DNA from: a virus | Strand: one strand, 5' to 3' | Length of the DNA: 49,880 nt | Virus record (IMG/VR): IMGVR_UViG_3300044974_000378 | Coordinates: 1-49,880 of that record | In this document: positions 1 through 49,880 of the stretch, piece by piece | How the letters are laid out: each line of letters starts with the position of its first letter | Numbering within the stretch: position 1 is the first letter of the stretch | The notes under the pieces: model-generated | Database searches by the model: none | Seen by the model: only the letters and a program-made list of their open reading frames with translations | Told to the model about the DNA's origin: nothing | Translations under genes and position numbers: made by a program

Positions 1-435
1 GAAGCTATCGACAAAGCATCTAGAACTTTAGTGTTCTTTAGAAACATGTTTAACTTTAGCCCTGTAGTAATTTCTCAGATTAACCGTAGCTCCGAGCAAA
101 TGGATCGTAGAGAAAATGACAGTTGGATGCCTATGTTAAGTGACATCAAAAACACTGGTAACGTAGCAGAAGACTGCAACACTGCTATCGGCATTGCTAG
201 TCCGTTTTATTATGGCGTAGACAAGTGTTTGGGTTACGACATCACCAAGTACAAAAACCGTTACAGACTTGCTAAAATCTGCAAGAACCGTGACGGTGAC
301 GTAAATCTCTTGGCTAGCTTTCTGTTTATAGGCGAGTTCGGTGGTTATTATCAATTACCAAAAGCTGAAGACATGATGGGTAAGCCAGAAGAACTACGTA
401 AAATCGATGAATATTATCGCTCACTAAACTCCTAA
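1..435 (+). CDS. Replicative DnaB-type (SF4) helicase, C-terminal fragment
   Basis: The reading frame is open from the first base, so this is the 3' end of a gene that begins outside the window; the GTG at 31 is only an internal codon. The fragment shows the RecA-like core of hexameric DnaB helicases: a beta strand ending in VISQINRS, then MLSDIKNTGNVAEDCNT, which matches the DnaB pattern of SQLNR followed by LSDLRESG and an acidic segment, and an end with KNRDGD and a phenylalanine-rich strand before the LPKAED tail. In the family this part carries DNA-contact and nucleotide-sensing residues, and the enzyme unwinds DNA at the replication fork. The primase and the recombination genes downstream fit this role. 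The Walker A part lies upstream and cannot be checked. Confidence 0.72.
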   Translation, partial: EAIDKASRTLVFFRNMFNFSPVVISQINRSSEQMDRRENDSWMPMLSDIKNTGNVAEDCNTAIGIASPFYYGVDKCLGYDITKYKNRYRLAKICKNRDGDVNLLASFLFIGEFGGYYQLPKAEDMMGKPEELRKIDEYYRSLNS

Positions 436-437
436 TT

Positions 438-731
438 ATGATAGTAGAAAAATATGAGTGGGTTAAGAAACAACTCACAGATTTCCCTGCGCTAAGAGAT
501 AGTAACGAGCGACTGTATTATCGATACTTGTTAGCAATGGGTTATGATGTAGACACTAAAACTGCTAAAGAATTCTTAAAAGATATGGAAGCTAGAAGCA
601 TACCGTACTTAGATTCTGTAAGCAGAGCTAGTCGTAAAGTACAAGAAGAGCATCCACACTTGCGTGGAGAGTTGTACAACAAGCGTAAAGTAAAACAAGA
701 ACAAGTAAAAGAAGAAATCCAAAGTATGTAA
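438..731 (+). CDS. Small conserved phage protein next to the helicase gene
   Basis: This 97-residue, highly charged, mostly helical protein starts two bases after the helicase stop codon, so the two genes are probably co-translated. Its middle part carries the pattern SVSRASRKVQEEHPHLRG. I recognise this type of SxxRxxRKxQEExPxLRG signature from short proteins in phage replication clusters, but no function is established to my knowledge. The C-terminal 20 residues are Lys/Glu/Gln-rich and probably form a single helix. No membrane segment, signal peptide or metal motif is visible. Its position suggests a replication accessory role such as helicase loading or regulation, which is inference only. 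Confidence 0.6.
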   Translation: MIVEKYEWVKKQLTDFPALRDSNERLYYRYLLAMGYDVDTKTAKEFLKDMEARSIPYLDSVSRASRKVQEEHPHLRGELYNKRKVKQEQVKEEIQSM

Positions 732-732
732 T

Positions 733-984
733 ATGCAACTAACTTTTAAAGACTGGGGCAAGCCTCATGGAATCGCAGGCAGCATTAAATCAAACGATCC
801 TGAAAAATCGAAAGAAGAAGCAAAAAGAATTCTATTTTATCAAGAAGAACTAACTCCACAGGGAGGAAGATTCGAGCTTTTTAGAGAACCACAACACAGT
901 GATGAAGATGTCAACAGAGCCAAAAATTGGCTAAGACATAATCTTGATGTAGTAAGCATTAAAGTGGTTAAAGCCCTTGTATAA
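733..984 (+). CDS. Hypothetical small protein
   Basis: An 83-residue soluble, charged protein that begins one base after the preceding stop codon, so it belongs to the same transcription unit as the helicase. I do not recognise the family. The sequence has a central Pro/Gly-containing segment (EELTPQGGRFELF) and a C-terminal helix-rich part, with no cysteine pairs, membrane segment or catalytic motif. It is the last gene before a short gap (985-1034) that contains a promoter-like sequence, so it may be the last gene of its operon. Confidence 0.5.
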   Translation: MQLTFKDWGKPHGIAGSIKSNDPEKSKEEAKRILFYQEELTPQGGRFELFREPQHSDEDVNRAKNWLRHNLDVVSIKVVKALV

Positions 985-1007
985 TCTAGATTTTTTGCGT
1001 ATCTTTA
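976..1007 (+). promoter_or_regulatory. Candidate Bacteroidota-type promoter upstream of the ATPase gene
   Basis: TATCTTTA at 1000-1007 matches seven of eight positions of the Bacteroides -7 box (TAnnTTTG). TTGT at 977-980 lies 19 bases upstream, where the -33 box (TTTG) is expected, though it falls inside the end of the preceding gene. Transcription would start about 1014, giving a short leader before the ATG at 1035. It would drive the ATPase and the two acidic-tailed proteins. A/T-rich sequence produces such matches by chance, so support is modest. Confidence 0.35.
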
Positions 1008-1034
1008 TTAAGTAATCTAATCAAAAATTTATTT

Positions 1035-1709
1035 ATGGCACAACTAGTGTTCCTGGTGGGAAAATCAGGTATGGGGAAGTCGACTTCTCTAAGAAATCTT
1101 AATCCCGATGAGACTGTAATCATTAATACAGACCAAAAAGCCTTGCCGTTTAAGAACTTTTCTGCTAAGTATAGCGAAGAGAAAAGAAATTATCGCAAGA
1201 CTTCAGACATCAACATCGTTATCAGCACTCTACAAAAGGTAAACACCCTACCTAATGTAAAGACTGTAGTAATTGACACATGGTCAAGAATTATGACTGA
1301 TACGGTAATGTCACAAAGTTTCCGTGCAGAGAAAGGTTTCGACAAATGGTCGAAGATGGCTGCGGCTCAGTATGATCTAATCAATACTGTGAATGATGTG
1401 ATGAGAGATGATATCATTGTATATCTAATTGCTCACCCAGAAACTCACTATGATGATTCAGGATTCTCTTCTGAGCGTATTGGTGTACAAGGCAAAATGC
1501 TAGAGCGTTTTGTTCCTGAGTCATTTAGTACTATCGTACTTTACTCAGAGATTGTTAAAACACCTGGACAACCAAATCGACATGTGTTCCGCACAGTGTC
1601 GTCAGGTAATGATACCTGTAAAACTCCGCTAGAAATGTTTGAGGAAGACCTCATCGACAACGATCTAGTAAATGTAAACAACACAATTCGTGAATATTAT
1701 TCAATTTAA
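1035..1709 (+). CDS. Sak4-like RecA-fold recombination ATPase
   Basis: A 224-residue P-loop ATPase. Walker A is GKSGMGKST at residues 9-17 and a Walker B-like strand VKTVVIDTWS lies near residues 75-84, followed by a sensor-like strand VYLIAHPET. Size and order fit the compact Sak4/RecA-like single-strand annealing or recombination ATPases of phages, which work with a phage single-stranded-DNA-binding protein. A possible partner of that kind is encoded two genes downstream. The start is the ATG after an A/T-rich leader that carries a promoter-like sequence. Such proteins act in the cytoplasm in recombination-dependent replication and repair. Another RecA-fold NTPase role cannot be excluded from sequence alone. 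Confidence 0.68.
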   Translation: MAQLVFLVGKSGMGKSTSLRNLNPDETVIINTDQKALPFKNFSAKYSEEKRNYRKTSDINIVISTLQKVNTLPNVKTVVIDTWSRIMTDTVMSQSFRAEKGFDKWSKMAAAQYDLINTVNDVMRDDIIVYLIAHPETHYDDSGFSSERIGVQGKMLERFVPESFSTIVLYSEIVKTPGQPNRHVFRTVSSGNDTCKTPLEMFEEDLIDNDLVNVNNTIREYYSI

Positions 1710-1733
1710 TCCTTAATCCTTAATAATTTAAAA

Positions 1734-2285
1734 ATGGAGAATTTAATTTGGGATGGCGTTCCCGCACAACGCACAAGAAAATCAGAGAAATATGATTTCG
1801 CAGTAGTAACTATGTCAGCAATCGATAAGCCAGGTGCAGGTCGTAAGTTTACTTTTAACAAAGCCGCACAAAGTGTATTGGGAATTAACGGAGAAGACCG
1901 TGTTTCTTTTGGCTTCAGTACTGATCGTACAATTATTGCTGTTCGTAAAGCAGCAGGTGATGCAGGTTTAAAGCTTACAAAAACTTGTACTCTTAGCGAC
2001 AAGCGTACTTATGACTTCATTGCTAAAATCTTGGATCTTGATATTACTCAAGAAACTGATTTAGAGATTGTAGCATCTAACGGATTGCTTACTTTGAATC
2101 GTCTTACAGCAACAGAAGCAGCTGCTCCTGAAGTAGAAGAAGAGACTTATATCTCTGCTCCTGCAGTAGAACCAGTAGTAGAAGAAGCTGTGGAAAGCTT
2201 TGAGCTTGCAGGTGAAATAGAAGAAGAAGAGGTATTTGAAGTACCTGCTACTGAGTCTGAAGAATCAACTGAAGACGTTTGGTAA
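1734..2285 (+). CDS. Acidic-tailed protein, possible DNA-metabolism accessory factor
   Basis: A 183-residue protein I cannot assign to a family. The first 120 residues look like a compact globular domain with alternating beta strands (for example YDFAVVTMSA and TIIAVRKA). The last 60 residues are a low-complexity acidic tail rich in Glu, Val and Ala that ends in STEDVW. An acidic C-terminal tail ending in an aromatic residue is typical of ssDNA-binding and replication accessory proteins such as T7 gp2.5, where it recruits partners. The neighbouring 197-residue protein also ends in an acidic/Asn stretch plus Trp. The position between the Sak4-like ATPase and that protein suggests a shared DNA-metabolism role. 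Confidence 0.6.
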   Translation: MENLIWDGVPAQRTRKSEKYDFAVVTMSAIDKPGAGRKFTFNKAAQSVLGINGEDRVSFGFSTDRTIIAVRKAAGDAGLKLTKTCTLSDKRTYDFIAKILDLDITQETDLEIVASNGLLTLNRLTATEAAAPEVEEETYISAPAVEPVVEEAVESFELAGEIEEEEVFEVPATESEESTEDVW

Positions 2286-2334
2286 TCCACAACTAACTAA
2301 TTTTTAATTTTTTTACCCTTAATTTTTAACAACA

Positions 2335-2928
2335 ATGATTAATTTAAATGACACGTCGTTTGACGCAAAAGAAGGTTCAGTAATTTTTAACAACGGTAAC
2401 GCAGGTGTAGCAGAGAATGTTACTATGTCTGTAGTAAAGCGTAAGCCAGAAGACAAAGAAAACTCTCCTGAGTATAAACTTGTGTTTACTGACGAAAACG
2501 GTGGTGCTTGTAATTTTTCTTTCTGGTATGTAGAGAAAGCAACTGCATATGCTAGTGTAGAAGATCAAATCAAAAAACAAGGTACTGTGTTGAAACACGT
2601 TATTCACTCTATCTACGGTGGTAATTATCAGCTTCCTTCTTTCAACTCTGCTAAAGAGATGTTGGACGGCTGTATGAAAATTATCCGTGATGGTCTTGCT
2701 AGCGCAGGTAAATTCCGTGTGTTTGCTAACTATGGTTCTACACAGTCTGTAAAGAACTATATTCAACCGCGTTCTTGGGTTCCATTTGTAGAGAACATGA
2801 GTGTTCCTGCAGCTGAGACTCGTTTAAAAGCTGGTAACATCGACGCAATGCAGCGTATTGAGCGTGACAGTGTAACTGTTAACTCTACACCGTCTGCGGA
2901 TTCTATTATCGACAACGATAATTGGTAA
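2335..2928 (+). CDS. Putative single-stranded DNA-binding protein
   Basis: A 197-residue protein with a beta-rich N-terminal half (VTMSVVKRK, EYKLVFTDENGG, CNFSFWYVE) that would suit an OB-like fold, a helical middle part, and a C-terminal tail ending in SIIDNDNW. Acidic/polar tails with a terminal aromatic residue are typical of phage ssDNA-binding proteins. Its place between a Sak4-like ATPase and the primase also fits, since Sak4 recombinases act with a phage SSB. The gene has an A/T-rich leader and is followed directly by a strong terminator, as expected for a protein needed in large amounts. No diagnostic catalytic motif exists for such proteins, so the call rests on tail, context and general shape. 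Confidence 0.45.
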   Translation: MINLNDTSFDAKEGSVIFNNGNAGVAENVTMSVVKRKPEDKENSPEYKLVFTDENGGACNFSFWYVEKATAYASVEDQIKKQGTVLKHVIHSIYGGNYQLPSFNSAKEMLDGCMKIIRDGLASAGKFRVFANYGSTQSVKNYIQPRSWVPFVENMSVPAAETRLKAGNIDAMQRIERDSVTVNSTPSADSIIDNDNW

Positions 2929-2945
2929 AAATCCCTTAATTTTAC

Positions 2946-2980
2946 AGAGCGGGCTCAACAACGGGCCCGCTCTTTTATTT
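2946..2980 (+). terminator. Intrinsic terminator after the putative SSB gene
   Basis: A perfect 8-bp G/C-rich stem (GAGCGGGC at 2947-2954 with GCCCGCTC at 2965-2972) has a 10-base loop and is followed by TTTTATTT. It ends 4-18 bases before the primase start codon at 2984. It would separate high expression of the upstream genes from lower expression of the primase and the genes after it. Confidence 0.8.
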
Positions 2981-2983
2981 ATT

Positions 2984-3982
2984 ATGGGCGAGATCAATCT
3001 AAATTCTATTGCATTTAACAATCTGATTACCAGGGAAGATTTGTTTAGTCTTGTACCACAAGAAAGTATCTACAGTTTCTATTTAAATGAAGATATTAGC
3101 TCTTTAGGAGTGTATCATAGTCCTCTTCGTGAGGATAATATACCGTCTTTTGCACTGTATTTTCATAAAATTAATAGAGATATCTTAATGTTTAAAGATT
3201 TTGCTACTAATGACACAGGTGATGTGGTTGTATTAGTAATGAAAATGTTTGGCTTAGGATATAAAGATGCTATTCACAAGATAGCATTTGATATGAAGCT
3301 TAGTACTTTTAATGTAGATTCGACAAAGCAAGTATTCTCAGGCATTACTAGATTAGTAGAAAAAACAAGAGTAGACTTAGGGATTAAAACTAGACCCTGG
3401 ATGGTTAAAGATCGTGATTATTGGTCCCAATTTGGGATACATAAAGTTACTCTTGAGAAATTTAATGTGTTTCCTATTAGTCATATTTTCTACAACGACA
3501 CTGCTGTTAGAGCAAGTGATTTAGCGTATGCTTACGTAGAAACTAAAGACGGCAGGACAAGTTATAAAATCTATCAACCTTTAGAAATTAGAGTCAAGAA
3601 ATGGATCAATAATGCTGACTACAGCGTTCACCAAGGTTATACACAGCTTGCTAAACATGGCGAGTTACTTGTTATTACTAAGTCTCTTAAAGATGTAATG
3701 AGTTTTCATGATTGTCCAGACGTATCTGCGATAGGCCTACAGTCTGAATCGGTTACAATGAAGGACTCGGTAATGGAAGAGTATAAATCTAGGTTTAAGA
3801 AAGTAGTGTGCATCTTTGATAATGATGCTGCAGGTATTAAACTTTCAGAAAGTTTTACTGAAAAGTATCATATACCGCACTTTTTTATGCCAAAGATTGA
3901 CGGCGTCAAAGATTTTAGTGATCTAGTAAAAGCCAAAGGAAAAGATTTCGCAATAGAATATTTCAACAACTTAAAAATTTAA
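2984..3982 (+). CDS. DnaG-type DNA primase lacking zinc ligands
   Basis: A 332-residue primase-like protein. The N-terminal part keeps the CHC2 framework (HSPLREDNIPSFALY near residue 43, then FKDFATNDTGDVVVLVM), but the cysteine and histidine zinc ligands of cellular DnaG are absent. A TOPRIM-like segment follows: VITKSLKDVMSFHD near residue 230 and VCIFDNDAAGIK near residue 270, where the DND acidic pair would bind metal. Family role: it makes RNA primers for the replicative helicase and polymerase. At 332 residues it is shorter than cellular DnaG (about 580) because the helicase-binding domain is missing. Loss of the zinc ribbon in this pattern recurs in Bacteroidota phages as far as I recall. 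The start is the ATG directly behind a terminator. Confidence 0.75.
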   Translation: MGEINLNSIAFNNLITREDLFSLVPQESIYSFYLNEDISSLGVYHSPLREDNIPSFALYFHKINRDILMFKDFATNDTGDVVVLVMKMFGLGYKDAIHKIAFDMKLSTFNVDSTKQVFSGITRLVEKTRVDLGIKTRPWMVKDRDYWSQFGIHKVTLEKFNVFPISHIFYNDTAVRASDLAYAYVETKDGRTSYKIYQPLEIRVKKWINNADYSVHQGYTQLAKHGELLVITKSLKDVMSFHDCPDVSAIGLQSESVTMKDSVMEEYKSRFKKVVCIFDNDAAGIKLSESFTEKYHIPHFFMPKIDGVKDFSDLVKAKGKDFAIEYFNNLKI

Positions 3983-3984
3983 CT

Positions 3985-5169
3985 ATGACTAAAGCAGAAT
4001 CGCTTAGTAAAGTTAGTAAGGAATTGATGTTGAAGGAGCCGTTTTACGGCTTTTTCCTTTTAATGCTCAACAAAGTATGGGACGCTAAGCGTGTACCTAC
4101 AGCATGTGTGAGTAAAAACAACATCAATTATCAGCTTACTATTAATCCTGAGTTTTGGGAAAGTCTTGGAGACAAACACCAAATGGGATTACTTAAACAT
4201 GAGCTCTTGCATATTGCATTTAACCATCTCACTAGTACGTTTCCGTTTAGTGATAAAAAGCTGGCTAATATTGCATTTGACTTAGAGATTAATCAATTTA
4301 TTGACCCAGAATGGCTCCCTGAAGGAGGTTTAACACTAAATACTTATCCAGAGTTAAACTTAGAAGCTAAACAGGGTAGTAGATATTATTATTCTAAGTT
4401 GCTTGCAGCAAAGCAAGAGAAAGAGAAAAAAGGCACATCAGGTTGTCCTAATTTTGACAAACATTGTGACCAAATGGATAATGGAGAAGATCCTGCAAAC
4501 CATGGCACTTGGGAAGAATTTGAAGATTTACCAGAAGCAGAAAGAAAGCTTATTGAAAAGCAAGTACAACGTATACTCGGCGAAGTAAAAGAGCAAACAG
4601 AAAAGCGCCAAGGAAATGTTCCTGGTGAGATGGTAGGCAAGATTCTTATCGAAGTAATTGAGAAAGCCAAATTTAATTGGCGTGAGTATGTTCGTAGATT
4701 TGCTGGCAACAGTACTAAAATCTATACTAAGAAAGTACGACGCAAAGAGAATAGAAGGTTTTCTGATAATCCTGGATTAAAGATCAAAATGCGTCAACAC
4801 ATGTTGTTGGCTATTGATACATCAGGATCTGTAAGTGACGCAGAGCTAAAAGAATTTATGAATGAGATATTTCATATTTACAAGCAAGGCGTAGACGTCA
4901 CTATTGTACAATGTGATACGCAAATCACAAGCATTAAACCTTATAAAGGTACTTTAGATTTAGAAGTAGGTGGAAGAGGAGGAACAGATTTTGATCCTGT
5001 ATTAGAATACTTCAATGAAAATCTTAAAAAATATACTAGCCTAGTATATTTTACCGACGGCGAATGCAGTACTGACGTTAAGCCACGTGGACCCATTTTA
5101 TGGGTGTTATCAGAAAGGTCGTATGACAACGAAAGCCTTCCTGGAAAAGTAATCAAGTTAGAACTTTAA
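3985..5169 (+). CDS. VWA-domain protein with N-terminal metallopeptidase-like domain (DUF2201 type)
   Basis: A 394-residue two-domain protein. Residues about 65-85 contain LLKHELLHIAFNH, a HExxH-type zinc motif (HELLH), within a metallopeptidase-like domain. A charged linker (residues 140-230) follows. The C-terminal VWA domain has a complete MIDAS: DTSGS near residue 278, GRGGTDFDP near 330 and FTDGE near 350. This is the layout of the VWA-like/DUF2201 family, usually encoded beside a MoxR AAA+ ATPase, which is exactly the next gene here, ten bases downstream. Such pairs act as chaperone-like remodelling machines that insert metals or cofactors or remodel protein complexes. What the phage pair acts on is unknown. 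The gene follows the primase by two bases. Confidence 0.75.
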   Translation: MTKAESLSKVSKELMLKEPFYGFFLLMLNKVWDAKRVPTACVSKNNINYQLTINPEFWESLGDKHQMGLLKHELLHIAFNHLTSTFPFSDKKLANIAFDLEINQFIDPEWLPEGGLTLNTYPELNLEAKQGSRYYYSKLLAAKQEKEKKGTSGCPNFDKHCDQMDNGEDPANHGTWEEFEDLPEAERKLIEKQVQRILGEVKEQTEKRQGNVPGEMVGKILIEVIEKAKFNWREYVRRFAGNSTKIYTKKVRRKENRRFSDNPGLKIKMRQHMLLAIDTSGSVSDAELKEFMNEIFHIYKQGVDVTIVQCDTQITSIKPYKGTLDLEVGGRGGTDFDPVLEYFNENLKKYTSLVYFTDGECSTDVKPRGPILWVLSERSYDNESLPGKVIKLEL

Positions 5170-5179
5170 AAATTAACAC

Positions 5180-6349
5180 ATGAATCAAGTAAAATTAAAC
5201 GTTGAAGAGTTAAAAGGCTTTATTAAGCATATGATTGTAAACAATCAAACTATACAAGCACAAGGTAAAGTACCTGTTGCAGTTAACATTGAAGGTGATG
5301 CGGGTCTCGGCAAAACTTCTGCTATCATGCAATTAGGTCAAGAGATTGGTAAACAGGTAGTAAAACTAAACTTAGCACAGCTAGAAGAGTTAGGTGACCT
5401 TGTTGGTTTTCCTGTAAAAGAATATCAAGTAAAAAATGCAGAAGGTAAAACTTTATGGATTACTGAGCAAGAAATTGAAATGGCAGGTACTAAAGGTTAT
5501 CGTGTTGTAGACAAGAGAATGTCTCATGCTGCTCCTGAATGGATTCAAGGTAAAGGCGAAGGCGGTATCTTAATTCTAGATGACTACACTCGTGCTGACC
5601 AACGTTTTACCCAAGCAACTATGGAATTGCTAGATCGCCAAGAGTATGTGTCTTGGAAGCTTCCTAAAGATTGGCACATCATCTTAACTACTAATCCAGA
5701 TAACGGCGATTATAATGTTACTAGCTTGGATGTTGCGCAAAAGACTCGTTTCATTTCTGTAGAGCTTAAATTTGATGTAGAGGTATGGGCTAAGTGGGCA
5801 GAGACTGCAGGTATTGATGGTCGTTGTATTAACTTTTTGTTGATGCACCCTGAAAGTATCACGCAAAGAATCAATCCTCGTTCTGTGACTACATTCTTTA
5901 ATGCTATCACATCTATTGAAGACTTTGATAGCAACTTGCCTTTGATCCAAATGATCGGCGAAGGCTCAGTAGGGCCAGAGTTTGCTGGTTTGTTTACTAT
6001 GTTTATTAATAACAAGTTAGATAGAATTATCAGCCCTAAAGATATCTTAGAGAAAGATACTCAGTATGTGTTGAATACTCTTACGCATGTTATTGGCAAA
6101 GATGATGAATATCGTGCTGATATTGCTAGTGTATTAGCTACTCGTCTAGTAAATTATTCATTGAACTTTAGCACTAAGCATTCTGTACCACAAGATATGG
6201 TAGATAGATTGGTAGTACTAAGTACTGAGTCTAATGTGTTTACTGAAGACTTAAAGTATCGATTAGTTAAAGATATTATCAACGGCAACAAAGTGAAGTT
6301 TGCTAAATTAATTATGAACCAAGATGTCATGAAAATGGCTATAAACTAA
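5180..6349 (+). CDS. MoxR-type AAA+ ATPase
   Basis: A 389-residue AAA+ ATPase. Walker A is GDAGLGKTS near residues 39-47, Walker B is GILILDDYT near 130, sensor 1 is ILTTNPDNGDY near 168-178, and AQKTRFISV is the expected arginine-finger/sensor region. The EELGDLVGFP segment after strand 2 is typical of the MoxR/CobS group, which uses ATP to remodel a partner protein, normally a VWA-domain protein. The VWA partner is the preceding gene and an unassigned 403-residue protein follows five bases later, so the three genes form a likely functional set inside the replication operon. A direct role in DNA replication is possible but not shown. Confidence 0.8.
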   Translation: MNQVKLNVEELKGFIKHMIVNNQTIQAQGKVPVAVNIEGDAGLGKTSAIMQLGQEIGKQVVKLNLAQLEELGDLVGFPVKEYQVKNAEGKTLWITEQEIEMAGTKGYRVVDKRMSHAAPEWIQGKGEGGILILDDYTRADQRFTQATMELLDRQEYVSWKLPKDWHIILTTNPDNGDYNVTSLDVAQKTRFISVELKFDVEVWAKWAETAGIDGRCINFLLMHPESITQRINPRSVTTFFNAITSIEDFDSNLPLIQMIGEGSVGPEFAGLFTMFINNKLDRIISPKDILEKDTQYVLNTLTHVIGKDDEYRADIASVLATRLVNYSLNFSTKHSVPQDMVDRLVVLSTESNVFTEDLKYRLVKDIINGNKVKFAKLIMNQDVMKMAIN

Positions 6350-6354
6350 GAACT

Positions 6355-7566
6355 ATGAGCAATAAAATATTTTACAAATCTTTGTATATTACCAGTTTAG
6401 AGACGGATTATAAAGGCGACATTTTATCTTTAGATGTTGAAACTGTTGGAATAATACATGAGAATGACATCAAGGCTATCCCTTATACTACTTATACACA
6501 AGTACCGTATGAAAAGTATTTTCTAATGCCTGGCACAGTAGTGCCAAGAGTTAAACTACAAAATTTATCTGTGGATGCGGGAATTAAAATAGTGCGATCC
6601 CCCGAAGATGCTGATAAAGTATTTGTAGGCAAAAACAGTTTTAGTAAAATGTCCAAATCTGGACATTCTTATGCTGTTCCAAAATCTTTAGTTGAGGCAT
6701 ATGTAAATTCTAATGCTTTGACTACAGATGAGTACATCATTGATAGGTTAAAAATAGCATTGCTTAATGTTGAGCATACTTACATTGCTATGGATTACAG
6801 TGCTAGAAATTTTTTCATAGGCAATGTACCTAATAGGCAACAGGTAATGCTACGAAATGTTTATGACAAATCTCCTAATAAATTAGGCTCTAGCAATTTT
6901 AGTTATGAGCATTATCTTATTGAAGGTAATTATTGTGAAATGTTAGATAAGACTTTAAATAGCTCTACTTTGCAAGTCTGTAACGAACAAGATTTATTAG
7001 AGAATCTAAACGGCGATGATGCATTGATTATTTCCCAAGCTGAGTTTAATCAGTTATCGGAGATGTTTAAGAGTTCTGATAAAGATAATCATGTACTTGC
7101 TATGGAGATTATGGCGAATTCCAACTATTCTCAAAGTATCTTTTACTTACTAAGATTGTTTAAAGATTTTTCTGATAAAATGGCTAATCAAAAGTCTAGA
7201 AATCATGTTAATTTTAAGAGTTTAGTAAGTTATTTATCTATAGGCAGTGCAACTTATAATTGGGATTTGATAGCTAACAAAATGCTAGAAATTATTAAAG
7301 ATAAAGGTTTGTTAACTCTACAAATGATTGAAGAAACTTTTGTTGCATATGAATATGAGGTACGACAGTACTCTGTTCAAGAAGGATCAGTGATTCAGAT
7401 TAAATCTTATACTTTACATCCTGATTACGCAGCATTTCTTAACGTAAATTATGTAAATACTGTTAAAAAAGATTTCATTCCTGTAGAAACAGTAGAGGTT
7501 CCTGAAGAGCCTCAAGTATTATCCGACGTAGTACCTGATAAAACAGCAACTATTAGTTGGAATTAA
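6355..7566 (+). CDS. Unassigned protein of the MoxR/VWA gene set
   Basis: A 403-residue soluble protein I do not recognise. It has an N-terminal beta-rich region, a central part with many Asn, Ser and Tyr residues, a mostly helical region from about residue 230 to 330 (LSEMFKSSDKDNHVLAME and ILRLF-like helices), and a C-terminal acidic/Val-Pro tail. No HExxH, P-loop or cysteine cluster is visible. It begins five bases after the AAA+ ATPase stop codon, so it is almost certainly co-expressed with the MoxR and VWA genes. In cellular MoxR/VWA operons, a third unrelated gene often encodes the substrate or an adaptor. That is a reasonable guess here but no more. Confidence 0.55.
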   Translation: MSNKIFYKSLYITSLETDYKGDILSLDVETVGIIHENDIKAIPYTTYTQVPYEKYFLMPGTVVPRVKLQNLSVDAGIKIVRSPEDADKVFVGKNSFSKMSKSGHSYAVPKSLVEAYVNSNALTTDEYIIDRLKIALLNVEHTYIAMDYSARNFFIGNVPNRQQVMLRNVYDKSPNKLGSSNFSYEHYLIEGNYCEMLDKTLNSSTLQVCNEQDLLENLNGDDALIISQAEFNQLSEMFKSSDKDNHVLAMEIMANSNYSQSIFYLLRLFKDFSDKMANQKSRNHVNFKSLVSYLSIGSATYNWDLIANKMLEIIKDKGLLTLQMIEETFVAYEYEVRQYSVQEGSVIQIKSYTLHPDYAAFLNVNYVNTVKKDFIPVETVEVPEEPQVLSDVVPDKTATISWN

Positions 7567-7575
7567 ATTAGAGAT

Positions 7576-8070
7576 ATGGTAAGCGGAATTAAATTAGAAT
7601 TTCCAGAGTTTATCACGCATATTCCTCAGAATAAAAAACTATGGGTCAAAATTGGTTATAATAAGATTCATGCAAGTGCACATTTTTCCACGCGGGCGGC
7701 TTTAGTGGCCGCCATGCATGGATATATTGAAAAGCATATTCCACCAAATCTTACTATCCAAGGTCCCGTAGAGACTAAATTAATTGTATATGCGCCTATA
7801 AATTTTGGCAGCGTAAAAATGGTACTCAGCAGACAAACAGGTAAAAGACAAATTACTTGGAAACCTCCATTGGCTACATATAAGCCAAACTGGGATATTG
7901 GAAATCTGGCTCTAGTGTGGTTAAAATCATTAGACGATGTGTTGATTAAAAAGGGAATACTACCCGACGATACTATTGAGTACATACAACGCACAAGTTA
8001 TGAGTTTAGACCTGTAAAAGATTTCAAAGACAGAAAATTAGTATACGAACTAAAAACAATTAAACGATGA
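7576..8070 (+). CDS. RusA-like Holliday junction resolvase
   Basis: A 164-residue protein. The C-terminal half carries the RusA-type acidic pattern: KPNWDIGNLALVWLKSLDD near residues 102-120, then LPDDTIEY near 132-139. This corresponds to the family order PDxDN, then a helix with D, then DD. RusA enzymes cut four-way DNA junctions, and in phages they resolve recombination intermediates before packaging. The downstream exonuclease gene overlaps it by four bases (ATGA), so the two are translationally coupled. The N-terminal strand order (KLWVKIGYN, ETKLIVYAP) also fits. The first acidic position is shifted compared with the usual PD-x-DN, so activity is probable but not certain. Confidence 0.6.
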   Translation: MVSGIKLEFPEFITHIPQNKKLWVKIGYNKIHASAHFSTRAALVAAMHGYIEKHIPPNLTIQGPVETKLIVYAPINFGSVKMVLSRQTGKRQITWKPPLATYKPNWDIGNLALVWLKSLDDVLIKKGILPDDTIEYIQRTSYEFRPVKDFKDRKLVYELKTIKR

Positions 8071-9086
8071 GCGTGGATTATAGAGACATTCCCGCATTAA
8101 ATCAAAGTTCTTTAAAGAAAATATTGACTCATCCTCAAGACTACCTCAATGCAATCAAACGCAATGAGGAGTCTAAAGAGGATCATTTTATCTTTGGCAC
8201 ACTAGTAGATTTAATGTTGACAGGAACAAAAGAAGAATTCGATAACAAGTTTTATGTTATCAAACAAGACATTAGTGTCACCGATGCAGTAAAAACTATT
8301 GTAGATGGTGTTATAGAAGAAATACGCAACCTTGGTGTAGATTTATCATTGTGGACTAATGAGCGTGATGTAATTCTAAAGCATGTGAAATATCAAAACT
8401 ACCAGGGTAACTGGAAAGATGATACCAGAATCGATGCTATTATCAAAGCTGCTCAAGGATATGTAAAGTTATTGGAAACTGCAGGTAACCGCACAATGAT
8501 TGCAGAGATTACGTATTCTAAAGCAGTAAACGCTGTAGCAGGATTACGTTCTGATAAGTTTACTCAAGAGTTTTCAATGCCTGCAAAGAAATACCCTGAA
8601 CATATTCAAGTAATTGATAAATTTATTGTAAGTTTTAAACATAGAGACTTTAACATCAAAGGAGAATTAGACAGAGTTATCATTAATCATCAAACTCAAA
8701 AGATTAAACCTCTTGATTTTAAGACTACAAGTAAGCCAATTATGAACTTTATGAGTGAGTTTTGGAAATTAAGGTATGATTTTCAAGCAGCAACATACTC
8801 TTTGGGACTGGTATCCCATCCAGAAATCAAAGAGTTGCTTGAAAAAGGTTATACTATGGAGCCGTTTAGATTTATAGTAGCTCACTCCGAGTCTATTACT
8901 GCTCCTATGGTATTTACAGTGCCAATGAAAGTAATTACTATTGGTACCTATGGTGGCGAAACTTCAGTAAGATATTATGAAGGCCTTGAACAGGCTTTAC
9001 AACGTTACGAATTTGCTACAACTAACAATCTTTGGGACCATCCTAAAGAATATTATGAAAAAGGATCGATTGATATAGAGCTATGA
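8067..9086 (+). CDS. PD-(D/E)XK family exonuclease (RecB/RecE-like)
   Basis: A 339-residue nuclease-like protein. The N-terminus has LNQSSLKKILTHPQDYLNAI and then HFIFGTLVDLMLTG near residue 45, which is the usual entry to phage exonucleases of the RecB-like PD-(D/E)XK group. The catalytic core is seen as KGELDRVII near residue 196 (acidic D) and KPLDFKTTSKP near 213 (D-x-K). A C-terminal helix carries FQAATYSLGL, equivalent to the conserved QxxxY element. Such enzymes resect double-stranded DNA ends to give single strands for annealing or recombination proteins, which fits the Sak4-like and SSB-like genes upstream. The start codon overlaps the stop of the resolvase gene. Confidence 0.75.
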   Translation: MSVDYRDIPALNQSSLKKILTHPQDYLNAIKRNEESKEDHFIFGTLVDLMLTGTKEEFDNKFYVIKQDISVTDAVKTIVDGVIEEIRNLGVDLSLWTNERDVILKHVKYQNYQGNWKDDTRIDAIIKAAQGYVKLLETAGNRTMIAEITYSKAVNAVAGLRSDKFTQEFSMPAKKYPEHIQVIDKFIVSFKHRDFNIKGELDRVIINHQTQKIKPLDFKTTSKPIMNFMSEFWKLRYDFQAATYSLGLVSHPEIKELLEKGYTMEPFRFIVAHSESITAPMVFTVPMKVITIGTYGGETSVRYYEGLEQALQRYEFATTNNLWDHPKEYYEKGSIDIEL

Positions 9087-9700
9087 CGACAATGAAATTC
9101 ACAAAAACCGCAACTTTTCTTTTCCCATTAACGACCATTCCTAAAAGTTTGTTCGAATGTAACATCAGAGATGTATTTGGGAGAACTAAGTTTACTACAA
9201 GATTTGTTAATGCTTTTTCTTCTAGTACTTGTATTAACAAGTATCAAGGAGAACCAGGCTTAATATTTATTGTAACTAAACAATATCAAGATGTGGGTTT
9301 TGAGGCTTTCTATACAACGATCACTTCTTTCCCTAATTACGTAGATGATTATGATGATTCAGGATATTTAGTATTTATTTTTAAAATACTTGAAGAGCAT
9401 CAAAAAGATTATGAATTAATACTTAACGGGAAATATTCTAAAATTTCTCAACAAAGTAAAAAATTAATCCTAGGAAACAACTTTTTTACAGGAAAAGCCT
9501 TTACTTTGCCATTAATCTTAAACAAATCTGAAGCATTAAAAACAAGTTGGGAAGATCGGCTTAGTACTCCAACGTCTCCTGCATTTTTAGGTGACCAAGA
9601 AGTTTGGCCAATAATTGACTCAGTAGAAGAAGTCTTGACACCTGCTGTAATGAAAAACATTGCAGTAACATCAAAATTAACACCATCGGGGGAGTTTTAA
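9083..9700 (+). CDS. Hypothetical last gene of the replication arm
   Basis: A 205-residue protein whose ATG overlaps the exonuclease stop codon (ATGA), so it is probably co-translated with it. An alternative ATG follows nine bases later. I do not recognise the family. The N-terminal strand is hydrophobic/Thr-rich (TATFLFPLTTIP), but it is too short and interrupted for a secretion signal. A central acidic YDDSGY segment and a helical part with lysines follow. No catalytic motif is evident. It is the last gene before a hairpin and terminator zone. Confidence 0.55.
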   Translation: MTTMKFTKTATFLFPLTTIPKSLFECNIRDVFGRTKFTTRFVNAFSSSTCINKYQGEPGLIFIVTKQYQDVGFEAFYTTITSFPNYVDDYDDSGYLVFIFKILEEHQKDYELILNGKYSKISQQSKKLILGNNFFTGKAFTLPLILNKSEALKTSWEDRLSTPTSPAFLGDQEVWPIIDSVEEVLTPAVMKNIAVTSKLTPSGEF

Positions 9701-9708
9701 GCTCCCCC
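9688..9708 (+). terminator. G/C-rich hairpin at the end of the replication arm
   Basis: GGGGGAG at 9688-9694 pairs with CTCCCCC at 9702-9708 around a seven-base loop. It overlaps the stop codon of the preceding gene. No T-run follows, so alone it would be a weak terminator; it may protect the 3' end of the mRNA or add to the stronger hairpin 35 bases downstream. Confidence 0.5.
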
Positions 9709-9742
9709 TATATGGGCTTCTACAATCTTTTATAAAGATGTT

Positions 9743-9809
9743 AGAGAGGGAGGATTTAAATTGTTAAACTAAGATTTCAAATTAAATCAGGAGCCTCCCT
9801 CTCTTTTAT
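9743..9809 (+). terminator. Long stem-loop terminator of the replication operon
   Basis: An 11-bp perfect stem (AGAGAGGGAGG at 9743-9753 with CCTCCCTCTCT at 9794-9804) encloses a 40-base A/T-rich loop, which can extend the stem inward through GATTT and AAATC. TTTATG follows. The stretch 9701-9876 holds no gene I can support; besides the two hairpins it is A/T-rich, with no clear promoter match. Confidence 0.65.
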
Positions 9810-9876
9810 GTATATAAAACGCTATTTTCTATACATGAGCTTGTTAATATGTATAAAAACTTAAAAAACATTAACT

Positions 9877-9990
9877 ATGAACTGGAGACAAAGAGAAAAA
9901 GAGAAATACTCTTATTATGTTACTGGTATAACATTATCAGTAATCTTAATTGGGCTAATTAGTCTTATTATTAATAACTTATTTTTTTAA
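9877..9990 (+). CDS. Single-span membrane miniprotein
   Basis: A 37-residue open reading frame with a charged start (MNWRQREKEKYSYY) followed by a clear hydrophobic segment of about 20 residues (VTGITLSVILIGLISLII) and a short NNLFF end. This is a normal layout for a one-helix inner-membrane protein with a basic cytoplasmic N-terminus. An A/T-rich leader precedes the ATG. Function unknown; small membrane peptides in phage accessory regions often act in superinfection exclusion or lysis control, which is only a suggestion here. Confidence 0.5.
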   Translation: MNWRQREKEKYSYYVTGITLSVILIGLISLIINNLFF

Positions 9991-10002
9991 ACAAAAACAA
10001 TA

Positions 10003-10200
10003 ATGGAAAAAACATTAGCAGAAACAATAAAAATTAACACAGCACAACCTACATGGAAGATCGTGTTTAAATCTGATGGAAAAGAAAGTTTAATTGATTT
10101 TCCTAATGAAGATTGGCATATTATAGCCAAAGTACTACATGAAATTCTTCTATCACATGGTGTTAAAAGTGTATTAACTGTACAAAATAAAATAGAATGA
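10003..10200 (+). CDS. Hypothetical small protein
   Basis: A 65-residue soluble protein with the pattern TWKIVFKSDGKESLIDFPNE followed by a helical half. No family is recognised. Its stop codon overlaps the start of the next gene by four bases (ATGA), so the pair is translationally coupled. It begins 12 bases after the membrane miniprotein, from an A-rich leader typical of this phage. Confidence 0.5.
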   Translation: MEKTLAETIKINTAQPTWKIVFKSDGKESLIDFPNEDWHIIAKVLHEILLSHGVKSVLTVQNKIE

Positions 10201-10448
10201 TACTATCAATAACAGCGCTTATAGCAAGTATACTAGCATTAGTTTATCAGGTATATACTAATCGTGAAGAAAACAAACGATGGGATGAATATTTTGAAAA
10301 TCAGAAAAAACAAAGACAAAAGGAAGCCCTTATAAAGATGATGTCAGATGATGCTAAAGACAACCTATATCAAGAAGGTGAAATGATAATTGAACATAAA
10401 GGAGATAGGGAAACATATATAACTTTTAAACAAAATGATAAAGAATAA
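10197..10448 (+). CDS. Small membrane-anchored coiled-coil protein
   Basis: An 83-residue protein. Residues 2-19 (ILSITALIASILALVYQV) form one membrane segment at the N-terminus, followed by a strongly charged helical part (residues 22-50, rich in Glu, Lys, Arg and Gln) likely to form a coiled coil, and a short beta-like end (YITFKQ). The topology is probably N-out/C-in or an uncleaved signal anchor. The layout resembles spanins and small phage membrane proteins, but no lipobox or lysis partner is visible, so function stays open. It is translationally coupled to the gene before it. Confidence 0.5.
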   Translation: MILSITALIASILALVYQVYTNREENKRWDEYFENQKKQRQKEALIKMMSDDAKDNLYQEGEMIIEHKGDRETYITFKQNDKE

Positions 10449-10480
10449 GGGGTAATTTTTACCACATAACCTTTAACAAA

Positions 10481-10843
10481 ATGAACGAGTTAGTAAAATT
10501 TAAAAATAGGCTTAGCAAGATTGGCTACGAGATTAATCTTGAGGGAAACATACCATGGATATATCTTGATTCAGTTAATGGAAACAAAATAAAGCCTGAT
10601 GATTGGGTAAATGCAAACCACGGATACTGCATAGCTTGGTATCCTGTAAGAGATGATGATGAACTAACGCTTAATTGGCAGGACATGGAGTTAACTTTTA
10701 AGTTAATTAGAAAGTATGGTAAGCCTATTCATAAGTACAATAATGGGATAGGAGCTACGCTATGTCATGATTGCGGAATGATTATATCTGAGGGATTAAC
10801 TAAAGATATGAAGTGCGAAAAATGTTTAATATTTTATCCATAA
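10481..10843 (+). CDS. Hypothetical protein with C-terminal zinc ribbon
   Basis: A 120-residue protein. The N-terminal part is rich in Trp and Asp, with segments such as IPWIYLDSVNGN and CIAWYPVRDDDEL. The C-terminus has two cysteine pairs, CHDCG near residues 95-99 and CEKC near 111-114, spaced as in a treble-clef or ribbon zinc site. I recall similar proteins in Bacteroidota phages but no function is known to me. Zinc ribbons of this size often bind nucleic acid or protein partners. The upstream gap has the short repeat GGTAATTTTTACC. Confidence 0.55.
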   Translation: MNELVKFKNRLSKIGYEINLEGNIPWIYLDSVNGNKIKPDDWVNANHGYCIAWYPVRDDDELTLNWQDMELTFKLIRKYGKPIHKYNNGIGATLCHDCGMIISEGLTKDMKCEKCLIFYP

Positions 10844-10860
10844 TCGGGTGAAAACCGATT
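10842..10860 (+). promoter_or_regulatory. Short hairpin after the zinc-ribbon gene
   Basis: AATCGG (10842-10847) pairs perfectly with CCGATT (10855-10860) around a GTGAAAA loop. A second GGTGAAAAAC follows at about 10868. There is no T-run, so it is not a standard terminator. It may be an mRNA stability or translation-control element, or chance. Confidence 0.25.
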
Positions 10861-10888
10861 AAGTATGGTGAAAAACACATAATTTAAT

Positions 10889-11098
10889 ATGAATCAGGAG
10901 AAATTTGAAAAGCTATACGAACCTAAGCAAAAAAAGATATTGCTTTTAATACCTTTCTTACAAGAAAAGCCACGCCCTTTGATGTCAATAGCCAACTTGT
11001 TAAGCGTTCATCCTAAGTGGGCATCCTCTTACATTAGGGACTTACGTAAATTAGAAGTAGAAGTTAAAAAAAATGAATATAAAAAATACTACATATGA
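10889..11098 (+). CDS. Small winged-helix-like protein, putative DNA-binding
   Basis: A 69-residue basic protein (many Lys residues). The stretch KILLLIPFLQEKPRPLMSIANLLSVHPKWASSYIRDLRKLEVEVKK reads, in parts, like a winged-helix/HTH fold: a first helix, then MSIANLLSVHP as the turn-entry helix, WASSYIRDLRKL as the recognition helix, and a short beta wing. No invariant residue confirms this. Its stop codon overlaps the next start (ATGA). Possible role as an early transcription regulator in the accessory block. Confidence 0.45.
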   Translation: MNQEKFEKLYEPKQKKILLLIPFLQEKPRPLMSIANLLSVHPKWASSYIRDLRKLEVEVKKNEYKKYYI

Positions 11099-11328
11099 AA
11101 GCAACACTACACTTTGAACACGAGGAGCAAGATGAGCTCCAAGACGCCATCAATGGTTTTAAATGGAGGCTTATAGTTTGGGAGCTTGACCAAGACCTAC
11201 GCGGTATAGTCAAGCATGGATACATCGGCAACCGAGAGGCTACTGACGCAGAGATTGCAATGGCTGACTACTGCCGAACAAAACTTAGACGATTAGTTAG
11301 TGATGATGGATTAAATTTAGAAGCATGA
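11095..11328 (+). CDS. Conserved small phage protein
   Basis: A 77-residue acidic protein starting MKATLHFEHEEQDELQDAI, followed by WRLIVWELDQDLRGIVKHG and a helical end. I recall this general type (a short N-terminal strand, EExxEL..A.....W, D..LR...K) as a frequent hypothetical in phages of Bacteroidota. Its gene is less A/T-rich than its neighbours, which could mean recent arrival. Start and stop overlap both neighbouring genes (ATGA on each side), so the block is tightly coupled. Function unknown. Confidence 0.55.
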   Translation: MKATLHFEHEEQDELQDAINGFKWRLIVWELDQDLRGIVKHGYIGNREATDAEIAMADYCRTKLRRLVSDDGLNLEA

Positions 11329-11432
11329 AAAATAAAAACAGAGATATTCAAGAACTAAGTGCTTATGGTACTATGATAATAGTAAGTATACTGGCTATTA
11401 TTTTAATTTTTGCATTTATTTTTAGATTCTAA
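11325..11432 (+). CDS. Single-span membrane miniprotein
   Basis: A 35-residue open reading frame beginning inside the preceding stop codon (ATGA) and ending with TAATG, so that its stop overlaps the next start. After a charged start (MKNKNRDIQ) it has one hydrophobic segment (TMIIVSILAIILIFAFIF) long enough to cross a membrane, with a terminal RF. Tight coupling on both sides argues that it is a real gene. Role unknown; it resembles the miniprotein at 9877-9990. Confidence 0.55.
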   Translation: MKNKNRDIQELSAYGTMIIVSILAIILIFAFIFRF

Positions 11433-12118
11433 TGCAACGAAATAAAGCTTATTGGATAGATAAATTAGGTGAAGATTGGACAATAGCCCTAAAAGATATC
11501 TTAAAAAGTCCGTACATGGACAGACTTTTAAACTTTTTGGCAATGGAAGCAGCTTTTAAGAGCATATATCCTAGCAGCAAAGATGTTTTTAAGTATTTTA
11601 AAGAAGTTAGTCTAGCCGACGTAAGAGTAATAATTAGCTACACGGAGCCAGGAATAGACTCAAGTATCTTTCCTATGGATCGTAGTGATCAGTATATAGA
11701 CTCTTACCATCATGCTAACTATATGAAGATTTCTGAATGCGTAAGTCGTGAGTACCCCGACAATGGCGTGTTTAATTTTGATCATTTTCCTGAAGAATGG
11801 ATTCAACAGGGAGTATTATTGCTTCCAAGAGCTCTTACTGTTCCTACACAACAAGCTGGTGCACATCTGGTGCAGTGGCGTAGGTTTTATGAAGCCGTTG
11901 TGCAAGCAGTAGTTAGGGAAAAGCCAGGAGTTGTGTGGTTTTTATGGGGAGACGAAGCTAAGCAGTATTCTGGTAGTCTACCCAACCAGTATGTTTATAG
12001 CTGGGAGTGTCCTAGTAAAGCTGTTAAGCAAAACAGAGACTGGCATTGCCCTAATTTTAAACAAGCAAATGAACTTATAAGTAAATTAAATGGAGATAGT
12101 TTTCAAATTACCTGGTAG
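11432..12118 (+). CDS. Uracil-DNA glycosylase-fold protein with altered active site
   Basis: A 228-residue protein with the outline of family-1 uracil-DNA glycosylases: YPSSKDVFKYF, then a VRVIIS strand at the position of the catalytic motif, then WIQQGVLLLPRALTVP, VVWFLWGDEAK and a C-terminal FKQANELI helix. The key residues differ. The GQDPYH water-activating motif reads YTEPGI, the uracil-reading Asn of LLLNxxLTV is Pro, and the HPSPL loop is CPSKA. So the fold looks kept but standard uracil excision is unlikely. It could be a catalytically dead or changed-specificity homologue, perhaps with a binding role; vaccinia D4 shows that such folds can serve as polymerase processivity factors. The gene overlaps its neighbours on both sides. 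Confidence 0.7.
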   Translation: MQRNKAYWIDKLGEDWTIALKDILKSPYMDRLLNFLAMEAAFKSIYPSSKDVFKYFKEVSLADVRVIISYTEPGIDSSIFPMDRSDQYIDSYHHANYMKISECVSREYPDNGVFNFDHFPEEWIQQGVLLLPRALTVPTQQAGAHLVQWRRFYEAVVQAVVREKPGVVWFLWGDEAKQYSGSLPNQYVYSWECPSKAVKQNRDWHCPNFKQANELISKLNGDSFQITW

Positions 12119-12485
12119 ATTTAATAGTCCTAGATGCAAAAGCGAGTTTACTCAAGAAGATTTAGATGCTATTTATGATGATTTTGTTGCAGGTATGATT
12201 CAAGTAGACTTATACCAAAAGCATGCTATCAATAGATCAATATTAGAGCACCTAGTAACTAATTATTATATTAAAGGTTCTAGCGCATTTGCAGCAGCTT
12301 ATACTAAATTTACTATAGGAATCTTAGGGCATAAAGACACTGCCTATTTTACAGAAGAAGAAATGTTAAAACCCAAAGAATATACTTGGGAAAGTTTATC
12401 AAAAAAAGAAAGATTATTTTATGAAAAATACACAAGAAAACTCGAAAGAGAGCGGTACTACGCTAGGTTTGGTAGCAATGATTAA
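12090..12485 (+). CDS. Hypothetical helical protein
   Basis: A 131-residue basic protein that overlaps the end of the glycosylase-fold gene by 29 bases. It has an N-terminal strand (MEIVFKLPGRF), then helices (EFTQEDLDAIYDDFVAGM, HAINRSILEHLV), a linker and a highly charged C-terminal helix (KKERLFYEKYTRKLERERYY). The DLYQKHAINRSILEHLV part could be an HTH, but this is not firm. No known family. The next gene starts inside its stop region (ATGATTAA). Confidence 0.5.
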   Translation: MEIVFKLPGRFNSPRCKSEFTQEDLDAIYDDFVAGMIQVDLYQKHAINRSILEHLVTNYYIKGSSAFAAAYTKFTIGILGHKDTAYFTEEEMLKPKEYTWESLSKKERLFYEKYTRKLERERYYARFGSND

Positions 12486-12897
12486 AGATTGGAGTACTGT
12501 ATTTGGTGCGCCAATAAAAGAAACAGAAGGATTTCCTGAAGTTGATCGCATGAGACTAGCAATGGATCTTATCGATGAAGAGTTTATGGAAACTGTTCAA
12601 GCTATTGATCAGAAAAACTTTGCTGAGGTTAAAGATGGCTTAGGTGATTTATTGTGGGTAGTAGTACGTGCTATGATGGAATTCGGAGTAGATCCAGAAA
12701 CTACTATCAGAGAAATCTATCGATCTAATATGTCGAAAGCAGATTATACTGAAAAAGATGCATTAAAGACAAGAGATAAATATAAAGAACAAGGTATTGA
12801 TACTTACATGCGTATTCGCAAAGATATTTATATAACTTATAATGCAGAAACTGGTAAAATACTAAAAAGTCATAACTTTATAGCACCAAAGCTTTAA
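12478..12897 (+). CDS. MazG-like nucleotide pyrophosphohydrolase
   Basis: A 139-residue all-alpha NTP pyrophosphatase-like protein. The helices carry the family's acidic metal site: RLAMDLIDEEFMET (E-E-x-x-E) and EVKDGLGDLLWVVVRAM (D-x-x-x-D type), followed by the typical RSNMSKAD end. MazG-like enzymes hydrolyse NTPs to NMP and pyrophosphate; in phages they clean nucleotide pools or modulate ppGpp-type signals. An upstream ATG at 12421 would add 19 residues and a 65-base overlap. I prefer the ATG at 12478 because it overlaps the previous stop codon by only eight bases, in the same style as other gene junctions here, and it leaves the domain intact. Confidence 0.75.
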   Translation: MIKDWSTVFGAPIKETEGFPEVDRMRLAMDLIDEEFMETVQAIDQKNFAEVKDGLGDLLWVVVRAMMEFGVDPETTIREIYRSNMSKADYTEKDALKTRDKYKEQGIDTYMRIRKDIYITYNAETGKILKSHNFIAPKL

Positions 12898-12899
12898 TA

Positions 12900-13067
12900 A
12901 TGTATAAAATAATACCCATTAAACGATATTACTATACTAAATTTGCAATAGCAAAGAAAGTAAAATTTCGTGTATGGGTATTTATACTAAACCATGAAGA
13001 TATGGTTTTTACATTAAGTACTGTCAAAGCAGCAGAAGTCTACATTAATCAAGTTAGTAAATTATAA
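12900..13067 (+). CDS. Small basic hypothetical protein
   Basis: A 55-residue open reading frame whose ATG lies two bases after the MazG-like stop codon. It is basic and aromatic (MYKIIPIKRYYYTKF), with a beta-rich middle (KVKFRVWVFIL) and a helical end (TVKAAEVYINQVSKL). No known family. It fills the otherwise gene-free space before the next gene and is co-directional, which supports it being real. Confidence 0.5.
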   Translation: MYKIIPIKRYYYTKFAIAKKVKFRVWVFILNHEDMVFTLSTVKAAEVYINQVSKL

Positions 13068-13071
13068 TTTT

Positions 13072-13380
13072 ATGAAGATCGGACAACAAGTTATTTGTAT
13101 AGATGATAGTATTAAAACTGGAGAACTTTTTAATGTAGGACAGCATTACCAAAATTGGATTAAAAAAGGAGTAAAATACACTATAAGAGCTATATTAGAT
13201 AATCAAGATATTGTAACAGGTATATTATTAGAAGAAGTTGTAAATACTCCTATTTATATTAAGTTAATTGATAAAACACAGGAACCTGCATTTAGACCTG
13301 ATAGGTTTCGAGAATTACAAGAACCTGATAAATTAGAAGTATTATGTATAGAAGAAGAATTATTACGTCTAGAGTTATGA
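13072..13380 (+). CDS. Conserved phage protein, possible SH3-like beta barrel
   Basis: A 102-residue beta-rich protein. The order GQQVICIDDS, then WIKKGVKYTIRAIL, then GILLEEVVN, then FRPDRFRELQ matches a pattern I know from many phage hypotheticals (KGxxYTIRxI ... LLEExxN ... FxxxRFREL), which looks like a small SH3-like barrel. Function unknown. The ATG of the next gene overlaps its stop codon (ATGA). Confidence 0.6.
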   Translation: MKIGQQVICIDDSIKTGELFNVGQHYQNWIKKGVKYTIRAILDNQDIVTGILLEEVVNTPIYIKLIDKTQEPAFRPDRFRELQEPDKLEVLCIEEELLRLEL

Positions 13381-13664
13381 CGCAACAAGATTTTATTTAT
13401 CAAGCTGCAAGATTTTTTTTACATGATGAATTTTATGATATACCGACACAATTAGAAATTTTAATTAACAGTGATCGTGTATATGATATTCCTTATATAG
13501 AATATGCAGAAGTATATAGAACTATGCATAAAGCTGATTTGCTAACAGAGATAGGACACTTAGCAGGATTATTAAAAGTTGCTTATACAGAAGGGCAAAA
13601 AAATAAAAAATATGAAAGAACAAGAATTTCAAGAAGTACTTCAACAGAGGTTGAAGAAGATTAA
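13377..13664 (+). CDS. Hypothetical helical protein
   Basis: A 95-residue protein. I chose the ATG at 13377, which overlaps the previous stop codon (ATGA), over an earlier ATG at 13344 that would run deep into the preceding gene. The first 70 residues look helical, with aromatic spacing (DFIYQAARFFLHDEFYDI and EYAEVYRTMHKADLLTEI). The last 20 residues are polar (Arg/Ser/Thr/Glu). The 3' end overlaps the next gene by 53 bases, so the polar tail may be a by-product of overlapping coding. No family recognised. Confidence 0.45.
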   Translation: MTQQDFIYQAARFFLHDEFYDIPTQLEILINSDRVYDIPYIEYAEVYRTMHKADLLTEIGHLAGLLKVAYTEGQKNKKYERTRISRSTSTEVEED

Positions 13665-13944
13665 GGAAACTCTCGGCAATAAAGCCAAAGAATATGCTGC
13701 AGAAGGAGATAAATTACATAATTTTAATGTAGGCGCTAGAATTACTGGTCAGATACGAGAAAAAGTACTTTGGGGTTTTGCCCTTAAACACTACATATCT
13801 TTTATGGATATCCTTGACAACATGGAATTAGGTAAACTTCCTAGTGAAGCAATGGTAGATGAAAAAATTGGAGATTTAATAAACTATCTAGTCCTTGTTG
13901 AAGCTAGTATTAAAGACAAACTAAATGGAGAACTTCCCTACTGA
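13612..13944 (+). CDS. Conserved all-helical phage protein, possibly MazG-related
   Basis: A 110-residue protein read from the ATG at 13612, which has a strong A-rich leader (a TTG start at 13579 is possible but has no support). The pattern KAKEYAAEGDKLHNFNVGAR, then ALKHYISFMDI, then DEKIGDLINYLVLVEASI matches a widespread phage family of small helical proteins whose EKxGDLINYL helix resembles the MazG metal-binding helix. A nucleotide-hydrolysis role is possible, but the full acidic set is not obvious. Downstream gene overlaps by 20 bases. Confidence 0.55.
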   Translation: MKEQEFQEVLQQRLKKIKETLGNKAKEYAAEGDKLHNFNVGARITGQIREKVLWGFALKHYISFMDILDNMELGKLPSEAMVDEKIGDLINYLVLVEASIKDKLNGELPY

Positions 13945-14305
13945 TGATGCAATAAAGTACATCACCATGCTAAGTGCTTTTCAGGTGGTATTAAATTGTC
14001 AATTAGACTTAGAAAAGTCTGTCTACTTGTCTGGCAAATCTAAAGTAAAAGTACGAGAAGCAATAAACATGCTTAACTTAGAACACTCGAAAAACCATAA
14101 AGCAATCTGGAATGTAGATTCTCAAAAAGCTGCGAGTTTAATGTTAGGCATAGAAATACTTGCAAAAGAAATTGCTGAAAGTAATGGAGTAGTTTTATCT
14201 ATAGTAGCAGAATTAAAACGATCAGGATTTGATCTAAGTAGAATTAAAATAGTAGAATTAAGTGATGAGGAATTTGAAGAATTGGAAAATCGTAAAGCTG
14301 ATTAG
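13925..14305 (+). CDS. Hypothetical helical protein
   Basis: A 126-residue protein, predicted mostly helical, with an acidic C-terminus (ELSDEEFEELENRKAD). No motif or family is recognised. It overlaps the previous gene by 20 bases, and its own 3' end overlaps a small zinc-ribbon-like frame. It is near the end of the + strand arm. Confidence 0.5.
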   Translation: MENFPTDDAIKYITMLSAFQVVLNCQLDLEKSVYLSGKSKVKVREAINMLNLEHSKNHKAIWNVDSQKAASLMLGIEILAKEIAESNGVVLSIVAELKRSGFDLSRIKIVELSDEEFEELENRKAD

Positions 14306-14411
14306 GACATCATACTGCTCCCATAGAATGTGGGGCGTTAACGTAGAAGAAAATTACTTAAACTACACATGTCTACACTGTGGTGTAACTAAACAAAAAA
14401 AGCGGACTTAG
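14265..14411 (+). CDS. Zinc-ribbon-like miniprotein at the end of the + arm
   Basis: A 48-residue frame starting at ATG 14265 inside the previous gene and ending at the TAG that lies in the loop of the shared terminator. It is basic and has SYCSHRMWGV followed by YTCLHCGVTKQKK, so the residues C-x-H and C-x2-C-G could form a small zinc site. Such patterns (a CxH near the start, CxxCGxxK at the end) recur among short phage proteins. The overlap with the preceding gene makes it less certain. Function unknown; nucleic-acid binding is possible. Confidence 0.45.
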   Translation: MRNLKNWKIVKLIRTSYCSHRMWGVNVEENYLNYTCLHCGVTKQKKRT

Positions 14412-14423
14412 TGCCGCTTTTTT
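14395..14423. terminator. Bidirectional terminator between the two convergent arms
   Basis: An A-run (14395-14401), a GCGG/CCGC stem (14402-14405 with 14414-14417), an eight-base loop and a T-run (14418-14423) form a symmetrical intrinsic terminator that can work on both strands. It ends the + strand block (last stop codon at 14411) and the - strand late block (stop codon at 14454). Confidence 0.85.
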
Positions 14424-14453
14424 ATTTAGTGTACATCCCAAAAAATTTGCCGT

Positions 14454-17400
14454 CTACTTATCAAAGATAGTACTGCCTGTGCGGTATGCTTTAATAACTT
14501 GTACAGGACCAGGTAATATTTCTCCTGCGTGTACTGCCCATTTAGCATCTCCTTTAAAAGGACCAGAGCGGAACTCATCATTTTCAGGATCATCATCAAA
14601 GTTTTTCTTGATGTCTGATACTAATTCATAAGAATCTTGTACTAAACTTGCCATAGGAATAGCTGTCTTAGTAAGTTTTTCAAATTCTAGTGGGTTAGTG
14701 TAGAAAGCAATATCTGTACGAAGGCGAATAGTCTGGTTTAATAACATATTAGTTAACATTTGGTCCTCATCATCGTCTTCTATAGCAGCTTTTAAAAGCA
14801 ACGCTACTCCCATTAAACCTAACATAATGTGAAGCTCCATCATGTTTTTACGCATGTTGGCGGCGTCTACTTCACTAAACCTACCATCAAAGTTAGGCTT
14901 CATAAACATTAGCTTTCTAGCTAATTGTTTAAGAGAATACAGCGTATCTTCTACGGCAGAATACTGAGTTTGCATACCACCTAGTTTACCTGCAATTATT
15001 CCTACACCTGCACCTATTAAGGTACCGATACCTGGTAACATCATAGTACCTATACCTATACCTGCAGTAGTAAGCTGCCCCATAGTATAACTGCGGTACC
15101 TACCTTTACGAATATAAGGTTCATCCATACCGTAGCTTAGCATGTCATCTACTTTCTCGCCTTCAAATCTGTTGGCAAAACCTTCAAACATCCAAGTCCT
15201 AAACTGCGTTAGAGCTCTACCTGCGGCGGTGGATTTAACTTTGAGCTGATTGTTGTAATCACCGTGAGTCATCTCACTGATGCGTTTAATCTTTTGGATT
15301 ACTTTAGGAATATCGGCATCTGTAGTATAACCATCTTTTAGCTTAGCATCTTGTCCCATAGCATCCCAAAGACTAACGTCATTACCTTCAGGGTCCTTAG
15401 CTTTCATGTCCATCATTACGGCAATCATGATAGGCGCCTGGTTTAAGTACTCAGAACGTTGTTGTAGGGTAAATGGTCCAAAACGCTTTAGTTTAGAAAG
15501 ACTAGACTTTTGCGAGTTGTCAAACAATTCATTAGCAGATGTCTGTAAAATATCCCAATCATCCATCAAGCTTCTAATCTTAGTAGCAACACCGTTAGGA
15601 TCATTAAATAAAATATCAGCTGATAAGTTTCTACCTATAGAATTAAGAGTAAGAATATAAGCTCTACGTAGATTAGCAGTTTTCATTAACCTACCGTCAG
15701 CTGCCTCAATCATGTTAGCAATTGCGCCAAAACCGATGTTTGAGAAACTACTCATTAAGTTCCACCCTAATCCTTTTAAAGTGCTAAACTTTAGAGCAGT
15801 ATCTACAACACCACTCATAGTACGGTAACCCCCTAATGCATCGATTTGTGCTTGTAGAAAAGTTTTTTCGTCTTCATCTTCTTCTTCAGCAAGTAGTTTT
15901 TCTAACTCTTTTTTGCGAAGTTCTTCTTCTTTAGTGTAGAGTTTAGTTTTAGTAACGCCTTCTACTTTACGAGTACCAGTGCCGTAAAAAGTTTTAAGGA
16001 AGAAATCTAAACCATCATTTAGGTTTTGGAGATCTTTTTTAACAACCGCTTGAGTTTCTTTACCTACAGTTTTAGTCTGTATTTGTCCTGCACGGTTAGT
16101 CTGCAATTCTTTACGTTGTCTAAATGCTTGCTCTACTAACTTAATCTGCGGTTCGATATTAGTCTTGTGTTTGTACGCCAAGACATTGAGCGCATATGCT
16201 TTAAGCACCTTACTGATATCCCAAGATTTGTCTTTAGATAACATGTCTCTAGCCTCCTCTTTAAATCTTTTACGATCTTCAGCTGTTGGCGGGTTACCAG
16301 TCTGTTGTCTAAATGCGATACTTTTTTCGCGCACTAAATCATTAACTCTAGAATCAGTATCTTGGATATATTGTATCTGCACACTTTGCTCGATATCGCC
16401 TGTAAGCGGATCAATATCAGAAGTAATGCTAGTAGCAAAGTCAGTAGTAGTTTGTAATTCCTTAAATTTATTCCATAGTGGTGTAATGCCTACCATCATT
16501 CCTTTTTCGGAAAATAAGTCTAGTAAACTTTTTTCTAAAGTAGGAAGTACTCCCACTCCCATAATACGTTTTTTCTGTGGAGGAAGTACATAGTTTAAGT
16601 TTTTAAGCGTCTCTTTAATAAAATTATGATAAGCTAAAAGATCTTCATCGGCTTCAATCTTATCAAAGTTTTTATCATACCATCCTGTTTCTTTACCTGC
16701 TGAAAATCTTTTAGGTACCTGGATAATATATTCCCTAAGACCATGAACTGAATAATAAGTATTGTCTGACTTTATACGTAAAGACGGATCCTCTTGCATG
16801 TCCATTGTAGCATAAGGAGAGTTTTCTCGCAACCAGTCTCTAAACTTAGCATCCTTTTCATCTTGGGACCAAACAGGATTATTTTGAATACTATCAAAAA
16901 CTACAGTACGTTCTTGTTGGAATTTGTCTATTTTCTTTTTAGCCTGCTCGAAATATAAATCGTATCCTTTTTGACCTAATTGTTTTTTTAGTTCCGCAAT
17001 ATGTGCATCTTTTTCGGCTTCTGTAAACGTTTTATAGTTATACAAAAACGTATCTGGCATAAGACTATCTTCAGGTATGCTATCAGGAAATAGCATACGT
17101 GGATCAAACATAATAGTGTTTGCCTTTGTCCAATCAAAGAAGTTTTTAATTAGCGCCGAGTCTTTTTTAGTTTTTCCTGTATTTGTGTCGCGACGATTAA
17201 ATGCTTGGTCAATTAGTTCATTACGTTTTTTGTAGAATTCATCAGAAAATCTATCTACTAAACGACCTGTTTCTAATCCTGCAGCAGTGCGTTGCTTTAA
17301 AATATCATAATTATTACCAGATTTTTTAAGAAACTTAGTAGTTAACTCATCTAGTTTTTTAAAGATATCATTTGCTTCTTGTTGTGCTAAAATATTAGCA

Positions 17401-18461
17401 CGTTCTACAGCACTAAATGCAGAACTCAACATTGGATCTCCTAAACGAGAAAGATTAAGAGTTTCTACAGAAAGTTTATTAGCATCAATAAGGTGCTTGT
17501 AAATTTCATCTTGTGATAAATTTCTACCAGAGTGTTCTCGCACAAAAGCAGTAACATGCTGGCGAGCTAGAGTTATTAGTCTACTTTGTAAGTCTGCTGC
17601 TTTAGCAGCGCGGCCCCTAAACTCTTCACGAATTGCTGGAGTATCAAACTCATACTGATCGAGAATAATGTGCTCATCTGCAGGCGTTGAAAAATCACCT
17701 GCCTTAATCCATAAGTTTACAATACGTTGTGCGTAAGTAAGGTCGTCTGCACTAACAGCAGGATTTTTAAGCAGCTCTTCTACTTCTTTTAACTGTACAT
17801 CACCAAACTGTAGTACTTCTTCAAATCCTTCAATACCTTTAGAACGCACAATACGTCCTTCAGCCTCATCAAGTTCTTGTTTAAGTTCTATGATGTTACC
17901 TGTAATAGTTTTCTTCTTATCAGCTGTATCAGCTTTTTTAAGCAAATCTTTTTGACGTATAAACTCTGTTTGGAGTTTTTTAATACGAACTTTTTCAGAA
18001 GCCTCTACCTGATACGGCGCAGATGGAATGATATCTGAGCTATCAAATAAATCTAGCTGTCGGACCTGCTCTAAAATCGATGCGTTTGGATATGTATTAA
18101 CTAGATTTTCTACCGCCATCGGTTCTTGACGGCGTAGATCTCTTAGTTGTTGCTGTGCTTTGTTTACTGGTAGGTAGTTATACTTCATTTCTATCTTGAA
18201 AGTATTACCCCAAGCACGTGTAGCTTCAAAACTATGAGACGTGTTATTACGTTGGTTGTAGTTTCTTAGCTTACTTGCTAATCCTGCAGTGTTTTCTAGA
18301 GTTGGTTGGAAGCCTACAGCTTTTTTAATTTCTGTTGTAGGTCTTACATCTGGCATTTGGAAATCGTTGAAAGCAAAAGCTCTGTGGGCGAGGTCTTCTC
18401 CCACTTGCTTTACTAGCATTTTCCATTCTTTACTGTTTTTATTGGGACAAGCTATAGCCAT
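14454..18461 (-). CDS. Giant virion-associated protein (1335 aa), last gene of the late arm
   Basis: A 1335-residue protein starting MAIACPNKNSKEWKMLVKQV. I recall this N-terminal CPNxxSxEWKxLV pattern from other giant proteins of crAss-like and related large phages. The long middle part is helical and coiled-coil rich (DLRRQEP, a Lys/Glu-rich region near residues 860-890 with EEEDEDEK). Near residue 1080 there is a MTHGDYNNQLKV plus FRTWMFEGFANRFEG segment that I have seen in giant virion proteins. A strongly hydrophobic Gly-rich stretch around residues 1130-1160 (AGIGIGTMMLPGIGTLIGAG) could insert into membranes, and a second one (MLGLMGVALLLKAA) follows. This fits a DNA-ejection or channel-forming cargo protein, made late with the polymerase proteins. 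Function is inference. Confidence 0.6.
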   Translation of the reverse strand: MAIACPNKNSKEWKMLVKQVGEDLAHRAFAFNDFQMPDVRPTTEIKKAVGFQPTLENTAGLASKLRNYNQRNNTSHSFEATRAWGNTFKIEMKYNYLPVNKAQQQLRDLRRQEPMAVENLVNTYPNASILEQVRQLDLFDSSDIIPSAPYQVEASEKVRIKKLQTEFIRQKDLLKKADTADKKKTITGNIIELKQELDEAEGRIVRSKGIEGFEEVLQFGDVQLKEVEELLKNPAVSADDLTYAQRIVNLWIKAGDFSTPADEHIILDQYEFDTPAIREEFRGRAAKAADLQSRLITLARQHVTAFVREHSGRNLSQDEIYKHLIDANKLSVETLNLSRLGDPMLSSAFSAVERANILAQQEANDIFKKLDELTTKFLKKSGNNYDILKQRTAAGLETGRLVDRFSDEFYKKRNELIDQAFNRRDTNTGKTKKDSALIKNFFDWTKANTIMFDPRMLFPDSIPEDSLMPDTFLYNYKTFTEAEKDAHIAELKKQLGQKGYDLYFEQAKKKIDKFQQERTVVFDSIQNNPVWSQDEKDAKFRDWLRENSPYATMDMQEDPSLRIKSDNTYYSVHGLREYIIQVPKRFSAGKETGWYDKNFDKIEADEDLLAYHNFIKETLKNLNYVLPPQKKRIMGVGVLPTLEKSLLDLFSEKGMMVGITPLWNKFKELQTTTDFATSITSDIDPLTGDIEQSVQIQYIQDTDSRVNDLVREKSIAFRQQTGNPPTAEDRKRFKEEARDMLSKDKSWDISKVLKAYALNVLAYKHKTNIEPQIKLVEQAFRQRKELQTNRAGQIQTKTVGKETQAVVKKDLQNLNDGLDFFLKTFYGTGTRKVEGVTKTKLYTKEEELRKKELEKLLAEEEDEDEKTFLQAQIDALGGYRTMSGVVDTALKFSTLKGLGWNLMSSFSNIGFGAIANMIEAADGRLMKTANLRRAYILTLNSIGRNLSADILFNDPNGVATKIRSLMDDWDILQTSANELFDNSQKSSLSKLKRFGPFTLQQRSEYLNQAPIMIAVMMDMKAKDPEGNDVSLWDAMGQDAKLKDGYTTDADIPKVIQKIKRISEMTHGDYNNQLKVKSTAAGRALTQFRTWMFEGFANRFEGEKVDDMLSYGMDEPYIRKGRYRSYTMGQLTTAGIGIGTMMLPGIGTLIGAGVGIIAGKLGGMQTQYSAVEDTLYSLKQLARKLMFMKPNFDGRFSEVDAANMRKNMMELHIMLGLMGVALLLKAAIEDDDEDQMLTNMLLNQTIRLRTDIAFYTNPLEFEKLTKTAIPMASLVQDSYELVSDIKKNFDDDPENDEFRSGPFKGDAKWAVHAGEILPGPVQVIKAYRTGSTIFDK

Positions 18462-18467
18462 TGTAAA

Positions 18468-21400
18468 TTATTTACCACAAATTAACAAATATTTTTGATA
18501 CATGTCTTCATCCATTTCTCTTGTTGCAAGAGATTCATCGGAGAAAGCACGGTTGAATAAATCTAAATCTTCTGGAGAAGGACCTTGGTCATCTTTATCA
18601 CTAAAGTTAGATGGGAAAGGTTCTGAAAGACTAGTACCTCCTGTAATTTTACTCATGTTTAGTCCCTGAGAAAACTTATTAGGATTAGAAGCATCTATAA
18701 CTAATTTCTCAGAAGCTCTTGACATAGCTACGTAAATCAATGATTGTAACTCTGAACCTACTTGAACATCTCCCTGCATTAATTTAGAAGAAGATCCTTT
18801 TGGTAAGCTAATTGCGTCAAAGAATACATTTTTAACAGTCGATCCTTGAGATTTATGAATAGTTACAGCATGTCCGTAGTCTATCCCTTTTTCTACATAT
18901 AACTCAGGATTACTACGACGAATTGCACTATGAGTAGTTGAGTTATATTTTTCTAATTTATTAGTATTTGGGTTGTAGATATAATCATCTCCTAATACAT
19001 TATTAGCAAAAAACTTAGCCGTCTCATTTTGTGCTGCATAATAGTCTGTCCATTTTCTTGGATTCTTTAATGCAGCTTGTTTAGCTTGATACAACCTAAT
19101 AAATGTCTCACTGGCTTCTTTATTATTTTTTTCATAATCCTCACTATTCAAGTCTTCAAAATTAAATGAGTCTGTTGCATTTAGTTGCAAGTATCTACCT
19201 CTACTATTTGCAACAGCGCCTTGAACTCCTAGTTCTTGAAGTTGTTTTAATTTTTGTGAAGAAGCTGAGATTACGTAAGCACTCCCATCTTTTTCTACTT
19301 TATCTATAGTATACCGTATACTATTAGCTATATCGCCTTTTTCAATTTGTTTAGATGAGTATCCTAAATATCCTACAATAATATCTCCTTCTTGCGGGTC
19401 ACCTTCTCTACCTAGCAATCTTCTAATTTTAGAATTAGTACCTTCAACTGCTTTATTAGTATACGAAATAACTAAAGTATTTTCAGGATCTTCTTTAACA
19501 GTAGCTACTAATTCGCGATTATATGCAACATCGGATAAATACTTAATCTCTTCAGTATTTTCTACACGAGGAATGAGATTTGTTTGGGTATTACGTAGTT
19601 TAGTAAGAACTGATAGAATGCTCTCACTTTCTGTACGTTTAACTTCTGTTAAAGTTACTTGTTCGTTATCTGTAAAAGCTTTAGATACTTGTTTAAGTGT
19701 AGGATTAGTAACGTCTACTTCAGGGATTTGTTTAATATCTCCCATAAAGATGATTTTAATATCCTGTTTTTTGATAGCATCTTTAATTAATGCATAGTCC
19801 TTAGCACTTAGCATAGATACTTCATCAATTACAATGATATTGTCAGCAAACCCTAATCTATCTTTTAGTTTTCTTGTAGGTCCTGCAGCTTCTAGTCCCG
19901 TATCTCTATCCTTTATTTTAGCAAAAGCTGATTGTACAGTCATTGGTAATTTTTTATTACCAGATTTAACAGTAGCAAATGCTAACTCTGCTGTAGCTGC
20001 GTGTGTAGGAGCCATGTACACAAAATTTGCGCCTGTTCCTAGGTACTTTTGTAGATAACCAATTACAGCAGTTTTACCTGTACCAGCAGCTCCTTGCAAA
20101 GTAATATACTTTTCTTCTGATTTAGCAAAATCGACTAAACGTTTAAGAGCTTTATCTTGTCCTTCTGTAAGTACAAATTCTGTATCTATACTTTTACCTT
20201 TGTACTCAAATTTGTTTTGCGTAGGAGCAGCATTTCTTCCTGCTAAATCTTTTTTAGCAGCTTTAATAGCTTGTTCTAAAGTTTCTACTCGCTCAGAAAT
20301 AATTCCGTCTTCTTTTTGTTCTACATCATAAGTACCGTCTTCGGCTTTATAAAAACGGTAGCCTGCTTCTTCTAGTTTACTTTGCTCTTCAAGAATATTA
20401 GTAGATGTAGTTGGAACTAATTTAAACCCTACGTAAGTTGCTGAACTATATGTTTTTCCAGTTGCATCTTCTGTACCAAAAAACTCTCCGTTCTTTATTG
20501 TTCCGTAAATCATTATCACCTTATCACCATCTTCTAAAGTAAGACGCACTCTTTTAAACACTCTATCCGCTGACTTACTTTTCTTAGTAATAGTGACATT
20601 ACTCATTTTGGCTACTCTAAAAGTTTTATCCTTGTATAATCCGTAATCAGAATAAACCATAGATCCTACTTTAATCTCATCTTGTGCTGTAGGAGTTTGT
20701 GTGCTAATGTTAATATTAGAAGTAAGCCCTGGAGCGGGTTCAAAGAATATACCTCCTTCAATTTCTTTACGTTGGGTAGAATCAATTAGGTCAATAGTTT
20801 CTTTAACTGCAGAAGCTAAAGCAGTACCTGGTTTAATGTCAATACCCAAAGAGTTTAAAAGTTGTAACAACAAATCTTTGAGCTTATCCATCATAGATTT
20901 GTCTTCTACTTGCACTTTATTTAACCATGCTTGAAAACCTTGATCAGTAAGCGCCATGGTAACAAACTCTGTAAGCTTGATAGCACCGTAGTATTTACTT
21001 CTATCTGCAGCATCTGCAAATGGTTGTCTTGTAGCAGGGTCTGCCTTTGCCCAAATATTATAATTATCAATAAATGTTTGCAGCGCATTTCTATTTCCTG
21101 CATTATCTAAATAATTAATATAACTTAGTTGCAAAGCTTTTAAATTATCGATAATATTTATTTGCTCTGCACTTAGATTATCTGTATTACCGTTTTGATA
21201 ATCTCTAATTGCATCACCAGTAAAAGTATGTATTAACTCATGAGCTAAAGTATTAGCAACATCATTAGCGGTTTTATGGTTACTATGGTTAATATTTATA
21301 GACAATGTCTTATTATCATAACTATATTTTCCTTTAAGACCTGCTTGTTTAGAAAACTCAAACTTAAATCCTTCTGGGAATGTTAATCCATGTAACTTTT

Positions 21401-24400
21401 CTAAAAGTAGTCTATTAGTAGTACTAACAGTAGGGTCGGATAGTAATCTATCGATAAGGTCATCGAGTGCTCGTTTACCTGACATGTTTGTATCTACACC
21501 TAGTTGATTAGGTGGAGTTTGTTGTACAGGATTGTTTACAATATTAGGATCAAATGTCTTAGTAGGTTTAACAGGAACACCTTGGATTGTGGTACCTGGA
21601 GCAACTACGCTTGGTTTGTTGTCTTTAATCTTAGGTTGATAAACAGGAACAACTACAGCATTCTGTGAGTTATACTGTGTAAAACCATAAGTACCTTGTA
21701 GTACAGGAATACGGTTGTATTTACGAGTAGATTCATCAAACTCGTATAATGCGTACTTAGATTTATTATTCTTATTATCATCTTTGATAGTTAAGAAATG
21801 CGTCTGTGTCTCAGTCATATCTCCAGATACAGGATCTACAACACTTACAAAATTTCTTTCTAATGCTTCTTTATCTAACTCAAATGATTCTGGAACTGTA
21901 CTTACTTTACCTTTTAAGTCGCCAAGAGATATTGTTTTAGCAAGGTTTGGATTATTTTGAATGTATTGACGAGTAAAACTACTAGGCATGCTATAAATAG
22001 GGTTGCCTAAATCGTCAACTATTCCACCAAAAGTACGTTCAAAATCAAAAGGAATTCCTTGCAGATAGTTGCCAAATCCTAAAGTTTTTAAGTATCCAAT
22101 AGGAATATAGCGCATGTATTGTTTAGAACCTTGAATACCGCCCTCTAAGAAGGCCGCTGTGATAAGATCTTGGGCAAGAAGTCTAGTAGTATATTTAATA
22201 CCATTAAAATCATTGCCTTCGCTATCTACTAAAGGAACGTTTTTAGAAAGTAAGTATGCAAAACCTGCATAAATACTGCGCTCGTCAAAGTTAGCGGCGT
22301 TACTTGATTCAAAGTTAATTCTTGAAACATCACCATTACTGTTAAAGTTAAACGTAAGTTTGTTTAAGAATTGGTTATTTTGGTACCAAGGTTGAGTAGA
22401 TAACTCTTGTAGTATAGTAGCAAGACTTTTGTTCTCACCTTCTTTATCGATAAATAGTCTTGCTCTTTCTTCATCTGGATTGCCTAAAAATAAACTACTT
22501 CCCTCATTAGAATAAAAGTAAGACTTAATATCTTGAAAAATATCGTTTTGTACATCAGCTAATCTTGTACTACTAGCAAACACTTTGTCTCCACTAGGAA
22601 TATGCTTGAGGATTTCTTTAAATGTTTTCTGGAATCCGTCAGTATTATATGGAAAATACGTAGAGTATATTTGATCAGCAAACATAGTTCCGTACTTAGA
22701 AGCGTAACCATTTATAGTAGTAGGCGTAAACTCTCCTTCTTCTATTGTGCCTAGTAACTTACCAGCGTTAAATACATTAGAGAGTGGTAGATTTTGAATC
22801 TGAGTTACTTTAGTATTTGTTTCTAGCAAAGACTTAGGAACTCCTTTAGAAGCAGTGTTAACAGCTGACTGTATTTTCTTGATCTCTGCACCTATTCCAT
22901 CAAGTTTAATAAACTTATCTAGGATCATTAGCTGACCAATATTATAATCAGTAGACTTAGTAGGATTAAACTTATCACCTTTTAGGTTTTCTAAAAGTTG
23001 TTCTCCAGACATGTTGCCTAGTTTTTCGTAAGCTAACTTTTGACTTTCTGAAGCACCTTCTAACTTATTTTCAGGATCGTATTTTTTAGTAAGCTCTTGC
23101 ATCAACTCTGCTTGGAAGTCGGCGTTATACTTACTAGTAGTAGAACGGTTAGATTTTATTCGATCCAAATATTCCCAAATAATATCTTGGGTAATTAATC
23201 CTGCTATATCTGTCTCTTCAAAACCAAAGATTACCATAGCACGTATTGCGCTAAAGGTATCTGCGTTGATGTTCAGTTTATCAAGGATTTGCTCTTTTTC
23301 GTTATCCACTGCAGTAGACTGTAATGCTCGGATAATTGCTGATTTAAATTTAAGAGATTCTTTTTCTTCTTTAGTAAGTTCACGTTTCTCTGCTTTAGCT
23401 TTATTAATAAGAGCCTGAGATTTAAGAGTATACGGATTAGACATATCTCCTTTAGAAACAAATTCACCAAAAATTGCTACGGGCATATTAGCCTCCATTA
23501 ATTCTGCAGCAGTAGGAATACGTGGATTCATTGGTGTACCAAATACTTCTGCATAAGTTTCAGCGTCTAAGTTTTGATATACTAAATCTTTGCCTTGCGC
23601 ACTGGCATTAAGAGTGGAGTCAAGGGAAAATGCACCTACTCCATCTTTACCTGCTGTTGCGTTAATATACTTAGTACGTTGATAAATATCTGAAAGAATA
23701 GTAATAGGTACAGGGTTGGCGCCTTTTTCAGAACGTATTTTACTTACTTCTGCAGCTAGATCTGTGAATTCTCCAGAACCATCAAGGGCAATAATACTAG
23801 CAATCACATCAGGATTAGTACTAGTCATAATGTCTAGATGGATATCTAAGATCTTATTTTGCTTAGCAGCTACATAAGAACGGTTTAACACTGATATACG
23901 ATCAATTAACATTTTTATATCATCCTGAATTGCTATAATCTCACTTGCTTGCTGTGCTAATACAGGATCTATATCGTTTTTCTCTTCATTAGAGTCTACA
24001 GTATTTTTAATGTAGTCCTTTAGAATTTTATTTTGCTCTTTAGTAAGGTTTAAACTTTCTCTAAGATCTTTTAAAGATTCTTGCGCAATTTTAATCTGCG
24101 CTTCTATTTTCTTAGGATCTGATAAAAAGTTAGTGTAAAGTTTACCATTTTGATAATAGTGATTGTACATGTATGTGTACAACTTATCGACGTCAAAGTC
24201 GGATCCCATTTGCTTAGTAAAGTCTCTAGGAGCTAGTATCAAATCTCCCATTGCTTCTGGTAAAAATCCTACGATTTCTACTGCAGCCATAGAGTTACGG
24301 CTTTGAGTAGGAATACGGAATCCAAATAGTTGAAGTAGTTTTTCAGGAACTTTAGTAGTATCTAGTATCTTACGGCCGTCTTCATCTACAGTCATAAATT

Positions 24401-25001
24401 CCTCAATGCTTAGAATTTCTCCACGCTCATTACGAAATTTAAATGGAATCATAATTTGAGCAGGCAACATTTTACCTGTTGTAGGGTCTATACGCAATGG
24501 TTGTAATCCCTTAGTAGCATCAAACTTAGAGGTAAATACGATAGCAGAGTCTTTTAAATATCCTGTTGCAGCGTCACCTTGTTTAATACCTTCTTCGGAA
24601 CCAAGTACGTAAGAATTTCCTGCAAACTTTTGCTTGACAACTTTATTAGTAACGAGTGACGTAAGTAAACTTTCGAACTTATCAGCATAAGGAGAAGCCC
24701 ATAAAGGAATCTTAAAGTTTTGTTTGTCTTCTGTTAACTCTAAGGCAGACAGCATGTTAGGTGCGTATCCCTGACGAGTTTTAATTTCTTGAGCAAGAAT
24801 TTCTGCAAGTTTGATTGCTGGGATTGTAGTTCGTTCTATGATTTTCTTGTCAGCAACTTTTACTTTGGCACTATCTTTTTTAAATCCTGGTAGATTTAGT
24901 TTGTCATTAGCAACTAAAGTATCTAAAAGGCCCTCATTTAAAAGTGCCTTAAATTCATTTTCAGAGACCCAACGACCTCCTACAAAATACTGACAAGCCA
25001 T
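18468..25001 (-). CDS. Giant fusion: RNA polymerase beta-prime-like catalytic region, metallopeptidase domain and SF1B helicase
   Basis: A 2177-residue protein. Residues about 1-700 contain the crAss-type RNA polymerase core: FGFRIPTQSRNSM near 228-240 and MGSDFDVDKLY with DFDVD at 268-272, equivalent to the DFDGD metal site of the cellular beta-prime subunit. About residue 1250 starts a metallopeptidase-like domain with HELIH at 1254-1258. A barrel-like region follows near 1450-1530. The C-terminal 560 residues are a complete SF1B helicase of the Dda/RecD2 type: GAAGTGKT (1637-1644), IDEVSML (near 1726), GDIKQIPE, HKSQGST (near 2048) and VAMSRASEK (near 2090). Motif order and spacing are intact. 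In phi14:2 a related polymerase is packaged in the virion and transcribes early genes after injection. A beta-like half is not obvious in this chain; it may sit in the 2765-residue protein upstream. Confidence 0.8.
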   Translation of the reverse strand: MACQYFVGGRWVSENEFKALLNEGLLDTLVANDKLNLPGFKKDSAKVKVADKKIIERTTIPAIKLAEILAQEIKTRQGYAPNMLSALELTEDKQNFKIPLWASPYADKFESLLTSLVTNKVVKQKFAGNSYVLGSEEGIKQGDAATGYLKDSAIVFTSKFDATKGLQPLRIDPTTGKMLPAQIMIPFKFRNERGEILSIEEFMTVDEDGRKILDTTKVPEKLLQLFGFRIPTQSRNSMAAVEIVGFLPEAMGDLILAPRDFTKQMGSDFDVDKLYTYMYNHYYQNGKLYTNFLSDPKKIEAQIKIAQESLKDLRESLNLTKEQNKILKDYIKNTVDSNEEKNDIDPVLAQQASEIIAIQDDIKMLIDRISVLNRSYVAAKQNKILDIHLDIMTSTNPDVIASIIALDGSGEFTDLAAEVSKIRSEKGANPVPITILSDIYQRTKYINATAGKDGVGAFSLDSTLNASAQGKDLVYQNLDAETYAEVFGTPMNPRIPTAAELMEANMPVAIFGEFVSKGDMSNPYTLKSQALINKAKAEKRELTKEEKESLKFKSAIIRALQSTAVDNEKEQILDKLNINADTFSAIRAMVIFGFEETDIAGLITQDIIWEYLDRIKSNRSTTSKYNADFQAELMQELTKKYDPENKLEGASESQKLAYEKLGNMSGEQLLENLKGDKFNPTKSTDYNIGQLMILDKFIKLDGIGAEIKKIQSAVNTASKGVPKSLLETNTKVTQIQNLPLSNVFNAGKLLGTIEEGEFTPTTINGYASKYGTMFADQIYSTYFPYNTDGFQKTFKEILKHIPSGDKVFASSTRLADVQNDIFQDIKSYFYSNEGSSLFLGNPDEERARLFIDKEGENKSLATILQELSTQPWYQNNQFLNKLTFNFNSNGDVSRINFESSNAANFDERSIYAGFAYLLSKNVPLVDSEGNDFNGIKYTTRLLAQDLITAAFLEGGIQGSKQYMRYIPIGYLKTLGFGNYLQGIPFDFERTFGGIVDDLGNPIYSMPSSFTRQYIQNNPNLAKTISLGDLKGKVSTVPESFELDKEALERNFVSVVDPVSGDMTETQTHFLTIKDDNKNNKSKYALYEFDESTRKYNRIPVLQGTYGFTQYNSQNAVVVPVYQPKIKDNKPSVVAPGTTIQGVPVKPTKTFDPNIVNNPVQQTPPNQLGVDTNMSGKRALDDLIDRLLSDPTVSTTNRLLLEKLHGLTFPEGFKFEFSKQAGLKGKYSYDNKTLSININHSNHKTANDVANTLAHELIHTFTGDAIRDYQNGNTDNLSAEQINIIDNLKALQLSYINYLDNAGNRNALQTFIDNYNIWAKADPATRQPFADAADRSKYYGAIKLTEFVTMALTDQGFQAWLNKVQVEDKSMMDKLKDLLLQLLNSLGIDIKPGTALASAVKETIDLIDSTQRKEIEGGIFFEPAPGLTSNINISTQTPTAQDEIKVGSMVYSDYGLYKDKTFRVAKMSNVTITKKSKSADRVFKRVRLTLEDGDKVIMIYGTIKNGEFFGTEDATGKTYSSATYVGFKLVPTTSTNILEEQSKLEEAGYRFYKAEDGTYDVEQKEDGIISERVETLEQAIKAAKKDLAGRNAAPTQNKFEYKGKSIDTEFVLTEGQDKALKRLVDFAKSEEKYITLQGAAGTGKTAVIGYLQKYLGTGANFVYMAPTHAATAELAFATVKSGNKKLPMTVQSAFAKIKDRDTGLEAAGPTRKLKDRLGFADNIIVIDEVSMLSAKDYALIKDAIKKQDIKIIFMGDIKQIPEVDVTNPTLKQVSKAFTDNEQVTLTEVKRTESESILSVLTKLRNTQTNLIPRVENTEEIKYLSDVAYNRELVATVKEDPENTLVISYTNKAVEGTNSKIRRLLGREGDPQEGDIIVGYLGYSSKQIEKGDIANSIRYTIDKVEKDGSAYVISASSQKLKQLQELGVQGAVANSRGRYLQLNATDSFNFEDLNSEDYEKNNKEASETFIRLYQAKQAALKNPRKWTDYYAAQNETAKFFANNVLGDDYIYNPNTNKLEKYNSTTHSAIRRSNPELYVEKGIDYGHAVTIHKSQGSTVKNVFFDAISLPKGSSSKLMQGDVQVGSELQSLIYVAMSRASEKLVIDASNPNKFSQGLNMSKITGGTSLSEPFPSNFSDKDDQGPSPEDLDLFNRAFSDESLATREMDEDMYQKYLLICGK

Positions 25002-25006
25002 AGCAA

Positions 25007-25483
25007 TTATTTATTAAGTAGTTCTTGATCGAACAACAACATGTTATCAGTAAGCGCTAGACGTGCAAGCAAATCCATGTATTCACCTACTGCTCCTACT
25101 TGATGAGTAGTAAAATCTTGTAGCAATAATCTTACTTTCAAAGAAAGATCCATTTTACATGCAGATGTTTCGTATGCCATTAGCAAATCACGCTCCATCT
25201 CGTATGCCATTTCTAAGGCACCTTTAACATCTGTGCAATCACATTGCACAGCATCTAAAGCATCGGTAGATAACTCACCTCCTAGATTATTACAGAACTG
25301 CTCGATCTTATTGTAATGATCACGTTCTCCTAAAGACTCTTCTGTAAATAACTTTTCAGCGCCAAAGTAACCAGCAGTCTTCATACGGTTTGCTAAGTGC
25401 AAATACGTATGAGAAGCAGTAAGTTCTAGACGTCCGAATTTATTAAGTTCTTTTTGTTCGATATCGGTAAGTAGCTTTTCCAT
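25007..25483 (-). CDS. Ferritin-like diiron protein
   Basis: A 158-residue four-helix protein that matches bacterial ferritins in length and order. The diiron/ferroxidase ligands appear in place: E20 (RLELTASHTYLHLA), E53 and H56 in SLGERDHYNKI, E97 (or E95) in AYEMERDLLMAY, and Q128 in DFTTHQVGAVGEY. The helix-joining GGEL segment is also present. Ferritins oxidise Fe(II) and store iron or lower oxidative damage. Here the gene sits between two giant virion genes, overlapping the upstream gene by one base and starting the next after five, so it is made late with them. Cys64, Cys81, Cys83 and Cys109 are unusual for ferritin. It might protect packaged DNA or polymerase, or be a virion component. 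Both are inference. Confidence 0.75.
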   Translation of the reverse strand: MEKLLTDIEQKELNKFGRLELTASHTYLHLANRMKTAGYFGAEKLFTEESLGERDHYNKIEQFCNNLGGELSTDALDAVQCDCTDVKGALEMAYEMERDLLMAYETSACKMDLSLKVRLLLQDFTTHQVGAVGEYMDLLARLALTDNMLLFDQELLNK

Positions 25484-28400
25484 TAATCACAATTTTTAAA
25501 CTGGTCATTCTCGTCGAAGAAGTAATTAATCTTAGAGTCTACTAAGCCCTCAACGATTTTATCAAAGTTTTGATTTATAAAGTTAATTCTTTCTAGGTTA
25601 TCAGCACCTATTTCGTCCTCAAATTCTTGTAAAGCAGTCTGTTTCTTAATCGGCGATTTGATTTTAGAGATAGCATCCATCTGTTCTGATATCTTTGTAA
25701 CCATCTCTGGATCCACTTCTACTTCATTAAATTGTTCTAAAACATTATCTGGGGTAATTTCTTCGTAAAGACCTAAACGTTTAGCAAGTTTTTTCTGATT
25801 GTACTCAAATAAATCTTGGTATGCGCTATTGTATTCATTCATTAAGTCTTGACCCGTTTTATCTTTAGTTATTTGGACATCTAATAAGTCTACAAACAAC
25901 AATGCTCGTTCTTGGGTACCAACGTTGACTTCATTTTTCTCTCGGCTATACGGTACATCTTGCTGAATCCTAAAGTTACTACGATCTAATACTAAAGTAT
26001 TCTCAGGTTTAACTTCAAAGTTATCTAAAACATTACCATTGTCGTCAAACGTTTTAATCTCATTAGTAACAGCTCCTACTTTGTTAGCAGTACCAAAAGA
26101 TGCTCTAACGAATTTAGGTTGTCCGTCTGGACCTATTTCATTAGATACACTCTCTTCGTACTTTTCTAATCCTTGACGGATTTTGTCTATCTGCAAACCT
26201 GCAGTAAACTGTGGAAGTAGTGGAAAGCTGGAAGACTTAATGTATACACGGCGGTCTGCATTGTCTTCTACACTAGTCATGTTACCTACATACACAGGTT
26301 TCATAGGCTGCATTACTAGGCCTAACTCTTCATATGTAAGTTCTGTGTTTTTGTTTATAATGCCTGCAGATTGCTGAGTAAGCTTCTTGTTAATAGTGTT
26401 AAATTGGAAATCTGTAAGGCGTCCCAGTTGGTTTAGTACATATAAATGCTCTTTCCAAGTAGTATATTCCTGAGCATCGGATCCTTCTATTTCACCGTAA
26501 CCCTTTTTGCCGTCACTATAGTCTTTGTTGATCTTTTCAAAAAATTCTTTTTGTATAGAATCTTTAAGGTTATTACTCTTGAGTTTTTTATCTTGTAAAA
26601 ATACTTGTATATATCTGTTGTTAGCACTATCTGCTAACTCTAATCCTGGTGCAATATCTCCAGCAAGACGTTTACCCATATTGATAAAAGTTGCTGATAG
26701 ATTCTCTAAAGAACTATTACCGTCTTTAAACTTAGCATACAATGCAGGATCACCTGTAAACAACTTCATCATTTCGCTGTTAGCGATAAGGGAGTTGAAT
26801 ACATAATCTGTAGCAGCAAAACGTACCCTAGCAGCTTCTCCCACACCTTTAGCAATGTTAGACATGTAAGTAGCATCTAAGAAAGTGTACTTATCAGTTA
26901 CACGTCCTTTAGCATCTTTTAAAGTTTGTCCTATACCAAGGTTGTTCCAGTCTTCTAATTTTCTATCTACTAAAGTATTAAGAGTTTCTTGCAAATACCC
27001 TAGTACAGCCTTTTTAACTTCTGGGTTAACTACAGCATCGTCACCTGAACGAACAAGGTCTCTGTAGTTTTGTGTAACACCATTTACTTCTACTGTGAAA
27101 TCGTTTAAGTCTGGAAAGAAATAAAAATACTCAGGTTCGTATCCTGCAATATCTGATTTTCCTGCCAACACTGCAGCACGGATTCTGTTAATCTCTGGCT
27201 GTACTACTGCTTGATAAAGGCTCTCTAAGTTGGCATCAGTGACACCTTCTGGCGTTACAACTACTTGTTGAGCTAAAGCATTGATTACCAGCATTGTAGT
27301 CTTATCCGACATTGTAGGATAGAAATAAGAAACTTTTCTATAAGTCTTGCCGTCAGCAACTTGTTTGCTTCCGTTAAAGAACATGCCTAGTTTTACTAAC
27401 TCGTGTTCGTCTACAGTAAGTTTGTTTAGCTTACGACCATCTTGTGATTTAGTGTATTGACGTTTAAGAGCTTCAAGAGACAAGTAGTCTACTCCTAAAG
27501 AGCTTCTCATTAAATCTCCTGTCTCACCATCTTGAGTAAGCGCTGCTAACCACAAACTGTCTCGTGTAAAGGAGATTTTTTGAAGCTTGTCGATCAAATC
27601 TTGATTGATAAATTTCTTATTATCACTATCGTAAGCAGTAAGATCTCGCACGCGGTTTACTAGGTAATTATTATTACCGTAAGAATAGATAGTTTTAGTA
27701 CCTGCACGAAAAGAGTTGCTGAATGTGCTAGCAGTGTTAAGCGCTTCTAGTTTAGACAACGCTTTGATTGCAGAATCTTTTAGTAAAGACCTGTCAGCTA
27801 TTGCCTCTGGGTTATTAGCAAGGCTTTTGAGTTCTTCTTTTAGAACTTTAACTAATCCTGAGCTAGCAGTAAAGAGTCCTTCCCAAGATTTACGACCAGA
27901 GTTGCTATACTTTCCAGCTCGTAGGTCTTTGTAAGTTTCATCAGAAAGTGTAATACCAAAATTGCCTAACCACTTAGCTAACTCTTCGTTAGTTACATCT
28001 TTAGGATTTTTTTCCCACTCTGTAGCCGTAGTTACTAAATCGTTTATTACTTCTTGGTTAAAAAGATAATCACCTTCTTCATTAACAAGAATAAGATTAC
28101 TACCTTGTTTCATCAAGTTGCTTCCCCAAGAATCTCTAAGACGTTCTTCAATAGCACTAGAGTTACTTGACCAACGTTGTAATGTGTAGTTACCATACTT
28201 ATCCTTGCTCCACATAATGAATTTCATTCCGATATGATGTTTAGTCGCATCTGATACAAACTCATTTTTAATTTTTTCTGGAGCTTTTTCTAAATTATCT
28301 ATAACAGTTCTTAACCATGGAAATGCTTCTGTGTACAGTTCTAAAGTATCCATTAAAATGTCTAAGTCAGCAGGTTTATTTGCTAACAACATTTTAAGAG

Positions 28401-31400
28401 TCTCATAAACTTGATCAAAAGGAATAATTTCTGGAAACCCTAGTTCGCTAGTTTTTACTTCTCCTGCATTATCTCTTGCTTCTACAAATGCAAAGAACTT
28501 ACGTAAGTCGGCACTTGCTGTAGCTTTTGAGTTGATAGTAAACGCCCAGTCGTCTGAATAGATTGTCTTTTCTAGACCTACTGCTTCTTCATTTTCATCA
28601 AGGTCCATAGCTTCGTCTACTTTTCCTGTAGTCAATACACTCATGTATTGATTTACTAGGGTCTGTAGTTTAGGAAACTGATCGACAATTTTGTCAAGCA
28701 CCGCAGCTTTTTTAGGTAAGCCATTGGCTCTGTAAAACTCTGCAAGTTGTTTTAAGGATTCTTTATGCTCTTCAAATATCGGAAGAGTTTCTATACTTTT
28801 TTTGCCACCAACTTCTTTTTGAGCCAAAGCTCTTTTCATAATATCTGCAGCAATGTACGCTTGCAAAGACTCTTGTGTACGAGGACTAACGCCTTCCAAT
28901 AGTAGTTCTCTAGCCTCAGCAACAATAGTTTCTACTTCGCCTTCTTCTAAAGTTACTAGCGCATCGTCAAAAGTCTCTTCTGATATATCAGTACTGTCTT
29001 TAGTATTACCGTCAACTTTAACTGTTAATCCATTAGGCAGCGTAATAGTACCTGGTTTTTTTGTAGAACGGTCTTTGTATAGCTCGAAAGCTTTTCTAAA
29101 ACTATCGATTGCTTCTTGTCTAGATTCAAAACCTTGTTGTAAAGCTTGGTTTTCATCTTTAAGAAATACTCCATCATCAATATTCTGCACAACAGCTTCT
29201 AAAGTTTGGAGTACCGAAGCAGGAGACTCTGTTTCTTCTAGTTGTGCAATAATTTGCTCAGCGTTTTCAGTAACAGTATCTGCAGCAGGTGTTGGAGTAG
29301 GAACTGTGGGTTGTGCAGCAGTAGATTCTCCTAAAGCAGCAAGTTCTGCGTCAATATCAGAAACTGTTTCATTATACCATTCCTCAAAAGTTTGTGTAGT
29401 TTTACCAGACTGTCTATCCGCTATAAACTCCCTAAATCTATCAAGTGTATTAGTCATAGCTACAATTCCTTGAGCTGCTAATTCTTGTATAATTTCATTA
29501 TCTGTTTTACCATTATTGATTTTTTTATCAATGCTCAATCCTACTCTTTTTATATCAGTAGAATTTCTTTCAAAATTTGAATTAGCTCCTGTAGCATTGT
29601 TTCTTTGAAAAGGTTGTGAATCAATAGTTCTTGATTTATTTCTTCTTTTTTCTATGTCAGCTTTTTGAGCTTCAATGTCGGTAGATGGTGCAGTAGGTTG
29701 GCTTGCTGGCGGAGCACTTGGCGGTGTTGCTGTAGGAGCAACAGGTGCAGGCTTAGGCAATTGATTGGCTGCAAGCTTTTGTGTCTGCAGTTTACCTGCA
29801 AACTTAGTATCAAAAAGAATAGTTGGCTGAATAGTATAAACCCACTTAGGAGCATCTTCTGTGCCGATATTGGCAGAGATTACGTTACTCTTTGTAGAGC
29901 TTTTAATTTGATCTAAATAGCTACGTGTTTCTGTCTCTCCTTCTTTGTTTAGTACAATTACCGCAGGAATGTTTTCTTGAAGAGCTTCAATTCTTACGTT
30001 GCTTACCATTTTTGCTAACACATGTCGAAGCTGTGTAAGGCTTGCAGCGTTTCGTTTTTTACCAAAGTTTGATCCTTCAAAGTTTCTTGAGATTACTACA
30101 CCAAATCGTTGGACTTCAGTACCATCTTGTTGAACATATTTATTCAACATAGTTCCTGGAATACCAAACTCGATGCCTGTTTTAGTAATAGAAAGTAAAG
30201 GCGTTGTAGATTTTAAAACACCGTTAGTTCCTCCTTTCATTAACAGATTCTCAATAGATTGTCCTTTAGCAGGAAAGATATACGTAAACTGTTTAACGTA
30301 ATCTGAAAGTCCTACTGAATCTGTAATATCGTAACCTGTAGCATCACCAATAGCTTTAACTACAGGATTATTAGGATCTCCAGTAAGGTGTGCTTCAACT
30401 GCTAAAACAATAGAGTTAACAGCTTCAGCTGCTAGCCTAGTGCGCTCTAAAGGAATAGCTAAAAATTTATCGGGACCTACTTTAACTACAGCATAAGGAC
30501 GACCGTCTTGTGTCTTTTCTTTATTTAAGATTACGCCTTTTTTACCTAAAAGGTTTTGCTTAGAGTTAGGATATTTAAGGTCTCCGTCTTTACCTACAGC
30601 AATAATTAACTTGTCGTCAGGCATTGCTTCTGAAAGCGGTAAAGTTTTGCCATCAGCAGTTTTAAACAAACGACCAAAGCTTTTATAGTTTACTTTAGAT
30701 TTAACCGTTCCTTTTGCAATAATAGATTTACGGATTAAGTAATTCTTTTGACGGTCTTCTGCAATTGCTTCAGGAGTGTTGTCTAAGTTCTCTGCTTTGT
30801 ACCAAGAGTTGTCATGTACATAGAACACAGTTTCTCCTGACTCAAGAGTAACTTTAATTGGAACCTCAGCAATGTATTCAGGTAATTGGTTTAGGGGAAT
30901 ATTACGGTTCTCAGCAATTTGACGTAGTTCTGCTAAACGTAACGGCCATCCGATTTTCTCACGGGTATTGCTGTTAGGGTCGTATTTGTCTCCTTCATAG
31001 TCATTATCTACAGACATAATTAGTTTGGTACCTGGCAGTAATGCATCAGGATCTAATACTAATTGGTTGTCTTCTAAGGTATCCGTAAATTCTTCACGGT
31101 CTACAGAAAGTACTTCTGTAGTTTGATTAAATTCTCTAGACAAAAATGCTGCACGGTTATGTCCTTCTGCAGCTCTATCGTAGCTATAAATTAAATTACC
31201 ATTGACATCTTGGCCTATTAAATAAGTCTTGTCATTTTGGTTGAGGGACTCTGCAGCATTAGTAGTACGCTTAGCTGCTTCATCAGCTTCTTCAGCTGGA
31301 CGAGGTAATCCTTCTGGTAACTCTGTTTCAGAATCTTTGTTATTCTGATCGTTAGCATCTTTAGCATCTGTACTTTCTTCATCCTCATCCTGATTAAATT

Positions 31401-33780
31401 GATCAAGTGGATTCTTCGGTGGTGCAGTAGGATTTTTTAAACGCTCTAAATGCTCACTGTGCTCTATACGAAGTTGGTCTTTTTTATCTTGGCTAATTTC
31501 TGCATCTTCTATTGCTTTTTGAATCTCGTCGTAGTTTGCATCTATAGAAGCTTTAATTTGAGAACGCAACTGTTGCATTGTAAGCTCAACTTGTTTTCTT
31601 TTTGCAGTTGCGGCATTACTTTTTTTGATAGTATCAATTTTTGCTTCTGCAAGTTGTCTAAACTGCTCATCGTCAGTTTGATCCATTAATTTTTCTACAT
31701 CAGGAATAGTTTGTGCGTTAACTAATTCAGCATTAAGAGTTTTAAGTAATTCTTTTTTAGCTTGTTTAGCTTCATATTCTTGTTGATATTTTCTACTAGT
31801 AAGTGTAGTAAACTCTTCTTGATTGCTTTCTATTAATTTATTTAATAGCTCTTCCTGCCCTTGATAACCTTCATACTGCTCGTATTCAGGAGTATTTTTG
31901 ACTTCTTTTAAAAACTTGTTGTAAGTTTTTTGATTCTCTTTAGTATCTCCTTGATTATTTTCAATATCGCTAAGTACATAGTTAAGAGGAACTTCTTTCT
32001 TTTTTGGAGTACGTTTTACCTCAACACCTTCTACTTTATCAATCTGATCGTACTCTTCCGTAAACTTATACTTCTGAGCAATGTCACGCACTTTTTGTGC
32101 GTAAGCAACTTGAGCATTCTTAGTAAGAGTACCTGTTGTATTTGCTTGACGGTCTAATCTTTGTTTGGCTGCACGGTTATAAAAAATCTCATCGGCGTTT
32201 TTATACTCTTCAAAGTTATTATAGACTTCTTCTAATTCTTTTAAATTTTCTAAAGCTTTTTTAGCATTAGCTAAATATTCAGGACCTACTTCTGCAGGAT
32301 CCTTAGCCATTTCTTCTTTAAGTTGCTCTTCTAAGATATCTGTAGTACCAGATTGAAAAGCTTTTAATGCAGTGTTTTCAAAAAGTTTTTCTCGAATTTC
32401 TTGCACTTTAGCATCATCTCCACGATTTGCAGCATCAAACAATTCTTGTTCAAATTGCATGCGCTCGTTGATATTCATTAAAGCATCAGTAACTTTAACT
32501 CCGTTTTGTTTAAGTTCTTCAATTACTTTTTGCTGTCTCTGATATTGCTGACGAAGATTTTCGTTATAACTAATTTTGTTACCATTTTCATCAAGAGTAG
32601 CACCTGGGCCATATTTACTAGACCTTAAAGCTGAAGTAATAGCAGTTTGTCCTGCTCCACCTATAGCTCCTAAAAAAGCAGCTTCTAAGCCTTCCATAGT
32701 ACTAATAGCTTCAAAACCTTTTTTCATGTAATCCTTCTCACCACGTCCTTTAGCTTCTCCAGCTTTTTGCGCGACAAGGTTAACAGTTTCTTCTAAAGCT
32801 TCTTGCCCTGCTTCTAATCCTACTTTACCTAAAGTAGCTCCTAATGTAGGAGCAATAAGAAGGTTACGGGTAGATTTCATTGGGGTCAAGAATGCTTTTG
32901 CAGATGTAAGATTTAGAAGAATATTAGCACGGTTAATATTCATTGTAGTTGCAGCAGCTCTTGCAGCATCTTCTTTTGCTTCTGTGTCACTCTTACCTTT
33001 AGCTCTAGAATTTTGGTAAGTATTTTTATAAACCTGAGTAGCTTCAATAACAGCTTCTGCTTGGTTCATCATAGTAGCTGCACCAACTTGACCTACTACA
33101 CCTCCTACAGTTTTAGCATTTTTTGCCCCCATTACAGTCGCTGCTAAACCACGAGCTAATGCTTTACCTCCTAATGATGCTAACTTACCTGCTCCCATAC
33201 CTGTAGCAGCAAATGCAGTAATAGATTCTACAAGACCTTCGCCTCGTGTCATCCACCATGCAAAGTCTCCAAGTTGCATTGAACCACTAGGATTTTCTTC
33301 ATAGATAGGTAAAGCTTCACTAGATTTTTCTTTAATACTATCTGCCCAATTAACAATAGAATTAGTTGCTGCTTCTTCTGCACTAAAATACCCAGGAAGA
33401 TCTAACATAGCTGCAGCTCCTCCGATAATTTGAGGCACTATATTTACAGCAAGTCTACCTATTGCATTTCCTGCTTGTTCCCAATTAGATTGGTTTTCTG
33501 CTCTTAAAGTATTAAGAAAATCTGTATCAAACTGTCCTCCACGTAATGTATTACGATCTATGTAGTCTTCATATGCATCATAAAAATCTGGAGAATCAAT
33601 GTTGTACATTGCATCTACTCCACTGTACCCTGCTATCCTGCCTCCAGCTTCTTCTTGTGCTTTTTCATAATCAGGAAGAACTCCTGATTTAATAGCTTCA
33701 TTTTTACTTTGTTGTATTAAACTATCAAGTTTTGAAGTATCTGGAAGTTTATTAATAGGAGGCGTTGTATTTTTAGGCAT
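25483..33780 (-). CDS. Giant virion protein (2765 aa) with RNA polymerase beta-like C-terminal region
   Basis: The longest gene in the window. The N-terminal 400 residues are Ala/Gly-rich with hydrophobic stretches (IVPQIIGGAAAML near 115 and a Gly/Ala/Leu region near 190-225) that could insert into membranes. Residues 400-800 are coiled-coil. An acidic linker (near 800-830) and Pro/Ala/Thr-rich linkers (near 1340 and 1490) separate further domains. Near 2437 SDAQEYTT begins a region with KPVYVGNM (about 2493), SSSFPLLPQF (about 2522), ASFGTANKVGA (about 2567) and NVGTQERA (about 2622). I recall this order (PVY, K/S-x-PLLP, SAxKVG, GTQ) upstream of DFDxD in crAss-type polymerases, that is, the beta-like half. 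So the polymerase may be split between this protein and the 2177-residue one. The N-terminal part fits an ejection function. Confidence 0.6.
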   Translation of the reverse strand: MPKNTTPPINKLPDTSKLDSLIQQSKNEAIKSGVLPDYEKAQEEAGGRIAGYSGVDAMYNIDSPDFYDAYEDYIDRNTLRGGQFDTDFLNTLRAENQSNWEQAGNAIGRLAVNIVPQIIGGAAAMLDLPGYFSAEEAATNSIVNWADSIKEKSSEALPIYEENPSGSMQLGDFAWWMTRGEGLVESITAFAATGMGAGKLASLGGKALARGLAATVMGAKNAKTVGGVVGQVGAATMMNQAEAVIEATQVYKNTYQNSRAKGKSDTEAKEDAARAAATTMNINRANILLNLTSAKAFLTPMKSTRNLLIAPTLGATLGKVGLEAGQEALEETVNLVAQKAGEAKGRGEKDYMKKGFEAISTMEGLEAAFLGAIGGAGQTAITSALRSSKYGPGATLDENGNKISYNENLRQQYQRQQKVIEELKQNGVKVTDALMNINERMQFEQELFDAANRGDDAKVQEIREKLFENTALKAFQSGTTDILEEQLKEEMAKDPAEVGPEYLANAKKALENLKELEEVYNNFEEYKNADEIFYNRAAKQRLDRQANTTGTLTKNAQVAYAQKVRDIAQKYKFTEEYDQIDKVEGVEVKRTPKKKEVPLNYVLSDIENNQGDTKENQKTYNKFLKEVKNTPEYEQYEGYQGQEELLNKLIESNQEEFTTLTSRKYQQEYEAKQAKKELLKTLNAELVNAQTIPDVEKLMDQTDDEQFRQLAEAKIDTIKKSNAATAKRKQVELTMQQLRSQIKASIDANYDEIQKAIEDAEISQDKKDQLRIEHSEHLERLKNPTAPPKNPLDQFNQDEDEESTDAKDANDQNNKDSETELPEGLPRPAEEADEAAKRTTNAAESLNQNDKTYLIGQDVNGNLIYSYDRAAEGHNRAAFLSREFNQTTEVLSVDREEFTDTLEDNQLVLDPDALLPGTKLIMSVDNDYEGDKYDPNSNTREKIGWPLRLAELRQIAENRNIPLNQLPEYIAEVPIKVTLESGETVFYVHDNSWYKAENLDNTPEAIAEDRQKNYLIRKSIIAKGTVKSKVNYKSFGRLFKTADGKTLPLSEAMPDDKLIIAVGKDGDLKYPNSKQNLLGKKGVILNKEKTQDGRPYAVVKVGPDKFLAIPLERTRLAAEAVNSIVLAVEAHLTGDPNNPVVKAIGDATGYDITDSVGLSDYVKQFTYIFPAKGQSIENLLMKGGTNGVLKSTTPLLSITKTGIEFGIPGTMLNKYVQQDGTEVQRFGVVISRNFEGSNFGKKRNAASLTQLRHVLAKMVSNVRIEALQENIPAVIVLNKEGETETRSYLDQIKSSTKSNVISANIGTEDAPKWVYTIQPTILFDTKFAGKLQTQKLAANQLPKPAPVAPTATPPSAPPASQPTAPSTDIEAQKADIEKRRNKSRTIDSQPFQRNNATGANSNFERNSTDIKRVGLSIDKKINNGKTDNEIIQELAAQGIVAMTNTLDRFREFIADRQSGKTTQTFEEWYNETVSDIDAELAALGESTAAQPTVPTPTPAADTVTENAEQIIAQLEETESPASVLQTLEAVVQNIDDGVFLKDENQALQQGFESRQEAIDSFRKAFELYKDRSTKKPGTITLPNGLTVKVDGNTKDSTDISEETFDDALVTLEEGEVETIVAEARELLLEGVSPRTQESLQAYIAADIMKRALAQKEVGGKKSIETLPIFEEHKESLKQLAEFYRANGLPKKAAVLDKIVDQFPKLQTLVNQYMSVLTTGKVDEAMDLDENEEAVGLEKTIYSDDWAFTINSKATASADLRKFFAFVEARDNAGEVKTSELGFPEIIPFDQVYETLKMLLANKPADLDILMDTLELYTEAFPWLRTVIDNLEKAPEKIKNEFVSDATKHHIGMKFIMWSKDKYGNYTLQRWSSNSSAIEERLRDSWGSNLMKQGSNLILVNEEGDYLFNQEVINDLVTTATEWEKNPKDVTNEELAKWLGNFGITLSDETYKDLRAGKYSNSGRKSWEGLFTASSGLVKVLKEELKSLANNPEAIADRSLLKDSAIKALSKLEALNTASTFSNSFRAGTKTIYSYGNNNYLVNRVRDLTAYDSDNKKFINQDLIDKLQKISFTRDSLWLAALTQDGETGDLMRSSLGVDYLSLEALKRQYTKSQDGRKLNKLTVDEHELVKLGMFFNGSKQVADGKTYRKVSYFYPTMSDKTTMLVINALAQQVVVTPEGVTDANLESLYQAVVQPEINRIRAAVLAGKSDIAGYEPEYFYFFPDLNDFTVEVNGVTQNYRDLVRSGDDAVVNPEVKKAVLGYLQETLNTLVDRKLEDWNNLGIGQTLKDAKGRVTDKYTFLDATYMSNIAKGVGEAARVRFAATDYVFNSLIANSEMMKLFTGDPALYAKFKDGNSSLENLSATFINMGKRLAGDIAPGLELADSANNRYIQVFLQDKKLKSNNLKDSIQKEFFEKINKDYSDGKKGYGEIEGSDAQEYTTWKEHLYVLNQLGRLTDFQFNTINKKLTQQSAGIINKNTELTYEELGLVMQPMKPVYVGNMTSVEDNADRRVYIKSSSFPLLPQFTAGLQIDKIRQGLEKYEESVSNEIGPDGQPKFVRASFGTANKVGAVTNEIKTFDDNGNVLDNFEVKPENTLVLDRSNFRIQQDVPYSREKNEVNVGTQERALLFVDLLDVQITKDKTGQDLMNEYNSAYQDLFEYNQKKLAKRLGLYEEITPDNVLEQFNEVEVDPEMVTKISEQMDAISKIKSPIKKQTALQEFEDEIGADNLERINFINQNFDKIVEGLVDSKINYFFDENDQFKNCD

Positions 33781-33816
33781 AGCAAAAACTTTTATGTAAA
33801 AGTAAGAATTTTGTGA

Positions 33817-36396
33817 TTACTTTAAGTACCTCTGTTCTGCAATCTGTACCTTTAAACCGTTTATATCACTAGACTTTAATCCAGTATCAACTTTTCCTGC
33901 AGGACTAATAACATAAGCTTTATAAATAGGATCGACGTTATTGCCTACATATTCTTTAACTAATCTAATATTTACACCTGTTTCTCCTGTTGGAATAGTT
34001 TCTAGTACTGCAGTTCTATTAGTATTATTTACTTCAGCTGCTTCAGCACTTTGTCTTGTTACGCTACTACTAGTCATTAAATTATAAAGACCTACTGCAG
34101 TTGTTTGAAATGTTTGATTTGCCAATGGATCAGAATCTTTTAATTGATAGTTCATTTGAGCCGTTCTACGTAAAATTTTCTCAAATAATGCTTCTTGTCC
34201 AGGTTTAGCCATTACTTCAACAGTATTAGAGCGTGTGTCCCCATCTTCATCTTTATAAGTATAAGGTATCTCCATAAATACTACATTACCACGCATACCA
34301 ATTTTAGGAGTTTTACCTTCTGCTAATTTAGTACCTCCTGCCATTCTTCCTTCTTCATTAAATCCTGGAACATTTGCCCAACCTCTTCCTGTTAAAGGAG
34401 CAAATCTAGTTAGTTCACTAGCATTTAATAATTCTTGTCCTAGTGCAGCATCTACAACTTTATCTCCTACAATACGGGAACCCATTTCATTTCCTGAGAA
34501 ATTTTCTTTATATGCTTTATCTTTAGCTAAGTTAATTGTACCACCTAATTCTTTAGAACCTGCTCTCGAAAAATCAAACCCGTTTTCTACAGCTTCTGTT
34601 AGACTTTTAAAGCCATAAGCTTTTGCAATATTATTAGCTGACAGCCTGTATTCTGCAGGTATGTAAACTTCTTTAGCTGAAGCAGAAGGAGTATATTCTA
34701 CTACTCCACTTTCAATTAATTTTTCTACTGTTGTTCCCCAACTTTTTGCTAACTTTTCTACAGTACCTACATCAGTTAAAGTTTTTTCTTTTCCTAATGT
34801 TTGTATTTCTTCTTTAAATCCTTTTAATGAAGTAACACTGCCAGCAATTTGTTTAATTTGATCGTCAGCATCTCTAAAACGATTATAGTTTTCTTGCATT
34901 CCTTCGAGGGTTGTGCCTACCATTTGAGCAGTTTTAGTATTGCTTAACTCATTAAATACAGATGCAGAAGTACTTTGTTTAATGCCAGTAGCTAATCCTG
35001 CATTATATAATTTTCTGTGGAAATCAGTAGCATCTTTAGATTGTTGGAAGATAGCAAAAATTTGTTGCTGACGTGCAACAGCCATTGCTGGGTTAGCTTC
35101 CATATTTTTACGCAATTCAGAACCTTTAGCTCCCATTGAAAGAGCTCTCATATTTCCTCCAGCGATATTATTAATTTTTGTAATATTTGGTACTAAGCTT
35201 TTAGTTGCTAAATATCTATTTTGTTCTAAGTCTACACTTACTAATTCTTTAGTAGTAGGAGTAGTTCTACCTACTGTACCTTCTAATGTAAAATCTTTTC
35301 CTGAACCTGATCCACTAGTTGGTATTGCTTGGAAAGAATAATCAGTGCTTATATTATTTACTTTAAAAATTTGACCTAACTCAGCAGCATCATATTGATT
35401 AGCCATGTAATCTCTTGTATATAAAGCTTGAATAATATCTGGATTAGGGTTATTCTTTTGGTCTAATAAAAGCTGTTTAGTTTCTAATAGTTTTTGGTAT
35501 TCTTCTGTATCAGTTTTTTTATCTGCTTCAGCTTTTTTAATTAATCTTTCATTAGCTGATAAATTTTTATCAATTAAATTATTTGCTAAGTTGTAGAAAG
35601 AAGCGCCTTCATCTTTAGCATATAAATAATCTTTAAAGTTATAAGCAGCATTTTCTTGAAGCCATGGCTTAAATCTATCAAGACTCATCATATAAGCTTC
35701 TACTGCTTGATCTATTTCTTCAGGTTTTAATTGCTCAAAAGAACTTTTAACAAATTGAGCTTTTTGAGAAGTAGGTTCAATGCCTAAAGTTCTTAAAGCT
35801 CCGTCCCATTCTTTAGCTTTCATTGCACTAGCGACTTTATATTTAGTATCGTCAAAGTCTTTTTGCATATCTGTGATTCTTCCTACTTTACCAGTAATAG
35901 GATTATAAGTTCCTGTAGGATTTTCTGCATCTCTTTTATAAGCAGTACCTCCTACATTTTCAAATTTTCGAAGCTCGTCGGTTCTCCATTGCAAATATTG
36001 TTGCTTAGTAATATCTCCTTTTGCTACACGAGCAACTTCTTCTTTATCCCGTTCTGTAAAAGTTTTATAATTTGTTTCTAGTGCAATACGTTCTGGATCT
36101 TCTAACCATAATCTATTAAGCTGTTTAAGTTTACTAGCAGCTTGTGTATAGTTTTTACTTTCCATTAAGTTAGTTACTAACTCATCTCGTTTAGTTCTAT
36201 ATAATTGTTCTAAAGCTTTTGCCTTTTCCTTTTCATAAGGAAATTCTAATGACGTTGCTTTAACATCAGCTTCTTCAATAGCAGCTTTTGTTAAGTCATA
36301 TTTTTCCTGCATTTTCATTAATGGCTCTGCAAATGCCATTAAATTCAAAGGCTTATATTGAAATTGAGTAGGAGTACTATACGGAGTAATTGCCAT
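33817..36396 (-). CDS. Large virion/cargo protein (859 aa)
   Basis: An 859-residue protein starting MAITPYSTPTQFQYKPLN. The first 180 residues are rich in helices with Lys/Glu/Gln, giving coiled coils; the rest is mixed helix and loop with many Thr, Asn and Gly residues. No enzyme motif is visible. It is encoded two bases after the 1231-residue gene and 36 bases before the giant polymerase-region gene, in the zone where crAss-like phages keep cargo and ejection proteins. I assign it as a virion cargo-type protein from position and composition, not from a diagnostic motif. Confidence 0.5.
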   Translation of the reverse strand: MAITPYSTPTQFQYKPLNLMAFAEPLMKMQEKYDLTKAAIEEADVKATSLEFPYEKEKAKALEQLYRTKRDELVTNLMESKNYTQAASKLKQLNRLWLEDPERIALETNYKTFTERDKEEVARVAKGDITKQQYLQWRTDELRKFENVGGTAYKRDAENPTGTYNPITGKVGRITDMQKDFDDTKYKVASAMKAKEWDGALRTLGIEPTSQKAQFVKSSFEQLKPEEIDQAVEAYMMSLDRFKPWLQENAAYNFKDYLYAKDEGASFYNLANNLIDKNLSANERLIKKAEADKKTDTEEYQKLLETKQLLLDQKNNPNPDIIQALYTRDYMANQYDAAELGQIFKVNNISTDYSFQAIPTSGSGSGKDFTLEGTVGRTTPTTKELVSVDLEQNRYLATKSLVPNITKINNIAGGNMRALSMGAKGSELRKNMEANPAMAVARQQQIFAIFQQSKDATDFHRKLYNAGLATGIKQSTSASVFNELSNTKTAQMVGTTLEGMQENYNRFRDADDQIKQIAGSVTSLKGFKEEIQTLGKEKTLTDVGTVEKLAKSWGTTVEKLIESGVVEYTPSASAKEVYIPAEYRLSANNIAKAYGFKSLTEAVENGFDFSRAGSKELGGTINLAKDKAYKENFSGNEMGSRIVGDKVVDAALGQELLNASELTRFAPLTGRGWANVPGFNEEGRMAGGTKLAEGKTPKIGMRGNVVFMEIPYTYKDEDGDTRSNTVEVMAKPGQEALFEKILRRTAQMNYQLKDSDPLANQTFQTTAVGLYNLMTSSSVTRQSAEAAEVNNTNRTAVLETIPTGETGVNIRLVKEYVGNNVDPIYKAYVISPAGKVDTGLKSSDINGLKVQIAEQRYLK

Positions 36397-36398
36397 GA

Positions 36399-39300
36399 TT
36401 ATGAATTTTTACCTTTATTTGCTCTACGTGCTGCAGCTGCTGCATTTAGTTTATCTGCAATACTTATATATCTAAAATTACCTGCATAGTCAGGAGCTAT
36501 TGTTTGCAAATATTTTTCTTGTAAATCTGTGCTAGATAATCCTTGAGCAATTTCACTAGCTTGTGTTAAACCTGCAGCTAACATATTTTGTCTAGCAGAT
36601 AAAGCTTGATCATTATACTGTTGAATAGCTAAATCTTGTGTCATATTATTAGACTCTACTTGAGCATTAAATTTATCTGCTTCCATTTTTTGAGCCTTGT
36701 CAAAGTTTTCTTTTTGTGCATAAATATCACGAATAGCTTGTTGACGCATATTAGCCATGTTGCCTAATGTAGCTAAGTAACTTCCTGCACCAGGTGCTGC
36801 ATTTTTAGCAGCTTGCATTGCAGTACCATAAGCACTGCGGACTGCTGCTAATTGCGGATCTACGTTCATTTCATAAGGAGAAATTTTAGCACGAGACTGA
36901 TAGTCGCTAACATCTAATTGATTTACTTTACCAAAAAGACCACGACCAATATTATAAAGTGCAGGTAATGCAGAAACTCCCGCTAAAATAGGATTTTGTT
37001 CTATAGATTCTAAACCTGTTTTTTTATCCATTTTAGTGAGCATTTTTCGTAATTCAGATGCCCACTCATCATCACTCATTCCTTCAGGTTTTACTAGACC
37101 ATTACTTGCAGCAGCATTCATAATAGCTTCGTCTTCTTGTGCAAGTTTTTCTACTTCTAATAAATCAGTATCATCTCCTTCTTCAGCAACAACTTCAGTA
37201 GTAGATACATCAATAGGGTTACTTAAACTAGCATAATGTTCTTCTAAAGCTGCTTTTGCCATTTCAATATCTTGACTGTCAAACTTTCCATCTCCATCTG
37301 CATCAGCTCCTTCTGGCATAAAACTTTGAAGGATTATAGGATTATTTAATGCTTCCTCAATTGTAAGACTAACGGGAACTCCTTGAATATTAAATGTAGC
37401 TTTTGGTCCAGTAATAGGATCTAAAGAACTTCCTTCTGCAAACTGATTAGTAAACATACCAGTAGTAGGTGCTCCTAAATAGCCTCCCTGTGCCATGAAA
37501 TTTCCTGCGACATTCATCGCTTTAGTAATAAATGGGTTTTGAGGAGCGTTCATTAATTTAGCAGCAGCTTTACTTCCTTCAAGAGCTCCTTCTGGGATTA
37601 CTTTTTTATCTGGAGAACCACCAAAGAATGTACCGTACATTGAACCTAATTGTCCTACACCTTGTGCTACTTTATCTGTTTTTTCTCCTGTACCTGGCAA
37701 AGCAGCAACTCCGCTAGCTAATCCTTCTACTCCCTCGCTAATTGCAGATTTAGTAGTAGCACCTCCTGAGATAGCAGCACTTGTAATAGCTCCTGCTGTA
37801 TTGCCAAAACCACGTACTGCATCTAAACGATCTGCTTGGCGGTCGTCTACTTCTCCTAATTGAGATAGTTTTTCGTATCCTTTGTCGGTAAGGCTATCAG
37901 TAAGACCAAATGTTAAAGTATCTAACATTCCTTCTCCGATGCCGTAAGCACCTGCACCAATACCACGAAGAGCCATCATGCCTCCACCTGCACCGTACAT
38001 ATGACCGCCCATGTTATACATCTTACCTCCCATGCTCATTATACCTTGTTGTTGCATTTGTTGCATCATTGCTGGGTCTATTTCTTGTGGCATTCCTGCT
38101 GGAGGAGCCATTTGTTGTTGCTGCTGCATTGCCATCTCGTCTGCCATTGCTTGTTGGTCCGCCATAGCTGCTTGATCTACTATTTGTAAATCAGGATACT
38201 TAGATTGCATTTCTGCAACAGCTGCTTGTTTTTCAGACTCTTTTTGCTGCTCTTGCGCTTGCATTAAGTTTTCTAAATCACGTTGAATAGCAACTTGTTC
38301 AATAGTATCATTTTCACGACGAGAATTTGGACGATTTAATTTCTTAGAAATATCAGCAAATGTTTTTCCTATATCTCCTTTAGGCAAATCGTATAGAGTA
38401 GCAGTTTCTTTAGATACTTTAATCTCATCTGAAAAAATATAATCTGCTGCATTAAGTTTAGTTTCACCTTGTTCTACAAGATTTAATTTACCATCTTGTG
38501 CAAATCCTTGTGGAATGCCTCCTAGCGGATTTATTTCATGGGAACCTCCTTCATTAAATTCAGTAAGTTGTCCGCCATCAGCAAACGCTCGACCTCCCAT
38601 GGAGTACATATGGCCTCCCATAGCATGTTTAACATTATGTGCTTTACCACCAATACTAACCTTTTGGTTACCTGGTGTTCTTTCAAATTCTCCTGTAGCA
38701 TGTCCATATGCTAACCATGCTTTGTATGCGGCTGGTGATTTAAAGTTCATAGCGCCTCCTTGTTTAAAATTATTTTCTCCCAATCCTTCTGGATCGTTAG
38801 GGTCATATATAATAGGTTCTACATTAGAACCTGATTTTGTTGATGGTACATAAATATCTTCTGCGTTTTTATTCCAACGTTTATCTATTGGGCTAGCATT
38901 TACTTTAGGACCAAAATCTCCATAAGGATCTCCTCCTTGTATTTGTAAATTTTCTTCGCCGCCTTTATCTGCTCTTCCTAAGAATGAAGTAAGAGGCGAC
39001 ATATTAATGTCTGGCATATTAATATGAGGAGTCTCTATTTGTTGTAAGGGAAATCTAATTCCTACTTCACCCGAAACATGAGGGCGAAACATAGTTCCTA
39101 ATGTTTTATCCATAGGTCCCGCACCTGTAGTATTAGTACTATTATTGCTGTTTTGATTAGGATCATAGTTAGGGTCTTGTCCTATAGTATTAGAAATATT
39201 AGCAGCATTTTTAGATGCAGCGCCAAACCCACCTGTTAAAGCAGCTTTACCATAAAAAGACATAGGAAAATCCTTAAATGCTTTAGGTCTATATTCTCCT

Positions 39301-40094
39301 TCAGCACGAATTCCCCAACCAAGTTTTGCTCCTTTTGTTGAATTTAAAGTAAAACCTGTATAAGGTTCGATAATGCCTGATGGTCTACCTGCTTTTACTA
39401 AACCATTTCGATAAGGATTTCCAAAAGGAAATACACTTCCTACTTCTCCATGCAATCCTAAACCTGTTGACGGAGCATACTCTCCACCAAATTCAATACG
39501 TGGCATAGCGCTTTCAAAAATAGCGCCGCCTCCAACTTCTTGTCCTCCTTTAACAACTTTACCTTGCCAACCTATTTTACCTCCTGCTATAATATTTTGA
39601 GCATTAGGAGCTCCTCCGAGTAAAGCATCTTTGTTATTAGTAATATTTGTGATACTATTCTGATAAGCCTGTTCTTCAGGACTTAATGTAGTATTAAATG
39701 GTATACTTGGATTATACTGTTGCCCTGCATAGGCACTAGCATAAAATCCTGGAGCCTTTTTGCCTAAACCAGAATCTGTCTCAATACCTGCAATATAACC
39801 AGGCTTAAAGTTTCCTACTAATGCATTAGTATAAAAGGGACTAGCATAAACATTAGCTGTTGGATTTTTCTTATAAAATTTTTCCATAAGATCCTCAATA
39901 GGACCCCCTTTAGCGTAAGTTTGAATATTAGAAGCTTTAAAACTACTCATCTTACCACCATGACTCATTTGATTTTTAATCTTTTTTTCTTGTGCTAACA
40001 TTTCTTTTGTAGGTTTCTTTCCAGAACCTGCATTAGCACGAATATTATTCCATAAAGAATTCTCTACACCTAATTTATTTAATTTTTTGCTCAT
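36399..40094 (-). CDS. Large virion/cargo protein with EF-hand-like loop (1231 aa)
   Basis: A 1231-residue protein. The start has NSLWNNIRANAGSGKKPTKE, a pattern common in Bacteroidota phage structural proteins. Many Met/Gly-rich short repeats follow (MGGHMYSMGGRAF, MYNMGGHMYGAGGG). Near residue 535, NPLGGIPQGFAQDGKLNLVE followed by GETK and FSDEI is another widespread crAss-type structural signature. A Gln/Met-rich segment lies near 650-690, and DADGDGKFDSQDIE near 935 looks like one EF-hand calcium loop. No enzyme motif. The endonuclease gene just upstream ends in the overlap TGA/ATG of this start, so translation may be coupled to it. This is a virion cargo-type protein by pattern and position. 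Confidence 0.6.
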   Translation of the reverse strand: MSKKLNKLGVENSLWNNIRANAGSGKKPTKEMLAQEKKIKNQMSHGGKMSSFKASNIQTYAKGGPIEDLMEKFYKKNPTANVYASPFYTNALVGNFKPGYIAGIETDSGLGKKAPGFYASAYAGQQYNPSIPFNTTLSPEEQAYQNSITNITNNKDALLGGAPNAQNIIAGGKIGWQGKVVKGGQEVGGGAIFESAMPRIEFGGEYAPSTGLGLHGEVGSVFPFGNPYRNGLVKAGRPSGIIEPYTGFTLNSTKGAKLGWGIRAEGEYRPKAFKDFPMSFYGKAALTGGFGAASKNAANISNTIGQDPNYDPNQNSNNSTNTTGAGPMDKTLGTMFRPHVSGEVGIRFPLQQIETPHINMPDINMSPLTSFLGRADKGGEENLQIQGGDPYGDFGPKVNASPIDKRWNKNAEDIYVPSTKSGSNVEPIIYDPNDPEGLGENNFKQGGAMNFKSPAAYKAWLAYGHATGEFERTPGNQKVSIGGKAHNVKHAMGGHMYSMGGRAFADGGQLTEFNEGGSHEINPLGGIPQGFAQDGKLNLVEQGETKLNAADYIFSDEIKVSKETATLYDLPKGDIGKTFADISKKLNRPNSRRENDTIEQVAIQRDLENLMQAQEQQKESEKQAAVAEMQSKYPDLQIVDQAAMADQQAMADEMAMQQQQQMAPPAGMPQEIDPAMMQQMQQQGIMSMGGKMYNMGGHMYGAGGGMMALRGIGAGAYGIGEGMLDTLTFGLTDSLTDKGYEKLSQLGEVDDRQADRLDAVRGFGNTAGAITSAAISGGATTKSAISEGVEGLASGVAALPGTGEKTDKVAQGVGQLGSMYGTFFGGSPDKKVIPEGALEGSKAAAKLMNAPQNPFITKAMNVAGNFMAQGGYLGAPTTGMFTNQFAEGSSLDPITGPKATFNIQGVPVSLTIEEALNNPIILQSFMPEGADADGDGKFDSQDIEMAKAALEEHYASLSNPIDVSTTEVVAEEGDDTDLLEVEKLAQEDEAIMNAAASNGLVKPEGMSDDEWASELRKMLTKMDKKTGLESIEQNPILAGVSALPALYNIGRGLFGKVNQLDVSDYQSRAKISPYEMNVDPQLAAVRSAYGTAMQAAKNAAPGAGSYLATLGNMANMRQQAIRDIYAQKENFDKAQKMEADKFNAQVESNNMTQDLAIQQYNDQALSARQNMLAAGLTQASEIAQGLSSTDLQEKYLQTIAPDYAGNFRYISIADKLNAAAAARRANKGKNS

Positions 40095-40714
40095 ATTACA
40101 ATGTGTTTCCAGGTTTTACCCCTATGAATATCTTTGATAGAATAATAACTTAAATTTAAATTATCTGCAACTTGTTTAGGTAATAATCCTTTTTTTAATT
40201 CTTTTTTAATTTTAATCACATCAGCGTCAGTTAATTTTGCATTTTTATGATTAGCCCCTAATTTCCAATTTTTAGATAAATTTTCTAAATGTTCTTTTCT
40301 GTAATCAACATCTTGCCATTTTTCTTTTTGGCTAACAGATTTATTTAATTTTACTTCTTTAGATCTTTTTATTCCTAGATTACTTCCTGCTATTAAAGCA
40401 ATGTTATAATGAGGTTTTAAAGTATCCAAAAAATATTGCTCTCTTTCTAATAAATTATCTATAGCACACTCTTCTACAATCTCAAATTTAAAGTTTTCTT
40501 CTTTATGTTTTCTAACAGCTCTTATTAATTTAGTACAAGTTTGTTTGTTAGCTCTTATATTAGAAATATGTGTATAGTATCTTTTAATTAAATTAGCACT
40601 ACTTCCAATATAAAATTTATTGTCTAACAAATTTGTTATTTTGTAGACAACACCACTTTTTTGTTTTTCTAAAAAGTATTTAGTTCTATGTTCTGGACTA
40701 ATAATTAATTGCAT
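40091..40714 (-). CDS. GIY-YIG homing endonuclease
   Basis: A 207-residue protein. Its N-terminal half shows GVVYKITNLLDNKFYIGSS (the GIY-YIG strand pair), then KRYYTHI for the conserved Arg/Tyr helix, LEREQYFLDTLKPHYNIA with the catalytic Glu, and NIA as the end of the domain. The C-terminal part has NAKLTDADVIKIKKELKKG and VADNLNLSYYSIKDI, an HTH-like DNA-recognition region typical of these enzymes. The ATG at 40714 is chosen over the GTG at 40720. The gene is more A/T-rich than its neighbours. It is a selfish element in the late operon; it cuts DNA to copy itself into related genomes. The last codon overlaps the start of the downstream virion gene (ATGA). Confidence 0.85.
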   Translation of the reverse strand: MQLIISPEHRTKYFLEKQKSGVVYKITNLLDNKFYIGSSANLIKRYYTHISNIRANKQTCTKLIRAVRKHKEENFKFEIVEECAIDNLLEREQYFLDTLKPHYNIALIAGSNLGIKRSKEVKLNKSVSQKEKWQDVDYRKEHLENLSKNWKLGANHKNAKLTDADVIKIKKELKKGLLPKQVADNLNLSYYSIKDIHRGKTWKHIVI

Positions 40715-40745
40715 CTGCACGTTTAATAAGATCTTTTTTAGCCAT
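40698..40745 (-). other. Orphan 15-codon start, possible cut-off 5' end of the cargo gene
   Basis: The frame reads MAKKDLIKRADAINY and then a stop, with an A/T-rich leader just upstream. It overlaps the start of the endonuclease gene. MAKK...KRAD is a start that I recall for proteins whose next part is like LWDNIRANxGSGKKPT. The downstream 1231-residue protein has NSLWNNIRANAGSGKKPTKE right after its own start. So this may be the old 5' end of that gene, separated by the homing endonuclease insertion. Alternatively it is a leader peptide or chance. Confidence 0.35.
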
Positions 40746-40766
40746 GGTACGTTTTAAAAAATAAAG

Positions 40767-42629
40767 TTAGTAATTATCTAACGGAGTTTTAAGAATATTG
40801 CCATCTAAATCGTAATATACTTTATCATTGGTAGTTCTTTGAATAATTCTATCAGCAGCTTTTTCTGTTTGATTTAGTTTCATTAATGCTTGTTGATAAG
40901 GAGTCATACGTCTAGCTATTTCTTCTTGAGAATATAAATAAGGCTCCATATAAGATGGTAATCCTGCTGGACTTCTATAGTCTTCTCCGTGAAATTTTAA
41001 TTTTCTTGTTGGAGCTACCGAACTTAGCATTGTTGTATTATTTACTTGATGCAGATTTAATAACTCTTGTTGTTCTGGAGAGATTCCTAAATGCAATAAA
41101 TTAGGACGTTGTGTAGTAAATTGTGGAATAGTTTTGTTTACTGTAGGTAGTAAATTTTTTCTTGCATTATAGCCTCCTGCTAATTCTAATCCTGTCATTA
41201 AAGATTCTGCAGTAGCTTCTTTCCAGTCTTTATTTCCAGCAGCAACATCTTGCCAATCTTCTATTCTTGCAGGTACCTGAGAGGCGCCGTGAAGACCGAA
41301 ACCAATATTTGCGGCTTTGCCTAAAGCAGTGCTTCCAAGTGCGCCTAATGCTTCTGCTGCCATAGGAGCAACCATAGGTGCTGCAAATACCCAATCTGCA
41401 GAGCCTGCGGACTGAGGAAGTGTTTTCCATCTATCTTGAGCTTCTACTCTAATATCTTCCCTTAGTTTATTAGCAGCTATTTGATCTGCTGCAGCCTGTT
41501 GCTGCTCTACAATAACAGGAGAATTAATTTGTCTTGCTGTCTGCTGTGCTTTAATAGTAGCAGGTACAACGTTAGGTGCTCCTTGTACAGGCGCATTATA
41601 TACAATTGCGTATTTATTTAATAATGCAGCACGTTCTCCCGTTGGGTCGTCAATAGGCACATAATTACCACTTGTTGATGAATTCTTAATACTCCATCCT
41701 TCTGGTGTTCTTTGGTAATAAGAACCTGGTCGTTTAGAATATATATAAATTGGGCCTCCATCATCGTAATGTTCTCTAGCATCAGAACCGTATTCGCTAG
41801 GCACAAATGCTAATCTACCTCCTTGAGCATATTCTCTAGTTTGTTCTAAAGTTTTAAGATATTGTCTTTGAGCCAACATATCTTTAAAAGAGCTAGCGCC
41901 GACAAACTGCGGGGCTCTATTTTGCTCTTGTGCATTTTGCAATTCTCCAGGAATAAAATTACCTTCTTCATCGTAGTAACCTTCCATAAAGTTTCTATCG
42001 TACCCTGTAGCCTTTTGCACTGCTTTAGCAGCTAGAGGAGTATATCTACCTACTGTTGGAAAGTTGTAAGACTTCATGTACCCAGGCATCTGATAAGTAG
42101 GAAATGCTGGAAACTCTGGTACTACTAAAGAACCTAAAGGTTTTCTATCAATTAACGCTGAGTCTAATGTTTTGATTGTCTCCATTGGTTCTTCTTTTGG
42201 AGTTACAATCTCTTTATATAATTCTTCTGGTACTTTAAAATATGCTCCCGTTTTAGTATCAAGAGCCCATCCTTTTCCCAGTCTTATTTTAATATCTTTT
42301 GTAGTAGGAGCTTCTTTAAAGCTTTTACTTACAGAAGCACTCGGATCTAAAAACGCTGAAAAGTCTGTAGCACTATCTATTGCCTCTTTATTTAAATCGT
42401 AAAACAATAAATCATTTGGATTTGCTGAAGCAAAGATGCTATCACCATGAAGTGCTTTTAAAGCTGCGATTCTTTCTTCAGAAAGTTGCGGTCGATTCCA
42501 TGATGGAGGCGTACCTGGCTCATCTTCTATTGGCCCACCTAATGCAAATGGTAGAGCGGTAGTGTCCCTAAAGATTGGCGTACCTGGTGATTTGTAGTAC
42601 GTAGGCAATATTTTAGGAGTTTTTTTCAT
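40767..42629 (-). CDS. Virion/cargo protein (620 aa)
   Basis: A 620-residue Pro-rich protein with many Gly, Tyr and Pro segments (LPFALGGPIEDEPGTPPSW, YDDGGPIYIYSKRPGSYY). Around residues 420-450 there is an Ala-rich, weakly hydrophobic region (VFAAPMVAPMAAEALGALG) that might associate with membranes. No catalytic motif is visible. The start codon shares one base with the stop of the tail protein gene upstream (TAATG), so expression is coupled. Its low-complexity character and position after the tail protein gene are like the ejected cargo proteins of crAss-like phages. Confidence 0.5.
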   Translation of the reverse strand: MKKTPKILPTYYKSPGTPIFRDTTALPFALGGPIEDEPGTPPSWNRPQLSEERIAALKALHGDSIFASANPNDLLFYDLNKEAIDSATDFSAFLDPSASVSKSFKEAPTTKDIKIRLGKGWALDTKTGAYFKVPEELYKEIVTPKEEPMETIKTLDSALIDRKPLGSLVVPEFPAFPTYQMPGYMKSYNFPTVGRYTPLAAKAVQKATGYDRNFMEGYYDEEGNFIPGELQNAQEQNRAPQFVGASSFKDMLAQRQYLKTLEQTREYAQGGRLAFVPSEYGSDAREHYDDGGPIYIYSKRPGSYYQRTPEGWSIKNSSTSGNYVPIDDPTGERAALLNKYAIVYNAPVQGAPNVVPATIKAQQTARQINSPVIVEQQQAAADQIAANKLREDIRVEAQDRWKTLPQSAGSADWVFAAPMVAPMAAEALGALGSTALGKAANIGFGLHGASQVPARIEDWQDVAAGNKDWKEATAESLMTGLELAGGYNARKNLLPTVNKTIPQFTTQRPNLLHLGISPEQQELLNLHQVNNTTMLSSVAPTRKLKFHGEDYRSPAGLPSYMEPYLYSQEEIARRMTPYQQALMKLNQTEKAADRIIQRTTNDKVYYDLDGNILKTPLDNY

Positions 42630-45600
42630 TAGAAAATTTGATAATCAAAGTACGACACTAATTTATTCATGATAAGTTCTTTATCATAAGAATTATCAAA
42701 ATATAAAGTTACAATAAAATAAGTACTGCGTAGACGTCCTTGTCGAACATTACTGTTTTGATCTCTAGGAATTTTTAAGCGCCATTTATCAAACTTGCGT
42801 TTAAATCTTTCAGGACTAAATGGTACTATATCTGTATCTTGATATTGGTTATAAACTCTAAAACCTGTTAATGTTTGTGTACGATCTATAATCTTATTGT
42901 TGTCTCTAACTATAGAATTAAATTCTAAAGTTCTTAAAACTTTATTTACATCAGCATCAGGATTAATAACTAACGTTAATTCTGTAGAAGCTAAACGATT
43001 ATAGAATACACCCCAAGATCCTTTATTACTTGTGAATACTTTTTTATTAGCAAGTGGATCAGGACTCATTAAAATGTTACCGTTATTAATCCAAATCGGT
43101 GGAGTAGTAGTATATCTTGAAGAAAACTGTTGTGCTAATTCGTCATACACAAGTGTGTTAGAATTAAATACTTGATTTTCTGTAGCTTCTATACTATTTG
43201 CATAAAGTAAGTTAACGTTTGTTCCTGTATCATTACCTGTTGTAAACTCATTAACTACATAGTAGTAAACCTCATTATATAATATAATGTCTTCCATTGC
43301 ATAAGAAGTATTACGCAAAAGACTTTTAATAAAGTTTTTACTTAAAAAAGTAAATAATACTTCATCATTAATTACATCTTTTGTGATATGTACTCCATAT
43401 CCTTTAATAGGATTGTCTCCATTATTTTCTTTACGTAAGAATACTCCAGCAGGTAAATTTTGTAACCAACTGTGCATTCCTTTTACTTCAGAAATAGGAA
43501 GACTTAATGGACTACCTTCTCCAGGTGATTGTAATGTAAATATTTTTCTATGAAAAGCATCAAAAAAGTAAATACCCATTTCTGTAGCATCAACTGCCCA
43601 TTGATGAATACATCCATGTACTTTAGAATGATAAATATGTTTACCAAATCCTAATCCTGTACCAAGTTGTGTCGGTACTCCATCTGCTGTAGTAGTTACA
43701 GCAGCACGATTAATTGTATAAGTACCTATTCCTTTATCTTGAATAAAAAATACTAAATCCTTCCAGTTTAATATTTTATTGATAGGACCATAATCATCAA
43801 TATCATAAAAGTTATTAGCTCCAAACTTTGTCCAAGAGTCGATAACTTCTTCATTAATTTTTACATTAGACAAATACGCCCTAATATCATTAGCACCACC
43901 ATAGATTAAATTTTGTGGTTTTATAAAAAATCCAACATCATCTTTTTCTGCAGAGTAAACAAAATTGTATTGATACATGTCTAATACTTTAGCATAAGCT
44001 GCTTCTGCATTATTAGTTTCTTGTCTAAGAATTACGCTGCGTTCTGTATCAAATTCATATTTAACATTAGTACGAATATTGGCGCCGTAATCTAAGTCTA
44101 TATTAATAGTAGACTCTATAGGAAATGCTTGAGTCTGTGCTTTGTTTTTACGGTACAAATCATTAGCAGCATAAAAATCTTTATTAAACTCTATTAATCC
44201 TGTAGAAATAACTGCCATATTAATAAATGTATCTCCTCCAAAAACTACAGGAGAAGTATTTGCTACATCAATTAATGGAGATGCAGGAATAAATTTATTA
44301 GACTCTAAACTATTTAATGTATAACCTCCATATACTTCAAGCTTTGGCAATAAAGTATCTATGATAGGATAATAATTTTCATAATCTGTTAATGGAGCAT
44401 ATGTAGAAGAATTTAACGGCTTGATAAAAGATGGTGCTGCAAAGTAATCTACAGATGGTGGAGTAGGTACAGGATTACCAGTAAAAAAGTCTACTGTAAT
44501 CCTGCCTATTTTTCCTGCTATACTAGAACCTGATTTATAAAACTCAGGTCGAGTGTTATTAATAATTCCTTGCTGTGGCCTATTAGGGTTTACTTGTGGA
44601 TCTGCTGTGTCTTCATAGTCATCCATACACCAATAATTACGCATATAATAGCTACCAAATAAAGGCGTTACTTTTTGTGTATAATCACTAGTGTCTTCCA
44701 TGCGGAATAGTTGGTTAATTTGCCACTTTCTAATATTTTGTACAGAATTAAAGTTTACAGGAAATACTTTTCTAAATTGCTTTCTTGTGTCTATACAATT
44801 ATCTGAAAGTCCTATTGCACTGTAATCTTCTGAATCTGTATATGAAACAAATGTTCCTAAAGCTCCTGTAACAAGTAAACATGGGTTACTTCCTATATTA
44901 GTAATACTAGATATGTTACTGCTGTTAAAAGAGACATCGGGGGAATAAAAGTTTACATAATTTCCTAATCTTTCAAAATCTGCAAATTGTGGTACATAAC
45001 TAGTGTCACCAAATACAGCAAAAGATCCATTATCGTAAATAGTATAAGGTCCAGAACCTTCTGGATAAAAAGGATATAAGTGTAGCACATTACCGTTTCC
45101 ATCTACTTGTAAATCAAAATCTGATCCTGATGGTGGTGATATTACTGGATTATAATAAAAGTTTTTAAGAATCCCTTGAGACACTCGTCTAGTATCTGCT
45201 ATATCTCTTTTAAGTCTTACTATTTGATAGCTTTCTACTTCGTTAAGTAAACTAGGACAAGTAGAAAAATCAAGAGTAAATTTAATACCCATAGCATAAC
45301 CGTAAGTTGTATCACCTGTTCCAGGAATACTTAATGGCCAGTGAGTAGTGCCTGAGTTATTAGTAACACTATCTCTTTCAGAAATATCAGGAAATTTGAT
45401 ATCTCCAATATATTCAACAAAACTAGCTTCTCCTTTTTTAGTATAAAATACTATTCCAAATCTATAAGTTTCTCCACGTTTATAACCACGCAGTAATCCT
45501 GAAATAAAGGGCGATGCATAGTTAGGAAAAGTAGTATTAGCGTAATCTCCATATCCATCATTTAGATTATGTGCTGGAGAATCTGGAGTACTAGGTACTT

Positions 45601-46939
45601 GAGTTACACCTGGTAATCCAAAACCACTCATAGGAGTAGAATCTATAGTATATTGTTCTAAGTGAAAAGTATAAGAAATGTTTGGACCTTGTCCTCCTAA
45701 ACGAAGTCCGTCAGACTTATATCTATATTGACTGTTTGTATGCCAAGTATTATTCCAGTGTGCATCAGAGTTATAGTCTACATTAAAAGCATTTAATAAA
45801 TCGTTAGTTGCAGTACCTGGTGTATAAGGAGGTATTGGACTACCACCGTTATATTTATATCGTCTTGTTTTTGCATCAAATGTTTCACCTGGTGCTAATA
45901 AATCTTGAATACTTACTAAAGATTCTTTAATATTAGCAATGACTAGAGACCCATCTTTTTGAGTAATAGTTTTAGGCGTTTTAAACTGATAGTTTTTAGT
46001 AATAAAATCAAATAGTTCTACATCATAAGAAGAGCTTTCTGTTCCTGTATAAATAATAGAGATTGTATTTGCACCATCAAGAGTAACTTGCTCTATACTT
46101 GTTACTACTGGCGCAGCAGTTACAGAAGATTTGTAAATAGATAAAAATTCTATTTTATAAAAATCTTGATAGTTTGTAGTATCTATTTCAATAGTAATAG
46201 CTTTACCTGTATTAATAGGTGTTGGGTCTCCATTGTACGTATAAGAATTACCACTCTCTGCATCAGATACAATGTGTACTATATTACTTGGAGGGGCTAC
46301 TAAAGTTTCTTTTCCGTCAGAAGTAATAAGCTTGTAGCTAATTTGATAAGTGCCACCAATTAATCCTCCACCGCTAGTTATACCTGTAATTAAAGGTTGT
46401 GTAAATATTACATCAGGAAAAATATCTATTAATCCTACTGGAGTTGTAGCAAGATTAACATCTTTAGTATTTACGGATCTAAAAAAATTATTATAGTCTG
46501 TCCAATAGATTCTTTGAATATTCTCAGACTCATAACGACCTAATGCTTCAATTGGCCACTCTTTTTTAAAATTAAGATTTGCACTGTAATACAATAATGT
46601 AGGACCTGAAGTAATAGTACTATCAGCAGGGTTATATTGTACATCATAAATCCAGCCTTTAGTACCAGAATCATCTGCAACAAATAATATAATTCTAGTA
46701 CGAATTGTAGCATAACCAATAATTACTGGATTAGTTGCTGTCCATGTTCCTGGAGGATCACTGTCTAAAGGCAAACTAAAAGCATATTCATTGCCTTTAA
46801 TATTAGTAAATCCTCCTAATGATTCTCCTTGAGTTGTAGTAATTCGAACATTTAATGCATCTATATAAAAAGTCGGCGCTATACTATCGTAGGCCGTATC
46901 TTTATTCATCCCTTGGTAACTATTTGCGTGTTGCTTCAT
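42629..46939 (-). CDS. Large tail protein, P22 gp10-like or crAss muzzle type (1436 aa)
   Basis: A 1436-residue, nearly all-beta protein. It starts with HANSYQGMNKDTAYDSIAPTFYIDALNVRITTTQGES. This pattern, MNKD followed by YxDAxNVRI and then IKGN, is what I know from the P22 gp10-like phage stabilisation proteins of crAss-like phages. Many beta strands with repeated aromatic/Thr segments follow (for example YQISYKLITSDGKET), as expected for a beta-propeller-type or beta-sandwich rich tail protein. There is no enzymatic motif. It is placed after the connector gene and before the cargo genes, as for the tail muzzle protein. Length is typical of the crAss group. Role: end of tail, closing the channel and contacting the host surface. 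Confidence 0.65.
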   Translation of the reverse strand: MKQHANSYQGMNKDTAYDSIAPTFYIDALNVRITTTQGESLGGFTNIKGNEYAFSLPLDSDPPGTWTATNPVIIGYATIRTRIILFVADDSGTKGWIYDVQYNPADSTITSGPTLLYYSANLNFKKEWPIEALGRYESENIQRIYWTDYNNFFRSVNTKDVNLATTPVGLIDIFPDVIFTQPLITGITSGGGLIGGTYQISYKLITSDGKETLVAPPSNIVHIVSDAESGNSYTYNGDPTPINTGKAITIEIDTTNYQDFYKIEFLSIYKSSVTAAPVVTSIEQVTLDGANTISIIYTGTESSSYDVELFDFITKNYQFKTPKTITQKDGSLVIANIKESLVSIQDLLAPGETFDAKTRRYKYNGGSPIPPYTPGTATNDLLNAFNVDYNSDAHWNNTWHTNSQYRYKSDGLRLGGQGPNISYTFHLEQYTIDSTPMSGFGLPGVTQVPSTPDSPAHNLNDGYGDYANTTFPNYASPFISGLLRGYKRGETYRFGIVFYTKKGEASFVEYIGDIKFPDISERDSVTNNSGTTHWPLSIPGTGDTTYGYAMGIKFTLDFSTCPSLLNEVESYQIVRLKRDIADTRRVSQGILKNFYYNPVISPPSGSDFDLQVDGNGNVLHLYPFYPEGSGPYTIYDNGSFAVFGDTSYVPQFADFERLGNYVNFYSPDVSFNSSNISSITNIGSNPCLLVTGALGTFVSYTDSEDYSAIGLSDNCIDTRKQFRKVFPVNFNSVQNIRKWQINQLFRMEDTSDYTQKVTPLFGSYYMRNYWCMDDYEDTADPQVNPNRPQQGIINNTRPEFYKSGSSIAGKIGRITVDFFTGNPVPTPPSVDYFAAPSFIKPLNSSTYAPLTDYENYYPIIDTLLPKLEVYGGYTLNSLESNKFIPASPLIDVANTSPVVFGGDTFINMAVISTGLIEFNKDFYAANDLYRKNKAQTQAFPIESTINIDLDYGANIRTNVKYEFDTERSVILRQETNNAEAAYAKVLDMYQYNFVYSAEKDDVGFFIKPQNLIYGGANDIRAYLSNVKINEEVIDSWTKFGANNFYDIDDYGPINKILNWKDLVFFIQDKGIGTYTINRAAVTTTADGVPTQLGTGLGFGKHIYHSKVHGCIHQWAVDATEMGIYFFDAFHRKIFTLQSPGEGSPLSLPISEVKGMHSWLQNLPAGVFLRKENNGDNPIKGYGVHITKDVINDEVLFTFLSKNFIKSLLRNTSYAMEDIILYNEVYYYVVNEFTTGNDTGTNVNLLYANSIEATENQVFNSNTLVYDELAQQFSSRYTTTPPIWINNGNILMSPDPLANKKVFTSNKGSWGVFYNRLASTELTLVINPDADVNKVLRTLEFNSIVRDNNKIIDRTQTLTGFRVYNQYQDTDIVPFSPERFKRKFDKWRLKIPRDQNSNVRQGRLRSTYFIVTLYFDNSYDKELIMNKLVSYFDYQIF

Positions 46940-46941
46940 GA

Positions 46942-47763
46942 TTAGATAGCTGGGTTAGGACCTTGTGCGTTTTCGCTTAGTGTATGAATTGTAGAAATAA
47001 GAGCCGAACCAGCTTTAGGACGGAACTTACGTTGCTCAGGAAGCTGCATATTAGCAAAGAAGCTAGCATGATCCTGCATAGCAGGAATAGTGCGTACAGT
47101 AGCATTTTTAACACTTTCTGCCTCGTCAACATTTTGCCATTGTTTAGCATGGTTAACTGCTTGTGCAAAATACCAATCTCGATCACGCTCAATAATTTGA
47201 AACTTATCAGCAGCTAATTCATTGCGTATCCAGAGTTTGCGTGCTATTTTGTACGCAACATAGTGAGCTCCACCTTCTAACCATTGCTGTTCTGCAGGAA
47301 TAGTAGGATAACCGCAATCGTCAGTAGGAATAGCACTATAGGAGATTGCTACAAAACCGCTATCAAAAGAAGGAAAAATATATCCTTGGCCAACAGTATA
47401 AGTCTCTGCAGACTGTGATGTGTAATCTCTATCATCTAAATGATAACGTTTATGAAAGTAATCAGTCTTCCAACGCATTGGATACATAGAACCTTTACCA
47501 CATTCAGCTTCTTCTACACTATCAATACCTTGTATTTGAGCTACTTGTCCAATTTTATATAAATCAAATGGAAGATCTCCTCTACCATCACATATATGTA
47601 CATAAGCAATTTGTTCAACCATTGTGACACCTACATTAGTGTGTGCCATAAACTCGGCCAACCATTCTACTCCTTCTTCTTCTTGGACATCGTAGTTAAA
47701 GCCGAAATCCCTGATAACTTTATCAAGGATTGCTTTATAAGAAACATGTTGGCCTGAGTACAT
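46942..47763 (-). CDS. Neck/tail connector (ring) protein
   Basis: A 273-residue protein with a helical start (ILDKVIRDFGFNYDVQ) and segments such as EEGVEWLAEFMAHTNVGVTM and YKIGQVAQIQGIDS. The composition (helices followed by a beta-rich middle with aromatic residues) is that of a head-to-tail connector or tail tube accessory protein. In crAss-like phages, ring and P22 gp4-like proteins lie just before the muzzle protein gene, and here the gene lies three bases upstream of it. It starts with an overlap with the stop of the upstream gene. I cannot tell which ring protein it is. Confidence 0.55.
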   Translation of the reverse strand: MYSGQHVSYKAILDKVIRDFGFNYDVQEEEGVEWLAEFMAHTNVGVTMVEQIAYVHICDGRGDLPFDLYKIGQVAQIQGIDSVEEAECGKGSMYPMRWKTDYFHKRYHLDDRDYTSQSAETYTVGQGYIFPSFDSGFVAISYSAIPTDDCGYPTIPAEQQWLEGGAHYVAYKIARKLWIRNELAADKFQIIERDRDWYFAQAVNHAKQWQNVDEAESVKNATVRTIPAMQDHASFFANMQLPEQRKFRPKAGSALISTIHTLSENAQGPNPAI

Positions 47764-48038
47764 TACATTAAGTTTTTAAGTGCTTCTTCTAAACGGCTAG
47801 CAATAGCCTCTGGTGTTTTTTCTTGAGTAGGATCTTCAGTGCTTACAGACTTTTCTGTTTTCCACTGCCATTCTCCTTTTTCGTCTTTATAACGGCATTC
47901 TTTAGTAATAATGTAACCACCTTCAACTTGTTCTACACGAGTCTCCTCAGAGCCACCATCTTCAAATTGTTTGCGGGTAATCTTAACAGTAGATTCTACT
48001 TCTTTACCGTTTTCTTTGTATTCCATTGCCTCATCCAT
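47763..48038 (-). CDS. Small charged late protein
   Basis: A 91-residue, very charged protein (many Glu and Lys) with a beta-rich part (STVKITRKQFEDGG, GYIITKECRYKD) and an acidic helix at the end (TPEAIASRLEEALKNLM). I chose the ATG at 48038, which overlaps the stop region of the upstream gene by eight bases; an earlier start at 48080 would overlap by 50 bases. The gene lies between two neck-protein genes, so it may be a small structural or chaperone protein. No family recognised. Confidence 0.55.
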   Translation of the reverse strand: MDEAMEYKENGKEVESTVKITRKQFEDGGSEETRVEQVEGGYIITKECRYKDEKGEWQWKTEKSVSTEDPTQEKTPEAIASRLEEALKNLM

Positions 48039-48561
48039 AATAAAATGTTTTTCTGTTTGGGTCTTTGACAGTCTTAGCAATTAATCGCGAATATTGTCTA
48101 GACGGTTTAAAATTATAAAAACTTTTATACTTTAATGGCGCACTGTAATTATCCCAAAAGTGTTCATAGAACTCAGAGTTACTATGTGTGTTCTCATGGT
48201 ATAATAACTTTTTGCCAGTTATTTCTGTAATTTCATCTTTTGTTTTTCCTGGGTAAAGTTTTTCCCAATAACTCCAGGTTGCTTGCCAATCTACTTTTAG
48301 ACTCTTAGCTAACTTTCCATCTGCTCGAAAAAAGTGTAAATCTTTTGCTCTTACTCTTAATTTTCCTACATACGGAATTCTTAATTCTAATCCTGTTGTA
48401 ACTATTTCTGTACTATATAGTTGCAATAGTTCTTTATTAAATTTGTTAAACAGTTTGATGTCTATTGGGTTACTACTTCTTTCTTTGTAGTCTTTATAGA
48501 AATCTTGTTTCTTTACACTGCTTAGTATTTTACCTTTTCCCCGCTTTAAAAAATTATGCAT
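48031..48561 (-). CDS. Conserved late protein, probable neck protein
   Basis: A 176-residue basic protein. The order LRIPYVGKLRVRAK, then VDWQATWSYWEKLYPGKTK, then YHENTHSNSEFYEHFWDN, then SFYNFKPSRQYSRLIAK follows a pattern I recall from many crAss-like and other Bacteroidota phages (LPxxxGxLxIxK, then DWxxTxxxW, then NxHTxGxxYxxxW, then YxFxxxRxxxRxL). Experimental function is not known to me. Its place between neck/ring-type genes suggests a structural or assembly role. It overlaps the upstream gene by eight bases. Confidence 0.6.
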   Translation of the reverse strand: MHNFLKRGKGKILSSVKKQDFYKDYKERSSNPIDIKLFNKFNKELLQLYSTEIVTTGLELRIPYVGKLRVRAKDLHFFRADGKLAKSLKVDWQATWSYWEKLYPGKTKDEITEITGKKLLYHENTHSNSEFYEHFWDNYSAPLKYKSFYNFKPSRQYSRLIAKTVKDPNRKTFYYG

Positions 48562-49258
48562 TTGTTACGTTTTGCTGTACTCTATCGTCATTAGCATTAT
48601 TAGCATTATCTAGTGCAGATACTGTTTTCTGCATTAATTGTTGTAAAATATATGGTTTAATATATGCCCACATCCATTGATTTATTGGATAAGGATCGGA
48701 CGGACTCCAACATTTTTGCTGTGTTTCACAGTTAATAAAATCACTAAGTTTTGTAGGATCCTCAAATAAACCACGAATAGTAATGTATTTAGTCATTAAG
48801 TATTCTGGACTCTTACTAATAAGATACATGTAACCATCATATAAAAATGCATATACAGACTTAGCTGTTGTGCGCCCATGTCCAATAAATGCTATTCTTG
48901 CATAATCAATTAATGAAATTCTTGCTTTAGTAATATCAGGAGAACCTACTGATACTATCCCCTTTGTAAAAAAGAATTCAATAGTATTAGGAATAGCTTT
49001 AGTAGTACGTAATACTTTACACCCTGTAGGAACAGTAATACAGCAATCAATAGGGTTAACAGGCTCTAATGTTACACAGGCTAATGTCTGTACTACATAA
49101 GGATCTATACTACGGTTTTTATTATACTCGTTACGTAACCAAAGAGATCTTTGCTCATTAATTAAATCAGTATATAACTCATACGAAAAAGAAGATTCAA
49201 TGGAGTTTATCGCCAATGATTCATCTATTTGTGCATGAAGATCTTCTAGAGTTAACAT
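48554..49258 (-). CDS. Probable structural neck (ring) protein
   Basis: A 234-residue protein with a helical start (TLEDLHAQIDESLAINS), then NEQRSLWLRNEYNKNRSID, a beta-rich middle (PTGCKVLRTTKAIPN, YAFLYDGYMYLISK) and IRGLFEDPTKLSDFI with an FEDP segment that I associate with crAss-like neck proteins. The C-terminal tail is polar (Asn/Gln/Asp). It is the first large gene at the upstream end of the late block seen here. It overlaps the next gene by eight bases. Confidence 0.55.
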   Translation of the reverse strand: MLTLEDLHAQIDESLAINSIESSFSYELYTDLINEQRSLWLRNEYNKNRSIDPYVVQTLACVTLEPVNPIDCCITVPTGCKVLRTTKAIPNTIEFFFTKGIVSVGSPDITKARISLIDYARIAFIGHGRTTAKSVYAFLYDGYMYLISKSPEYLMTKYITIRGLFEDPTKLSDFINCETQQKCWSPSDPYPINQWMWAYIKPYILQQLMQKTVSALDNANNANDDRVQQNVTNA

Positions 49259-49265
49259 AACTTAT

Positions 49266-49406
49266 TTATTTACCTTGCCCTCTATAAAGTTTTTTATACT
49301 TTTTAGATGACTTGAGTTTAGAAACTTTTGTTTTAGCATGAACACCAGGACGAGACACTTTTACTTTAGCTTTCGCTCCACCTGTCATATCTTTAATCTT
49401 CGCCAT
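49266..49406 (-). CDS. Very small basic protein, conserved among crAss-like phages
   Basis: A 46-residue basic frame starting MAKIKDMTGGAKAKVKVSRP, followed by GVHAKTKVSKLKSSKKYKK and LYRGQGK. The HAKTK...SKxxKxxxGQG pattern is one I recall as a short basic protein encoded near the neck genes in Bacteroides phages. Charge and size suggest binding to DNA, RNA or an acidic partner. It begins one base into the stop of the upstream small gene (TAATG) and ends seven bases before the next. Confidence 0.65.
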   Translation of the reverse strand: MAKIKDMTGGAKAKVKVSRPGVHAKTKVSKLKSSKKYKKLYRGQGK

Positions 49407-49564
49407 TATCTATTTTTTAAGCTAACATTTAATATTGTTAAACAGTAAAAGTTTCTAGAAATATCAAATTCTACTGTAAAAATATCTAAAGAAGACACTC
49501 TAAACTTAATGGCTAATTTGTCCCATTGTCTTTTTGGATGTCTCCAATTATTTCTAATTATCAT
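49406..49564 (-). CDS. Small hypothetical protein, first gene of the late transcription unit
   Basis: A 52-residue frame, MIIRNNWRHPKRQWDKLAIK followed by beta-rich segments (FRVSSLDIFTVEFDI, RNFYCLTILNV). No family recognised. Its stop overlaps the next start (TAATG), so it is likely translated. It lies just downstream of a promoter-like sequence and of the terminator of the gene before it, so it would be first in the transcript that runs through the late block. Confidence 0.5.
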   Translation of the reverse strand: MIIRNNWRHPKRQWDKLAIKFRVSSLDIFTVEFDISRNFYCLTILNVSLKNR

Positions 49565-49579
49565 ATTCTTTATTTTAAA

Positions 49580-49587
49580 CAAATATA
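49580..49587 (-). promoter_or_regulatory. Candidate late promoter (-7 box)
   Basis: On the minus strand, TATATTTG fits the Bacteroides -7 consensus TAnnTTTG at every fixed position. It lies about 16 bases upstream of the first small gene and just after a terminator, which is where a promoter for the late block is needed. No clear TTTG box is found about 20 bases further upstream. If the late block depends on a phage-specific factor, this match may be chance. Confidence 0.35.
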
Positions 49588-49616
49588 ACTAATAAAATAG
49601 TTAGTTTTTAAATTTT

Positions 49617-49650
49617 AAAAAGGGGAGAGCTAAACCACGTCTCTCCCCTA
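49617..49650 (-). terminator. Intrinsic terminator of the gene at the right edge
   Basis: An 8-bp stem (GGGGAGAG at 49622-49629 with CTCTCCCC at 49641-49648) has an 11-base loop. On the minus strand it is followed by TTTTT (49617-49621). It lies 30 bases after the stop codon of the partial gene at 49680, so it is the end of that transcript. Confidence 0.8.
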
Positions 49651-49679
49651 ATAATTAATTACTTTAACAAAGTTAAATA

Positions 49680-49880
49680 TTATAACGGGAATTTGTAACT
49701 ATCGATGCTTTTTAATATCTTCTCTGATTTACCAGTTAATTCTCTTCTTGTAAAAAATTCTAAAATTCTGCCTCCTACAGGTTTAGGAGGTGCGCCACGC
49801 TCAACGTGCCATCCTTTTGAGCCATCACCAAATTCTTCTTTATAAGTACCAGTTATTGCTAAGTGAATATTTTTATGAAC
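49680..49880 (-). CDS. C-terminal part of a gene running out of the window
   Basis: The frame is open from the right edge to the TAA at 49680-49682, giving the last 66 residues of a protein that starts outside the window. The visible part has IHLAITGTYKEEFGDGSKGW, then a loop rich in Gly/Pro and basic residues (ERGAPPKPVGGR) and a helical end (LTGKSEKILKSIDS). No family can be named. It ends in a strong terminator, so it belongs to another transcription unit, upstream of the late block on the same strand. Confidence 0.55.
   Translation of the reverse strand, partial: VHKNIHLAITGTYKEEFGDGSKGWHVERGAPPKPVGGRILEFFTRRELTGKSEKILKSIDSYKFPL

Follow-up and report, generated by a model that had tools for sequence, protein, structure and literature searches.

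The window analyzed here is a stretch of 49,880 nucleotides covering positions 1 to 49,880 of the IMG/VR virus record IMGVR_UViG_3300044974_000378. On its minus strand, a single open frame read from position 25001 down to position 18468 encodes a three-part chain of 2177 amino acids, in which an RNA polymerase (RNAP) β′-like half, a zincin-type domain and a Dda-like helicase cassette are followed by a conserved tail (single ORF and translation, PHROG_16227, PHROG_325 and Pfam matches). The source of this chain is a crAss-like phage. Downstream of the chain lies a virion-type protein (14454–18461, minus strand) homologous to phi14:2 gp65 and crAss001 gp49 (blastp 5.5e-10 and 8.3e-13). A first-pass annotation had joined a polymerase, a HELIH metallopeptidase and a helicase on one chain; the three-part layout is upheld by the domain matches described below and by the recurrence of the arrangement in independent contigs. 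RIPTQS (residues 229–234), DFDVD (268–272) and HELIH (1254–1258), as well as the helicase motifs GAAGTGKT (from residue 1637), IDEVS, GDIKQ, HKSQGST and VAMSRA, were all re-found in place in the translation. The strand was absent from that annotation.

The RNAP β′-like double-psi β-barrel region spans residues 62–460 (23622–24818, minus strand) and corresponds to about residues 1176–1551 of phi14:2 gp66, as indicated by blastp (1.6e-14, with DFDVD aligned on DFDID) and profile spans. The structure and profile comparisons suggested for this part of the chain gave the same answer, the sole PDB match of the profile being 6VR4, the structure of phi14:2 gp66 (E 1.9e-71), and the AlphaFold2 model (pLDDT 85) being matched by Foldseek to 6vr4_A (1.4e-16). 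Within DFDVD (24186–24200, minus strand), the catalytic aspartates D268, D270 and D272, together with K273, are invariant in 39 aligned loci. The earlier assignment to a phi14:2 gp66-type polymerase is thus correct as to kinship, but it overlooked that the core is divided: only the β′ half is present on this chain, and the β-like half forms the C-terminal end of the upstream 2765-amino-acid chain at 25483–33780 (residues 2301–2691; 25708–26880, minus strand; profile spans and blastp to gp66 856–1127, 7e-18). Exactly at the split lies a ferritin-like gene of 158 amino acids (25007–25483, minus strand; PF00210, 1.1e-11). The core is likewise on two chains in L006, L019, L022, L023 and L028, all of which carry the ferritin-like gene at the same site, and this gene is missing from the unsplit L027. 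The division over two chains indicates a split variant homologous to gp66 rather than a copy of gp66.

As in phi14:2 gp66 and crAss001 gp50, homologous β and β′ double-psi β-barrels with a DFDxD site are found in a late virion gene block alongside gp65- and gp67-like proteins. Unlike gp66, which is a single helicase-free chain, the core in the window is distributed over two chains with the ferritin-like gene between them. Over the first 1400 residues, the closest relative with an annotation is gp32 of Flavobacterium phage FpV4, a virion structural protein that has both core halves and a HEVIH motif on one chain and that, unlike the chain in the window, is payload-free; AAA_30 helicase matches in the FpV4 genome fall in separate small ORFs only. 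Among the homologues, phi14:2 gp65–gp67 were detected in virions by MS/MS, as were crAss001 gp47, gp49 and gp50 (PMC10172136). By analogy with these proteins, the chain would be packaged and injected with the DNA, and its helicase is likely to be delivered into the host.

The zincin-type (HExxH...E) domain occupies residues 1150–1411 (20769–21554, minus strand), with the HELIH motif at 21228–21242. In phi14:2 the corresponding domain is located on gp65, whereas in the window it is on the β′ chain. Its profile matched 74 of the 89 compared proteins, among them FpV4 gp32 and phi14:2 gp65; in 48 sequences the glutamate and the second histidine of HExxH are invariant, and a later Glu-Phe is nearly invariant. 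The AlphaFold2 model of the domain reached a pLDDT of 87, and its Foldseek matches to solved metallopeptidases were weak (best PDB match selecase, E 0.22, probability 0.87; the top matches, to selecase/jannalysin and Wss1, within an E range of 0.2–3). A SprT-like profile fell just under the cut-off on L019.

The position of this conserved domain beside the polymerase raises the possibility that the helicase is carried as a precursor, cut off by the zincin-type domain during assembly or after injection and then active as an independent Dda, so that the fusion would matter for packaging alone. Relatives differ in where the chains begin and end but share most of the domain order, as would be seen in processed chains, and zincin domains have been proposed as processors of polyvalent proteins (PMC5512222). 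However, no cleavage site or product is known, a recognisable HExxH was not found in several long members among the chains compared, and the domain model resembles solved metallopeptidases weakly. We therefore regard this scenario as unlikely; that the zincin-type domain may trim chains, as the first-pass annotation had also suggested, is a guess.

The helicase domain (residues 1603–2108; 18678–20195, minus strand) is a complete SF1B helicase of the Dda type, as the first-pass annotation had recognized, with motifs I–VI intact and matches to Dda (3UPU, 9e-14), AAA_30 (2e-21) and the PHROG 'Dda-like helicase' (1.5e-67); it is predicted to belong to the 5′–3′ class. It belongs to the same family, with the same motifs I–VI, as T4 Dda and the stand-alone crAss-like SF1 helicases. 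Unlike these, which are separate genes, the helicase lineage of the window was seen in our scan only on polymerase chains. The motifs are preserved in nearly all fused helicases, and a dN/dS of 0.096 for the L040/L042 helicase, a close relative of that of the window, indicates purifying selection there.

Eighty loci were sampled by the polymerase motif alone, and in 20 of them a Dda-like helicase is located on the polymerase chain. Wherever the helicase is at least 37% identical to that of the window, it is polymerase-fused (15 of 15 loci), in one locus (L109) via TGA read-through. L109, at first sight a case of a helicase in a gene of its own, does not break this pattern, since the frame runs on across the TGA, as do other ORFs of that contig. 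Helicases less than 28% identical to that of the window are mostly stand-alone genes of about 440 amino acids. The window and its close relatives are metagenome contigs, and chain boundaries often shift in these phages, features that would fit an assembly chimera or a neutral fusion of an adjacent helicase gene by stop-codon loss. An assembly error at the helicase junction, raised in the first-pass annotation, is excluded by the same fusion in many independent contigs. The conserved tail beyond the cassette, the purifying selection noted above and the repeated replacement by different helicase lineages also speak against both variants, which we consider highly improbable.

The history of the fusion is not one of single origin and descent. 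The helicase of the window is 59.5% identical to that of L040/L042, with a core identity of 32%, whereas relative to L022 the helicase is 22% and the core 59% identical. Helicase and polymerase trees are in strong conflict (AU tests, p 1e-10 to 3e-12), which rejects a single origin followed by descent and points to repeated helicase swapping. The core tree demands at least nine helicase gains or losses when L055, whose helicase is located in a 1534-amino-acid ORF just downstream of the polymerase, is scored as lacking the fusion.

Close relatives reveal that the helicase occupies an exchangeable cassette (about residues 1438–2104; 18690–20690, minus strand; alignment and blastp, four relatives). 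L005, L006 and L007 are approximately 88% identical to the window outside this slot, which holds NADAR in L005 and L006 and a short linker in L007; L006 and L007 are 99.99–100% identical in DNA apart from the slot. The conserved C-terminal tail FNRAFSDE.LATREMDEDMYxKYLLICGK, encoded 3′ of the cassette (18471–18662, minus strand), was matched in L005, L006, L007, L019, L022 and L023. The fusion is thus not constant across related genomes, as had been asked earlier. The presence of NADAR in the same position indicates that the slot is not helicase-specific, and the finding of another enzyme or nothing in the closest relatives suggests that the polymerase chain serves as a rack for exchangeable payloads. 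Besides the helicase, NADAR, 2OG-Fe(II) oxygenase and cpYpsA-SLOG domains were seen on such chains. Of the payloads identified on 53 long tails, none comes close in frequency to the Dda-like helicase (19), NADAR (3) being next.

These payloads are compatible with a slot through which counter-defence domains are delivered. A transcription role would then not be needed, and the polymerase would carry whatever enzyme shields the incoming genome from the immunity of local hosts. NADAR would strip ADP-ribose from guanines, base damage would be undone by the 2OG-Fe(II) oxygenase, NAD-derived signals would be the target of SLOG, and the helicase would remove defence proteins from DNA. The NADAR residues are for the most part retained, including the TH histidine typical of phage members, and NADARs from phages and bacteria undo the ADP-ribosylation of guanine in DNA (PMC11125620). 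The difference in slot content between the near-identical L006 and L007 also fits, as does the polyvalent-protein concept (PMC5512222). Nevertheless, the commonest identified payload is no known counter-defence enzyme, and the complementary distribution of fused and stand-alone Dda points to an ordinary function in the phage. In contigs of at least 75 kb from the polymerase-motif scan, plus L019, some of them incomplete, stand-alone Dda was found in none of 10 genomes with the fusion and in 20 of 36 without it (Fisher p 0.0024, kinship ignored; a pairs test on the tree had only 4–6 independent pairs). On balance, we regard this counter-defence reading as rather unlikely.

As the fusion genomes examined are without stand-alone Dda, we infer that Dda, once expressed from its own gene, was transferred to the polymerase that is injected. 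Neither fused nor stand-alone Dda was found in the 84-kb relative L019, which implies that phages of this clade can do without the helicase.

The first-pass annotation knew of no description of such a fusion, and none was found in the literature searched; a similar fusion is, however, already present in a public genome. Protein gp_05258 of cr50_1 (MT774375, Suoliviridae; 4775 amino acids, annotated as 'DNA helicase') has an RNAP core and a Dda-like helicase on one chain, its polymerase part being unnamed in the record. Unlike in the window, its β and β′ parts are unsplit, and its identity to the window is distant (helicase 28%, core 18%). Yutin 2021 (PMC7886860) assigns a PDDEXK domain to proteins of the transcription block and includes an SF1 helicase among the genes listed. 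The chains compared here combine several enzyme domains in varying sets, as polyvalent proteins do. The N4 virion RNAP (Iyer et al. 2017, PMC5512222, accessible part) likewise unites a virion RNAP, a zincin domain and variable enzymes delivered with DNA, delivery in the window being deduced from homologues, so that an RNAP–zincin fusion as such is already known; unlike the polymerase of the window, that of N4 is of the T7 type. The partners named in the accessible part of that paper are ART, lysozyme and PBECR, with no mention there of Dda-like helicases, NADAR or crAss-like phages. A swappable helicase/NADAR slot appears to be undescribed so far.

Taken together, domain identity, the split core, the conserved zincin-type domain, replacement at the slot, repeated swapping and purifying selection on a helicase relative can be read from the sequences compared, and they lead us to favor, at a probability of roughly 55%, a model in which the chain is the β′-like chain of a two-chain crAss-like virion RNAP, with a C-terminal exchangeable payload slot that holds the phage's Dda-type helicase and delivers it with the polymerase to act on incoming DNA. 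According to this model, the helicase would accompany the polymerase and, from the very start of infection, clear host proteins from the incoming DNA or open it for the polymerase; a role in early transcription is plausible. It would then serve early replication, as does Dda in T4, where mutation of dda leaves early DNA synthesis defective (PMC3016281). Dda would thereby have been relocated from an expressed gene to the injected polymerase.

More tentatively, and with somewhat less confidence than in the model itself, the virion RNAP of these environmental crAss-like phages could be a general payload rack. One of its chains would have favored sites at which cassettes (Dda-type helicase, NADAR, 2OG-Fe(II) oxygenase, SLOG and unnamed domains) replace each other, also among near-identical phages, in adaptation to the host of the first infection minutes, and Dda would have left the set of expressed genes to travel inside the injected particle. 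The split core indicates that a phage β/β′ pair can shift between one-chain and two-chain forms. For one branch of these phages the covalent helicase–polymerase link is directly testable, and the helicase, NADAR and short-linker variants on nearly the same chain constitute a ready-made natural comparison set. The slot is also a pointer to proteins delivered with DNA in this widespread phage group.

The window takes up one entire IMG/VR virus record (49,880 bases). Its fusion ORF (minus strand, 18468-25001) encodes 2177 aa, and the translation placed every motif named in the first-pass annotation at the residue given there. The SF1 helicase assigned to its last 560 residues was likewise recovered, as Dda-like, in Pfam, PHROG and PDB sequence searches. 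A profile built from residues 1-700 matched a single PDB entry, 6VR4, the structure of phi14:2 gp66 (1.9e-71), and an AlphaFold2 model of the polymerase region (pLDDT 85) had 6vr4_A as its best Foldseek match (1.4e-16), followed by weak matches to cellular RNA polymerase large subunits. Using blastp, gp66 residues 1149-1548 aligned with residues 27-456 of the chain (E 1.6e-14), DFDID of gp66 pairing with DFDVD of the window, and the upstream chain (25483-33780, minus strand) aligned over its residues 2319-2634 with gp66 residues 856-1127 (7e-18). Since the gp66 matches fall on two chains, and given the 6VR4 and model matches, the window does encode a genuine catalytic core, in split form; the RNA polymerase catalytic region proposed earlier is thus borne out as a gp66-type core, only one half of which lies on the 2177-aa chain. 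The PHROG_16227 family of virion structural proteins (>4000 aa) matched residues 94-1403 of this chain, and a different part of its profile matched the C-terminal end of the chain upstream.

Whereas phi14:2 gp66 carries its core in a single chain, the core is divided over two in the window, as it is in cellular RNA polymerases. Exactly at the split, between the two halves, lies a ferritin-like gene (158 aa, 25007-25483, minus strand). This gene occupies the same position in five loci on other contigs (L006, L019, L022, L023 and L028), all of them split, and was present between the core halves in all split relatives examined; it was absent from that site in L027, an unsplit relative of L028. 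A GIY-YIG homing-endonuclease-like gene (40091-40720, minus strand; PHROG_314, 1.4e-22) was also observed amid virion protein genes of the window.

The HExxH domain is called here a zincin-type domain and putative peptidase. A profile of residues 1141-1425 matched 74/89 compared proteins, FpV4 gp32 and phi14:2 gp65 (at its N-terminus) among them; across 48 sequences the Glu and second His of HExxH are invariant and a Glu-Phe further on is nearly so. Its model (pLDDT 87) had selecase and jannalysin as top, weak PDB matches (E 0.2-0.7). Separately, a VWA-like DUF2201 protein with a putative metallopeptidase domain (1.5e-18) is encoded at 3985-5169 (plus strand), in an oppositely oriented gene block.

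A DFDxD motif scan of IMG/VR yielded 80 loci; in 20 of them (L048 and L050 being one identical sequence) the polymerase chain includes a Dda-like helicase. The tails fall into a short class (about 50-90 aa) and a long class, many of the latter being a fused gp65-like protein; payloads in the 53 long tails comprise helicase (19), NADAR (3), cpYpsA-SLOG (2), 2OG-Fe(II) oxygenase (2) and histidine phosphatase (1). The usual order is polymerase, zincin-type domain, payload; the helicase is N-terminal to the zincin-type domain in L079, L085, L086 and L095. Reversed order (helicase, zincin-type domain, polymerase) was observed in L121 (9335-20659), and L040/L042, as well as L020, join polymerase, zincin-type domain, NADAR, probable 2OG-Fe(II) oxygenase (1.9e-5 in L020) and helicase in one chain. 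A region related to the window's polymerase (29% identity) was also seen in L186, a 4.8-Mb contig of the isolate Chitinophaga sp. YR573, where it may belong to an integrated element. N4-like phages are known to have virion RNA polymerases joined to zincin domains and other enzymes (PMC5512222), and PDDEXK domains are known in crAss-like transcription proteins (PMC7886860). An RNAP-helicase chain is already in the public record (cr50_1), without comment there; the text of open-access papers yielded no account of a virion RNA polymerase on which Dda or NADAR is swapped.

The fusion is not constant across related genomes, as three relatives (L005, L006 and L007) with ~88% identity to the window chain up to residue 1430 lack the helicase while sharing its C-terminal tail. 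The helicase position is taken by a NADAR domain in L005 and L006 (Pfam, 2.4e-13 and 6.2e-13; YbiA 2B3W in the PDB search, 1.4e-8) and by a short linker in L007, and the rest of their partial contigs showed no AAA_30 helicase. L006 and L007 are 100% identical over the 14,320 nt preceding this slot and have a single base difference in the 10,192 nt past it; their junction is a replacement rather than a simple deletion. The two alleles come from separate metagenome assemblies, in which strain mixing could have joined real alleles to common flanks.

Polymerase and helicase identities are nearly uncorrelated across loci (Spearman 0.18): relative to the window, L040/L042 have 59.5% helicase and 32% core identity, L022 22% and 59%, and L023 24% and 55%, respectively. 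AU tests in both directions rejected a common history, and well-supported branches of the core tree force at least 9 changes in helicase presence. The helicase is nevertheless constrained, with dN/dS of 0.096 for L040/L042 and motifs kept in nearly all copies.

In a second scan with the window's helicase subfamily as query, some loci of which overlap with the DFDxD scan, all 15 loci with helicases at least 37% identical to the window's had the polymerase on the same chain, the L109 fusion running across a TGA stop that neighbouring frames read through too; more distant matches were mostly stand-alone genes of ~440 aa. Successive long frames parted solely by in-frame TGA were observed at L109 2440-11737, which suggests TGA reassignment or read-through in its late genes. 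Among polymerase-motif-scan contigs of at least 75 kb, plus L019, a stand-alone Dda-like gene occurred in 0/10 with the fusion vs 20/36 without (Fisher p 0.0024, which ignores kinship; an independent-pairs test on the tree offered few pairs, n=4-6). This contrast suggests that the phage carries its Dda in fused form.

As phi14:2 and crAss001 virions contain homologues of the 2177-aa chain and its neighbours (crAss001: PMC10172136), the chain is, by analogy, likely packaged and injected. On the preferred explanation, the helicase would then enter the cell together with the polymerase and work on incoming DNA immediately; in T4, early DNA synthesis is impaired when dda is mutated (PMC3016281). 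The main rival, that the slot is a delivery site for counter-defence enzymes, draws on the presence among its payloads of NADAR, which reverses guanine ADP-ribosylation (PMC11125620), and is in our estimate rather unlikely. An early helicase role and a counter-defence slot can both be true, each for different payloads.
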